Below are positions 1 to 64,000 of a stretch of DNA of 64,000 nucleotides, piece after piece. Where the stretch lies: contig OY992536.1 of NCBI GenBank assembly GCA_963921195.1, positions 176,894,995 to 176,958,994 on the forward strand, read 5' to 3'. The stretch's first letter is position 1. The number at the start of each line of letters is the position of its first letter. The translations under genes were made by a program, and so were the position numbers. The DNA comes from Pegoplata infirma. Its lineage: Eukaryota > Arthropoda > Insecta > Diptera > Anthomyiidae. The notes beneath the pieces are model-generated. The model was not told where the DNA came from. It searched no databases and saw nothing but the letters and a program-made list of their open reading frames with translations.

Positions 1-65
1 AATTTTCTAAAAAGCCAGTAAACTCGAGTTAACAAAAAAAAATTTGTTAACTTTACAATTTTATT

Positions 66-487
66 TTTTTGAGTGTACCCTCTATCTCTAATTGTTAAGG
101 CGGTCCCCATACATTTTTTTTTTTATTTTTTGTAAATTTTTTTTTCCCCTCGATGCTTCTGAGCAAAAAATTTGTAGAATCGATAGAAGTTTTTTTTACA
201 CAAAAAAATTTCAAAAAAATCGAAGAGTACAAACATTTTCAAAAATGAGATTTAAATTTTTAAACTTAAAAATCGCATACTAGAGCGATTTTAAGAATTT
301 TTTGGGATTATTTTTTAAAAAGTACGCAAAAAAAATTTTTTTGAAAAAAAAAATTAAATTTGGACCATCAAAAAAAATCTGAAAATTTATCACGAAGGAG
401 TATTCGAAGGGTACTAATAACTGTAAACAAATTGGGAAAATCTAAAAAAAAAAAAATTCAAAGTCTCCGATTTGACATGGAATGCCC
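66..487. mobile_element. Truncated arm of TGGGGCATTCC foldback family
   Basis: Dispersed repeat, non-coding. About 66-160 matches an inner arm segment also seen near 49105-49150. About 160-487 matches the outer arm seen at 38999-39447, 40886-41449 and, inverted, 48381-48790. It ends at 465-487 with the inverted form of the family terminus (ATTTGACATGGAATGCCCCA) followed by TA. The two segments are not in the order of an intact element, so this copy is internally rearranged and truncated. The flanking bases from 488 belong to a DINE-like repeat, as in other copies. Confidence 0.6.
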
Positions 488-1210
488 CATATACTTTATG
501 GGATCCTAGACCGATTTTTTGATGCGTTACACACGCAATGACAAAGTGAGTATACCCCCATACTGTAGTTGGAGGGTATAAAAAAACTTCTAAAATTTTT
601 TGGTTTTTTAAAGGTTGACTATGTTCTTCAAGGGGAAACTATTAACCTGCACAGAAAGATTTTGAAACGAATTTCAATCAACAAAAACGCAGATTCAATA
701 AATTTTTTTTGAATTGAAATTCCTCCAATTAAGGTGATGGATTGAAAATTTTTTCAATACACCATTTCTTTGATTTTGATCAAATATTTGATCAATTTTT
801 TATTTATAGTCAATCAAAATATTGATTATTTAAGGCATGAATTGTAAGCTTATGACAAAATTATCAAAAAATTCATCTTTTTTGCTTTCCAATATGTTGT
901 CAACAATAAAAATAAGTAAAACCCCATTATTTTGTATATTTCTGAATTAATTTATTCAAATAAATTAAAGCGAAAAAAAAATCTGGTATGTTGAAAATTT
1001 TTAATTCGACAGTTAAAGAAAATAACAAAAATTTTAATCAAAACATTGATTGACTGGTTTAAATTTTGTTGATCAAGAGATTTAATTGAAAATTTTTAGC
1101 CAATAATTTTTTGTGTGTGCCCAGGACCATAAAACATAATTTTGCCAAGCTTTAGGAGTATAACACTTTTATTTTGGACTGCATCGTGTTAACTACAGAC
1201 GGACATTTTG
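488..1210 (+). mobile_element. DINE/Helentron-like repeats, two fragments
   Basis: The stretch 488-580 (ACTTTATGGGATCCTAGACC to GGAGGGTATA) matches the terminal part of the repeat at 57608-58216. The segment 1126-1210 (TTTTGGACTGCAT and the following CAGACGGAC) is the inverse of 60480-60545. It is therefore two truncated copies in the same orientation, the second split by a MITE at 650-1117. Family features seen elsewhere in the window are a short hairpin near one end, GGGTATA sub-terminal repeats and (TCCG)/(TCTG) runs. The DINE/Helentron name is inferred from those hallmarks. No coding sequence. Confidence 0.5.
650..1117 (+). mobile_element. CACAG...TGTG MITE, copy 1
   Basis: A 468-bp non-coding element beginning CACAGAAAGATTTTG and ending AATTTTTTGTGTG. 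The dinucleotide TG lies on both sides (648-649 and 1118-1119). Copies at 21034-22004, 21234-21721, 49534-50019 and 61277-61934 align along their length (TTTCAATCAACAAAAACGC, TTGATTGACT, GCCAATAATTTTTTGTG). The ends match only for a few bases as inverted repeats. It interrupts a DINE-like repeat. Confidence 0.7.
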
Positions 1211-1330
1211 TCTACATGCAGAGAAGAGATGATTGTGGCAACTATAATTTTTTATGATTGAAAATATTATCATAACTTGTTTGTAGCAACCATAACATCT
1301 TTAACATAAATAAAATAAATTTATGGTTTG
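1211..1330. repeat. Dispersed MITE fragment (GATTGTGGCAAC)
   Basis: Contains AGAGATGATTGTGGCAACTA and GTAGCAACCATAACATC. The same block occurs inverted at about 26290-26412 inside the 36-bp array. Shared interior and clear edges in the array copy suggest a small non-autonomous transposon. No target duplication was resolved here. Confidence 0.45.
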
Positions 1331-1708
1331 AAATCAGAAAAAATCGTCCTTGTAACCAAAATCACAAGGGACCTCAAAATCTATGTGTTTTGACGTAAAG
1401 CATCAGCAACCACTTAAAACCTAACCAAAATTATTATATCGCAAAAATTTTTAAAACAGGAGCTAATCTAGAAAAACGGTTAGAACATCCTTTGTGTCCC
1501 ATTTGTCGGAAAAAGTCTACAAATCGAGCACAGAAAAAAAAATTATTTGAATTGTTGGTTAATTTTTAATAACGTTTTTAAATTAACGAAAAATTTCATT
1601 GTATTTACAAACTGTGTTGTTAACTTAAAAATCAATTAATTTCTTTGTCAATACAATTAAATTGCTTGTCTTAATAGAAAATGAAATTTCATGCGTAGTG
1701 TTATCATC
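1331..1708. other. AT-rich flank, no recognisable feature
   Basis: No ORF, RNA gene or repeat recognised. It is the left flank of the FB1 insertion and ends ATCATC immediately before the TA at 1709-1710. Confidence 0.5.
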
Positions 1709-1710
1709 TA

Positions 1711-1890
1711 CACCATTTACAGATGTAATTCGAAAAAGATCAATTGTAATTCGAAGATTCTATTTGTAATTCGAAGATTCCATTTGTAATTCGAAGATTC
1801 CATTTGTAATTCGAAGATTCCATTTGTAATTCGAATACTCCAATTGTAATTCGAAGATTCCATTTGTAATTCGAAGATTCCAATTGTAAT
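1711..1890. repeat. FB terminal cap of 20-bp units
   Basis: After the terminal CACCATTTACAG come one GATCAATTG unit, one GATTCTATTTG unit, several GATTCCATTTG units, a distinctive TACTCCAATTG unit, then GATTCCATTTG and GATTCCAATTG units. Each is about 20 bp and ends GTAATTCGAA. The same order, marker unit included, recurs at both ends of FB1, FB2 and FB3. The cap is therefore conserved while the 21-bp array behind it varies in length, suggesting that it holds the sequence needed for mobilisation (inference). Confidence 0.8.
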
Positions 1891-3065
1891 TCGAAAAAGA
1901 TCAATTGTAATTCGTAAAAGATCAATTGTAATTCGAAAAAGATCAATTGTAATTCGAAAAAGATCAATTGTAATTCGTAAAAGATCAATTGTAATTCGAA
2001 AAAGATCAATTGTAATTCGTAAAAGATCAATTGTAATTCGTAAAAGATCAATTGTAATTCGAAGATTCCAATTGAAATTCGTAAAAGATCAATTGTAATT
2101 CGAAAAAGATCAATTGTAATTCGAAGATTCCAATTGTAATTCGTAAAAGATCAATTGTAATTCGAAAAAGATCAATTGTAATTCGAAAAAGATCAATTGT
2201 AATTCGTAAAAGATCAATTGTAATTCGTAAAAGATCAATTGTAATTCGAAAAAGATCAATTGTAATTCGTAAAAGATCAATTGTAATTCGAAAAAGATCA
2301 ATTGTAATTCGAAAAAGATCAATTGTAATTCGTAAAAGATCAATTGTAATTCGAAAAAGATCAATTGTAATTCGAAAAAGATCAATTGTAATTCGAAAAA
2401 GATCAATTGTAATTTGTAAAAGATCAATTGAAATTCGTAAAAGATCAATTGTAATTCGAAAAAGATCAATTGTAATTCGAAAAAGATCAATTGTAATTCG
2501 AAAAAGATCAATTGTAATTCGTAAAAGATCAATTGTAATTCGTAAAAGATCAATTGTAATTCGAAAAAGATCAATTGTAATTCGAAGATTCCAATTGTAA
2601 TTCGTAAAAGATCAATTGTAATTCGTAAAAGATCAATTGTAATTCGAAAAAGATCAATTGTAATTCGAAAAAGATCAATTGTAATTCGTAAAAGATCAAT
2701 TGTAATTCGTAAAAAATCAATTGTAATTCGAAAAAGATCAATTGTAATTCGTAAAAGATCAATTGTAATTCGAAAAAGATCAATTGTAATTCGTAAAAGA
2801 TCAATTGTAATTCGAAAAAGATCAATTGTAATTCGAAAAAGATCAATTGTAATTCGAAAAAGATCAATTGTAATTCGTAAAAGATCAATTGTAATTCGAA
2901 AAAGATCAATTGTAATTCGTAAAAGATCAATTGTAATTCGAAAAAGATCAATTGTAATTCGTAAAAGATCAATTGTAATTCGAAAAAGATCAATTGTAAT
3001 TCGAAAAAGATCAATTGTAATTCGAAAAAGATCAATTGTAATTCGTAAAAGATCAATTGTAATTC
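1890..3065. repeat. 21-bp tandem array, left arm of FB1
   Basis: About 56 copies of GATCAATTGTAATTCGWAAAA, where the variable base is A or T. Each unit contains the palindromes CAATTG and, in the A form, TTCGAA, plus an A4-A5 tract repeated every 21 bp. A and T variants are interspersed in an order mirrored in the opposite arm (9690-10865). The repeat translates as an open heptad because 21 is a multiple of three. I do not regard this as a gene. Confidence 0.9.
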
Positions 3066-3146
3066 GAAGATTCTACTTGTAATTCGAAGATTCCATTTGT
3101 AATTCGAAGATTCTATTTGTAATTCGAAGATTCCAATTGTAATTCG

Positions 3147-3370
3147 AAAACGAATGAAACAGAAGATCAACAAAAAATAGTTTTTAATGGCGTACAAAAC
3201 GTAACATGTGTACAAGTAAATTATGCAGATTGATGGGGCCAAAACAAAGTTGAATATTATATAAAGACCAATAGGCACGAAACAGGGATGTAAGTAAGTA
3301 ATTTCACGTGTTAAAATATAGGAAAAATTTTATATATTTTAAAACGCTGAAGCTAGAGACTTGAAATTTG
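3147..3370. other. FB1 inner edge, shared with the FB3 centre
   Basis: Single-copy sequence directly inside the tandem array (ATGAAACAGAAGATCAACAA, TTTTTAATGGCGTA). An imperfect match (AAATCAACAAAAAAACAATG, TTTTTAAAGGCGTA) occupies the centre of FB3. This ties the two elements together and identifies FB3 as an internal-deletion derivative. Confidence 0.7.
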
Positions 3371-5850
3371 GAATGTAGGTTCGCTCCCGACAAAACCACC
3401 CACTAAGAAGGGATTTTTGGAAATTCCGATTCTAAGGGGGGCAAAAGGGGGAAAATAGGGCCCTTTGGGGGATTTTGTATCTTTTGAACTAATAGTCCTA
3501 GAGACTTCAAATTCGAACTATAGGATCCTCTCGCGTAAATAAAATTCCGGAAAAAATATTTTTGGAAAATTCCGCCTCCAAGGGGGAAAATAGGGGGGAA
3601 ATAGGGCAAATGGGTACATTTTTAATATTCTAAACAAATGGTCCCAGAAACTTCAAATTTGAACACTAGGAGCCTCTCGCGGAAATAACATTTTGAAAAA
3701 AGTAATATTTTGAAAATTCCGTTTCTAAGGTGGGGGGAGGGGGAAAGTAGGGCAAGTTGGTACATTTTGTATCTTCAGAACTAATAGTCCTACAATGTTG
3801 AAATTTTGAATATAGGATACTCTCGCGGAAAAAACATTTTGGAAAAAGTACTTTTTTGAAAATTCCGGTTTTATGGGGGACAAAGAGGGAGAAAATAGGG
3901 CAATTTGGTGAATTTTGAACTAATGGTCCTAGAAACTAGATATTTGGACTGTAGTATCCTCTCGGAGAAAAAACCTTTTTTTACAAAAATTTTTTTACTC
4001 AAAATTTTTTTTCACTCAAAATTTTTTTTACTCAATTTGTTTTTTTTTACAAAATTTTTTTTACTAAAATTTTTTTTTTACTCAAAATTTTTTTTTCACT
4101 CAAAATTTTTTTTCACTCAAAATTTTTTTTCAATCAAAATTTTTTTTACTCAAAACTTTTTTTTACTCAACATTTTTTTTTTACTCAACATTTTTTCACT
4201 CAATTTTTTTTACTAAAAATTTTTTTCACTCAATTGTATTTTATACTTCAGTTTTTTTTGCTCAATTTTTTTTACTTAGAAGGTGTTTTCACCCAATTTT
4301 TTTTTTTACTCAAAATTTTTTTTACTCAATTTTTTTACTCAAAAATTTTTTCGCTTAATTTTTTGACTCAAATTTTTTACTCAATTTATTTTTTCTCATT
4401 TTTGCTTTTTTGTGGGAATTTCTTGATTTAATCACTAAAATTAAGGGGGAAATAGAACAATTTTGAACATTTCGATTCTCTGAACTAGCGGTCCCAGAAA
4501 CCTGAAATTTGGACTATAGGATCCTCTCGCGGAAATAATATTTTGAAAAGACGCTTCTAAGAAGGGGAAATGACGAAAAAGGGCAATTTTGTTAATGTTT
4601 GGTCCTAGAAACTTAAAGTTTGGACTATAAGATCCTCTAACGGAAAAAACATTCTGAAACAAAGTTTTGTTTATAATTCTGATTCTAGGGGGTTGTTGGG
4701 GAAAGTAGGATAATTTGGTACATTTTGTATCTTCTGAACTAATGCTCCTAGAAACTTAAAAATTTGGACTATATGATCCTCTCGCGGAAATAACGTTCTG
4801 AAGTATTTTTTGAAAATTTTCATTCAAATTTTGGGGGGAAATAGGACGATTTTGAACATTTTCTATATTCTGAACTAATGGTCCCAGAAACCTGAAATTT
4901 GGACTATAGGATCCTCTCGGGGAAATAATATTCTGAAGAAAGTACTTTTTTAAAAAGGCACTTCTAAGAAGGGGAAAAGGTGGAAAATTGGGCAATTTGG
5001 TACATTTTCTTTTTTCTGACCTAATGGTCCTAGAAACTTAAAGTTTGGACTATAAGATCCCCTCGCAGAAAAAAAATCCGAAACAAAGTTTTTTTTCAAT
5101 TCCGCTTCTAGGGTGGTAAAAAGGGGGATAATAGGAAAATTTGGTACAATTTGTATCTTCTGAACTAATTTTCCCAAAATCTTAAAAATTTTGACAATGG
5201 GATCCTCTCGCGGAAATAACATAGTAAGAAAGTTCTATTTTGAAAATTTCGCTTCTAAGGGTGAAAAAGGGGGAAAGTAGTAATTTTGTGTCTGCTGAAC
5301 TAATGGTCGTAGATACTTGAAATTTGGACTGTACGATCCTCTCGCGGAAATAACATTTTGAAAGAAGTACTTTTTGAAAATTCCGCTTCTAAGGGGGAAA
5401 AAGGGGAAGTAGGGCAATTTTGTATCTGCTGAAATAATGGTCCTAGATACTTAAAATTTGGACTGTACGATCCTCTCGCGAAAAGAACATTCTAAAAGAA
5501 GCACTTTTTGGAAAATTTCGCTTCTAAGGGGGGAAAGGGGGAAAGTAGGGCAATTTTGCTAACTAATGGCCATAGATACTTGAAATTTAGTCTGAACGAT
5601 CCTCTCTCGGAAATAACATTCTAAAGGAAGTACTTTTTCAAAATTCTGTGGGAAAATGGGGGGAAAAAATTACAATTTTGAATCTACTGAACTAATGGTC
5701 CTAGATACTTAAAATTTGAACTGTACGATCCTTTCGGGGAAATAACATTCTTAAGAAACAACTTTTTTAAAAATTCCGCTTTAAGGGGGGAAAAGGGAAA
5801 AGTAGGGCCCTTTGAGGGATTTGGTATCTTTTGAACAAATAGTCCTAGAA
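3370..5850. repeat. 130-150-bp satellite, left arm of FB1
   Basis: About 14-15 diverged tandem units, each with CTAATGGTCCTAGAAACTT, GGATCCTCTCGCGGAAATAA and a purine-rich block (GAAAAAGGGGGAAA). The GATCCTCTC motif recurs at roughly 3527, 3672, 3828, 3956, 4520, 4641, 4776, 4910, 5067, 5200, 5335, 5468, 5600 and 5730. The stretch 3970-4440 interrupts it. ORFs rich in RGSYSPNF are translations of the satellite and are not genes. The mirror image lies at 7080-9390. Confidence 0.85.
3970..4440. repeat. ACTCAAAATTTTTTTT short tandem repeat
   Basis: Roughly 16-bp degenerate repeat of ACTCAAAATTTTTTTT inside the left-arm satellite. The mirror copy is at about 8330-8790 and differs slightly in length. 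The same motif appears outside FB1 at 14186-14265, 36580-36660 and 55310-55350. Confidence 0.8.
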
Positions 5851-6057
5851 GGCTGTGGGCAAAATCGCCCATAGAAAAATCGCCAAAAAAGTTTTATGAA
5901 AAATCGCCCCAAAAAATTTGAAAAATTACCCAAAAAAAAATACGAAACTTCGCCCAAAATTAACGAAAAAAAGTCCAAAAATAAAATGATAAATGGCCCA
6001 AAATAAAATAAAAAAAGATTTTTTCTAACACATTTTTTTCCAAAACATATACTAAAC
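5850..6057. repeat. ATCGCCCAAAA-type repeat at arm base
   Basis: Degenerate short repeat (AAAATCGCCCATAGAAAAATC, then CGCCAAAAAAG) ending at the inner limit of the left arm (CCAAAACATATACTAAAC). The right-arm counterpart is 6808-7040 and is more diverged than the outer arm. Confidence 0.7.
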
Positions 6058-6807
6058 AGAAACACTCAAAATATTTTGTAAGTAAATTCAACTAAAAAAA
6101 ATTTTTAAAACAATCGTTTTTCCTTTTAAAAAACGGACTACTTATACTTAATTTAAAACAACATACTTTTTAAGTTATTTTTAAAGGTTAAAAAATGACT
6201 AGATATTCCGTAAAAACAAATGATATTTCAGTTATTTTAACTGTTTACAATTTTTTATTTTGTGGAGTAAAAATATTTTTTTTTTTTTAAACAAACTACA
6301 AAAACCGTACTTCTGTAAAATTATACGGTATAATCAGTCACAAATAATTTAACTGATAAAAATATTTTTCCGTAAATTTTGTAGTTTATTGTTTTAACAA
6401 CTGTATAAATCTTTCAATATTTTAGTATTTTTGAAAAACAAACGATAAAACGTTTAAAACAACTTTAACGAAAAACTTTTTGAATAACCGTAAATAGTTA
6501 CCGTAAAACTTTTCTGGGTGAAAGCTTTCTTTTGCGGAGAGGGTGGGGTCTAAGGCATGGAGTTTGTAATCCCTAAGCCCGGCCAGAGGCCGGCTACGCG
6601 CTTTTTTTTGTTAAAATTTGTTGGTAAATTTTTTTTGCCTGCGGCGCTTTGGTCGGTGCTAATTATAATTTTTTTTATTTCGTTAAAATTTAAGTTTCAC
6701 ACTTAAAACTTTTACATCAATTACTTATGCGTAACCTATGGTCTTATCTCAAAAGTTTTTGTCTTTGTCTTAAAGTTCTTCTGCGTAGCCGGCCTCTGGC
6801 CGGGCTT
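6058..6807. other. FB1 central core (750 bp)
   Basis: The only unpaired part of FB1. 6070-6520 is AT-rich without ORFs. 6530-6807 carries GCGGAGAGGGTGGGG followed by the GC-rich CCCGGCCAGAGGCCGGCTAC (6571-6596), with an inverted copy at 6783-6806 (GTAGCCGGCCTCTGGCCGGG). A near-identical block occurs at 53776-53850 inside an unrelated element. No transposase is encoded, so this copy is non-autonomous. Confidence 0.7.
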
Positions 6808-9800
6808 GTTTAGTGTATGTTTTGGAAAAAAAATGTGTTAGAAAAAATCTTTTTTTATTTTATTTTGGGCCATTTTTCATTTCATTTTTGGACTTTTTTT
6901 CGTTAATTTTGGGCGAAGTTTCGTATTGTATTTTTTTTTTGGGTAATTTTTCATATTTTTTGGGCGATTTTGCATTTGGGCGAATTTTCATAAAACTTTT
7001 TTGGCGATTTTTCTTTGGGCGATTTTGCCCACAGCCTTCTAGGACTATTTGTTCAGAAGATACCAAATCCCTTAAAGGGCCCTACTTTCCCCCTTTTTCC
7101 CCCTTAAAGCGGAATTTTTAAAAAAGTTGTTCTTTAAGAATGTTATTTCCCCGAAAGGATCGTACAGTTCAAATTTCAAGTATCTAGGACCATTAGTTCA
7201 GCAGACTCAAAATTGTAATTTTTCCCCCCATTTTCCCACAGAATTTTGAAAAAGTACTTCCTTTAGAATGTTATTTCCGAGAGAGGATCGTTCAGTCTAA
7301 ATTTCAAGTATCTATGGCCATTAGTTAGCAAAATTGCCCTACTTTCCCCCTTTCCCCCTTTCCCCCCTTAGAAGCGAAATTTTCCAAAAAGTGCTTCTTT
7401 TAGAATGTTCTTTCCGCGAGAGGATCGTACAGTCCAAATTTCAAGTATCTACGACCATTAGTTCAGCAGACACAAAATTATAATATTTCAAAATAGAACT
7501 TTCTTCACTATGTTATTTCCGCGAGAGGATCCCATTGTCAACATTTTTAAGTTTTTGGGAAAATTAGTTCAGAAGATACAAATTGTACCAAATTTTCCTA
7601 TTATCCCCCTTTTTACCACCCTAAAAGCGGAATTGAAAAAAAAACTTTGTTTCGGAATTTTTTTCTGCGAGGGGATCTTATAGTCCAAACTTTAAGTTTC
7701 TAGGACCATTAGGTCAGAAAAAAGAAAATGTACCAAATTGCCCAATTTTCCACCTTTTCCCCTTCTTAGAAGTGCCTTTTTAAAAAAGTACTTTCTTCAG
7801 AATATTATTTCCCCGAGAGGATCCTATAGTCCAAATTTCAGGTTTCTGGGACCATTAGTTCAGAATATAGAAAATGTTCAAAATCGTCCTATTTCCCCCC
7901 AAAATTTGAATGAAAATTTTCAAAAAATACTTCAGAACGTTATTTCCGCGAGAGGATCATATAGTCCAAATTTTTAAGTTTCTAGGAGCATTAGTTCAGA
8001 AGATACAAAATGTACCAAATTATCCTACTTTCCCCCTTTCAACCCCCTAGAATCAGAATTATAAACAAAACTTTGTTTCAGAATGTTTTTTCCGTTAGAG
8101 GATCTTATAGTCCAAACTTTAAGTTTCTAGGACCAAACATTAACAAAATTGCCCTTTTTCGCCATTTCCCCTTCTTAGAAGCGTCTTTTTCAAATTATTA
8201 TTTCCGCAAGAGGATCCTATAGTCCAAATTTCAGGTTTCTGGGACCGTTAGTTCAGAGGATCGAAATGTTCAAAATTGTTCTATTTCCCCCTTAATTTTA
8301 GTGATTAAATCAAGAAATTCCCACAAAAAAGCAAAAATGAGAAAAAATAAATTGAGTAAAAAATTTGAGTCAAAAAATTAAGCGAAAAAATTTTTGAGTA
8401 AAAAAATTGAGTAAAAAAAATTTTTGAGTAAAAAAAAAAAATTGGGTGAAAACACCTTCTAAGTAAAAAAAATTGAGCAAAAAAACTGAAGTATAAAATA
8501 CAATTGAGTGAAAAAAATTTTTAGTAAAAAAAATTGAGTGAAAAAATGTTGAGTAAAAAAAATGTTGAGTAAAAAAAAGTTTTGAGTAAAAAAAAATTTT
8601 GAGTGAAAAAAAATTTTGAGTCAAAAAAAAATTTTGAGTGAAAAAAATTTTTAGTGAAAAAAAAATTTTGAGTGAAAAAAAAATTTGAGTAAAAAAAATT
8701 TTGTAAAAAAAAAAAAATTGAGTAAAAAAAATTTTGAGTGAAAAAAAATTTTGAGTAAAAAAATTTTAGTAAAAAAATTTTTTTTCTCCGAGAGGATACT
8801 ACAGTCCAAATATCTAGTTTCTAGGACCATTAGTTCAAAATTCACCAAATTGCCCTATTTTCCCCCTCTTTGTCCCCCATAAAACCGGAATTTTCAAAAA
8901 AGTACTTTTTCCAAAATGTTATTTCCGCGAGAGTATCCTATATTCAAAATTTCAACATTGTAGGACTATTAGTTCAGAAGATACAAAATGTACCAACTTG
9001 CCCTATTTTCCCCCTCCCCCCACCTTAGAAACGGAATTTTCAAAATATTACTTTTTTCAAAATGTTATTTCCGCGAGAGGCTCCTAGTGTTCAAATTTGA
9101 AGTTTCTGGGACCATTTGTTTAGAATATTAAAAATGTACCCATTTGCCCTATTTTCCCCCTATTTTCCCCCTTGGAGGCGGAATTTTCCAAAAATATTTT
9201 TTCCAGAATTTTATTTCCGCGAGAGGATCCTATAGTTCGAATTTGAAGTCTCTAGGACTATTAGTTCAAAAGATACAAAATCCCCCAAAGGGCCCTATTT
9301 TCCCCCTTTTGCCCCCCTTAGAATCGGAATTTCCAAAAATCCCTTCTTAGTGGGTGGTTTTGTCGGGAGCGAACCTACATTCCAAATTTCAAGTCTCTAG
9401 CTTCAGCGTTTTAAAATATATAAAATTTTTCCTATATTTTAACACGTGAAATTACTTACTTACATCCCTGTTTCGTGCCTATTGGTCTTTATATAATATT
9501 CAACTTTGTTTTGGCCCCATCAATCTGCATAATTTACTTGTACACATGTTACGTTTTGTACGCCATTAAAAACTATTTTTTGTTGATCTTCTGTTTCATT
9601 CGTTTTCGAATTACAATTGGAATCTTCGAATTACAAATAGAATCTTCGAATTACAAATGGAATCTTCGAATTACAAGTAGAATCTTCGAATTACAATTGA
9701 TCTTTTACGAATTACAATTGATCTTTTTCGAATTACAATTGATCTTTTTCGAATTACAATTGATCTTTTTCGAATTACAATTGATCTTTTACGAATTACA

Positions 9801-11042
9801 ATTGATCTTTTTCGAATTACAATTGATCTTTTACGAATTACAATTGATCTTTTTCGAATTACAATTGATCTTTTACGAATTACAATTGATCTTTTTCGAA
9901 TTACAATTGATCTTTTTCGAATTACAATTGATCTTTTTCGAATTACAATTGATCTTTTACGAATTACAATTGATCTTTTTCGAATTACAATTGATCTTTT
10001 ACGAATTACAATTGATCTTTTTCGAATTACAATTGATTTTTTACGAATTACAATTGATCTTTTACGAATTACAATTGATCTTTTTCGAATTACAATTGAT
10101 CTTTTTCGAATTACAATTGATCTTTTACGAATTACAATTGATCTTTTACGAATTACAATTGGAATCTTCGAATTACAATTGATCTTTTTCGAATTACAAT
10201 TGATCTTTTACGAATTACAATTGATCTTTTACGAATTACAATTGATCTTTTTCGAATTACAATTGATCTTTTTCGAATTACAATTGATCTTTTTCGAATT
10301 ACAATTGATCTTTTACGAATTTCAATTGATCTTTTACAAATTGCAATTGATCTTTTTCGAATTACAATTGATCTTTTTCGAATTACAATTGATCTTTTTC
10401 GAATTACAATTGATCTTTTACGAATTACAATTGATCTTTTTCGAATTACAATTGATCTTTTTCGAATTACAATTGATCTTTTACGAATTACAATTGATCT
10501 TTTTCGAATTACAATTGATCTTTTACGAATTACAATTGATCTTTTACGAATTACAATTGATCTTTTTCGAATTACAATTGATCTTTTTCGAATTACAATT
10601 GATCTTTTACGAATTACAATTGGAATCTTCGAATTACAATTGATCTTTTTCGAATTACAATTGATCTTTTACGAATTTCAATTGGAATCTTCGAATTACA
10701 ATTGATCTTTTACGAATTACAATTGATCTTTTACGAATTACAATTGATCTTTTTCGAATTACAATTGATCTTTTACGAATTACAATTGATCTTTTTCGAA
10801 TTACAATTGATCTTTTTCGAATTACAATTGATCTTTTACGAATTACAATTGATCTTTTTCGAATTACAATTGGAATCTTCGAATTACAAATGGAATCTTC
10901 GAATTACAATTGGAGTATTCGAATTACAAATGGAATCTTCGAATTACAAATGGAATCTTCGAATTACAAATGGAATCTTCGAATTACAAATAGAATCTTC
11001 GAATTACAATTGATCTTTTTCGAATTACATCTGTAAATGGTG
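6808..11042. repeat. FB1 right arm (4235 bp)
   Basis: Mirror of the left arm: ATCGCCC-type repeat 6808-7040, satellite 7080-8290 and 8790-9390, T-rich repeat 8330-8790, inner edge 9390-9606, 21-bp array about 9690-10865, cap 10865-11042. It carries the same rare variants as the left arm (for example GATTTTTTACG near 10033 and ATCTTTTACAAATTG near 10329), with only scattered mismatches in the outer third. Confidence 0.85.
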
Positions 11043-11044
11043 TA

Positions 11045-11774
11045 GTAACATAAAGCAAATAGTTTTAAAGTCAATCTATTATTTTCAAAATTAAGAAAAA
11101 TTGCACTAAAAACTATTAAGTTCAAATAAAATAATTTTCCCCCCAAAAATTGTATTAAATTTTCTTTTAACCGTAAATAAGTAAATTTAAAAACATCTTC
11201 TGCATATAATATTGAAAAAAAAATAAAATAAAAAATGAGGAAAATATCAAAATCAATTTAAATAAATTTATTCCATTACAATTTTAATATAAAAAATTTC
11301 AAGTACACTCACATATTAAAGAGTGTTAAAGTGTAGAGTATGAGTGTGTGTATTTAAAATGAGATTTTTTTTTTCTAAAACATTTACTTGTAACAAACAA
11401 AGGCAAAAAAAAAATATTGGAGAAGCTTGAAAGCGAATAGAAACTAAAATATAGAATTTGTCCATGAACTACGCCAAACAAAAAAAAACACTTTCTCTAG
11501 CGCAGGGGAAGTTAAAAAAATAAGTTAGAAAATTGATTTTGGTCAATAGCGAACCAAATAGTGCGGTACATCAAGTACTAAATTAATTTTTTATATAGAG
11601 AAATTTTCCGTTTCTAAGTTCTGGAATAAAAAAAAATCAGTAAAAAAAAATCTCAGATTCATAGAAATTTTTTTGGAATTTGAAAACATTTTACTATTTA
11701 AAAGAATTTTTCGATTATTCCCACTCTTATAGTCCGATGCAGGTTGATTATGTAAATGGGAAAATAATAGGAAG
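11045..11774. other. AT-rich unique DNA
   Basis: Right flank of FB1. No ORF of note, no RNA gene and no match to another part of the window recognised. Confidence 0.5.
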
Positions 11775-12373
11775 AGTCACGAAAAATGCACCACTGTCGT
11801 GAAAATGTACTTAAAGGAATACAATGTACTATAAACCATAAAATGTACTAAAGGCAATAAAATGTACTAAAGTCGAAAAATATGCTGAAGTTAAAAAATG
11901 ATCCTAAGGCAAAGAAATGAACTAAAAGTACGTAAGTCGAAAAAATTTAATAAACCTATTAAAGTCAAAAAATGTCCAAAAGCCGACAACATGTACTCAA
12001 CAGTTTACAAAAGTCGAAAAAATGTACTAAAGTCGAAAAAATGTACTAAAGTCGAAAAAATGTACTAAAGACGAAAAAATGTACTAAAGACGAAAAAATG
12101 TACTAAAGTCGAAAAAATGTACTAAAGTCAAAATGTACTAAAGTCAAAATGTACTAAAGTCAAAATGTACTAAAGTCGAAAAAATGTACTAAGTCGAAAA
12201 AATGTACTAAAGTCGAAAAAATGTACTAAAGTCGAAAAAATGTACTAAAGACGAAAAAATGTACTAAAGTCGAAAAAATGTACTAAAGTCGAAAAAATGT
12301 ACTAAAGTCAAAATGTACTAAAGTCGAAAAAATGTACTAAGTCGAAAAAATGTACTAAGTCGAAAAAATGTAC
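11775..12373. repeat. 19-bp minisatellite, left subarray
   Basis: Tandem ATGTACTAAAGTCGAAAAA units, irregular at the left edge (11775-12000) and regular afterwards. Some units are shortened (ATGTACTAAAGTCAA). The array is interrupted by a MITE at 12376-12887, resumes at 12890-12990, and is found again beyond two further insertions at 15570-16218. Confidence 0.9.
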
Positions 12374-12375
12374 TA

Positions 12376-12887
12376 CCTCCGTCCCGAAATATTCTTAACA
12401 TTTCTATAGATTTTTTTGTCCCAAAATAAACTTTTCATTTTATTAAGCAGTGTTTTAGTTGAAATAAATCAAGACAAAGTTAAAAAAAACAATCTTATAC
12501 TAATCTCGTGTACTAAAATTGTAACAAAATTAATTAAAAATATTTGCAAGATGTCTCTATTGCATCGATAATGCATTTATTAAAAACCGTTAAAAGGGCC
12601 TCTAGCGTAAAATTTCTTATTTCATACGCCGCATTTTGTAATTGTTTTCATCTTTTCGACCATAGTGGACACCATGCCTGTTTGTAACGTCGAAAACAAG
12701 TTGTCTCATTTATCTGGATGCAGTTTATTGAATCCATTTTGCAAGTGAATTGAAAAATTGCAAAGCTATAAAGAATTTCTAAATTATTGATATATCCCGA
12801 TATGTATTAGCAAAAAAATCTTCTTCAAAAAATCCTCCATAATCCCAGCCAAAATAGAGAAATGTTAAGATTATTTTAGGACGGAGG
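12376..12887. mobile_element. Stowaway-like (Tc1/mariner-type) MITE, 512 bp
   Basis: Begins CCTCCGTCCCGAAATATTCT and ends with its inverse (AATCTTAACA ... GGACGGAGG read on the other strand), giving about 30 bp of imperfect terminal inverted repeat. TA lies on both sides (12374-12375, 12888-12889). The interior is non-coding. The termini resemble the Stowaway-type MITE signature, a Tc1/mariner-related group. It lies inside the 19-bp minisatellite. Confidence 0.85.
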
Positions 12888-12889
12888 TA

Positions 12890-12990
12890 GTACTAAAGTC
12901 GAAAAAATTTACTAAAGTCGAAAAAAAGTTTTAAGTCGAAAAAATGTATTAAAGTCGAAAAAATGTATTAAAGTCGAAAAAATGTCGAAA
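12890..12990. repeat. 19-bp minisatellite, short middle segment
   Basis: A few decayed ACTAAAGTCGAAAAAA units directly after the MITE. They continue the subarray at 11775-12373. Confidence 0.8.
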
Positions 12991-13495
12991 TTCAACTAAT
13001 TCAAAACATTTAATCAAAACAATGTACATTAGGGCGGGTCGATTTGTATGGATCGAAAAAATCTGAAAAATCGTATAGCAAAAACAAAATCTACAAGAAA
13101 TTCTAAGAAACTTCTCCATAGAAACCATTGGTCTAAAATCAAACCCTATATCGCGCCTAACGACATGAAAATCCGTCCGTCCGTCTGTCTTTCTGTCTGT
13201 GTGAAACACGCTAACTTTCAAATGTTAGCGGAAGAATACAAAACATATACGACAAGCTGCTGAAGCGTGGCGTATATATTTGTTATACTTCCGGTCAGAT
13301 TAATACTAAATTTCAGCGAAATCTGTCCAGTGGTTCATAAGTTATTAGCAAAATGGGAAATTTCAGATGGGTTTTAACCCGAACTCCCGTGTTGAAAAAA
13401 ACCCTAAACACGCTTTGAAAAGGAATGGTAAGCCAAAAAAATATTTTAGAAACTATTTTTGTCACTCAAAAAAACTAAAAAAAAAAAATATTACA

Positions 13496-14184
13496 CCCGA
13501 GTAAAAATAAACATATATAACAATATATAACCTGATGCAAACATAACAAATCATATATGATTATACATCGCGTGAGATATTTTCTAAATTTTTTATATGC
13601 AGTCATATGTAGTTATATATAATTTAATCATGATTCGGATTAAAAGGTTTCAGGTATTTATAATTGTATAAAATTATATGAGGGTCAATACAAAATTTTG
13701 TTTTCTGTATAATTTAACATAAAAATATATATAGCTTATTCTGTTCCATATAAAACTATATATGTTTCCAATTAACCAAAAATTTTCTAAGTTTTTAAGG
13801 CAAAGTATGAGAAACTTTTTAAAATGTTCCTAAACATTTCCTTGTTAGGGTTATGTATATCACCTATCTGGTTCGAAGCGTACCCGAACATTTTTTTGTT
13901 TATGAAAATTATATGTTTGGTGAATGTATCGTTGACCTGTGGTGTGTCTCAACCCAAACCAAAAAACACCATGATTTTACATGTTTTTATGCAATTAGAT
14001 CTAATTAGATCCACTAATATATGGCAATGTCTGGTCAAAACTCGGATGAAATCAAATAATATTTTATACAAGTTGATCTTTTTTAATGCAAAAACATCCA
14101 CCATTATTCGGATCAAATTGCGTATAAATATATATTGTGTTACATACCATTATATATTGTATCATATAAAAATTTTTACTCGGG
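13496..14184. mobile_element. CCCGAGTAAAAA-family MITE, 689-bp copy
   Basis: Starts CCCGAGTAAAAATA and ends ATTTTTACTCGGG. The flanking dinucleotide is CA on both sides instead of the TA seen in other copies. The interior is AT-rich with many TATATA steps and no coding sequence. It is nested in the element at 13027-15250. Relatives are at 15273-15566, 33770-34135, 47331-47696 and 52927-53106. Confidence 0.75.
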
Positions 14185-14439
14185 CACTCAAAAAAAAATT
14201 ACACTCAAAAAAATTTACACTCGAAAATTTTTTTTACAAAAATTAAAAAAAAAATTTACTCAAAATAAATCAAAATCTGATGTAAAAAAATATTCAGTTT
14301 TCAAAAATTTTTATCGAACACAGCTTTTTTCCTCTCCGATATTCAACTTTCCAATTTCATCCCACAAAAGTATATGTTTTTTTTTACGAAATATCCTTAT
14401 GATCCTCAATTACATACTTTTATTTACTAAGAAGAATCT

Positions 14440-14545
14440 GCTGCACCAGCTTCCCTCTGTAATTAACATACAAATGCTTTGGAGGAAATCGAACCCACAA
14501 CCACTGCACTTACTTTCAGAGTATCACGATACATGTTAATATACT
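14440..14545 (-). ncRNA. Possible tRNA-derived SINE fragment
   Basis: On the minus strand GTGGGTTCGATTTCCTCC fits an RNA polymerase III B box (GGTTCGANTCC-like), preceded by GAAAGTAAGTGCAGTGG. A convincing A box and a full tRNA fold were not found, so this is at best a fragment. Confidence 0.25.
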
Positions 14546-15272
14546 GCAGCCCAATATAAAATAAATAATGGAGTAAAATTATCGTTGATCAACGATAACT
14601 GCAGCGATTAATTGTTAAAATTTCTTATTATAATTTTTCGTCTGTGGAGTTTTCAATACAAATCATCTAATTATTTATTTCCCATTTCATGGATTATGTC
14701 TAATATACTTGGCGGTTATAATCCCAAAAATTGTTCGAATTATATCCATCGGCAATTAGTAAAGCACTGCCGCTGGATATGTTCTTGCAGCATATCGGTA
14801 TATAAAACTATGTTTTCTTTACACCTGAGGTGTAGGGTATGTTCAGCAACTTTGTAGAAAATATTATGGCAAATATTTTTGTGAAACATATTAACCCTCT
14901 AACTCCCTCTCATAACGGTATTTTTTGACTCTATTCTAACAAATCGCAAAAAACACTCCGAAAGAGGGGGATGGTGGGGATGAAATGTTCTACAAAAATG
15001 TTGCCAATAAAATTTTACTATATACCTCAGAGCACACCTAAGCCCGAAAATTAACACGAACACCAAAAAAGAGTCAAGTTCTATGTTTTGCTTATGAAAA
15101 AAGGACGGACGGACAAATCTTCATGTCGTTAGGCGCGGTATAGGGTTTGATTTTAGAAACATGGTTTCTTTGGGAAATGTTCTTAGAATTTCTTGTAGAT
15201 TATGTTTTTGCTATACGATTTTTGACAAAAAAAATCGACCCGCCCTAATGTACATACTTAAGTTTAAATAAT

Positions 15273-15566
15273 CCTAAGTAAAAATGTGAAGGATCAGTAC
15301 TGATCCGAAAAATTGATCGCTAAGATTAGATCAAATGTAATCGGACGGATAAGATTTCCTCCGAAAAATGGATTTATCTAATTACATAAACCCATTTTCG
15401 GATGACATTGTATCCGTCCGATTAAAACTGATCTAATCTTAGCGATCCATTTATCGAATCACTACTGATCATTCAAATCTCGGATCAGTACTGATCTTAT
15501 TCGGATCCGTACTGATCTTCCAAATCTCGGATAATATAATATTATATCTAAACATTTTTACTCGGG
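15273..15566. mobile_element. CCCGAGTAAAAA-family MITE, 294-bp copy
   Basis: Starts CCTAAGTAAAAATGTGAAGG, as does the copy at 52927, and ends ATTTTTACTCGGG. The interior has the palindromic AGATCAGTACTGATCC-type blocks and GATCTAATCTTAGCGATCC, also present in the 52927 copy. The flanking TA is not preserved. Non-coding. Confidence 0.75.
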
Positions 15567-15569
15567 GTC

Positions 15570-16218
15570 CCTATGAAGTCCAAAAAATGTACTGAATGCA
15601 AAAAAAATGTACTAAAGTCAAAAAAATGTACTTAAGTCAAAAAAATGTACTAAAGTCAAAAAAATGTACTAAAGTCAAAAAAATGTACTAAAGTCAAAAA
15701 AATGTACTAAAGTCAAAAAAATGTACTAAAGTCAAAAAAATGTACTAAAGTCCAAAAAATGTACTAAAGTCAAAAAATGTACTAAAGTCAAAAAAATGTA
15801 CTAAAGTCAAAAAAATGTACTAAAGTCAAAAAAATGTACTAAAGTCAAAAAAATGTACTAAAGTCAAAAAAATGTACTAAAGTCAAAAAAATGTACTAAA
15901 GTCAAAAAAATGTACTAAAGTCAAAAAAATGTACTAAAGTCAAAAAAATGTACTAAAGTCAAAAAAATGTACTAAAGTCAAAAAAATGTACTAAAGTCAA
16001 AAAATGTACTAAAGTCAAAAAAAAATGTACTAAAGTCAAAAAAATGTACTAAAGTCAAAAAAATGTACTAAAGTGAAAAAAATGTACTAAAGTCAAAAGA
16101 AAAGCACTAAAGTCAAAAAAAAAATTAAAAAGTGTACTAAAGTCAAAAAAATTTACTAAAGTCAAAAAAATGTACTAAAGCCAAAAAAATGTACTGAAGT
16201 TAAAGAAATGTACCGAAG
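15570..16218. repeat. 19-bp minisatellite, right subarray
   Basis: About 33 near-identical ATGTACTAAAGTCAAAAAA units. Same repeat as 11775-12373, but with GTCAAAA in place of the GTCGAAAA dominating the left subarray. It decays after about 16090. Confidence 0.9.
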
Positions 16219-16391
16219 TCATTTATTTATGCATCTTGATAAATGTTCTTACCAGCAAACAGACTTTGAATGTAAGATTTTCCGATATAGAAGAAAGCAA
16301 AGAGTATTCTAATCTCGCTTATGAATGACAAGGACAACAAAATGTCGGCTTTTGTGTGATGTGATTTATTCTTAATACAAAATTAAATTGA
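16219..16391. other. Short unique segment
   Basis: No ORF or repeat recognised between the minisatellite and the hAT-type MITE. It ends at the 8-bp target duplication GTTCAAAC (16392-16399). Confidence 0.4.
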
Positions 16392-16399
16392 GTTCAAAC

Positions 16400-16941
16400 T
16401 AGAGATGGGCTAATGAGCAAATAAGTGCGTGATTCACCTGGTTTACGCGTGACCACGCTTGAGTGTGACTGGACTGAATTTTACTCGCGAGATTGTAAGT
16501 GAGTGTGAGTGGAAAAAACAATTGCGTGAGTAAGATTTTTGCATGAGTTTGCTTTATTTGTTTTCTCTGCCGATATGGTTTCGTCAAGAAAAAAACAAAA
16601 ATGTAATATTTGGCTTAACTTAAAATTTTGTTCCCAAAAAATCAAAAAAAAAAAAAATGTAAACATTTGCCAAAACTTCAAATGTTGGTAAAAATGTTGT
16701 TAGATTTTTTCAATTTTAATTTCTTAAATTTGTTTTGTATAAATAAAAGTTTTTTGAGTGTTACTCAATGTGAGTGTGTATGAGTGAATCTTGTGTGAGT
16801 GCACCTGAGTGTGAATTGTATTCAATTTACTCACGAAATAGTGAGTAAGTGTAAATATTAATAAATACGAGTGTGCGTTATTGAAAAATTCCTGTTGTAA
16901 GCGTGAGTGTGTTTCAAAAGTCACTCAAGCGACCTTCTCTA
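16400..16941. mobile_element. hAT-type MITE with GTGAGTG repeats
   Basis: Starts TAGAGATGGGC and ends GCGACCTTCTCTA (compare GCGCCCATCTCTA in the copy at 23725-24420). GTTCAAAC precedes it. The partner duplication GTTCCAAC (one mismatch) lies at 17631-17638, displaced by the FB2 insertion. The interior is full of GTGAGTG and CACTCAC motifs and is non-coding. An 8-bp duplication and TAGAGATGGG ends are typical of hAT. Confidence 0.85.
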
Positions 16942-17628
16942 CACCATTTACAGATGTAATTCGAAAAAGATCAATTGTAATTCGAAGATTCTATTTGTAA
17001 TTCGAAGATTCCATTTGCAATTCGAAGATTCCATTTGTAATTCGAATACTCCAATTGTAATTCGAAGATTCCATTTGTAATTCGAAGATTCCAATTGTAA
17101 TTCGAAGATTCCAATTGTAATTCGAAAAAGATCAATTGTAATTCGAAAAAGATCAATTGTAATTCGAAAAAGATCAATTGTAATTCGAAAAAGATCAATT
17201 GTAATTCGTAAAAGATCAATTGTAATTCGTAAAAGATCAATTGTAATTGATTCCAATTGTAATTCGAAAAATATCAATGGAAATACAGTTGATATTTTTT
17301 GAATTACAATTGGAATCTTCGAATTACAATTGATCTTTTACGAATTACAATTGATCTTTTACGAATTACAATTGATCTTTTTCGAATTACAATTGATCTT
17401 TTTCGAATTACAATTGATCTTTTTCGAATTACAATTGATCTTTTTCGAATTACAATTGGAATCTTCGAATTACAAATGGAATCTTCGAATTACAATTGGA
17501 GTATTCGAATTACAAATGGAATCTTCGAATTACAAATGGAATCTTCGAATTACAAATGGAATCTTTGAATTACAAATAGAATCTTCGAATTACAATTGAT
17601 CTTTTTCGAATTACATCTGTAAATGGTG
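16942..17628. mobile_element. FB2: 687-bp Foldback-type element
   Basis: Termini CACCATTTACAG and its inverse, with TA at 16940-16941 and 17629-17630. Arms of 336 and 340 bp meet around an 11-bp loop (17278-17288). The 4-bp difference is a missing CGAA in the left arm. It has the same cap as FB1 and only about six 21-bp units per arm. It is inserted exactly at the edge of the hAT-type MITE, splitting that MITE from its right target duplication. Confidence 0.9.
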
Positions 17629-17638
17629 TAGTTCCAAC

Positions 17639-17976
17639 AAATAAAATGAGAGCCCTCCATCTCTTCGTTTCGTCGAAAACTGCAAGGTATTAAAATATAG
17701 ACTTTCATTTTCTTTAATGAAAATCTATTACATTATCATAGTAACTTAAAGCATTTCTAAATTGAATTTAGATTAACTAAAATGTTGTCATAAAATCTAA
17801 AATGCGATTTTAACAAAATTACTTTCAGGTACTCAAACTCAAATATGTGAAAAACAGAGTTTCCCAATATTACGTATATTTTTTAATTATTATTATTTTT
17901 TATTTTTTGAAAAATTTATATTGCAATTTTTCAATCTTTTAACCAGGTGTACTGCTACTGGTCTAATAGAATATAC
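17639..17976. other. Unique DNA between FB2 and FB3
   Basis: AT-rich and without recognised repeats. On the minus strand an acceptor-like TACCTTGCAG near 17680 precedes a short open stretch. I do not consider it a supported exon. Confidence 0.4.
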
Positions 17977-17978
17977 TA

Positions 17979-20045
17979 CACCATTTACAGATGTAATTCG
18001 AAAAAGATCAATTGTAATTCGAAGATTCTATTTGTAATTCGAAGATTCCATTTGTAATTCGAAGATTCCATTTGTAATTCGAAGATTCCATTTGTAATTC
18101 GAATACTTCAATTGTAATTCGAAGATTCCATTTGTAATTCGAAGATTCCAATTGTAATTCGAAAAAGATCAATTGTAATTCGAAAAAGATCAATTGTAAT
18201 TCGTAAAAGATCAATTGTAATTCGTAAAAGATCAATTGTAATTCGAAAAAGATCAATTGTAATTCGAAAAAGATCAATTGTAATTCGTAAAAGATCAATT
18301 GTAATTCGTAAAAGATCAATTGTAATTCGAAGATTCCAATTGTAATTCGTAAAAGATCAATTGTAATTCGAAAAAGATCAATTGTAATTCGAAGATTCCA
18401 ATTGTAATTCGTAAAAGATCAATTGTAATTCGAAAAAGATCAATTGTAATTCGAAAAAGATCAATTGTAATTCGTAAAAGATCAATTGTAATTCGTAAAA
18501 GATCAATTGTAATTCGAAAAAGATCAATTGTAATTCGTAAAAGATCAATTGTAATTCGAAAAAGATCAATTGTAATTCGAAAAAGATCAATTGTAATTCG
18601 TAAAAGATCAATTGTAATTCGAAAAAGATCAATTGTAATTCGAAAAAGATCAATTGTAATTCGAAAAAGATCAATTGTAATTCGTAAAAGATCAATTGTA
18701 ATTCGTAAAAGATCAATTGTAATTCGAAAAAGATCAATTGTAATTCGAAAAAGATCAATTGTAATTCGAAAAAGATCAATTGTAATTCGAAAAAGATCAA
18801 TTGTAATTCGTAAAAGATCAATTGTAATTCGAAAAAGATCAATTGTAATTCGAAAAAGATCAATTGTAATTCGTAAAAGATCAATTGTAATTCGTAAAAG
18901 ATCAATTGTAATTCGAAGATTCCATTTGTAATTCGAAGATTCCATTTGTAATTCGAAGATTCCAATTGTAATTCGAAAACAACGAGTATAAAATCGTTTC
19001 TTACGCCTTTAAAAACATTGTTTTTTTGTTGATTTACTCGTTGGTTTTCGAATTACAATTGGAATCTTCGAATTACAAATGGAATCTTCGAATTACAAAT
19101 GGAATCTTCGAATTACAATTGATCTTTTACGAATTACAATTGATCTTTTACGAATTACAATTGATCTTTTTCGAATTACAATTGATCTTTTTCGAATTAC
19201 AATTGATCTTTTACGAATTACAATTGATCTTTTTCGAATTACAATTGATCTTTTTCGAATTACAATTGATCTTTTTCGAATTACAATTGATCTTTTTCGA
19301 ATTACAATTGATCTTTTACGAATTACAATTGATCTTTTACGAATTACAATTGATCTTTTTCGAATTACAATTGATCTTTTTCGAATTACAATTGATCTTT
19401 TTCGAATTACAATTGATCTTTTACGAATTACAATTGATCTTTTTCGAATTACAATTGATCTTTTTCGAATTACAATTGATCTTTTACGAATTACAATTGA
19501 TCTTTTTCGAATTACAATTGATCTTTTACGAATTACAATTGATCTTTTACGAATTACAATTGATCTTTTTCGAATTACAATTGATCTTTTTCGAATTACA
19601 ATTTATCTTTTACGAATTACAATTGGAATCTTCGAATTACAATTGATCTTTTTCGAATTACAATTGATCTTTTACGAATTACAATTGGAATCTTCGAATT
19701 ACAATTGATCTTTTACGAAATTCAATTGATCTTTTACGAATTACAATTGATCTTTTTCGAATTACAATTGATCTTTTTCGAATTACAATTGATCTTTTAC
19801 GAATTACAATTGATCTTTTACGAATTACAATTGATCTTTTTCGAATTACAATTGATCTTTTTCGAATTACAATTGGAATCTTCGAATTACAAATGGAATC
19901 TTCGAATTACAATTGGAGTATTCGAATTACAAATGGAATTTTCGAATTACAAATGGAATCTTCGAATTACAAATGGAATCTTTGAATTACAAATAGAATC
20001 TTCGAATTACAATTGATCTTTTTCGAATTACATCTGTAAATGGTG
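17979..20045. mobile_element. FB3: 2.07-kb Foldback-type element
   Basis: Termini as FB1 and FB2, with TA at 17977-17978 and 20046-20047. Arms of about 1010 bp (17979-18988 and 19035-20045) flank a 46-bp centre. Each arm has the conserved cap and roughly 36 21-bp units, broken by a few GATTCCAATTG units. The centre (ATCAACAAAAAAACAATG and TTTTTAAAGGCGTA read inverted) corresponds to the FB1 inner edge near 3150-3200, so FB3 lacks the satellite and core. Arms differ by isolated substitutions (for example near 19602 and 19718) and one 1-bp indel. Confidence 0.9.
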
Positions 20046-20082
20046 TAGAAAAATTCTCAGAATCTAATAATTTTTTTTTTAC

Positions 20083-20487
20083 CGACTACACCTTTTTTGG
20101 CCGAAGCCAAATATTTGGCAAGTTTTCACTATTCGGCCGAAGTCGAAGCCGAATATTACAAAACAAATATTTATGTAGTAAAAAAAATAAAAAATAAAGT
20201 AAAAATCGTCTTGGCGGAATACACAAATGTATAAAAATTTTGTTAATAATGATTTTTTTTTTTTTTAATGTAAATTTTTTTCGATCGGAAATTTTTTTTT
20301 TGAGTTTTTTTGTTTTTGCTGCAAAAACACTCATTATCAGTAAAATGTTTTTGTGGCTTACTAATGTGATTCAAAGTGTGTTTAATGTATTTTTTAACAC
20401 TTGAGTACAAATTTTATACAATTAATCGGTATTCGGCTATATTCGGGCAAAAATGTGTCCCGAAGCCGAATATTCGGTCGGACACTA
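20083..20487 (-). mobile_element. ATTCGGC-rich MITE
   Basis: On the minus strand it begins TAGTGTCCGACCGAATATTC and ends GGCCAAAAAAGGTGTAGTCGG. The copy at 55157-55580 matches it, including TTTGAATCACATTAGTAAG, and has the complete far end GGTCGGACACTA. The ends therefore form TAGTGTCCGACCGAATA inverted repeats, of hAT-like form (inference). Non-coding. Confidence 0.6.
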
Positions 20488-20550
20488 AAATCAATTTTCA
20501 GATTAACTTAACCAAGTTTAACTGAGATCTCAAAAACTCATCCTTAAAGT

Positions 20551-20669
20551 TTAATCCAAAATTTCTCTTTTTATATGCAATAAAAATTCATTTAATTTTT
20601 TGTCTTCCAAACCTGCCTCAATTCCCCAGAGATCTACAGCTTTCCACTTAAGAAGCCCTAATTTGAATA
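20551..20669 (-). CDS. Candidate 3-prime terminal exon, unidentified protein
   Basis: On the minus strand, a pyrimidine-rich tract and acceptor (GCTGCTTTTGTAG) are followed by 38 sense codons and TAA. The peptide includes GLLKWKAVDLWGIEAGLEDK and ends KREILD. Composition (W, G, E, K, D) is unlike the low-complexity translations around it, so a genuine exon or retro-fragment is plausible. The reading frame needs an upstream exon ending in phase 1. The AAG/GTATGT donor just upstream (near 20735) does not give that phase without a stop, and the frame also stays open upstream to 20844. I do not recognise the protein. Confidence 0.3.
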
Positions 20670-21033
20670 CTACAAAAGCAGCAATAACAAAATTTAGTAA
20701 ACCTAAACAACAAAAGTTACAAAACTGCAACTGACATACCTTAACACTTCTTGAAATTTCTATTGCAGCTTTGTGGTAAGAAGAAATATTTTGTTGCAAG
20801 CAACAAAAGCATTTATATTGCAATCGGTTAACAGCAACAAACATATTATGTAGGTGCTAGGGCTTCCAATCGGGATTGGTTTTTTTGAATTCCGGGATTC
20901 GGGATTGGAGAAAATTTTTTGGAGTTCTGATGTTTGGATCCCGGGATTTTTGGGATATATTGAATTTCGAGATTCGCGGAATTTTTAGAACATTTTCGAG
21001 ATTTTTTTGACACTTTGGCATTTGAAATCCACG

Positions 21034-22004
21034 CACCCAAAAAATTATTGGCTAAAAATGTCAATTAAATTAAATTTAAATGAGTTAATCAATGTTTTGA
21101 TTAAAATTTTTGTTATTATTTAACGGTCGAATTACAAATTTTCAACATACCAGATTTTTTTCGCTTTAATTTATTTGAATACATTAATTCAAAAATATAC
21201 AAAATAATCAGGTTTTACTCTTTTTTTATTGTTCACAGAAAAAATTTTAAACGAATTTCAGTCAACAAAAACGCAGATTCAATCAATTTTTTAATTGAAA
21301 TTCCTCAAATTAAAAAAATTGTTATACCAATTATCAAATTGTAGATTGATTGAAATTTTTTTTAATCAAACATTTTTTCGATTGTGATCAAAAGATTGAT
21401 AATTTTTTATTTATAGTCAATCGAAATAATAATTGATTTAACAAAATTGTAAGCTTATGACAAAATTTTCCAAAAATTAATATTTTTTGCTTTCCAATAT
21501 GTTGTAAACAATAAAAAAAGTAAACCCCGATTATTTTGTATATTTTTGAATTAATCTATAGAAATAAATTAAAGCGAAAAAAAATCTGGTATGCTGAAAA
21601 TTTGTAATTCGACAGTTGAAGAAAATAACAAAAATTTTAATCAAAACATTGATTGACTCATTTAAATTTTGTTGCTCAATAGATTTAATTGAAAATTGTT
21701 AGCCAATCATTTTTTTGTGTGTTGGTAGCACATTGGAAAGCAAAAAAGATTAATTTCATAATTTTGTCATAAGCTAACAATTTATTCGGTAAATCAATCA
21801 TTATTTTGATTGACTATAAATAAAAAAATGATCAAAATCGAAAAAAAGTTTAATCGAAAAAATGTTTGATTGAAAAAATATTTAATTAATCACCTACAAT
21901 TTGATGATTGGTATAACAATTTTCTTTATTGGAGGAATTTCAATCAAAAAATTTATTGAATCCGCATTTTTGTTGATTTAAATTCGTTCCAAATTTTTTC
22001 TGTG
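21034..22004 (-). mobile_element. CACAG...TGTG MITE, copy 2 (interrupted)
   Basis: The left part (21034-21233, CACCCAAAAAATTATTGGC) and right part (21722-22004, ending TTTTTTCTGTG then TA) together match the intact copy at 49534-50019. They are split by another member of the same family at 21234-21721. Confidence 0.7.
21234..21721 (+). mobile_element. CACAG...TGTG MITE, copy 3 (nested in copy 2)
   Basis: A 488-bp element from CACAGAAAAAATTTT to TTTTTTTGTGTG, in the opposite orientation to its host copy. TT precedes and follows it. Removing the element and one TT rebuilds the host sequence TTATTGTTGG, as in the uninterrupted copy near 49725-49734, where it reads TTATTGTTGG too. Confidence 0.75.
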
Positions 22005-22181
22005 TAGCAGACGAAACTTTTATCGATTCATATTTTATACAAATTATTGAGAAAAATAATAAAAAAAATATTAAAAAAAATATTTAAAAAACTGGATCCG
22101 GAAAATTCCGGGATTGAATATCAGAAATCCCGTGATTCTTCTTATACCGAAAATCCCGGGATTTCAGGATGGGAAGCCCTA

Positions 22182-22904
22182 CAAGGTACATATCTTGCCC
22201 AACCAACAACTTGACTTTAGTAAGGTAAAATTATCTTATTGTTTGCACATTCATGCATATTCAGAGACCAACAAAGGGCAACAATAAAATATTTAGATAC
22301 AAAACTTATTAAATTCTATTACTTATACATACACTTGTGTGCGATAAAATAGCATTTCTGTATTAAAAAAAAAAATTAATTTTTAAAAAACAAAATCTCG
22401 ATTTCAAGAGAAGAGTCTATTAAAAATTTGTCAATTGAAAGCTGTTTTACAGATTTTCTGTATTGATTCTGCGACATTTTTCATATCGAAAAAAATTCAG
22501 ATTCTGAGACATTTTTCGTATAGGAAAAGTCTTAGATAAGGTCTCATTGAAACTAAATTGTTCTACACAAATATCATGGTTTTAATAAGCAAGAATAATT
22601 ACCTCGAGCTAGAATATTCCTACTCAAAATATTTTTTATTATTTTTTTTTTTTGCCTTAAAACATTTATACCAACAAAAAAGAATTTTTTGCGACTTTTT
22701 ACTTTCCAGCGGGCCCCAAATTCTTGTGATTAATTTTTAATTTAATTAATTTTTAATTAATTTTTTCGTAATTTTTTTCATAGGCGAAAAAGTTGTATAA
22801 CTTAACATCTGAGCTAAATAATGTCTTTTTCTTAGAATATACTTATTAACCTTCCATCTCCCCTTTTTATGTGTAATTTTTGTCCCTTTTTAAATATCCT
22901 TGTA
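22182..22904. other. AT-rich DNA with a relic of the 36-bp repeat
   Basis: 22440-22540 contains decayed units of the 36-bp repeat on the opposite strand (GATTCTGAGACATTTTTCGT). The rest shows no coding or repeat feature beyond AT-rich inverted motifs near 22735-22770. Confidence 0.5.
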
Positions 22905-23689
22905 GTGTCACCCGCGGAACTTTATGGAATTGGTTTTATTTTGTAGATCAGAAAAAAAGGGAGACATATTTATTTAGCGGCCCAAATTCATATTTAGGGG
23001 GTAAAAAGGAGGGGGGGAGACAAGGTAATTTTTCAGTTTTTTTCGTTTATCTCCTATATTATACAAAGAAACCTAGTCATGTTAAATACCAAATGAAAGG
23101 TCTTTAGAAAACCTATCTACGTGTGCTAAGAACGTGTCTAAACATGCATAACTTTTCGTCATATTGAGAAAAATACCAAAATGTTGAGACATTTTTGTTA
23201 ATAAATCGAAAAATATATGTGCGATTCTCGAATACGACTTCACCATTCACCCAATTTTTAAAAATTTGATATTCTTTCAAATTTTAAGATTTTTAAATTT
23301 TTTTCTTGTAACAATTAAAGATCTAGTTAATATCTTTAATAATTACAAGAACAAATTTAAAAATCTTAAAACTCGAAAGAATATCAAATTTTTAAAAATT
23401 AGGTGAACGGTGAAATCGTATTCCAGAATCGAGCACATTAACTTCTTTGGCACGTTGTTAGCACCACAAGAAAGGTTTTTTTAATATCTTTGATCTGATA
23501 CCTCACATGCCTATAATAATTTTGTATAAATAGGCGTAAATCGTAAATAACTGAAAAAGGTCAATTTCCCCCCCTTATACAAATCGACTCCCCTAAAAAT
23601 GTGTTTGGGCCGCTAAAAAAAAATACGAGTCGAATTAATTTTCATTCTTTATAACATATCCAAATTTCATGAAGATCGGAGGGTGACAC
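22905..23689. mobile_element. Palindromic element with GTGTCACCC ends
   Basis: Arms of about 400 bp meet near 23320 (AAAGATCTAGTTAATATCTTT). Matching arm blocks include TTAGCGGCCCAAATTC (22977) against its inverse near 23610, and CACCATTCACCCAATTTTTA (23250) against the inverse near 23400. The arms are clearly diverged, so it is older than the FB elements. Outer limits and target duplication are uncertain. ORFs inside are short and not convincing. Confidence 0.6.
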
Positions 23690-23724
23690 CAGGGAGACTT
23701 CCCCTGTAAGACGTGTGTATAAAG

Positions 23725-24420
23725 TAGAGATGGGCACATGAGCAGATTAGAGCGTGATTCTCGTGATTCACACGTGATCACGCGTGAGTGTGACTGAATT
23801 CAATTTTACTCACGTGATTGTGAGTGAGTGTGAGTGAAGAAAAAAATTGAGTGAGTGTGCGTGAGTAAGATTTTTGCGTGAGTGAGTGTGCGTGAGTCGA
23901 TATTTTTCCGTGAGTTTGCGTGATTTATTTTCTCTTCATATTTCCTTTGAGTGTAACTGAATTAAATTTTACTCACGGGATTGTGAGTGAAGAAAAAATT
24001 AAGTGAGTGTGCGTGAGTAAGATTTTTGCATGAGTGAGTGTGCGTGAGTCGATATTTTTGCGTGATTTATTTTCTCTTCATATTTCCTTTCGTACCAAAA
24101 AAAAACAACAAAAAAAAATTGTAAAATACGGCTTTACTTAAGATTTCGTCCCAAAAAAAATTTAAAATTTAAATTTTGCTGAAAATTTTTAAAGATTTTT
24201 TAAATTTTAGTTTTTGAAATCCTTTTTTGTGTTAATAAGAGTTTTGTGAGTGTGAGTGAAGCATGCGTCAGTGCACGTGAGTGTGAGTTGTATTAAATTT
24301 ACTCACTTGATTGTGAGTGAGTGTGAGTAGAAAAAATATGCTCGTGAGTGAGTGTGCGTGATTTTAAAATGCCTGTCGTGAGTGAGTGTGAGTCAAAAAC
24401 CACTCACGCGCCCATCTCTA
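23725..24420. mobile_element. hAT-type MITE, GTGAGTG-rich, 696 bp
   Basis: Starts TAGAGATGGGCAC and ends GCGCCCATCTCTA. It is flanked by GTATAAAG (23717-23724) and GTTTAAAG (24421-24428), an 8-bp duplication with one mismatch. The interior has an internal duplication of TCACG/GTGAGTG blocks (GTGAGTGTGCGTGAGTAAG repeated near 23840-23920 and 24000-24060). Same family as 16400-16941 and the fragments near 29612 and 32190. Confidence 0.85.
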
Positions 24421-24428
24421 GTTTAAAG

Positions 24429-26134
24429 GGTTAAAATGCTCTACAAACATTTTCTCACATTTTTTGGCATTTGAGATTTAATTTTCTTTTTTTTTTAATT
24501 TTACTGGATTATTTGAATTTGAGGGATTTTTTCAATTTTTTTATTTTGGTTGGGATTTTTTTCTTAATTTTTGGGATTTTCTTGCAATTTTCTTGATTTT
24601 TTCTAAATCATTCTAATTCTTTCCATTTTTTTTTTTTTTTCTTGAACATTTTTTTAATTTGTTCCTAATTAAACTGAACTTTTATAATATATTTCAGTAT
24701 TTTTCAGCATTTTTCTAATTTTTTCTAATTTTTTGTTGTATTTTAGATACTGTCTAGATTCGCCTTTTAAATGTTTTGTTCTTTTCTGAATTTTTGAATT
24801 TTTTCCTAAATTTTTCCGTAATTTTCCAAACGTTACATATTTTTTAAATATGTGTATATTTACAACCATGGCTGTGTAATTCCAAACACGTGTAAAGTAA
24901 CAATAAACATTGGTTGTACATTAGAGTGGCATTTTTCCTTGGACTTTTATATAATTTTAAATAATAAGAATAATATGTAGAACTTTTTTGCCCCAATTTG
25001 GCACCATATCTAACCGGTTTTGCTGGGGTTTGATTCAGTAACCGATTTCGCTAAAATAAAATTTGGTCGAGCTTCACGAACTCTTAGTATCGTCACAGAT
25101 AATAACGAACAACCAAAAATCGTAAATCCATATTTCGATAAGTAACAAACGGAATGGCAATCTTTATATACTCTCTCTCACAAAGTAGAGTGTATAAAAA
25201 GTATAGATTTTTTAAATGCAATATAAATATGGCATGTTTGCCTTGGCGCCCATCAATGACAATTTAAATTTTAAATTTTATGAAACCATAAAACGAAACT
25301 GAATTATATTTAACAACTTTAAATATGCTTAAACATTATTTAACAGATTTTTCCGTATTTTTTCTAGTTGCCAACAATAATGATAAATGTACAAAAAAAA
25401 ACTAAATAGAAAATTTTAAATGCAACAATTTATAAAATAATAAAGAAAATGTATTTGAATTGAAAAAGCAAAAGAAATATGACATGACTGAAGGACAAAA
25501 GTAGAAGTAGTAGCAGTAGTATAATATTCAAGGATAATGTCAGAGGATTTGAAAGCAAATATAAAAAAAAAATATTTAAAATTTATAGAAAGTTAAATTG
25601 AAAACTAAAAAAAATGAAGAAATTAAAGATTAATACCTTCCGCGCAAAAGAAAATTTAATTTAAATAAAAAAAAAGAAAAATTACCCTTGATAAAAGATC
25701 ATTAAAATAAATTTTATTTCTCAAACAGTAAGAAGAATTTCTAAAAACAAAATAAAAAATATCAAGTTGAAATTAAAGAAAAAGTAACAAATGCTTTTTT
25801 AGCATTTAGCTTAAAATCACTCAGAAACAAACAAAAAAAAAAGTGAAGAAAACAATTTCAAAAGTCATAAAAATCGTTATAATGCGTTTTTAAATTTCGC
25901 ATATAAAAACGTTTTCGTAACGGCACAAAATGTTTTAAAGAACATGAATGAACGAACATGAACACAAAGTTGAAATATCCAAAACTTAAGTCATAAACTG
26001 AAAATGTATATGGGAATCAACAACAAACAAACAAAAAAAAATAACCTTCCCATAAGATGCCAATGGATAATATTTTGAAAAAAAAATGCAGAGTATCATC
26101 AGATTAAATTTCTTTAAGAAGAAGGAATACTCAT
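24429..26134. other. AT-rich DNA with old repeat fragments
   Basis: At 24920-24936 is one terminus (ACATTAGAGTGGCATTTTT) of the family at 59714-61019. At 25020-25206 is a DINE-like fragment (ACCGATTTCGCT, AACAAACGGAATGGCAA). The remainder, including 25260-26130, is A-rich and shows no exon or repeat I can support. Confidence 0.45.
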
Positions 26135-28479
26135 AGCAAAAATATAACAATTCTAGAATCTGAGAATTTTTTTATATGGAGAAAAATGTCATAGAATGTG
26201 AGAATTGTTCTATACGGGAAAAATGTCTCAAAAGATAAAAATTTTTGTATGCGAAAAAATGTGTTAGAATTTTAAAATTTTTCTATTGTCTGATTATTTA
26301 GGATCATAACATAATCGCTGCAAAAATATTATGGTTGCTACAAACAAATTATAATCATATTTTCAATCATACGCTTTAAAATTATGGTTGCCACAATCAT
26401 ATCTTTTCTCTGAGTGTTTTCTATACGGAAAATGGCTCAAAATTTAAAAAATGTTCTAACATGGAAAAATTACTCAAAATCTAATAGATTTTCTATACGA
26501 AAAAAGCTCCTTAAAATCAGACAACTTTTCAGAATCTTACAATTTTTTTTGAGGGAAAAATGTCTTAGAATCTGAGAATTTTTCTATACAAAAAATTATT
26601 GAGAATTTGTGAACTGAAAATATCACCCAGAATCTGAGAATATTCTTTTAGAGTTTGAAAAAAAAAATCTTAGAATCTAAGAATTTTTCTTGGAAAATGG
26701 CTTAGAAGCTGAGAATTATTCAAAACGAAAAATTGCCTTTAAGCCTAAGAATTATTTGTATATAAAAAAAATTCTCAGAATCTGAGAATTTTTCTAAACG
26801 GGAAAAATGTTTTAGAATCTTTCAATTTTTCTATACGCAAAATTCTTTAGAATCTGACAATTTTTCTATACGCAAAATTCCTCAGAACCTGACATTTTTC
26901 ACAACTTTTCAAAACGGAAAATGTCTCAGAATTTTCAAAATTTGTCTATTCGGCAAAATTGTCTCAGAATTTGAGATTTTGATAATAGGGGAAATATGCT
27001 TAAATCTGAGAATGTTTTCAAACGGCAAATGTTTTTAAACGGCATGTTTCAGAATTTAAGAACTTTTCTATATAGAAAAAAGTCTAGAATCTGAAAGATT
27101 TTTCTTTTCGGAAAAATAGAATCTGAAAATTTGTCTATAGAGGAAATATAACTCAGAACCTAAAAATAATTTTATACGGGAAAAAGCTTCAGAATTTGAG
27201 AATTTTTCTATATAGAAATGTCTCAGAATTTGAGAAATTTTTCTATTCGGAAAAATATTTAAGAATCTGAGAATTTGTCAATAGGGGAAATATGACTCAG
27301 AACCTGAGAATTTGTCTATAGAGGAAATATGACTCAGAACCTGGGCTTAATTTTATACGGAAAAATGTTTCATAATTTGAGAATTTTTCTATAAGAAAAA
27401 TGTCTCAGAATCTGAGAAATTTTTCTATTCGGAAAAATGTCTCAGAATTTGAAAATTTGTCTATAGAGGAAATATGCCCCAGAATTTGAAAATTTTTCTA
27501 TACGGAAATATGCTTTAGAATCTGGTTATTTTTTTATACGGAAAAAATGTTTCAGAATTTGAAACTTTTCTATACAGATAAATGTCTAGAATCTGAGAGA
27601 TTTTTTCTCTTTTCTCTAAATATGTCTCAGAATCTGAGAATTTGTCTACAGGGGAAATATGCCTCAGAATCTGAGAGTACTTTTCAGATAAATGTCCAGA
27701 ATCTGAGAGATTTTTCTTTTCGAAAAAATGTCTCAGAATTAGAGAATTTGTCTATACACACAAAAAAAAATCCAATGAACGATTTTCATAGTATTTAAGA
27801 ACAAAGTCATACAATTTATCAACTTTTTCATAATAATACTTATAAACTTTTTCATAGTATTTATGAAAAATGATAAATAGTTCTTAAAATTCACATATTA
27901 TGATTTATTCATAAATACTATGAAAAAGTTTGTAAATATTATGCAAAAGTTAATAAATTGTATGAATTTGTTCATAAATACTATGAAAGTTCATTGGATT
28001 TTTTTTTTTGTGTAGAGGAAATATGCCCCATAATCTAAAGGATTATTTTATACCGAAAAAATGTTTCATAATTTGAAAATTTTTCTATAAAGAAAAATGT
28101 CTTAATATCTAAGAAATTTTTCTATTCGGGAAAATGTTTCAACAATCTTCGAATTTTTCTATATGGAAAAATTTCCATACGGAAAAATTTATAATTTCCA
28201 TTAGAAAAAATGTCTCAGAATCTGATATTATTCCTATGAGAATAATTTTATACGGGAATATTTTTTCAGAATTTGAGAATTTTTCTATACAGAAAAATGT
28301 CTTAAAATCTGAGAAGTTTTTCTATATGGGAAAATGTCCCAGAATCTAAAAATGTCTCAAAATCTAAAAATTTTTCTATACGGGAAAAATGTCTCAAAAT
28401 CTAAAAAAATTTCTATAAGGAAAAATTAATGTGAGAATTTTTCGAAGCGAAAAATGATATATAATATGAGAATTTGTAT
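26135..28479 (+). repeat. 36-bp tandem array, left part
   Basis: Degenerate tandem repeat whose common unit is ATGTCTCAGAATCTGAGA followed by ATTTTTCTATACGGAAAA, 36 bp in all. Each unit carries the perfect dyad TCTCAGA-A-TCTGAGA. The array is interrupted by a MITE fragment (26290-26412) and a complete MITE (27757-28012). It resumes at 33056-35090 after a DINE-like insertion. ORFs within it are repeat translations. Confidence 0.85.
27757..28012. mobile_element. TA-flanked MITE, 256 bp
   Basis: Begins CACACAAAAAAAAATCCAAT and ends with its inverse (ATTGGATTTTTTTTTTTGTG). TA at 27755-27756 and 28013-28014. Removing it with one TA restores the host repeat TTTGTCTATAGAGGAAATAT, which occurs nearby without the insertion. 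The interior has repeated TTCATAGTATTTATGAA palindromes. Related to the MITE at 43022-45427. Confidence 0.9.
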
Positions 28480-29610
28480 ACCCTACACCACACTGTGGTA
28501 CAGGGTATAATGAGTTTGTGCTGATGTTTGTAAATATTGAAATATTGGTTCTAGACCCACTTTTAAGTATACCGATCGACTCAGGGTCACTTTTTGAGTC
28601 GATTTAGCGATGTCCGTCCGTCCTTCCGTCCGTTTGTCTGTCTGTCCATGTAAACGTTGTAAGCACGATACAGATCACAACTGACTTGAAATTTGAAACT
28701 TTAGCCTCTTTTGGCCCAAGGACGAAGCCTATTGAAATTGGAAAAAATCGGGCCATATTTAGACCTAGCCCCCATACAAAGGTCCTCTTTAGTTTTGGCT
28801 CAAATGACTCTAATAACCGCATTATAATTGGTATCTTTTCGAAATTTAGTGGTAATCATGTTTCATCAACACAAATCACCATTCCGAATTTTAAAGAAAT
28901 CGGACCAGTTCATCTTGTAGCCCCTATACAAACAACCTTCCCGATTTTCACATAAATCTTTCAAATTTTTTGAAAATAGAAAATATTTCATTAAAATTTT
29001 GTTTGTGTATGTTAAATGCATACTTTAATAACACTGTGCTACACCAAAAATATGCAGGGGTTCTCATATAAAAATTCGGGTTGGTTGGAGTCCATAGAGT
29101 ACTGATATTCTCATAGTTTTTCTGGATCACTTCGTTAAGTACGTTTTTTATTGGCAAATGTGTTGGAAAACGGAAATTCTTAAATTACAATTTTAAAAAA
29201 TTATTACTTTGTTAGTTTGCAACCGATTTTCGATTTTATGGATTTGTTTTAAAGGTATAGGTCTTACCTTTCAAACAAAATAGAAATATTAAAAATCGAT
29301 CAAGAATTGGCTGAGCTACGATCGCTTAAGTAAAAGAAAACCGAATTTTTTTAAAAATTTGTCATATTCTTTACACTCTAAGTTGAAAGTGAATCATTAA
29401 ACAATTTTTTTGAATTTTTTGTAAAAAAGTATAGTAAAGTGGCTTTCCAAAACACCAAAAAACATAACAATCGGTTAAAAAATGAATGAGTTATGCTAAG
29501 TTTTGTGATAGGACATTTTTATTTTTTTTTCAGAAACGCTTGTAATTCAAGCATTATTCATAAATCTTGTTACTAGTAGTAATTTTATGCGCATATGCAT
29601 ATAAACTAGA

Positions 29611-29745
29611 GATGGGAACGTAATTAGATTTGAGCGTGATTCACACATGATCAGAAGTGAGCGTGATTGAAAATTAATTTTACTCACGTGGTTGTTAGTG
29701 AGTGTCAGTGTGAGTGGAATAAAAAAATGGGCGTGTCAGTTACTT
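29611..29745. repeat. hAT GTGAGTG-MITE segment inside the arm
   Basis: TAGAGATGGGAACG followed by GTGAGTG motifs, mirrored at about 32055-32190 in the other arm. Because both arms carry it, it was present before the arms were copied from each other or were last homogenised. Confidence 0.55.
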
Positions 29746-30086
29746 CCAAATCCTATTTATAATTTTTTTGGGTTTGTTTAAAAAATATCAGTGTTACTTC
29801 TTAAACAAAAATATATTGAGAATAGGTTAAAAACAGGCTAAGGTGCGCTTGTTTTTTGAAGAGTTATACCTGCAACATTTTTATGACAGAAAAAGCTGTG
29901 CGCTTGCAAACATGTTTTTTTAAAACGAAATTGCTAAAATTGTGGGATAATTTGATGGAAATTTTACCTGTTTATAAATATACATGTGAGGCATTCCACA
30001 CCAAATGTTCAGTGAGAAAAAAATTGTGTACCAAAATTTTTCAATGGGTCCCGGGTAAAAAAGTTTTTTATATAACTAGGGGGAGA

Positions 30087-30345
30087 TTTCCATGCAAATG
30101 CATGTTTTTTGTCGAAAGCCTAAAAACGATATCGACCAATTATCTTTCCGAATCAAGAGATTTGCATTAAATGGCATCGATTTGTTTTCGCATATTTTGG
30201 TGAAAATACATATTTTTGCATATTTTGATTTTAAATGCATATATTGTGCATATTTCGAACTTTTAAGTGCATATTATTGCATATTTTGGCATAAATTAGC
30301 AAAAACACAAATTGAAATTAATTTTTTTCAAAAACTATTTTAAAT
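30087..30345 (-). repeat. Fragment of the TAGGGATGAGA hAT MITE
   Basis: GAGATTTCCATGCAAATGCA followed by GCATATTTT repeats is the inverse of 38715-38985, which belongs to an intact hAT-type MITE. The far end is missing. Confidence 0.6.
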
Positions 30346-30756
30346 TTTTAAAATTTATTTTGAAAATCAGAAAAATTACTTTTTTTTTCTTCTTAATTTT
30401 TTTTATAGATTTTCTTAATTTTTAAAAAAATCTTGCTAGACAAACATCTAATCTTTAAAAAAAAATTACAAAAAAAAAACAAAAGTGGCCGGATTTTTTA
30501 TAAATTGACTTTTTTAAAAAATGGAAAATTTCAGAACGGGTTCTGAAAATTTTCCAAAAAAATTTTAATCGATAGCCGATACAAAACTATACAAGAATGT
30601 AAATTTTTGAGATTTTGGTGCATTTCGTTTTTATTTGATATATATTTAAACAAGGCAACTTGACACAAACTTGACCATTTTTCCAATATTTGACCACGCC
30701 TCCTAAGCCCAGTTTTTGAAAAATTGAACAACCGAAAACGTAATTTTCTTAGCTCC

Positions 30757-31733
30757 ATATATGAGGCATTCCACACCAAATGTTCAGCAAAAAAAAAAGT
30801 TGTGTCGTGTCAATATGAAATCATTTTCAAAGTATTCGCTCTTAGGGTACTATTAAATAACAAAAATAAAATTTAAGTTTTTTCAAAAAGTGGGCCTTGT
30901 AGGCGTGGTCAAAAATTGAAAATATCTAACTTTTTTGCCTGAGCATCTTTACTTCAATATTTATGCAAATTAAATGAAACACAGTAAAGTCTTAAAGACA
31001 AAAGCTGTTTATAGATTTTTGAATGCTGAATGGGCTATCAATAAAAGCTAAGAAAATGAAAATTGGAACATTTTCAGAAGAAGTTCTGAATTTTTTAAAT
31101 TTAAACTTAAACTTTATTTATCAAAAAACATGCCGCAATTTTATTTGTTTTTATTTTTTTTAAAAAAGTTAAAGGAATTTTCTATCTGATCTGAAATTTT
31201 TAGAGATGTGTTTTGCCTTGTTTGCGAAAAATCAAAATTCAAAAATTGCAACACGCTTATTTTATACAATAATGGTATTTAAAACGTGTGCGCATGAGTA
31301 ATATCAATACTTAAAAAATATTTTAAGAGGCGATGGTAGCGTGAGTGAGTTTTAAATAACGATTACGTACGCTTATGAAAGAAAAAATTTAGTCACGCAC
31401 GATATTTTATTTTGCTCACGCTCATTCACGCACACGTGAGTAGAAAAAAATAAGTTACGGTCACGATGTTCACGTGAGCGTGAGTAAAATAAAATATCGT
31501 GCTTGAATATTTTTTTTTCTTTCATTAGCGTGCGTGATCGTGAATAAATACTCAGGCAAAAAAGTTTGATATTTTTAATATTTGACCACGCCTACAAGGC
31601 CCACTTTTTGAAAAAAACTTAAATTTTATTTTTGTTATTTATTAGTACCCTAGGAGCGAATACTTTGCAAATGATATCCCATTGAAACCACTATGGTTTT
31701 TCTGTAGTGGAACAGTTGGTGTGGAATGCCTCA
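30757..31733. mobile_element. Nested inverted-repeat element, TGAGGCATTCCACACC ends
   Basis: GAGGCATTCCACACCAAATG at 30759 is inverted at about 31716-31733 (GGTGTGGAATGCCTCA). Arms of about 185 bp pair (AAAGTGGGCCTTGTAGGCGT at 30889 against its inverse near 31585). Further copies of the same terminus stand at 29986 and, inverted, 31798-31813, so the motif occurs as nested brackets. The centre, 31310-31555, has GTGAGTG-type motifs. Confidence 0.55.
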
Positions 31734-33055
31734 CATGGCTATCCATACAACCCATTTAACAATTTACGGTTCACATGTTTTTTTTTTCGCTGAACATTTG
31801 GTGTGGAATGCCTCATACGTATATTTAGAAACAGGTAAAATTTCCATCAAATGATCCCACAATTTTACCAATTTCATTTCAAAAATGTCAAATGTTTTTT
31901 GTCATAAAAATGTTGCAGGTATAACTCTTCAAAAAAGGTTTTTTACTTAAACAAGCGCACCTTAGCCTGTTTTTAACCTATTCTCAATATATTTTTGCTT
32001 AAGAAGTAACACTGATATTACAACACAAACCCAAAAAATTATAAATAGGATTTGGAAGTAACTGACACGCCCATTTTTTATTCCACTCACACTGACACTC
32101 ACTAACAACCACGTGAGTAAAATTAATTTTCAATCACGCTCACTTCTGATCATGTGTGAATCACGCACAAATCTAATTACGTTCCCATCTCTAGTTTATA
32201 TGCATATGCGCATAAAATTACTACTAGTAACAAGATTTATGAATAATGCTTGAATTACAAGCGTTTCTGAAAAAATTTAAAAATGCCCTATCACAAAACT
32301 TAGCATAACTCATTCATTTTTAAACCGATTGTTATGTTTTTTGGTGTTTTGGAAAGCTACTTTACTATACTTTTTTACAAAAAATTCAAAAAAATTGTTT
32401 AATGATGCACTTTCAACTTAGAGTGTAAAGAATATGACATATTTTTCCAAAAATACGTTTTTTTTTTTACTTAAGCGATCGTAGCTCAGCCAATTCTTGA
32501 TCGATTTTTAATATTTTTATTTTGTTTGAAAGGTAAGACCTATATCTTTAAAACAAATCCATAAAATCGAAAATCGGTTGCAAACTAACAAAGTAATAAT
32601 TTTTTAAAATTGTAATTTAAGAATTTCCGTTTTTCAACACATTTGCCAATAAAAAACGTACTTAACGAAGTGATCCAGAAAAACTATGAGTATATCAGTA
32701 CTCTATGGACTCCAACCAACCCGAATTATCATATGAGAACCCCTGCATAAATTATTTTTGGTCTTTTGTAGCACAGTGTAATCTTATCAAACCTGATTAT
32801 CATTGGACCATTTTGGACTTAGGCCCCATGTGAAAATTTCCCCGATATTCAGTTAAAGCGGTTTATTGCCAACAAAAAGAAGCCTATTTCACTCAAATTT
32901 GATTTGTGGGCGTTTTTACACTTATTAAGGGTTTGACAAAATATAGATCTAATCAGTCCATGTTTGAACTTGGGACCCATTTTCCGGGAAACTCTGGTGT
33001 AGGGTATTATATGGTCGGTCTTGACCGACTATAATACTTTCTTACTTGCTTTATA

Positions 33056-35090
33056 CGGAAAAGTGTCTCAGAATCTTCGAATTTTTTATTCGAAAAAATG
33101 TCTCAAAATCTAAGAGAATTTTTATACGGAAAAATGTTTCAGAATCTGAAAATTTGCCTATAAAATGTTTCAGAATCTGAGTATTTTTCTATATCGGAAA
33201 AATGTCTCAGTATCTGAGAATTTTTCGACATAGAAAAATTCTATATGGAAATCTGAGAATTTTCTACACGGAAAAATATCTCAAAATCTGAGAATTTTTC
33301 TATATGGAAAAATGTCTCAGAATCAGAGCCTTTTTCTATATCGGAAAAATGTCTCAGTATCTGAGAATTTTTCTACATAGAAAAATTCTATAAGGAATTC
33401 TAAATGGAAATCTGAGAATTTTCTACACGGAAAAATATCTCAAAATCTGCGAAATTTTCTATATGGAAAAATGTCTCAGAATCTGAAAATTTTTCTATAT
33501 GAAACACAATCTCAAAATCTGAGAATTCTTCTATTCGGAAAAATTGTCTAAGAATCAGAGAATGTTTCTATACCGAAAAATGTTTCAGAATCTGAGAATT
33601 TTTACTATATGAAAAAATGTCACAGAATCTGAAAATTTTTCTATGTGAAAAATTTCTCAAATTCTGATAAAGATTTAAAACTGATAATTTTTCTATACGG
33701 AAAATTGTCTTAGAATCTGAGAAATTGTAAATACGGAAAATTGTCTTAGAATCTGAGAAATTTTCTATACCCTAGTAAAAATATTCTGCTAATTTTACTG
33801 AATAGATCTAATTTGATCCGTAAAATGGTTGTATCAAATAATATCTAATTGTATTACTTTTGATCAAAAAATATAAAAATTGATACAATTTGATACTGAA
33901 TTTGGTCAAATCTAATTAGATCAAATTGATCTTATAATATCAATTTTTATATAATTTGATGAGCAAAACCAAAATACGAATCTAATCATATATGGAGCAA
34001 TATCTAACCATATAAAGTGGATCAACCGTATCAAAGTGATAGATACAATTTTATATAAATTTATACGGAAGCATATTAACTCATATAAGATTTTATCAAA
34101 TTATATATGATTAGACCAGAAAATTTTTACTCGGGTATGGAAAAATGTCTTAAAGTCTGAGAATTTTTTTACTTGGAAAAATGACTCAGAATCTGCGAAG
34201 TTTTCTATATCAGTACAATCTCTTGGAGTCTGTAAATTTTGTTATATGGAACACCGTCTCAACATCTGATTTTTTTTTTATTCTGGAAAATTGTCACAAA
34301 ATCAGTGAAGTTTACTTAACGGAAAAATGTCTCAGAATCTGAGAATTTTTCTATGTGAAAAAATGTCACAGATTTTGAAAATTTTTCTAGAAATTTTTCT
34401 GAGAATTTCTCTATGTAGACAAATGTTTCATAATCCAAAAATTTTTCTATTTGAAAAAAATTCTCTGAATTTAAGAATTTGTTTATACGAAAAATGACTC
34501 AGAATCTGTCATTTTTCTATATGCAAAGTTTTAGAATCTAAGAATTTTTCTTTATGGAAGAATGTCCCAGAATCTAAGATTCTTTTATGGGAAATATGTC
34601 TCAGAATCTGAAAATTATTCTGTAAGAAAAAATTTTCTCAAAATATGGGTATTTTTCTATACCAAAAAATGTTTTAGAATCTGAGAATTATACACGGGAA
34701 ATATGCTTCAGAATCTAAGAATTTTTCTATGTGAAAAAATTTCTCAGAATCTGAAATTTTTTCTATATAGAAAAATGATTCAAAATTTGTATGGAAAAAT
34801 ATTTCAGAGTCTGTATGGAAAAATAATTCAAAATCTAACAATTCTTTTATACGGGAAAATGTCTGTGATGATGAGGAATTTTGCATTACAGAAAATTTCT
34901 CAAATTTTTCTTTTTTTCGTTCAGGATCTTAGAGTTTTTCGATACGGAAAATTATCTCAGAATCTTAAATTTTTTCACAGACAACAATTTCTCATAATCT
35001 GAAATTTTTTTCTATACTAAAAAAATCTCAGAATCTGAAAATTTTTCTAAACGGAATTATTCTATACAGAAAAATATCTTAAAAGTTTCC
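33056..35090 (+). repeat. 36-bp tandem array, right part
   Basis: Continuation of the array at 26135-28479, same unit and dyad. It is interrupted by the 366-bp MITE at 33770-34135 and fades after about 35080. Confidence 0.85.
33770..34135 (+). mobile_element. CCCGAGTAAAAA-family MITE, 366-bp copy
   Basis: Starts CCCTAGTAAAAATATTCTGC and ends ATTTTTACTCGGG, with TA at 33768-33769 and 34136-34137. Excision with one TA restores TTTTCTATATGGAAAAATG, the local 36-bp repeat. The copy at 47331-47696 has the same length in the opposite orientation and near-identical sequence. Non-coding, Tc1/mariner-type by its TA target (inference). Confidence 0.9.
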
Positions 35091-36088
35091 CCACTTTTTT
35101 AACCTTGGAATACCTTCCTCCCGTTTAGTCATTCCATTGTGGTATGTTCACAAAATAACTTTTTATCCAAAAACAACAAAAAAAAACCATCACTATCAAA
35201 TACAAACCAACAAAAAAAAAACAAATCTCAATTCAACCTGCATAAGTCATAAAATAAGTTCAAAACTCAAATCAGTTTTATGATTTTTATACCATAAAAA
35301 TTTGGAGAAAAACAAACCCAAATAATGATTGAAGCCAGAAAAAAAAACAAACAAAAAAACTAACCAGTCAGAAAAATCATCTCAACTTAAACAAACAAAT
35401 ATAAAAACAGCATAAGGAAAAACTTAAATACAAACAATTAAGAAACAATTTTGAAATTGTTAAATAATGCGTTTTTTATTATTTAAGTACCATCTTTAGA
35501 ACACAACTGCAGTCTATAAAAAGAAAATATTGAAGTGATTATAAGACCAGACATTTTGGGTTTAGTTATTTAAAAGAAAGAGTATGAAATTTAAGAAATT
35601 AAGAGGGAGAAAATTTTCATATTTTGAGACATTTTTTTGGTATAGAAATATTCTCAGATTCTAAGACATTTTTCCTGACCCCATCAATTTTTTCCCACTA
35701 ACGATTTTTTCAAACAAAGTTTCATTTTGTTTTTTGAAAACCGGTACCAGAATCAGAACCAGGAATACCGGTTTTCCCGGTAATGTATCAGGAACCGGTA
35801 AAACGGTACTTAAATCGGGAATACCGGTACCGAGAACCGAGAAATAGACGGCACTAGCTGCGACAGTCATAAAATATTAAAAAAAATAATTTAAAAATGT
35901 TTTTAAGGGGAAAAAAGTCATGGACAAAATAAATAAAAATGCTGAAAAAAATGTACAAAAAACATTCCCGAAAAAAATTAAATCCCTTAAATAATCCCGG
36001 ACAGGTTTTTTTTTTTTTTTTTTTGCGTTTCGGACTAAAAATTTCATTAAAAATGATTTTAGAAAAAAAAAAATTTTTTTTTGTCCTA
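35091..36088. other. AT-rich DNA with ACCGGTACC repeat
   Basis: 35091-35640 shows no supported feature. 35735-35850 has several ACCGGTACC/ACCGGTTTTCCCGGTA motifs, typical of a small dispersed repeat but single-copy in this window. 35875-36088 is A/T-run DNA. Confidence 0.4.
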
Positions 36089-36089
36089 T

Positions 36090-36290
36090 CCAGACAGAAA
36101 AATACGGTGGGGCATACATTGGCAAAGAGTTAAAAGCGGGCCAAAGTTTGCAAAATATCCATTTTACAAAGAGTACTGTGTTGGCCCAATCTTTAAATGA
36201 TAACGCCAGTTTTACGTGTGCCCACGATTCTAGCCAACATTGGCAAACCGTGGGCACAGCAAAAAATACTGTACTGGTAAAATATTGTTA
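36090..36290 (+). mobile_element. Truncated CCCAGGCAG-family element
   Basis: CCAGACAGAAAAATACGGTG, then CGCCAGTTTTACGTGTGCCC and GCCAACATTGGCAAACCGTG, align with 55783-56080 and 52614-52740. The right end is missing. Confidence 0.6.
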
Positions 36291-37112
36291 TTTTGATGAA
36301 AATGTTCAATGGTTGTCTGAAAAAATTTTTAAACATTTTCTAAGTCCTGGACACAAAAAAAATATTTTAGAAAAAAAAGGTTTGACAAATTTTGTAAAAA
36401 CAAGTAAAAAAGTTAAATTCGACTTGGCCGAATCTATGAATACTCTCCACAATGCCATTTTTAAGTGATAGTAAATTTTCGAACGTGAAAAAAATAACAG
36501 TTTTGATTAGATATATTTTATTTTGTGTAAAAACTGTTTTTAAGTTATTTTTGAAAAAAAAAAAAAATTTACTATTTTTTTTTTTTGAGTGTAAAAATTT
36601 TTTTGAGTGTAAAATTCTTTTTGAGTGTAAAATTTTTTTCGAGTGTATTTTTTTTTTTTTTTTTTGTTTCGGTATAAAAAAATATTTTTGAGTGACAAAA
36701 ATACGTTGTAAAATATTCACGGGTTTTCAACACGTGAATTTAAGGCGACGATAATCTGAAATTCACGGTTTTGCTAATAACTTTTGAACCACTGGACCGA
36801 TTTGGCTGAAATTCAACACGAACTAGGCTAGAGAAACGAAAAATATATACGCCAAGCTTCAGCATCCTCAGAAAGTTATAGTGTTTTTTATCTCGTAAAT
36901 TCACGTAAAACCCTTGCCGAAATTCAGTCTTTTGCTCATAACTTTTGAATCACTGGACCGATTTCGCTGGATTGCAATACCAACCTGACCAGGTAAATGC
37001 CCAACATAGATACCAAACTTCAGGAGCCTCTATAAAGTCTTTTAAAAGTTAGCGTATTTTCAACAGGACGGATGGACGGACGGACGTCGCTTGATCCTCT
37101 TAAAATCGATCG

Positions 37113-39447
37113 AGGACATTCTATGTCAAATCAGACACTTTGAAAACATTTTTTTTTAGATTTTCCCAATTTGTTTACAGTTTTAAGTACCTTTCGAAAA
37201 CTCCTTCGTGGTACATTTTCAGATTTTTTTGATGACCCGTTAATAAGATATCGAATTTTTAAAAATTGGTAGTTTGTTCCTTTACTCAAACTTCTTTTAC
37301 TCATAACTTCTTCAATAATGGTCCAAATTGCAATTTTTTTTTTTCAAAATTTCTCATTTTTGAAAATGTTTGTACTCTTCGATTTTTTTGAAATTTTTTT
37401 GTGTAAAACTTCTATCGATTCTACAAATTTTTTGCCCAAGAGGATCGTAGGATAACGATTATTACTATTTTTTTAAATTTTTTGAAAAAATTTTATTGTA
37501 ATTTTCCAATCTTAAAATCATTTCTACTGCTCCAATGGTGCGTCACAGAGGGGTCATTTATAAGACCGACCCCCATTAATTTTTACGTCTTAACATTTCT
37601 TAGAAACAAACTAATACCCTATCTCCAATTTCTAAGAGGGCTCCCACACAAAACGACATTTTTAAAAATTTGCTCCAACCGCTCTAACTGCCCTAATAGT
37701 GCCCTTAGAGCAACAAAATGTACATTTTTTTATTTTTTGTAAATTTGTTTTATTTAATCAGCTTCTACCGGTCCAATGGTCCGTCCGAATTAGTGAGACC
37801 GACCCCCATTTATTTTTACCCTACAACATTTTTTGAAAACATTTCTACGCCCTTTTTCCACTCCCTAAGTAGGCTCTCATACAAATAACAGTAGGAGCAA
37901 ATTTTATAAAAATATAATTTTGAATGGAAGCCTTCTTAGGGAGTGGAGATAGAGCGTAGGTTATTTTAAAAAAATGTTGTAGGGTAAAAATAAATGGGAG
38001 TCGGTCTAATGACCCCTTTCGGACGCACCACAGGGCCGGTATAATCTGATTAATTAAAACGAATTTACAAAAAATAAAAAAAAATTGTATGGGGACCGCC
38101 TTAACAGTTAAGGATAGAGGGAAGATGTGTTCAGAGGAAATGATTGGACTTAAAAATATTGTGGTTTGGTCATTCATTTTGTTGCTCTAAGGGCACTATT
38201 ACGGCAGTTAGAGCGGTTGGAGCAAATTTTAAAAAATTTCGTTTTGTGTGGGAGCCCCCTTAGCAATTGGAGATAGGGTATTAGTTTGCTCCAAAGAAAT
38301 GTTTAGACGTAAAAATTAACGGGGGTCGGTCTAGGAAATGACCCCTCTATGACGCACCATTGGAGCAGTATAAATGATTTTAAGATTGGAAAATTACAAT
38401 AAAATTTTTTCAAAAAATTTTAAAAAATAGTAATAATTAGGGATGAGATTTTCATGCACTAAAAAACGAAAATATACGCTTAAAATATGCACTAAAAAAT
38501 TCAAAATATGCACTAAAAAATAAAATGTGAGCAATAAAAGTCTTGTTTTCATTCGAAAAACTTCTTAAAAAAGCAAAAAATAACACCGGGCTTAAATAGT
38601 AACATTTAAAACTTTATATAACCAGGATTTTTTTTGGAAATTATGACAATCTATAAAAAAAATTAAAAAGAAAAAAAAAAATTTTCTTATTTTCATAATA
38701 AATTTTTAAAATTTAAAATATTTTTTGAAACAAATAAATTTCAATTTGTGTTTTTGCTAATTTATAACAAAATATGCAAAAATATGCACTTAAAAGTTGG
38801 GAATATGCACAATATATGCACTTAAAACAGAAATATGCAAAAATATACATTTTAACCAAAATATGCAAAAATATGCAAAAACAAATCGATGCCATTTTAA
38901 AGCAAATTTTTTGATTCGGAAAGATAATTGGTCAACATCGTTTTTAGACTATCGACAAAAAACATGCATTTGCATGGAAATCTCATCCTTAGTAATAATC
39001 GTTATCCCATGATCCTACTGGGCAAAAAATTTGTAGAATCGATAGAAGTTTTACACAAAAAAATTTCAAAAAAATCGAAGAGTACAAACATTTTCTCAAA
39101 TGAGATTTAAATTTAAAACTTAAAAATCGTATACTAGAGCGCTTTTAAGAATTTTTACGTAAAAAAATAAAAATTTACGTAAAAAAATAAAAATTTACGT
39201 AAAAAAATAAAAATTTACGTAAAAAAATAAAAAATTACGTAAAAAAATAAAAATTAAAAAAAAAATTTAAATTTGGACCATTATTGAAGAAGTTATGAGT
39301 AAAAGAAGTTTGAGGAGTAAAGGAACAAACTACCAATTTTTAAAAATTTGATATCTTTTGAACGGGTCATCAAAAAAATCTGAAAATTTACAACGAAGGA
39401 GTTTTCGAAAAATTTAAAAGTGTCCGATTTGACATGGAATGCCCAAT
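37113..39447. mobile_element. TGGGGCATTCC foldback element, nearly complete
   Basis: Arms of about 800 bp or more meet near 37890-37910 and carry GCGTCACAGAGGGGTCATTT, GACCGACCCCCATTAATTTT and TGGTCCAAATT in mirror order. The left end is decayed (ATTCTATGTCAAATCAGACA). The right end is intact (GTGTCCGATTTGACATGGAA) and next to TA. The right arm holds a hAT-type MITE (38438-38991) and a local ACGTAAAAAAATAAAAATTT tandem (39157-39255). No ORF of substance. Confidence 0.75.
38438..38991. mobile_element. hAT-type MITE, 554 bp, perfect 8-bp duplication
   Basis: Starts TAGGGATGAGATTTTCATGC and ends GCATGGAAATCTCATCCTTA. GTAATAAT lies on both sides (38430-38437, 38992-38999). The interior has ATGCACTAAAAAA and AATATGCAAAAATATGCA repeats. 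It lies in one arm of the foldback at 37113-39447 and is absent from the other, so it inserted after the arms were formed. Confidence 0.9.
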
Positions 39448-39540
39448 ATACTTTATGGGGTCCTAGACTAATATTTCGAGGTGTTACAAACGGAATGACA
39501 AACTTATATATACCCTCTATCACTAGAGTGGCCGTGTGCC

Positions 39541-40885
39541 GTGTGCCTTACTAGGGCACATGACACATCTACCCTACTATGGGCACAAAGCACACGTGCG
39601 ATGTGCCGGGCACATGACACACTTCGAAATGTGACGTAAGTCACATGTGTGTGCCATTAATTACCCTATTTTTTGCTCAAATTTTCATATTTAATATTTC
39701 TTTTTTATTTTTCTACGGAAATTAATTAACTTAAGGCAATTTACACAAAAATATTTGTGTTGAAAACCCATTTAAACCATAAAACCACAAGTTGGTTATT
39801 TGTGTTTTCTTTTTTTTTTTAATTTTTGTAATTTTATTTTTGTTTTTAATCTTTTAAAGAATTTTCATGCAATTAAACTATAACAGAATGAATGCCCAAA
39901 CTTACACCCCATTACAACTAGCGTTACTTTGCACCACTACTTGGTAAAACAAAAAATATATTTTATTACACCATGGTGAATTGAAAATGAGCGGAAATTA
40001 AATTAGACATTTTTTTGAATTTGCTTTTGTAATTTCAAAATTTTCAGTGATTCTTTTTCAAAATTGTATTTTTCTTTTTTTTAACAGAATTGATAGTTTC
40101 TCAATTTTAATTAAATTTTAATTGATAATTTTAAAAATTAAAATAATTTCAGTAAGAACTGGTGTCATTCTTTAGGAGGGTTTGGGAAGCTCTTACAGAC
40201 AGCGAAACTAAAAACCAAAGTAACCAAATAAACATTCACATGACTATAGACCATTTTTCCAACGCAAATTTACAACACACCAAACAAACCATTACATACA
40301 CATACAGCTAGCGCCCACACACACACACATACATATACAACCAACGCAATTTATTGCCACAAATACCTCAGACTCCATTATCCTTTATTCTTGTTGCTAA
40401 TGTTGTTATTGTAGTAGTAAAAGTAGTACAATGAATATTTTTTGTAAATGTATTTGTTTGTGTTGTTGTTTCTTGTTATTATTCTGTTTGGATATTTGTA
40501 TGTGTCCGTGTTAACAATAAACAATTGTACTTTTACACAATTCTTTTTTTATCTTAATTTCATTTCATTCCTTTACATTTTTAAGTTGCATTGTTTTGTA
40601 ATTGTTGTTCTTCTGCATTCTTCTACATATTTTATTGTTTCTTTCTTTCGTGTTTTTTTTTTTTTTTTGGTATTTTAATTTACTTAATACTACAACGATA
40701 ATTTTTCACACATTTTTTTTTTAATGTAGAAAAAACAAACGTTTTTTTATTTTTCTAAAGTAAAAAAAATAACAGGATAAAAGGATAAACAAATAAAAAC
40801 ATTAACATTACAAATACGATTTTCATGAAATAAAGTGAAAGTATTAATTGTGGCAAAACACAATGGAAAAATTAAAAGCAATCAG
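39541..40885. other. Unique AT-rich DNA with CA/TG-rich stretch
   Basis: 39541-39660 has repeated GCACATG/GTGTGCC motifs (GGGCACATGACACA). 40310-40340 is a short (CA)n. No exon or transposon terminus recognised. The low-complexity ORF at 40448-40678 is TTT/TTG-rich and not credible. Confidence 0.4.
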
Positions 40886-41449
40886 AGTAAAAAAGTCGGT
40901 CTTATAAATGACCCCTCTATGACGCACCATCGGAGCAGTAGAAATGATTTTAAGATTATAAAATTACAATAAAATTTTTTCAAAAAAATTTTAACAAATA
41001 GTAATAATCGTTATCCCACGATCCTCCTGGGCAAACAATTTGTAGAATCCATAAAAGTTTTACACAAACAAATTTCAAAGAAATCAAAGAGTACAAACAT
41101 TTTCAAAAATGAGATTTAAATTTTAAAACTTAAAAATCGCATACTAGAGCGCTTTTAAGAATTTTTTTGGGATGTTTTTTAAAAAGTACGTAAAAAAAAA
41201 ATTTTTTGAAAAAAAAAAATTGAAATTTGGACCATTATTGAAGAAGTTATGAGTAAAAGAAGTTTGAGTAAAGGAACAAACTACCGATTTTTAAAAATTC
41301 GATATCTTTTAAACGAGTCATCAAAAAAATCTGAAAATTTACCACGAAAGAGTTTTCAAAGGGTACTAAAAACTGTAAACAAATTGGGAAAATCAAAAAA
41401 AAAAAAAAAATTTAAAAGTGTCCGATTTGACATGGAATGCCTCATATAT
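40886..41449. mobile_element. Solo arm of the TGGGGCATTCC foldback
   Basis: GTCGGTCTTATAAATGACCC through GTGTCCGATTTGACATGGAA to GCCTCA then TA. Collinear with the right arm at 38340-39447 but lacking the hAT MITE. The partner arm is absent. Confidence 0.7.
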
Positions 41450-41912
41450 ATTATTAATCCATGATCCATGATATTATTGATCCATGATCGATTCTAAGAC
41501 ATTCTATGAATGCCCGTCTGTCTGTAGATAACACAATGCAGTCCAAAATAAAACAGCTAGACTCCTGAAGTTTGGCACAAATATTTATCATGTTCATAGG
41601 CAGGTTAAGTTCGTGAATGGTCAAAATCGAGCCAGGGGAAAAAAAGTTCCCCTTAAAGAACTGAACCAACTTCTGAAAAAATATACTTTTTTTAATTGTT
41701 TTTTTGTATTTTCGTAAAATAAATGAAACATTTGGTATATTTATCGCAATTGGAAGGTGCTCTCAACGTCCCCACTGACCCCATCAAATCCCTACACACA
41801 CCCCCCCCCCCAAAAAAAATAAACGCCCCCGACAATTTTTTTTAATTTTATTTACATTTTGGAGGGTATACAAAATTTGGCCCAGCCGAATTTAACACTC
41901 ACTTGTTTTTTA
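41450..41912 (-). mobile_element. DINE/Helentron-like repeat, truncated
   Basis: Same orientation and sequence as 60338-60862 (GTCCAAAATAAAACAGCTAG, GAAGTTTGGCACAAATAT, GGAGGGTATACAAAATTTGG). It ends with hairpin remnants AGCCGAATTTAACACTCACT TGTTTT. The other end is replaced by the solo foldback arm at 40886-41449. Confidence 0.6.
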
Positions 41913-41914
41913 GT

Positions 41915-43019
41915 TCTGTCAATTACACCGCTCAACAAATCGAAGGTTTTTGGCTCCGGTTTGAAGTTTCATATAAAATTTTAAAAGATTTTGACTCGCT
42001 GATTCCAATCTGAGTTCCAAATTTCTCCATCACGTCTAGAATTTTAATTATTCGCGGTTGAAAATGCGAAAAAACGCGATTTTTGCCTTTTTTTGAAAGC
42101 CTGCACAGCAGCCACTGGGTGAAATAAAAATCTGGTATAAAGCGTTAGAGTAGAATTAAACTATGATCTCAAATATAGGATCAAAAAAATTTGAATTTGT
42201 TGCACTATTATTGGCCAAACATGTATTTTAAAAACAAATTAGAAAAAGCACCATTTTTAAAAGTCTCTAAAACAAAAACCAGATGATCAATCTTTACTGT
42301 GATGAGCTCAAAATTTAGGCAAAAGTTCATTCTTTTTTATAGACTTTTAAACCCATTAAAGATTTTTTCCGGTTTATACAAAAAATAACACAGAAAACTT
42401 AAATTTGTAAAATATTTATTTTTTTAGTTTTAATTGTATAAAAAACGAAAAAAATTAACACTTTGAAATAAAACTTAAGAAAGTTTTTTTGAAAAAGGAT
42501 GACAGCAAACTATTTCTGTAAAATTACAAAATAATCTGCTAAAATATGTTCAAAAATGTGTTTAAAAATATCGTTTTAATTGCATAAAACCAAACAAAAA
42601 AATTGAGAAATAAACCCTTTGAAAAAAAAAAACTTAGAAATTTTCTTTAAAAAAGAATGACAGCAAAGTTTTTCTGTATAATTGAAAAATAATCTGCTAA
42701 AAATATGTTCAAAAATATTTTAAAATTCAGCAAGTAGAATCGGTAACAACGCAGTAAATTTTCTGTTATTTTCTAAAACTGAATGACAGAGATTTTAGTA
42801 AAAATATCCATTTTAGCAGAAAAAACTGCTGAATGTTTTTTAAATCAAATTGAAAGTCGATTTAGATATTTTTTGACAGAGGGCCCGGTAGCGACCCCTA
42901 AACCTTAATGAAAATTTTTGAAAAAAAAAAAATCATGTGTTATTTTCTCACGGTACTTAATATACATATATTCCGGGTGGCCCATACAAAAATCTAATAT
43001 TTGTTTTTATGAACCACCC
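41915..43019. other. Non-coding DNA with a 175-bp tandem duplication
   Basis: Two diverged copies about 175 bp apart (42480-42560 and 42655-42725) share GATGACAGCAAACTATTTCT-like and AATAATCTGCTAAAA-like blocks. The rest shows no recognised feature. The region ends at the TA flanking the MITE at 43022. Confidence 0.5.
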
Positions 43020-43095
43020 TACACTCAAAGAACTGGAAAACAATTTGTCATAAAAGTTCGTCCAATGAAAGTTTTTAATGAAGTTTTCATAAATA

Positions 43096-45271
43096 CAAAA
43101 GATTACAGACCAATCAGTTTAACATCTTTTCTTTTGAAAACACTGGAAAGGATAATTGATCTATATATACGAGAGCATTTAGGTACAAATTTTCTATCGG
43201 ATGCACAGCATGCTTACCAGCAGGGTAAATCCATAGAGACTGCGCTTCATTCACTTGTACAGAAGGTAGAAGTATCCCTGGAGTATAAGGAATTTGCTCT
43301 TGCAGCATTTCTGGATATAGAAGGGGCTTTTAACAATGTAAATACAAAGACGATAGTTAATGCTTTGGACAAGGCTTCAACTAACAGTTGTTTGAGTAAA
43401 TGGATAGAGCAAATGCTTTCATGTCGGGAAATAACGGCCGAATGGGGTCATGCAAAAACATCTCGTTACGCTACTAGAGGAACACCACAAGGTGGGGTTC
43501 TGTCACCACTGCTCTGGCTCCTGGTGTTGGACCCCATTTTAAAGGAACTGAAGACTTTAGGAACCACAACAATAGCATAGGCTGATGATGTGGTTATTCT
43601 ATCATGTGGCAAATATCTGGATACTGTATCCGAGATTTTAGAGGGCTCACTTAAGGCTATGTGGAAGTGGGCTTCAGGAAATGGACTTAATGTCAACCCG
43701 CAGAAAACGGAAATGGTTCTTTTTACTAGAAAATACAAAATCCCGGAATTTAGAAAGGTTCTAGTGGGAGGAGTTGAAATTCCAATATCACCGCATGCCA
43801 AATTTCTTGGAGTGTTCTTGGACAGTAAGCTGTTCTGGAACAAGAACTCTGAAGAAAGAGTAAAAAAGGCAAACAACGCGTATTACGCGTGTAAGAAAAT
43901 GTTCGGCAGTACCTGGGGTCTAGAACCTAAAGTAACTTACTGGATTTATACCTTAATCGTAAGACCAATCTTACTCTATGGAGTTTTAGTCTGGCATAAG
44001 GCACTCGAAAAGGATGTGACGCTTAAAATGTTTCAGAAGCTTCAACGGCAAATGGGACGGAGTATCACTGACGCTTTGAGAACAACATCAGCCGACTCTA
44101 TCGACACTTTATTGCACTTATTACCAATTGATCTCTTTGCTAAGGGCGAGGCTTACAAAGCTTGCCTCAGACTCAAAGAGTCAAATTGGTTCAAGTATCG
44201 CAACTTTGGACACAGTAACATTGCTAATATGGACCGTATTGACTCTGATTACACAGTGCCCAAACTATTTTTCGACCGGAAATATGAAGTTAGATTTCCG
44301 GATCGAGAATTGTGGTCGACCTGGCAGGACCCTCCTGCGAACTCAATAAATATCTTTACTGATGGATCGAAGCAATCGCATGGTGTTGGAGCTGTTTTCA
44401 CGATACTGGAACTAGACCAACACTTATCTTTTAAATTACCCGTGGACTCGAGTATCTTTCAGGCTGAGATAGCTGCTATATCAAAAGCTGTGGAATATAT
44501 GGCAAAGGAAAAAGGTGCCACCCTTAATTTCTACGTGGATAGTCAAGCTGCTCTAAAGGCACTCTTGAGCTACCAAATTAAATCGAAAACGGTTTTAAAG
44601 TGTTACGAGAATTTAAAACAACTTTGCTTAAATAATGAAGTTACCTTATTATGGGTACCAGGGCACGAAGGAATAGAAGGAAACGAGAAAGCAGATGAAC
44701 TCGCGAAACTTGGAGCAGATGGCATAGGTACCACCATAATGCTTTCACCGCCACTCCAGCATTTCAAACTTAAACGAAATACCCTTACTGTCGCCAAAGC
44801 AAATCGAAGATGGAAGGAACTTGGGACAAGTCGTATAAGCAGAATTTTATGGCCACGCTATGATTTAGGAAGAACTAAATTCTTACTTACACTTACGAGA
44901 ATAGAATGTCGTATGTTGACAGGTTTAATAACGGGACACTGTCTTGTCGGAAAACATGCCAAGAACATGAATCTTATTACGGACACAAACTGTAAAAGGT
45001 GCGAGACACCAGACGTCGAAGAGACCATTGAACACATCCTGTGTCACTGCCCGGCTTTGGCACGAACTCGACTATCAATTATAGGAATTTCACAGTTCGA
45101 GACTTTGGAGGAAATTACGAGGATAGACCTGAAGAGCTTGAAACAATTCGCAATGAAGGTCAATGTATTTAGTTTACATCGATAAGCGGAAAAAGTTTTG
45201 TGGTATCGCTATGGACCAATTGGTCTATGCGGAGTGCCCATCTGGCACCGCCACCCTAACCTAACCTAACC
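43096..45271 (+). mobile_element. 5-prime-truncated non-LTR retrotransposon (LINE)
   Basis: Flanked by the 10-bp duplication TTCATAAATA (43086-43095 and 45272-45281). It begins inside the reverse transcriptase, so ORF1 and the endonuclease are missing, typical of incomplete target-primed reverse transcription. It ends with a CCACCCTAACCTAACC tail instead of poly(A). RNase H downstream of RT places it among RNase H-bearing non-LTR clades (I/LOA-like; clade not resolved). Confidence 0.9.
43098..45185 (+). pseudogene. LINE reverse transcriptase / RNase H ORF, one internal stop
   Basis: RT motifs in order: DYRPISLTSFLLKTLERII at the start, AAFLDIEGAFNNV (around 43300, catalytic Asp), GTPQGGVLSPLLW (around 43480), then ADD at 43581-43589. 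The codon before ADD, expected to be the Tyr or Phe of the catalytic F/YADD box, is TAG (43578-43580). The frame is otherwise open to 45185. RNase H follows with FTDGS (44355), FQAE, YVDSQAAL and WVPGHEGIEGNEKADELA (44650-44705), so its acidic residues are kept. A C-terminal CKRC...HILCHC motif (44991-45050) resembles the Cys/His finger of such elements. One nonsense change inactivates an otherwise well-kept ORF. Confidence 0.9.
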
Positions 45272-45429
45272 TTCATAAATATTATGAAAATTTTCAAAAA
45301 TATAATGAAATGTTTCATAAATCCTATGAATATTTATGAACCATTTCATAAATATAATGAAACAGTTTCATTGGACGAACTTTTATGATGAGTTTCATTA
45401 TATAAATGAAAGCTTTTTCTTTGTGTGTA

Positions 45430-46290
45430 GTGTATATTTAACAAAAGTGAAGTGCTCTCTTTTTTAAATATAGGACCAGTGCCAATTATCATTTTTTACA
45501 AAAATAATTTATTATTACTAAAAAAAATGTATGCAAAATTCATTTGATAACACGGTTTGTTGTATCATAAATATATTTGACATTTGAAACACTTCATCAA
45601 ACTCATTTTTGACAAAGTGTTTTCTAGTTGTTTTTGGACGCTGTTACAGCTACAAATCAAACCATAAACACGATTACTTCATTAGTTTGTGTATGTAATG
45701 TGTACGTAGATATAAATATATAGGATAACAGTTATAAGCATGAAACATATATTTGGCAATTGATTGTAGCAATCATAATGGTCATAGGCTGGTTAAGTTC
45801 GTAAATGGGCAGAATCGGAACAGGGGGAATAAGTTTTCACTTGAAGAACTAAAAAAACTTCTGAAATTCGCCATTTTTTACAGGGTTTTTACGTATTTTT
45901 TATAAAAAAAAAATATAATTTGTTGTGTCAGACGAAGTTCGGAGTCCTGCACTTGAGCCAATGGCATTAAGGAAATCAATTTTTTTTTACCCGCCCCATT
46001 TGTGGGCGTGGATGTAAAAAATAATAATAAAATTACATGACTTAAGCTTATATATGATAATTAAAATTAATTTCCCAACTTTTATAGCGTGGTGGAAGGT
46101 GTCCCCTAAAGTTGGTGCAGGTATTCCAAAATTGCTTTGAAAAAAACCCTGCTACATAACTGTCACCCTAGTGCAAGTGTATATAAAGAACGACAATACA
46201 TATATTTTATTATTTTACTGTTTTTCTTTTCTCCCACACTATTTAAACTTTTGAACGTTTTTGTACTTCATATATTACAACATATTTCTG
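45430..46290. other. AT-rich DNA with DINE-like fragment
   Basis: 45775-45850 (GTCATAGGCTGGTTAAGTTC, GGCAGAATCGG) matches the DINE-like repeat at 60560-60610. No exon or other element recognised in the rest. Confidence 0.45.
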
Positions 46291-46294
46291 TCTA

Positions 46295-46400
46295 CACCAT
46301 TTTCAGACGTAATTCGTAAAATATTAATTGCATATCGAATATTCAATCTGAAATTCGAAGATTCTTTTCGAATGCTCTAAACTCCATTCAAAATTAGGAA
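46295..46400 (+). mobile_element. Decayed FB terminus (relic)
   Basis: CACCATTTTCAGACGTAATTC preceded by CTA, then AAATTCGAAGATTC, is a mutated copy of the FB cap (CACCATTTACAGATGTAATT). No opposite end was found. It shows that the family was active at an earlier time. Confidence 0.6.
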
Positions 46401-46535
46401 ATTCCGAATTAAGTCCTAAACAGATAAAATGCAAATGAAAGTTGACATTTTCCATAGCAAAACCCTCAAGGATTTTTAAAGTTCAGTGCTAGATTTTTTT
46501 TACACGCATTTGAAGTTGGGTGAACTTTTATTATT

Positions 46536-47176
46536 ACACCGTCCGACAGCCAATACTAAACATAAACCGGATGATATACGTCTGAAAGTAGCGATCAAAT
46601 GGAGTAAAACTGCATTTACAGTTTTCAATTCGTGATCCGGTTTCCTTTTAAAAGGACTTCAAAGGTTTAAAGGATACATTTTGAAAAATTTTTTTTGAAA
46701 TATTTGTACTTGTCCTAGGATGACACTGGTGATGGAAAATGAAAGAGGAGGATCTCCCATAATTTTCCAATTTTTTATTTTGCCATATCAGGATAAAGGG
46801 GTGTGAATAAAGTCATTTGAAAACTTTATTAAAATATTTTGTTGAAAATTTTGAATTACTATATTGAAGGATACATTTTTGAAAGGACATAACTTACCTC
46901 CTTTTTCCTGATATGCAAAAATAATAAAATAGGAAAATTAGGGGAGATTATCCTCTTACATTTGCTCTCACTAGTAGCATCCTAGGACAAGTACAAATTT
47001 AAAAAAATATTTTATAAAATTTAATCCTCTAAAACTTTGAAGTCCTTTTAAAAGGAAACAGGATCACGAAAGGAAAAACTGTAAATGCAGTTTTACTACA
47101 TATAGTCTCTAGTTTCAAACGAATAATTATCAAGTTCGTGTTTAACGATTTTTTTTTAATTTTTGTAGGACGGTGT
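46536..47176. mobile_element. Palindromic element with CACCGTCC ends
   Basis: ACACCGTCC at 46536 and GGACGGTGT at 47168-47176. Arms of about 320 bp pair, including CTTTTAAAAGGACTTCAAAG (46648) with its inverse near 47035, and GTACTTGTCCTAGGATG (46708) with its inverse near 46978. TA can be placed on both sides. Arms are moderately diverged. Non-coding. Confidence 0.7.
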
Positions 47177-47330
47177 AATTATAATAATATTTACTTAAAA
47201 ATAAGTGGCGTATACTTAATTTTGTAATTGCTTTTAAATAACAATCATACGCAACGGTAAACGGTGTTTAAATTTTAATAATTCGGCCATTCAGTAAGTA
47301 CTGGACCGATTACAGCGAAATTCATAACTA

Positions 47331-47696
47331 CCCGAGTAAAAATTTTCTGGTCTAATCATATATAATTTGATACAATCTTATATGAGTTAATATGCTTCCG
47401 TATAAATTTATATAAAATTGTATCTATCACTTTGATACGGTTGATCCACTTTATATGGTTAGATATTGCTCCATATATGATTAGATTCGTATTTTGGTTT
47501 TGCTCATCAAATTATATAAAAATTGATATTATAAGATCAATTTGATCTAATTAGATTTGACCAAATTCAGGATCAAATTGTATCAATTTTTATATTTTTT
47601 GATCTAAAGTAATACAATTAGACATTATTTGATACAACCATTTTACGGATCAAATTAGATCTATTCAGTAAAATTAGCATAATATTTTTACTAGGG
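47331..47696 (-). mobile_element. CCCGAGTAAAAA-family MITE, inverted 366-bp copy
   Basis: CCCGAGTAAAAATTTTCTGG to ATTTTTACTAGGG, with TA at 47329-47330 and 47697-47698. Reverse complement of 33770-34135 with only scattered differences and the same length. Confidence 0.9.
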
Positions 47697-47994
47697 TAAA
47701 CAAAAAGCCTTGAGGGTTTTGTTATGTAAAATGTCAACTTTCATTTTCTTTTGGTTTCATCCCATTCAGATTCGAAAAGTTTAATTTTGTATCACTGTGT
47801 AACAGTGACACTTGATTTTTCTTTAGATCTAGAAAAAAGAAAAAACTTTAGTACTACGAAAATAAAAAAAAAATGTTGCGGGGATTTCGAATATTTAACA
47901 AAAAACAATTTGGAGATTTAGAAATATTTTGATTTTTTCAAGAAGTTTTGGTAAATTAAAAAGTTTTTGTAAACCTTAATTTAAAAAAAAAAAA

Positions 47995-48380
47995 AACAAG
48001 TAAAAAAATTAAATTCGACCATGCCGAATGTATTGATATCTTCCACAATGTAAAAAAAGTTTATTTGGAAAAAAAATCCGCAAAAAAAAATTGGTGAAAA
48101 AAAAAAATTGACGAAATTTTTTTTTTTTTTTAAATATGTCTGTACTTGTTTAAATACCATTTGGTGATCAACTCTGTTCACTTGTGTCAACCATCAGCCG
48201 AATTAAAGCATTTTGTATTTTTAGGTTATGTTGAATGTACCAAAATTTTCGAGGTGTTCTTACATTCTTACGGACATTGCTAGAATGTCTTAAAATCGAT
48301 CACTGATCAATAATATTTATACATTATGGGGTCTTAGACCGATATTTCGATGAGTTACAAACGGAATGACAAACTTATAT
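47995..48380 (+). mobile_element. DINE/Helentron-like repeat, interrupted
   Basis: ACAAGTAAAAAAATTAAATT, the hairpin-like TTCGACCATGCCGAA, then AATCGATCACTGATCAATAA and ACAAACGGAATGACAAACTT. It is cut at TATATA by the foldback arm beginning 48381. The expected remaining end (CCCTCTATCACT) is not found beyond that insertion. Confidence 0.55.
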
Positions 48381-49302
48381 ATGGGGCATTCCATGTCAAA
48401 TCGGACACTTTGGAATTTTTTTTTTTTTAGATTTTCCCAATTTGTTTACAGTTTTTATTACCCTTCGAAAACTCCTTCGTGGTAAATTTTCAGATTTTTT
48501 TGATGACCAGTTCAAAAGATATCGAATTTTAAAAATTGGTAGTTTGTTCCTTTACTCAAACTTCTTTTACTCATAACTTCTTCAATAATGGTCCAAATTT
48601 AAAAATTTTTGTTTTTTACGTACTTTTAAAAAAAAAATCTTAAAAGCGCTCTAGAATGCGATTTTTAAGTTTTAAAATTTAAATCTCATTTTAGAAAATG
48701 TTTGTATTCTTCGATTTTTTTGAAATTTTTTTTGTGTAAAACTTCTATCGATTCTACAAATTTTTTGCCCAGGAGGATTGTGGGATAACGTTTATTACTA
48801 TTTTTTTAAAATTTTTTGAAAAAATGTTATTGTAATTTTCCAATCTTAAAATCATTTCTACTGCTCCAATCGTGCGTCATAGAGGGGTCATTTATAAGAC
48901 CGACCCCCATTAATTTTTACGTTTTAACATTTCTTTGGAACAAACTAATACCCTATCTCCAATTTCTAAGGGGGCTCCCACAAAAAACGACATTTTTTAA
49001 AATTTGCTCCAACAGCTCTAACTGCCCTAATAGTGCCCTTAGAGCAACAAAATGTATGACCGACCCACAATATTTTTTTAGTCCAAACATTTTCTCTGAA
49101 CACACCTATCCTCTATCTCTAATTGTTAAGGCGGTCCCCATACAATTTTTTTATTTTTTGTAAATTTGTTTTATTTAATCAGCTTCTACCGGTCCAATGG
49201 CGCGTCCCTGAGGGATCTTTAGTGAGACCGACCCCCATTTATTTTTACCCTACAACATTTTTTTAAAACAAACCTGCGCCCTATCTCTACTCCCTAAGAA
49301 CA
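48381..49302. mobile_element. Left arm of the TGGGGCATTCC foldback
   Basis: Starts TGGGGCATTCCATGTCAAAT after TATA. Collinear with the inverse of 38999-39447, then 38040-38400-type sequence (GACCGACCCCCATTAATTTT, ATTGTTAAGGCGGTCCCCAT), up to CTACTCCCTAAGAA. No matching right arm follows. It joins a different sequence at 49303. Confidence 0.7.
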
Positions 49303-49533
49303 GGTTCTGAAAATTTTCCAACAAAAAAATTTTAGTCGATAGCTCATCCAAACTATACAATAATGTAAATTTTTGAGATAGTGGTGCATTCCGTTTTAAT
49401 TTGATAAATTTTTAAACAAGGCAACTCGACACAAATTTTACCATTTTTCCAATATTTGACCAAGCCTACTAAGCCCAGGAGGCTAATCACGTTAAACGAA
49501 AACGATAGACGATGCAAAAACGACATCAAAATA

Positions 49534-50019
49534 CACACAAAAAATTATTGGCTAAAAATTTTCAATTTATCTATTGATCAACAAAATGTTTTGATTAAAA
49601 TTTTTGTTATTTTCTTTAACTGTCGAATTACAAATTTTCAACATACCAGATTATTTTTCGCTTTAACTTATTTGAATAGATTAATTTAAAAATATACAAA
49701 ATAATCGGGTTTTACTTTTTTTATTGTTGGCAACATATTGGAAAGCAAAAATGATGAATTTTGCTAGTAATTTTGTCATAAGCTTACAATTCATTTGTTA
49801 AATCAATCATTATTTTGATTGACTATAAATAAAAAATTTATCAAATTTTTGATCAAAATCGAAAAAATGTTTGATTGAAAAACTTTGAAACACTTTTCAA
49901 TCAATCACCTACAATTTGATGATTGGTATAACAATTTTCTTAATTGGAGGAATTTCAATCAAAAAATTGATTGAATCCGCGTTTTTGTTGATTGAAATTT
50001 GTTTTAAATTCTTTCTGTG
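49534..50019 (-). mobile_element. CACAG...TGTG MITE, copy 4 (intact)
   Basis: From CACACAAAAAATTATTGGC to AAATTCTTTCTGTG, with TA on both sides (49532-49533, 50020-50021). At 486 bp it is the cleanest copy and a reference for the interrupted ones. Confidence 0.8.
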
Positions 50020-50181
50020 TACGTATCGTTTTGAAGAAAAATTTGAAAGTTTTCTTTATTAAATTATTAAAGAGTGTTTTCTTGTCCAGAATCATTAAAA
50101 AAATTGGAAACATTTTGATTAGTTTAGGAGCAACAAGGCTCTAAAAATCGACGATAGTCAACTATCGTTTTACATGATCAC

Positions 50182-50654
50182 CAGGGAAACCAAAAATATG
50201 CTCTAAAAAACACGTTTTATGCGCTCAAAAAATGCCCTTAAAAACGGAAAATATGCTCTAAAAACAATAAAATATGCTCTTAAAAAAATTATGTCCCCTT
50301 TTTTTCACAATTTTTTAGAGAATAGACCCAAAAAATTATGTGGGGTAGTTAGAGGGTTAATATGGGTAAATGAAGCAAGAACTGGCCAAAGCGTAATCAA
50401 TCGTCAGAACCCCGTTATTTTAGAAAAGAAAAAAAACCAAACATTTCAATCCACTTACATACAAAATTAAAAAACATCCCACAAAAATTTTAAAAATAAG
50501 TGTTGTTATAAAAAATTGGAAAAAAAAATTCTCCAAAAATTAAAAAATGCTCTAAAAACTTAAAAAAATGCTCTAAAAAGTGAAAAAATGCTCTAAAAAT
50601 TATCAATACAACGCGCAGGAAAAAACATGATAATGCATATTTTTGGTTTCCCTG
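50182..50654. mobile_element. hAT-type MITE, 473 bp, perfect 8-bp duplication
   Basis: Terminal inverted repeats of 20 bp without mismatch (CAGGGAAACCAAAAATATGC). ATGATCAC on both sides (50174-50181, 50655-50662). The interior contains ATGCTCTAAAAA repeats. An ORF inside (50219-50470) shows no recognisable domain and is probably not coding. The perfect duplication suggests a fairly recent insertion. Confidence 0.95.
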
Positions 50655-50796
50655 ATGATCACAGTCCAGTTTTTGAAAAATTGAAAAACCAAAAACGCAA
50701 TTTTCTTAGTTCCATAAAGGGCTATTCATACAACCTATTCAGAAATTCACGGGCACATGTCTTTCTGTAGCGGGACATTTGGTGTGGAATGCCTCA

Positions 50797-51132
50797 TTTG
50801 TGAAGCTCTTGCTATAGAAAAGTTCTCAAATTCCAAAACTTTTATGTAGAAAAATTCTCAGAACATCGAATAGAAAAATTTCCATATTTAGAGGCATTAT
50901 ACGCGTAGGAAACTTTCTTAGGTTCTGAGTTTTTTTTTATATTAAAAAAAATCGAGTATTTTTCCTTAGAAAATACTCGGATTCAAAGATATTTTTTTCC
51001 ACAGAAAAAATCTGACATTCCGAAACGTTCTTTCTACACCAAAACACTTTTCTAGAGAGATTTATCAATTTTGAAACACTTTTCTATAGATATCTACCTG
51101 AGATTAGCAAAATTTTCTATTTTAATGCTTTT
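50797..51132 (-). repeat. Decayed 36-bp repeat
   Basis: Scattered TTCTATAGAAAA, TCTCAGAAC and GATTCTGAG-like motifs of the 36-bp family, strongly diverged. The same material reappears at 51346-51480 on the far side of the SINE. Confidence 0.5.
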
Positions 51133-51144
51133 TAACATTTTTAA

Positions 51145-51333
51145 TTTAGGCGCCCCAGTAGTCTAGTTGGTAGCGTGCTAGCCTATGAGTCTGGGGGTCG
51201 TGGGTTCGATTCCCACCAGAGGCCTTGGTCTGTTTCGCTACAACGAGACAATGGTCATAGTCACCCGTCTCGGTTAGGTTAATTTAGTATATGATTTGTA
51301 ATTATATGTTAAAAATTCAATAAATAAATAAAA
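51145..51333 (+). ncRNA. tRNA-derived SINE (189 bp)
   Basis: The head carries an A-box-like TAGTCTAGTTGG (51159) and a B box GGTTCGATTCC (51203), the spacing of an RNA polymerase III internal promoter. A tRNA-unrelated body follows (CGCTACAACGAGACAATGG, CACCCGTCTCGG) and an A-rich (AAAT)n tail. TAACATTTTTAA flanks it on both sides (51133-51144, 51334-51345), a 12-bp duplication expected for LINE-mediated insertion. The B box is intact; transcription cannot be judged here. Confidence 0.9.
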
Positions 51334-51345
51334 TAACATTTTTAA

Positions 51346-52001
51346 GGCAATTTCCCAGAGTCTGAGATATCTTTTCGTTAGAAAAAGTTTACGATTCTGA
51401 AAAATTTTCTGAGACATTTATTCGCTAGAAATATACTCAAGGTCAAAACATTTTCCTTTAGAAAAAATCTCGGATTCTAAGGCATATTGAAGACACGTTA
51501 CATTAGACGAAAATTTATGCAACATTTCATCATATTGATGTAGCTTTTCATCACATTGATGTACCTTTTCATCAATATGAAGAAGCTTTTGTTTTAAGTG
51601 TAGATTTAATTTTTTTATGATGACACCCACAAAACAGAGCGGTTCGAGATTGAATTTAAAACTTAATTATCTTAGTTTAATACCTAGATTTGCTCAAAAT
51701 GGTGTGATTTTTTTTTTCGTTGTAAAATGTTTTAGTGTTGCTGGTCACGTTGTATGAAATTCACGTAATAAAGTGTATTAAACGAACGAAAAAAAACACA
51801 GAAATCAAATACATACACTGTTGTATTGTGGAGAATACAAAAAAATACAAAAAAAAAAACTTCAAAACACAAAACACACACTTTATCAGAGCCACTTAAC
51901 CCATATCCCAAATGCATCACTATCATGACAATGATGGACGACTATTGAAGTCTAAACTTTTTGAATGTGTCAGTAGTAGTACTATGGTGTTGCAGGAGTG
52001 A
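51346..52001. other. 36-bp relic, then unique DNA
   Basis: 51346-51480 is decayed 36-bp repeat. 51510-51595 has repeated CATCA-ATTGATGTA-type motifs (TTTTCATCACATTGATGTA). 51600-52001 has no recognised feature. Confidence 0.4.
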
Positions 52002-52003
52002 TA

Positions 52004-52238
52004 CACGCAGAAAAAAAACAATAAAATAACATGATAAATTTACTATAAATATGATTGTACACAATAAATTTACTATAAATATGATTGTACACAATAAATT
52101 TACTATAAATATGATTGTGTACAATCATAACATTATGAAACTATGGTATTTAGAAAATGATTTGCTGCAATCATTAATTCAATCATACCATGAGGCAGTG
52201 CCATTTTAATTACCGCAAACATATTTTTTTTCTGCGTG
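52004..52238. mobile_element. TA-flanked MITE, 235 bp, CACGCAG ends
   Basis: CACGCAGAAAAAAAA and its inverse TTTTTTTTCTGCGTG, TA at 52002-52003 and 52239-52240. The interior has three tandem copies of a 30-bp block (AATTTACTATAAATATGATT) near 52035-52125. The triplication lies at one side, so the element is asymmetric. Confidence 0.85.
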
Positions 52239-52240
52239 TA

Positions 52241-52613
52241 CGGAGTGTAATTTAGTGTTGTTTATGTTTGTCTTCTGTGTGGGTGTTGTTCTCTACTCAT
52301 ACACATACACAAGGTGCCCATACACTTGCAGACTCGTTGTACAGCTTGCTGGATAAACATGTGCATTTTGTTGTTGTAATGGTCGTCAAACCAGCCCATA
52401 CACGATCAAAATCACGTTTTCATCCAGCCAATTGTACAGCATGCAGTATCGTGTATGGCCCCCTACAGAATAAAAAGTAATGAAGAGAAAGTTTTTTTGT
52501 GTTATTGTAATGGGGGGTTGTTAAATTGCATTGGTGATCACACTACTACACACGAACATCAAAATGTCAAATGTTTAAGCACATATACAATCACCTGAAT
52601 AACCCAAACTAAC
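52241..52613. other. Unique DNA, no supported gene
   Basis: Slightly more balanced base composition than its surroundings (CATACACAAGGTGCCCATAC, CAGCCCATACACGATC). GATCGTGTATGG-type motifs occur in both orientations. I do not see an exon. Confidence 0.4.
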
Positions 52614-53259
52614 CCAGGCAGAAAAATACTGTGGGACCTACTACATTGCCAAAACGTTGGAAGCGGGACAACAAACGTTGGCAAAACATCCGTTTTACAA
52701 AGATTACTGTATTAGACCAATATCTAAATTTTTTATCCAAAGTTAGAGTATGTACTTGCGATATTCGCGATTAAAATTTTTATTTTTTTAGTAAAAAAAA
52801 CAATTTTTCATATTATTTTGACAGTTGCTGAATTTTTATCTTCTTAACTCTATTAAATATGCAAAAAACAATATAGCACTATTTTTTCGCAATTTTTTTT
52901 TAGAAAATAAAAAAGTTTTTTATGTACCCAAGTAAAAATGTGAAGGAAAAATGGATCGCTAAGATTAGATCCGTCCTATTAAAACTGATCTAATGTTAGC
53001 GATCCATTTTTCGCATCAGTACTGATCTTTCAAATCTCGGATCAGTACTGATCTTACTCGGATCAGATGTGATATATAAGAAAATATATAAAGATTTTTA
53101 CTCGGGTAATGAGAAATTTTGACAGAGCGTAGTATTTTTTTCTCTAACAAGTGCTTTAAAAGTACATTTGTTTTTATACTATTCGATATTTCTGCAAAGT
53201 ATAGTATTTTCTGTGTAGCCAGTACATTTCTTTGTACCTTTTGGCAATTTCTGTCTGGG
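52614..53259 (+). mobile_element. CCCAGGCAG-family element, short copy
   Basis: CCCAGGCAGAAAAATAC to GGCAATTTCTGTCTGGG. The left block (GGCAAAACATCCGTTTTACA) and right block (AGTATTTTCTGTGTAGCCAG) match 55783-57521. It lacks that element's ORF and contains a MITE at 52927-53106. TA flanks are not preserved. Confidence 0.75.
52927..53106. mobile_element. CCCGAGTAAAAA-family MITE, 180-bp copy
   Basis: CCCAAGTAAAAATGTGAAGG to ATTTTTACTCGGG, with TA at 52925-52926 and 53107-53108. The shortest member; it shares AGATCAGTACTGATC-type blocks with 15273-15566. Confidence 0.85.
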
Positions 53260-53529
53260 CACATGTGAGTTCATAGATATAAATCATAACTATAAAAAGT
53301 TAAATCGTGAACAATAACACAACAATTATAATTGTGGTCCAAATACAGTAATAAGTTTAATAGAACTACAAGATGATTAAGATTAAATAAATGGATAATA
53401 CACCATCGTAGAATTACGCTAAAAGTTAAAATCTGACACTATAAATTGTCATTTTGGTAATGAGAGCTTGGACGAAACTAATAACATTTATTGCGAGAAA
53501 AGAAAATTTTCATTTAGAAAATCGTTCAA
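53260..53529. other. AT-rich unique DNA
   Basis: No ORF, terminus or tandem repeat recognised. Confidence 0.4.
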
Positions 53530-53538
53530 TTTTTCCCC

Positions 53539-54120
53539 AGTGACAGGACATAATCCCACGGACATTATCCCCATAACGGAAATGGGGATTATGATCCAAT
53601 GCATTACGGACATAATCCCCATATTAGTTGTGGGGACTATGACCATTTCAAAAACGGTCATAATCCCAATGGGGATTTTGTCCCTTCCCTGTTGGGATTA
53701 CGACCGAAAGTTTTTCGGTCATAACCCCCATTCATATTATGGAGAATAAGTCCAAAACAATTTCGGTCATAATCTCTTTATTTTGCGGAGAGGGTGGGGT
53801 GCATGGAGTTTGTAATTCCTAACCCCGGCAGAAGGCCGGCTACGCAGAAAAACTTTTAAGACAAAAAAAAATTCACATAATTATTGGGATTATGACCTAT
53901 TAGTATAGTAGACATAATCCCTGTAATGGGGATTATGTTCACTTTTTACGTGGTCCCCATAAAACTGGGAATTATGTCGATTTTTTTATTGGGATTATGT
54001 CCAATTTTTTTTCGGTCATAGTCCCCATTACCGTTATGGGCATTATGACCGAATTCGTTTTGGTCATAATCCCCATAACGGAAATGGGAGTTATGTCCGA
54101 GGGGATTATGTAATGTCACC
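53539..54120. mobile_element. MULE-like element, CATAATCCCCAT-rich
   Basis: Ends GTGACAGGACATAATCCC and its imperfect inverse GGGATTATGTAATGTCAC. TTTTTCCCC stands on both sides (53530-53538, 54121-54129), a possible 9-bp duplication as in Mutator-type and classical Foldback elements. The interior is many degenerate GGTCATAATCCCCAT repeats in both orientations. It includes a block (53776-53850: GCGGAGAGGGTGGGG, AGAAGGCCGGCTACGC) shared with the FB1 core. Non-coding. Confidence 0.7.
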
Positions 54121-54159
54121 TTTTTCCCCCTACAAACATTTTTTTGTCATAATCATTTA

Positions 54160-54356
54160 AATGTTGTGCCAGTACATTTTTTTAAGCCCACGGTTTGCCA
54201 ACATTGGCTAGAAAGTGGGCACACGTACATCTAGCGTTATCATTTAGATATTGAGCCAATACAGTATTCTTTGTTAAACGGGTGTTTTGCTAATGTTTGT
54301 TTTCCCCCTTGCAACGCTTTGCTAATAAAGGCCCCACCGAATTTTTCTGCATTGGG
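54160..54356 (-). mobile_element. Truncated CCCAGGCAG-family element
   Basis: Inverse of the left part of 55783-56080 (GCCCACGGTTTGCCAACATT, CACGTACATCTAGCGTTATC), ending CTGCATTGGG. Confidence 0.6.
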
Positions 54357-54994
54357 ACGTTTCTAACTAGCCGACTCCGAATCACTTTTTGAGTCGACTT
54401 AGCGATGCCCATATGTCTGTCCATGTAAACGCTGTCAGCACGATACCGGTCCCAACTAGAAAGTTAAGTTCCTTTTGTCCAAGGACGAAGCCTATCGGTC
54501 TATTTTTTGATCTAGCCCCATACAAACGCCCCCTTAAATTTGGCTCAAATTACTCTAATAACCGAAACCTAATTCTGAAAAAATTTTCCCCAAAAAATCA
54601 TCAAAAACTAAAAAAAAAAATTAAGATAAACTTAAAACTTTAAATTTCTAAAAAAAAAATAATAATTTCAGAGTAATTTCTAAAAAAAAAAAAAAATTCA
54701 GAGTAATTTTTAACACAGATTTAAAGTCGATTTATCAATATAAAAAATTCATGTTTAGATACATATTTTCTATAAAAAACAAAATTTTTGCTAATTTTTC
54801 TAGTGCCGATTTTTGAACGAAAATTTCTCAGCTTCCGAAAAAATGTATCAGATTCTGATTATTTTATTATTATCAGAATCTGATCCATTTTGCTATATCT
54901 GGCTTAATTTTCAAGATACCGCCATTTTAAGTTTTAAAAAAATATTTATTGTAAACAAATACTTTTTTCATCAGTTGTAAATAGTTTTTGTAGG

Positions 54995-55140
54995 CATTTG
55001 TGCGGTTTCCTTGGCATTATTTCCAACTATGTATGTTATAACACCTACATCCGACCAAAGATGGAATACAACTTCCATATATGGGTAGGGGCTTCAAAGT
55101 CTATTTTGGAGCTCTTGGACCGTGAGCAAAAAAAAAGGAA
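54995..55140 (+). pseudogene. LINE reverse transcriptase remnant
   Basis: The translation contains YNTYIRPKMEYNFHIWVGAS and LELLDREQKK. This matches the conserved stretch C-terminal to the RT catalytic box in Jockey-like and related LINEs (the YxxxIRPxxEYxxxIW...LDRxQ pattern). Only about 45 residues remain; nothing of RT motifs or endonuclease is nearby. Distinct from the LINE at 43096. Confidence 0.6.
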
Positions 55141-55156
55141 GGCCATATTTTTGGTT

Positions 55157-55580
55157 GAATATGCCCGAATACCGAATAATTGTATAAATTTTGCTCTCAC
55201 GTGTTAAAAACACACTAAAAACACTTTGAATCACATTAGTAAGACAAAAAAAATTTTTACCAAGTGTTTTTGCAGCTAAAACAAAATTTTAAACTCCAAA
55301 AAATGTTTCGCTCGAAAAAAATTTACACTCAAGAAAAAATTTTTTACAAAAAATCGAAAAAAAGTTTTTTGTTAAATATAAAATCATTCTACACAACATC
55401 TATATACATTTGTGAATTCCGCTAATTGTAAGTCGAATTTCTCTTTTTTTTCTTGTTTTTACTAAATAAAAATATATTTTTTTTTAATATTCGGCTTCGG
55501 TTTCGGCCGAATAGTGAAAATTTGGCCGAATATTCGGCTCTGGCTTCGGCCAAAAAAGGTGTATTCGGTCGGACACTAAC
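55157..55580 (+). mobile_element. ATTCGGC-rich MITE, second copy
   Basis: Aligns with the minus strand of 20083-20487. It is truncated at the left edge (CCCGAATACCGAATAATTG) and complete at the right (GGTGTATTCGGTCGGACACT, then A). Confidence 0.65.
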
Positions 55581-56392
55581 TGCAGTAGTGGGGGCATCTC
55601 CTGAGTGTTGGTTGAAAGTAAAAAAAAAATGGTTTCAGTGTGATTTCTAATCGACCCATATTTGAAATTGGGACCCATTTTTCGGAAAACACTGGTGTAG
55701 GGCAGGCGCTATTTCACGGTGGGAAAAAAAGAAATATCTTCGAATCTGAAATTTTTTCTATAATATAATCTTTCGGAACCTACCCAGGCAGAAAAATACG
55801 GTGGGGCCTACATTGGCAAAGCGTTGAAACCGGGACAACAAACGTTGGCAAAATATCTGTTTTTCAACGAATACCGTATTGGCCCAATATCTAAATGATA
55901 ACGCCAGTTGTACGTGTGCCCACGGTTCTAGCCAATGTTGGTAAACCGTGGGCAAAACAAAAAATATTGTACTGGCAAAATATATAAATGATAACACCAG
56001 TTGTACGTGTGCCCACGGTTCTAGCCAATGTTGGCAAACCGTGGTAAAAACATAAAATACTGTACTGGCACATGATTAGTTTTTATTCTATAAAATTCAA
56101 AGTGGCAAAGTGTTTTTAAAGTGTCAAGAAAACAAACTTAATTCATCGCATTCACATTGAATAATTCTTGGTGTATATATTAGTTTGATTTAAAAACAAA
56201 GTGGAGTGTCTTAGAGTCAAACACCTAAAGGCAACCTCGAGGTACTCTCGTCAGTTTAAGGTAACATTTGTACCATATTTCTGTCTTATTGAAATTTATC
56301 TTTTTTTTAATATAAAGTGAATACTTTCCCAGCAAATTGAAAAACAATCCCATTGCCCAAATTCAAAGAAAACTGTATATTTTTCATTTTGA

Positions 56393-57183
56393 CACTTAAA
56401 TAACATTCCACTAGTTAATAAGATCAATAGACACACTAAATATTGTTTGGGAAATGTAATAGAAGGGTTTGGATCAATCGTTACTTTTTCGTTTGTTAAT
56501 CATCACGGTTTTAAAATTACATCTGTTTCTCCCAAGGTTGGCAATCGATACCCACCCATAATAATGGTATTTGGCTATTGTACCGCAACCAATAAAGATA
56601 TGGACATTTTTAAAAGCGATTATGAAAGTCGATGAAATTTCTAGTATTTTTGATGTGTTACTTCGTGTTTGTACTGGTTTATTTTCGTTATATAGGCCAA
56701 TACCTTTAAAATACCGTTTCAAACGGTATTATAAAGGTATTGGCCTGTATTTCGAAAAGCAACCGGTACAAACACGAAGTAGCACATCAAAAAAAATAGA
56801 AATTTCATCGACTTTCATAATCGCTTTTAAAAATGTCCATATCTGTATTGGTTGCGGTACAATAGCCAAATACCGATATTTTGGGTGGGTATCGATTGCC
56901 AACCTTGGTTTCTCCCGATAAATGGATATATTGTAGTTGTAAAAGATTTTTTACAAGAAAACGTCCTAATTACCATTTTAAAGACATATTTTTGAAAAGA
57001 AAAATTTTTCTTAAAATTTCTGATTATTTTGATTATCCAATGCCGTCAAGTGAAATTGGTTTTTATCGTGTTAAAAATTTTGATGAAGTTTGTACTGAAA
57101 TTAATATAATCATGGTTGAATTTAAATGTATTCTTACAACATTTCATATCGAAAAAACTGCAATAACTCTTTTACATACGTAA
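56393..57183 (+). pseudogene. Unidentified element-borne ORF broken by a hAT foldback
   Basis: Open reading runs from just after a TGA at 56390-56392 to 56532. After the 375-bp insertion and one 8-bp duplication it continues in the same codon phase (GTT TCT CCC at both junctions) to TAA at 57181-57183. That is about 135 codons without the insertion. Visible pieces include FGSIVTFSFVNHHGFKITS before and KWIYCSCKRFF and DYFDYPMPSSEIGFYRV after. I do not recognise the family. The C-x-C and basic run (CSCKRFFTRKRP) might suggest nucleic-acid binding, but that is speculative. Confidence 0.5.
56533..56907. mobile_element. hAT-type foldback MITE, 375 bp, perfect 8-bp duplication
   Basis: Ends CAAGGTTGGCAATCGATACC and inverse; GTTTCTCC on both sides (56525-56532, 56908-56915). 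Arms of about 185 bp pair almost perfectly around 56717-56722 (TACCGTTTC / AAACGGTA). The arm includes TACCGCAACCAATA and GAAGTAACACATC-type blocks. Non-coding; ORFs through it are read-through of the host ORF. Confidence 0.95.
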
Positions 57184-57607
57184 TTCCAAAAACATATATC
57201 AGTTCTATTACTCAATTCTTAAATGTTAAGATGATCATTAAAACATTATTTAATATAAATTTTTCAAAAATAAATTTAAAAAAAAAATTATTTTGTTCTG
57301 TATGTAATGAGAAAATTTCGACAAAGAGTAATATTTTGTTGCCAGCACATTTTTTATACTATTCGCTATTTCCGCAAAGCGTAGTATTTTTTGTGTAACC
57401 AGTATATTACCAGTACATTTTTTTTTTGCTATTCGATATTTCTGCAAAGCGTAGTATTTTTTGTGTAGCCAATGTTCTGCCAGTACACATTTTTTTGTAC
57501 CGTTGGCAATTTCTGGCTGGGTAATTATGTTTCTGTAGAAAAGATTAAAGTTTTTTATAGGAAAATGTTTTATAGGATAATGTTTTATAGGAGAATGTTT
57601 CTATAGA

Positions 57608-58216
57608 AAACAAGTAAATAAGTTTAATTCGGCCCTGCCGAATGTAGTGATACCCTCCACAATTTCATTATTGCAAAAAACATTATTTAAAAGGAATTTA
57701 CTCTAAAAAAAATTAAAAATATTTTTTGAAAAAAAAAAATCCGCGATAAAAAAAATCCGCGATTTTTGTCTTTTTTGTCAAAAAATATGTTCGTACTTGT
57801 TTAAATACCATTTGGTGTTCAATTATGTTTACATATGTTAACCAGCAGGCGAATTAAAGCATTTTGTATTTTAAAGTTATGTTGAATGTACTGAAATTTT
57901 TGAGGTGTCCTTACATTTTCGTTCATAACTTTTGAACCGCTGAACCGATATCGCTCAAATGCAATACCAAACTTCTCGGGAGAACTTCAAATAAATATGT
58001 TAAGTTTCAGTCATCTCTGTCCAATATTTTGTCCGTGATCACCATTTCCACAGACAGACGGACAGACGGACAGACGGACATCGCTAGAATGTCTTAGAAT
58101 CGATCACTGATCAATAATATATATACTTTATGGGGTCCCAGACCGATATTTCGATGAGTTACAAACGGAATGACAAACTTATATATACCCTCTATCACTA
58201 AGTGGAGGGTATAAAA
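57608..58216 (+). mobile_element. DINE/Helentron-like repeat, most complete small copy
   Basis: Begins ACAAGTAAATAAGTTTAATT with the hairpin TTCGGCCCTGCCGAA. GATACCCTCCAC follows and its inverse GTGGAGGGTAT stands at the far end (58201-58211), a sub-terminal inverted repeat. Between them are GAACCGCTGAACCGATATCG, (GACA/GGAC)n near 58050-58080 and GATCACTGATCAATAATA. Hairpin plus sub-terminal repeats and no clear target duplication fit DINE/Helentron elements. The assignment is by structure only. Confidence 0.6.
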
Positions 58217-59413
58217 ATCACTGTAAAAAATTGTCGGACGTAAATTAAAGATGCTTTTTTTAAATAATTTAAATTTTGGAAAATATTCGGAAAACTGTTT
58301 ACGAATATTTATTTCGCCGAATATTAAAAAACATGCCGAATACCGAATATTGACGAATATTCGTGACATCCCTAGAAAAAAATTTCTCAGAAAATTATAC
58401 TTTTCTACAGGAAAAATGTCCCGGAATCTAGGAATATATATAATCATTTAAATTCCTATGAGGAACATAGGAACATTTCTAATCTCAGGTAGGTCCCTTT
58501 GAAAAAGTGTTTAAGAATCTGATAATTTTGGTGTAGGAAGGACTTTTTGGAATCTCAGACTTTTTCTGTAGAAAAAAATGTCTTAGAATTCAATAATTTT
58601 TTTAAAGAAAAGGGTTTTAGAGTGAAAATTTTTCAATAAGAAAAATAAATCTCAGAACCAGTCAAGTTTTCTATGGAAAATGTCTGTTTGGAAATTTTTC
58701 TATACGACGATTTTTTCTAAATATTAGAACTCTTCAATGGAAAATTTTTTCCCTCAGTAATTGAGAATTTTTGTACATGAAAGTGTATCAGAAACTGAGA
58801 ATTTCTATATACCCTGCAGAAATGTCTCGGACTTTTTCTATTGGAAGCATTTATTATCATATAAGACGTTTTCTTTAGGAAAAATGTCTTAGAATCGTAA
58901 AAATTTTCTATTGCAAAAATGTCCTTGATGCTGACACATTTCCAATATGAAAAATATTTCATAATTTAAAAAAAAAAATTCTCAGAACATGAGAATTTTT
59001 CTATAATTTTTACCTTTATCCATTTTAAAATTCTCATAACAAAAGTTTATGCAAATTTTTGGCACATTATCTTAAATTACGATGTTAAATAAGTTTTTTA
59101 AATATAATTCATAAACACTTGCAACAACTTTCAATTTGTTGCATCAAAATCAATTTCATAAAATCTTGTTTAAAACTTTATGTTCACTTTTACTTTCATT
59201 TTATACAGAAAAAAAAATATATAAAATGAGGCCAAAAATCTCAATATTACTCATCTACGTATATATGTGTGTGACATTTTCCTAGCCAAAGCAAAAGAAA
59301 AATCCATATTTACAACCAAAACCCCTTCCCAAAATAACCAAAAAAAAAAGTAGTTTATGACAACATGTGCGTTTTAAAAAAATGTCAACATTCTGTTTGT
59401 TGTGTCTACTTAC
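58217..59413. other. Probable intron: decayed repeats
   Basis: 58255-58372 has ATTCGTGACATCCCTAG and GCCGAATA motifs of an ATTCGG-type repeat. 58380-59000 is decayed 36-bp repeat. 59000-59280 is AT-rich. If the exon at 59414-59590 belongs to a functional gene this is its downstream intron. No following exon was recognised. Confidence 0.45.
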
Positions 59414-59590
59414 CGCTACAGAATTCTTCATATCAGCTAGGGCTGATGCAAATTCAGAAAAATGCAATTCTGGGCAATAAATAATGGGAGCCAATAAATC
59501 TCCAGATTTGCGTCCAGCTTCAACAGACTTAACTTCCCATTCTTCGGAATTTGTCAATATAGCACCATGATATTTACCAGTAGCAATACC
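59414..59590 (-). CDS. grsm: Internal exon of an M17 aminopeptidase (NPEPL1 / granny-smith type)
   Basis: Minus-strand exon of 177 bp (59 codons), phase 0 at both ends. A pyrimidine-rich tract and TTTCAG acceptor precede GGT (59590), and AGCG/GTAAGTAG is the donor at 59413. The peptide starts GIATGKYHGAILTNSEEWE and includes SGDLLAPIIYCPELHFSEFA and ADMKNSVA. This closely fits the segment of NPEPL1-type leucyl aminopeptidases that follows the ATLTGAQ motif, C-terminal to the metal-binding NTDAEGR box. M17 enzymes are two-metal cytosolic exopeptidases forming hexamers. The metal ligands lie in upstream exons outside or not recognised here. No stop or frameshift. The gene symbol is by analogy with Drosophila. 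Confidence 0.85.
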
Positions 59591-59713
59591 CTGAAACGAC
59601 AACGAAAAAAAAAACAACATGAAAAACAAGTCAAATATTGAATGAAGAGTGAAAAAGTCAATTTAATGCATTGTATACAAGTACAAACAAGCACACACAC
59701 AAGCACATAAACA
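59591..59713. other. Upstream intron start of the exon gene
   Basis: On the minus strand this is the 3-prime end of the preceding intron, with a T-rich tract directly before the acceptor. No further exon recognised up to the window end at 64000. Confidence 0.5.
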
Positions 59714-61019
59714 TTAGAGGGGCATTTTTTATATGGCAAAAAAAGTTTTTCTTTCAATTTTGAAACTCGGAGCAAATTTTAATTTTCCAAAGGCCTAAGA
59801 CTACTGTGGTACAAATTTTAGGTCAATTGGATTAAATTAACCCGTGGCGTCCGGCGATCAAAGTTTGGATTTTAAAAAAAATTTTAAAATCAGTCGAATG
59901 GTTTTCGTGATATCTCCTATTTGAAATTTACAACAAAAACAAAATGGCATACGCTCGAGAATTTAAAAAAAAATTAAAATTAAAAAAAAAAATCTAAACT
60001 TAATTTGCGAAATCAAAGCATTTTGTTTCAGGCGCCCTTTGATCAAAATTTAATAGTTTTTGGTGAAAATGTTCTATAAAAAACAAACCACGGTTTAAAA
60101 TGATCGAACTTCTCTCAAATGAAAGTTTGTTTTAAATTCTTTAAAATGGTCAAAGAAAAAAAAATAAGATTTTTTGTTTTAAAGTTTCTTGACTGTAAGA
60201 AAACACCGCCATTTTTTGCAAATTTTAAATAGCGATATCTCGAAAACAGTTCAAACGATTTTAAAATTTTTTTAGTACACGTGTTCAGCGCATAAAAATT
60301 AATAAATATGATGCATCGCAACATATTTTTTAACTTTTTATACCCTCCAACCACAGTATGGGGGTATACTCACTTTGTCATTCCGTTTGTAACGCATCGA
60401 AATATCGGCCCCATAAAGTATATATATTATTGATCTATGATCGATTCTAAGACATTCTGTGAATGTCCGTCTGTCCGTCCGTCTGTCTGTAGATAACACA
60501 ATGCAGTCCAAAATAAAACAGCTACACTCCTGAAGTTTGGCACAAATATGTCTCATGTTCATAGGCAAGTTAAGTTCGTGAATGGGCAAAATCGGGCCAG
60601 GGGAGAAAAAGTTCCCCTTTGAAGAACTGAACCAACCTCTGAAAAAATACACTCTTTTACATCTTTTTTTGTATTTTTGTTAAATAAATGAAACATTTGG
60701 TGTATTTATCGCGATGGGAAGGCGGTCTAAAAGTCCCCCACTGACCCCCATCACCCCCCCCCCAAAAAACGCCCCTGACATTTTTTTTTTTTTTAATTTT
60801 TATACATTTCGGAGGGTATAAAAGATTCGGCACAGCCGAATTTAACGCTCTCACTTGTTTTTCTTGTAATTTTCAAAAATCCAAAAACTTTGATCGAAGG
60901 GCGAAACGGGTTAATTAAATCCGAATAGCCTCAAATGTGTACCACATTATTTTAAGGCCTAGTTGACAAAATCAAAAAACTTGAGAAAATCAAAAGTTTA
61001 AGCAAAAATGCTACTCTAA
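59714..61019. mobile_element. Inverted-repeat element, TTAGAGTGGCATTTTT ends
   Basis: TTAGAGGGGCATTTTTTATA at the left, CAAAAATGCTACTCTAA at the right. Arms pair through AAGGCCTAAGACTACTGTGG / CCACATTATTTTAAGGCCT and TTAACCCGTGGCGTCCG / GGCGAAACGGGTTAA. The arms are diverged. A DINE-like repeat is nested at 60338-60862. A lone terminus of the family is at 24920. Target duplication not resolved. Confidence 0.65.
60338..60862 (-). mobile_element. DINE/Helentron-like repeat, nested
   Basis: TATACCCTCCAACCACAGTA ... GTCCGTCTGTCCGTCCGTCT ... GGAGGGTATAAAAGATTCGG with hairpin ATTCGGCACAGCCGAAT and CACTTGTTTTTC. Both GGGTATA sub-terminal blocks are present. It splits the element at 59714-61019. Confidence 0.6.
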
Positions 61020-61276
61020 CGAACAGAAAGGATAAAGTGTAGTAAAGAATGAACGAAAAAATTGTAGAACTTTTTAAAACGCATGAATTATAATCATGCA
61101 CAAAGGAAAAGAGAAGATTGTAAACTAAAGTTGAATGTTTAAAAGTTAAATTATTAAGCCAAGGGCATCATGTAGTTTAACCAAGGAGTTTATATGAAAA
61201 GAGGAGACCAAAAGTGAAATGCTTTCCACACTTTCCAACCAGTATAGGACCCAATGACGCCTTTCTGTCTATCGCA

Positions 61277-61934
61277 CACAGAAAGAATTGAAAACGAAAA
61301 TCAATCAACAAAAACGCGGATTCAATTAATTTTTTAATTGAAACTCCTCCGATAAAGAAAATTGTTATATCAATCATCAAATTGTAGGTGATTAATTGAT
61401 TTTTATTTCAATTAATCATTTTTACGATTTTGATAAAAAATTTGATAAATTTTTTATTTAAAGTCAATTAAAATAATGATGATTTTAATGACTTACGTAA
61501 GTCATTATAATAAAATAAAAAAATTTCAGAACTAGATTTTCACTTTTTGACTCACTGTACATTATTTTGATTAAAAATAAAATAAATTTAAATATTTTTT
61601 ATTTTTTTTAATTTTTTTTTTTTTTAATTTTCATTACCTTTAAGTACATACGTAATTAGTTATTAATACTGTTTTGATAATCATTACATTTGGCACATTT
61701 GCTTGTAAATGTAATGGGAAAGGTAATTCGAATCAGAAGTAGTTATAACTTTTGAATTTCCCATTACACATTTCATTACTTGGTAATGCAAGTTTTTGCT
61801 GGGGTATGTTGAAAATTTGTAATTTGATAGTTAAAGAAAATAACAAAAATTTTGATCAAAACAGTAATTGACTCATTTAATTTTATTGATCAATAGATTT
61901 AATTAAAACTTTTTAGCCAATAATTTTTTGTGTG
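61277..61934 (+). mobile_element. CACAG...TGTG MITE, copy 5 with an insertion
   Basis: CACAGAAAGAATTG to AATTTTTTGTGTG, with CA on both sides (61275-61276, 61935-61936). About 61480-61800 is foreign to the family (ATGACTTACGTAAGTCATTA, CATTACTTGGTAATGCAAG, TTTTTGCTGGGG), probably another small insertion whose ends I could not fix. Confidence 0.65.
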
Positions 61935-61936
61935 CA

Positions 61937-62544
61937 CTGTGGCCGAAATCACTGATCTAGCGGCGCTTAAGTCAAAATTAAAAAAATAAAATTGATAAAT
62001 GTTTTGTACTGAGTCATTGGATAGTATTTTGAGATCAATCGTTCCTGTTGGACCAATCAATATCTCACAAGGTATTATGGTCATATGCTGGTAAAGTTCT
62101 TAGATGGTCAACATCGAACCAGAGGGTAAAAACAATTTCTGAAAAATTCCAGTTTCTAACGTTTTTATTTTGTGTACTTTTGTTAAGCAAGTTATACATT
62201 TTTACGTCAGAAGAAAATCAAAGTTCTCCACTTAAACTCAGGGGTTTAAAAATTATGTTTATACCCTTCACAGTGATAGAGGGTATTTATAAGTTTGTCA
62301 TTCCGTTTGTAACTCATCGAAATATCAGTCTAAGATCCCATAATGATCGGTCTAAGACCCCGTAATGTTCGTCTGTCCGTCCCACAGTGGACCAAACCCA
62401 GCAAAACTTAGATTACCAAATAAGGTATAAAATAAGGTATAGCATCTCTTATTTTATACATTGCAGCATTGATGATTTTAACAGGCGATGAGACTCAAAG
62501 TAATGCATCCACATTATCACAAAGAATACCAGTAAGGTATAAAA
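61937..62544. other. DINE-like fragments and GTATAAAATAAGG repeats
   Basis: 62075-62130 and 62265-62390 carry DINE-like pieces (GGTAAAGTTCTTAGATGG, GTCATTCCGTTTGTAACTCA). 62395-62545 has several AAGGTATAAAATA motifs, which recur beyond the next element at 63905-64000. Confidence 0.5.
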
Positions 62545-62547
62545 TAA

Positions 62548-63874
62548 TGGGGCTATTCTAAAATTTTATTATTATAATAAGTGCTATTATTAGCAACCCA
62601 GGATTTTATTATAGATACCAAAAATTTCAACTCTAAAAAAAGCTTTATCAACTTTTTGTTGTTCTAAAACAATTTAATTTGAAATTTGAATTTAGACAAC
62701 AAAATTTTATAAGCACAATAGCTGTATGGGTAGGTGGGTGGTTTTGATATTTTGTTATTTTTGGAGGCATGGGTTCAAATCCCACCCATTTCTAACAAAT
62801 ATTTTTTTTTTGCCAATTTTTATTTTTTTTTATTACAAATATTATAATGCAGTTTTTTTTAATTTTTAAATTTCGCAATTTTTAAAAGATGCAAAAAAAA
62901 AATTGATTTTTGCATCTTTTTTTTCTGAAATTATTATTATTGTATGGTTTTAATTGGCTATTTCTCTCGCAAAAAAACATTATAATTGTCTTTAGAGGAA
63001 AAAAATAATATTTTTTTTTTAACTACACTTTTTTGCATGCAAAAAAAATTGCAATAATTTTTGTAATAATATGTTTCTTATTTTTGACTACAATAATGCG
63101 TATTTTGAAAAATTGCGAAAAAAATACGGAATTTTGACGAAAGCAAAATGTTGGTTTCTTGTAATAAATGAAAAAAATATTGTTATAGATGACAAAACTT
63201 GTTATAGACTGAAAAGTACATAACAATATTTTGTCATCTATAACAATATTTTTTTCATTTATAACAAGAAACCAACATTTTGTTTTCGTCAAAATTCCGT
63301 ATTTTTTCGCAATTTGTCAAAATACGCATTATTGTAGTCAAAAATAAGAAACATATTATTACAAAAATTATTGCAATTTTTTTTGCATGCAAAAAAGTGT
63401 AGTCAAAAAAAAATATTATTTTTTTTCCTCTAAAGACAATTATATGTTTTTTTGCGAGAGAAATAGCCAATTAAAACCTACAATAATAATAATTTCAGAA
63501 AAAAAAGATGCAAAAATCAATTTTTTTGCATCTTTTAAAAATTGCGAAATTTAAAAATTAAAAAAAACTGCATTATAATATTTGTAATAAAAAAAAAATA
63601 AAAATTGGCAAAAAAAAAAATATTTGTTAGAAATGGGTGGGATTTGAACCCATGCCCCCAAAAATAACAAAATATCAAAACCACCCACCTACCCATACAG
63701 CTATTGTGCTTATAAAATTTTGTTGTCTAAATTCAAATTTCAAATTAAATTGTTTTAGAACAACAAAAAGTTGATAAAGCTTTTTTTAGAGTTGAAATTT
63801 TTGGTATCTATAATAAAATTCTGGGTTGCTAATAATAGCACTTATTATAATAATAAAATTTTAGAATAGCCCCA
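62548..63874. mobile_element. 1.33-kb near-perfect palindromic element
   Basis: TGGGGCTATTCTAAAATTTT and inverse, with TAA on both sides (62545-62547, 63875-63877). Arms of about 650 bp meet near 63200, separated by a short loop (TTGTTATAGACTGAAAAGTA). A 3-bp TAA duplication and GGG-rich ends are compatible with PIF/Harbinger (inference). Each arm contains GCATGGGTTCAAATCCCACC, which resembles a tRNA B box. ORFs inside are mirror artefacts. Confidence 0.8.
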
Positions 63875-63877
63875 TAA

Positions 63878-64000
63878 GTCATAAATTTATAACGAAGAAT
63901 ACGAGTAAGGTGTAAAATATATGATATTTTATAGGTTACGAGTAAGGCATATAATATAGCATACCAGAACGCAATATATAAGGTGTTACGAGTAGTGAAA
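63878..64000. repeat. ACGAGTAAGGTATAAAAT-type short repeat
   Basis: ACGAGTAAGGTGTAAAATAT, ACGAGTAAGGCATATAATAT and GGTGTTACGAGTAGTG show a degenerate short repeat continuing past the window edge. Confidence 0.5.

What the first reader, a model, noticed from the sequence alone, without database searches (positions are those of the whole stretch)
1711..11042. Giant composite Foldback-type element built from four nested repeat systems
The sequence shows a 9.3-kb inverted repeat with arms above 4 kb. Each arm is ordered as cap, 21-bp array, satellite, T-rich repeat, satellite and ATCGCCC repeat around a 750-bp core. Drosophila Foldback elements also have tandem-repeat arms, but this family has a different unit (GATCAATTGTAATTCG plus A/T tract), TA targets and a large satellite built into the arm. 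I know of no described element with this layout.
Basis: partly seen in the sequence, partly recalled or inferred. Interest (0 to 1): 0.9.

Follow-up and report, generated by a model that had tools for sequence, protein, structure and literature searches.

The report
Giant fly-type foldback transposon with satellites
A 9.3-kb mirror-image DNA element, one of three copies with intact ends in this stretch of likely fly DNA, sits between two TA pairs; it is likely a jumping gene moved by another element's enzyme, and its arms likely grew by copying one side onto the other, carrying an older satellite repeat along.

Summary
It belongs to a family: E2 (16939-17631), E3 (17976-20048) and a decayed relative (from 46292) share the 25-bp end (7 hits, mean 0.00 in shuffles). 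E1, E2 and E3 are each flanked by C|TA and TA|G, with no flanking repeat of 3-12 bp; a paralogous unoccupied copy of E2's site reads CTAG. This argues against Foldback, Galileo and Mutator types. The outer 1.8 kb of E1's arms differ at 1 of 1828 positions, the next 2.3 kb at 37 of 2146. Array order is the same in both arms (69 of 70 pieces identical). Satellite units are about 81% alike within an arm but 95-100% like their mirror partners: the satellite is older than the palindrome. Best reading: a non-autonomous foldback transposon moved in trans, its arms lengthened and equalised by repair copying. Only E1 carries the satellite; E2's arms show no equalisation. No transposase in six-frame scans of about 26.6 of 64 kb. 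The host genome search did not complete; Dfam and Repbase were not available.

The parts
1709..1710 (.). left TA (target duplication), in context C|TA
   Evidence: sequence
1711..1732 (+). left terminal cap CACCATTTACAGATGTAATTCG
1724..3150 (+). left array of 20/21-bp units (54 spacings of 21 and 14 of 20)
3151..3412 (+). post-array segment; its first 50 or so bases are homologous to the E3 spacer
3413..3975 (+). satellite block 1 (units 139-146 bp)
3976..4403 (+). T-rich repeat (TTTTTTTACTCAAAA)
4431..5850 (+). satellite block 2 (units 111-146 bp)
5851..6050 (+). ATCGCCC-type repeat, inner end of left arm
6051..6814 (.). core outside the aligned arms; holds two inverted partial copies of a hairpin sequence also found at 53776-53871
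6815..7033 (-). right-arm ATCGCCC-type repeat
7034..8320 (-). right-arm satellite block 2; lacks a 134-bp stretch (about one unit) present on the left
8352..8782 (-). right-arm T-rich repeat
8783..9342 (-). right-arm satellite block 1
9343..9602 (-). right-arm post-array segment
9603..11029 (-). right array, same order as the left (69 of 70 pieces identical, cap and end piece counted)
11021..11042 (-). right terminal cap
11043..11044 (.). right TA (target duplication), in context TA|G
16939..17631 (.). E2: short foldback copy with arrays almost touching
17976..20048 (.). E3: 2.1-kb foldback copy with 1-kb arms and a short spacer related to E1's post-array segment
24164..24423 (+). paralogue of E2's left flank running across an unoccupied CTAG
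46292..47780 (+). decayed relative: cap plus two to three degenerate units (by eye), inner arms 46427-46477/47702-47752, right end not found (47780 is an estimate by eye)

Best explanation
E1 is a 9.3-kb foldback element flanked by TA on both sides, likely a non-autonomous DNA transposon moved in trans by an unidentified TA-duplicating transposase, whose arms likely grew and were kept alike because one arm is copied onto the other during break repair. Shown: three elements with the same ends and C|TA...TA|G flanks, a paralogous copy of one site that reads CTAG, the same array order in both arms of E1, near-identical outer arms with more divergent inner arms, and satellite units far more diverged within an arm than between arms. 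Inferred: the array units, which repeat the terminal motif TGTAATTCG about every two helical turns, give the transposase extra binding sites. Inferred: breaks at the element ends are repaired from the opposite arm, so the ends are rewritten most often. Inferred: one long copying tract ran through the array and post-array segment into satellite, T-rich and ATCGCCC sequence and so turned them into arm. E3 and E2 are likely shorter, internally deleted relatives.
For: Same 25-bp end at E1, E2, E3 (6 of 6 ends exact) and a decayed copy (2 mismatches); mean 0.00 in 100 shuffles. TA is the only flanking repeat of 2 bp or more in 3 of 3 elements at trims 0-5; none of 3-12 bp. All 7 ends have C/G outside the TA (about 1.4e-6 by base frequency). 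E2's left flank has a paralogue (24164-24423, 71%) whose match runs through CTCTAGTT; a CTAG join scored best of 10 joins (175; next 169; plain join 163). E1 arms: 1 of 1828 mismatches outer, 37 of 2146 inner, Fisher P 3.9e-9; the indels of the arms all lie at 4090 or further in. The low-divergence tract ends inside the satellite (first inner mismatch at 3536), not at a module border. Array order matches at 69 of 70 pieces between E1 arms, with the rare variants H (twice), I and J in both; the differing pair (M/N) shares a mutation. 12 of 12 left satellite units compared match a right unit at 0.953-1.0, against 0.72-0.91 within an arm. E3 spacer is homologous to E1 post-array. Galileo gives a published precedent for TIR extension by repair copying.
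Against: No transposase or autonomous partner was found. Only one copy carries the satellite arms, so movement of the 9.3-kb form as a unit is not shown; it may have grown in place. Arm equalisation is clear in E1 and, over 1000 bases, in E3, but not in E2: its arms differ at 9 of 300 while its right arm differs from E1 at 3 of 300; and over the outermost 180 bases E3's two arms differ at 3 while its left arm differs from E1 at 1. The CTAG paralogue matches only 6 bp past the flank (CTAG and TT); beyond CTAG 11 of 18 ungapped, which about 1% of window positions equal. The rise of divergence by 250-bp bins is not smooth (Spearman 0.62, P 0.008). Near-identity of the outer arms could be raised by assembly polishing.
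Confidence: 0.68

Rival explanations
1. The element ends are CTACACC and it inserts without any duplication, or belongs to a P or Mutator type foldback whose longer duplication has decayed.
For: CTA/TAG is constant at all 7 ends. Most foldback elements seem to be Mutator-like (Tetris paper, passages).
Against: No flanking repeat of 3-12 bp at any of 3 elements, and a no-duplication join fits the paralogous site worse (163 against 175).
Confidence: 0.15
2. The palindrome, or its arm identity, is an assembly product (hairpin read, or polishing one arm to the other).
For: Outer arms differ at 1 of 1828 positions; reads were not available.
Against: Inner arms carry 37 mismatches in 2146 plus 16-bp, 31-bp and 134-bp indels; the middle aligns poorly between arms; flanks differ; E2 and E3 have the same design.
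Confidence: 0.08
3. E1 is an E3-like element into which a second, ready-made satellite palindrome inserted at the spacer.
For: The E3 spacer is homologous to E1's post-array segment, and the inner arms are more diverged than the outer arms.
Against: The low-divergence tract crosses from the post-array segment into the satellite, and I saw no cap or duplication by eye at the inner border; that border was not searched systematically.
Confidence: 0.2
4. The CACC end with TA duplication marks a CACTA-like (CMC/Mirage) element rather than Tc1/mariner.
For: CACTA-like elements have CAC ends, short duplications and subterminal repeats (recalled, from no call).
Against: Nothing tested here separates the two; the palindromic CTAG target resembles the Tc4 CTNAG target.
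Confidence: 0.25

Closest known systems
Galileo (Drosophila, P superfamily), two-recombinant-TIR copies
   Same: Long TIRs with internal tandem repeats, TIR extension into internal sequence by repair copying proposed, TIRs of one copy 98-100% alike (passages; discussion part 1)
   Different: 7-bp flanking duplication, TIRs about 0.3-1.2 kb, repeat number differs between the two TIRs of F copies; here TA in CTAG, 4-kb arms and the same unit order in both arms of E1
Tetris (Drosophila virilis, Mutator-like foldback)
   Same: Non-autonomous foldback with modular TIRs and tandem repeats; link to satellite DNA (passages)
   Different: 8-10 bp duplications, 220-bp unit, TIR up to 1,735 bp; there the element gave rise to a satellite, here an older satellite seems to have been taken into the element
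Tc4 (nematodes, tardigrades, arthropods; Tc1/mariner)
   Same: Fold-back structure and palindromic target C|TNA|G with only the centre duplicated (passages)
   Different: Three-base centre TNA rather than TA; ends and internal layout were not compared, as the original paper is not held
Foldback (FB) of Drosophila melanogaster
   Same: Tandem-repeat inverted arms (recalled)
   Different: 9-bp duplication and other repeat units (recalled); TA here

Membership tests
Foldback architecture (descriptive) | Long inverted arms made of tandem repeats around a variable middle | tested here: met
   three elements
Drosophila FB / Galileo (P superfamily) | 7-9 bp target duplication | tested here: not met
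   No flanking repeat of 3-12 bp at 3 of 3 elements; Galileo value, FB value recalled
Mutator-like foldback (Tetris) | 8-10 bp target duplication | tested here: not met
   Tetris value
Tc1/mariner superfamily | TA target duplicated | tested here: met
   TA on both sides of 3 of 3 elements; CTAG in one paralogous unoccupied site
Tc1/mariner superfamily | Tc1/mariner transposase in an autonomous relative | tested here: inconclusive
   No transposase family in six-frame Pfam scans of about 26.6 of 64 kb; host genome search unanswered
Tc4 | CTNAG target with TNA duplicated | tested here: not met
   Flanks are C|TA and TA|G, paralogous site CTAG
CMC/Mirage (CACTA-like) | CACTA-type transposase and CACTR ends | not testable with these tools
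   Ends are CACCA; no autonomous copy at hand; features recalled

The most novel reading that the evidence does not exclude
A TA-duplicating, CTAG-targeting foldback family in which arm-to-arm copying acts as a capture engine: it draws pre-existing satellite arrays into the arms of a transposon and so makes satellite DNA mobile, the reverse of the known route from foldback element to satellite.
Probability: 0.35. Interest if true: 0.7.

Novelty: new variant of a known kind. Interest (0 to 1): 0.5.

Why it matters
The foldback elements compared here carry 7-10 bp duplications (Galileo, Tetris), Tc4 being the exception. A TA-duplicating insect family with arms over 4 kb would add a second, independent case outside the P and Mutator types. 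The layered divergence in E1 (1 of 1828 outside, 1.7% inside, about 19% on average between satellite units of one arm) suggests an order of events for how such arms form, and the captured satellite would be a direct way for satellite DNA to spread.

Tried and rejected
One exact-pattern scan each for the 21-bp unit found nothing in viral contigs or prokaryote genome contigs, as expected for animal DNA. A letter search of open-access papers for the cap and unit found two papers, in E. coli genetics and cancer, judged chance from the listing. Searches for TA-target or CTAG-target foldback elements gave no matching element by their listings. Pfam on ten ORFs (74 ORFs of 90 aa or more are listed) and on six frames of 3150-7100, 12400-16900, 28500-33400, 35200-40100, 45200-48600 and 48600-53500 found no transposase; one sub-threshold HC2 match (E 0.026) was dismissed. 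About 37.4 kb, the mirror half 7100-9600 among it, was not scanned in six frames. A first attempt to split satellite units by a strict anchor gave too few units and was replaced by a looser scan; that scan dropped one interval per arm, the one spanning the T-rich repeat (12 of 13 left and 11 of 12 right kept). Rfam at gathering threshold gave only a tRNA hit at 51152-51224.
Full report
Observation. The window holds a 9.3-kb inverted repeat at 1708-11045. The left arm reads cap, 20/21-bp array (1724-3150), post-array segment, satellite block 1 (3413-3975), T-rich repeat (3976-4403), satellite block 2 (4431-5850) and ATCGCCC repeat (to about 6050). The right arm mirrors it, and about 764 bp in the middle lie outside the aligned arms.

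A family. The 25-bp end CTACACCATTTACAGATGTAATTCG has 7 matches at up to 3 mismatches, against a mean of 0.00 in 100 shuffles: both ends of E1, E2 (16939-17631) and E3 (17976-20048), exact, and a decayed copy at 46292 with two mismatches. The decayed copy has the cap and two to three degenerate units rather than an array, and its inner arms pair at 46427-46477 and 47702-47752. It may show the state before the array expanded (inference). E3's spacer is homologous to the first 61 bases of the stretch from 3141 (E 7.6e-6; alignment), clearly on one side of E3 only, which fits an internal deletion from a longer, E1-like element (inference).

Target site. For the three elements and trims of 0 to 5 bases, the only flanking direct repeat of 2 bp or more is TA, at trim 3; none is 3-12 bp. 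The base outside TA is C on the left and G on the right at all 7 ends, about 1.4e-6 from base frequencies; if C is part of the end these are not independent, so this number alone does not decide. CTAG makes up 107 of 5329 TA sites in the window. E2's left flank has a 71% paralogue at 24164-24423 whose match runs through the junction as CTCTAGTT. Among ten joins tried, CTAG scored best (175), then CTA, CTATAG and CTACTAG (169), and the plain join scored 163. The match ends 6 bases past the flank (CTAG and TT), and identity beyond CTAG is weak (11 of 18, equalled by about 1% of positions). For E3 a satellite copy at 33109-33155 aligns across the join at 77% but only at E 0.032. For E1 no convincing unoccupied copy was seen (only short weak matches cross its join). 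I take C|TA|G as likely.

Arms. Divergence between E1's arms is 1 of 1828 for 1708-3535 and 37 of 2146 for 3536-5850 (Fisher P 3.9e-9). All 21 gaps of the arm alignment lie at 4090 or further in, the largest 16, 31 and 134 bp. The low-divergence tract does not end at a module border. Binned divergence rises inward on the whole (Spearman 0.62, P 0.008), though not smoothly. Split into 70 pieces (cap, units, end piece), E1's arms have the same order, 69 of 70 identical; the remaining pair differs by one base and shares a mutation. The rare variants H (twice), I and J occur in both arms, so they likely predate the last copying. E1 and E3 share much of the outer order and differ further in. Over the outer 1000 bases, E1 arms differ at 1 site and E3 arms at 6; E1 against E3 gives 11-16 mismatches plus 22 gap columns. 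Two results go against a simple rule. E2's arms differ at 9 of 300, and its right arm is closer to E1 (3 of 300) than to its own left arm, so E2 is either older since its last copying or chimeric. Over the outermost 180 bases E3's arms differ at 3 while E3's left arm and E1 differ at 1; apart from E2's left arm that stretch is alike across the family.

Satellite. Within an arm, satellite units average 81% identity (0.72-0.91 for 12 units left, 0.74-0.91 for 11 right; one interval per arm, across the T-rich repeat, was dropped). Each of the 12 left units has a right partner at 0.953-1.0, the second best being 0.835-0.899; ten pair one to one in mirror order, and two (L9, L10) share one right unit at the 134-bp deletion. 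The array therefore diverged long before it was turned into two arms. Outside E1 no copy of the satellite was found in this window at E 1e-3, low-complexity filter on.

Mechanism. The Galileo paper proposes TIR extension when a break in one TIR is repaired from another and the copied tract runs past the TIR (passage). E1 fits this, with a rewritten outer tract on top of an older, longer one. The unit repeats the TGTAATTCG of the cap at spacings of 20 or 21 bp only (14 and 54 cases in the left arm), which would put each copy on about the same face of the helix. Extra transposase sites are the published idea for Galileo and are untested here. That E1 moves as a 9.3-kb unit is not shown.

Source. 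A dipteran host is likely; a calyptrate is possible but not shown.

Literature. Seven searches of open-access papers listed, by title and start of abstract, no TA-target foldback family with this layout. I saw passages of PMC4079207, PMC3573991 (plus part 1 of its discussion), PMC11071193 and PMC12910113, and the outline and abstract of PMC12368964; the original Tc4 paper was not held. Repbase and Dfam were not available, so a named family there is not excluded.

Noticed in passing
46535-47178: A separate, older palindrome ending TACACCGTCC...GGACGGTGTA lies inside the decayed relative; it also has CACC ends beside TA and may be a sister family.
   Followed up: partly
6525-6600, 6758-6808 and 53776-53871: A short sequence with a CCGGCC hairpin occurs as two inverted partial copies in the E1 core and once elsewhere at 84-85% identity; perhaps a small mobile repeat.
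   Followed up: partly
42912-45185: Non-LTR-type reverse transcriptase and RNase H, split by an in-frame stop at about 43580.
   Followed up: partly
59285-59662: Fragment matching the M17 leucine aminopeptidase family on the minus strand, perhaps a host gene exon.
   Followed up: no
29051-29357 and 32443-32749: Inverted pair of 307 nt at 95%, 3.1 kb apart, with no Pfam match in 28500-33400.
   Followed up: partly
26154-35060: Long degenerate arrays of a 36-37 bp unit (AGAATCTGAGAATTTTTCTATACGGAAAAATGTCTC); the start of E3's right flank resembles this repeat.
   Followed up: no
51152-51224: tRNA match just above Rfam's gathering score (31.9 against 29 bits).
   Followed up: no
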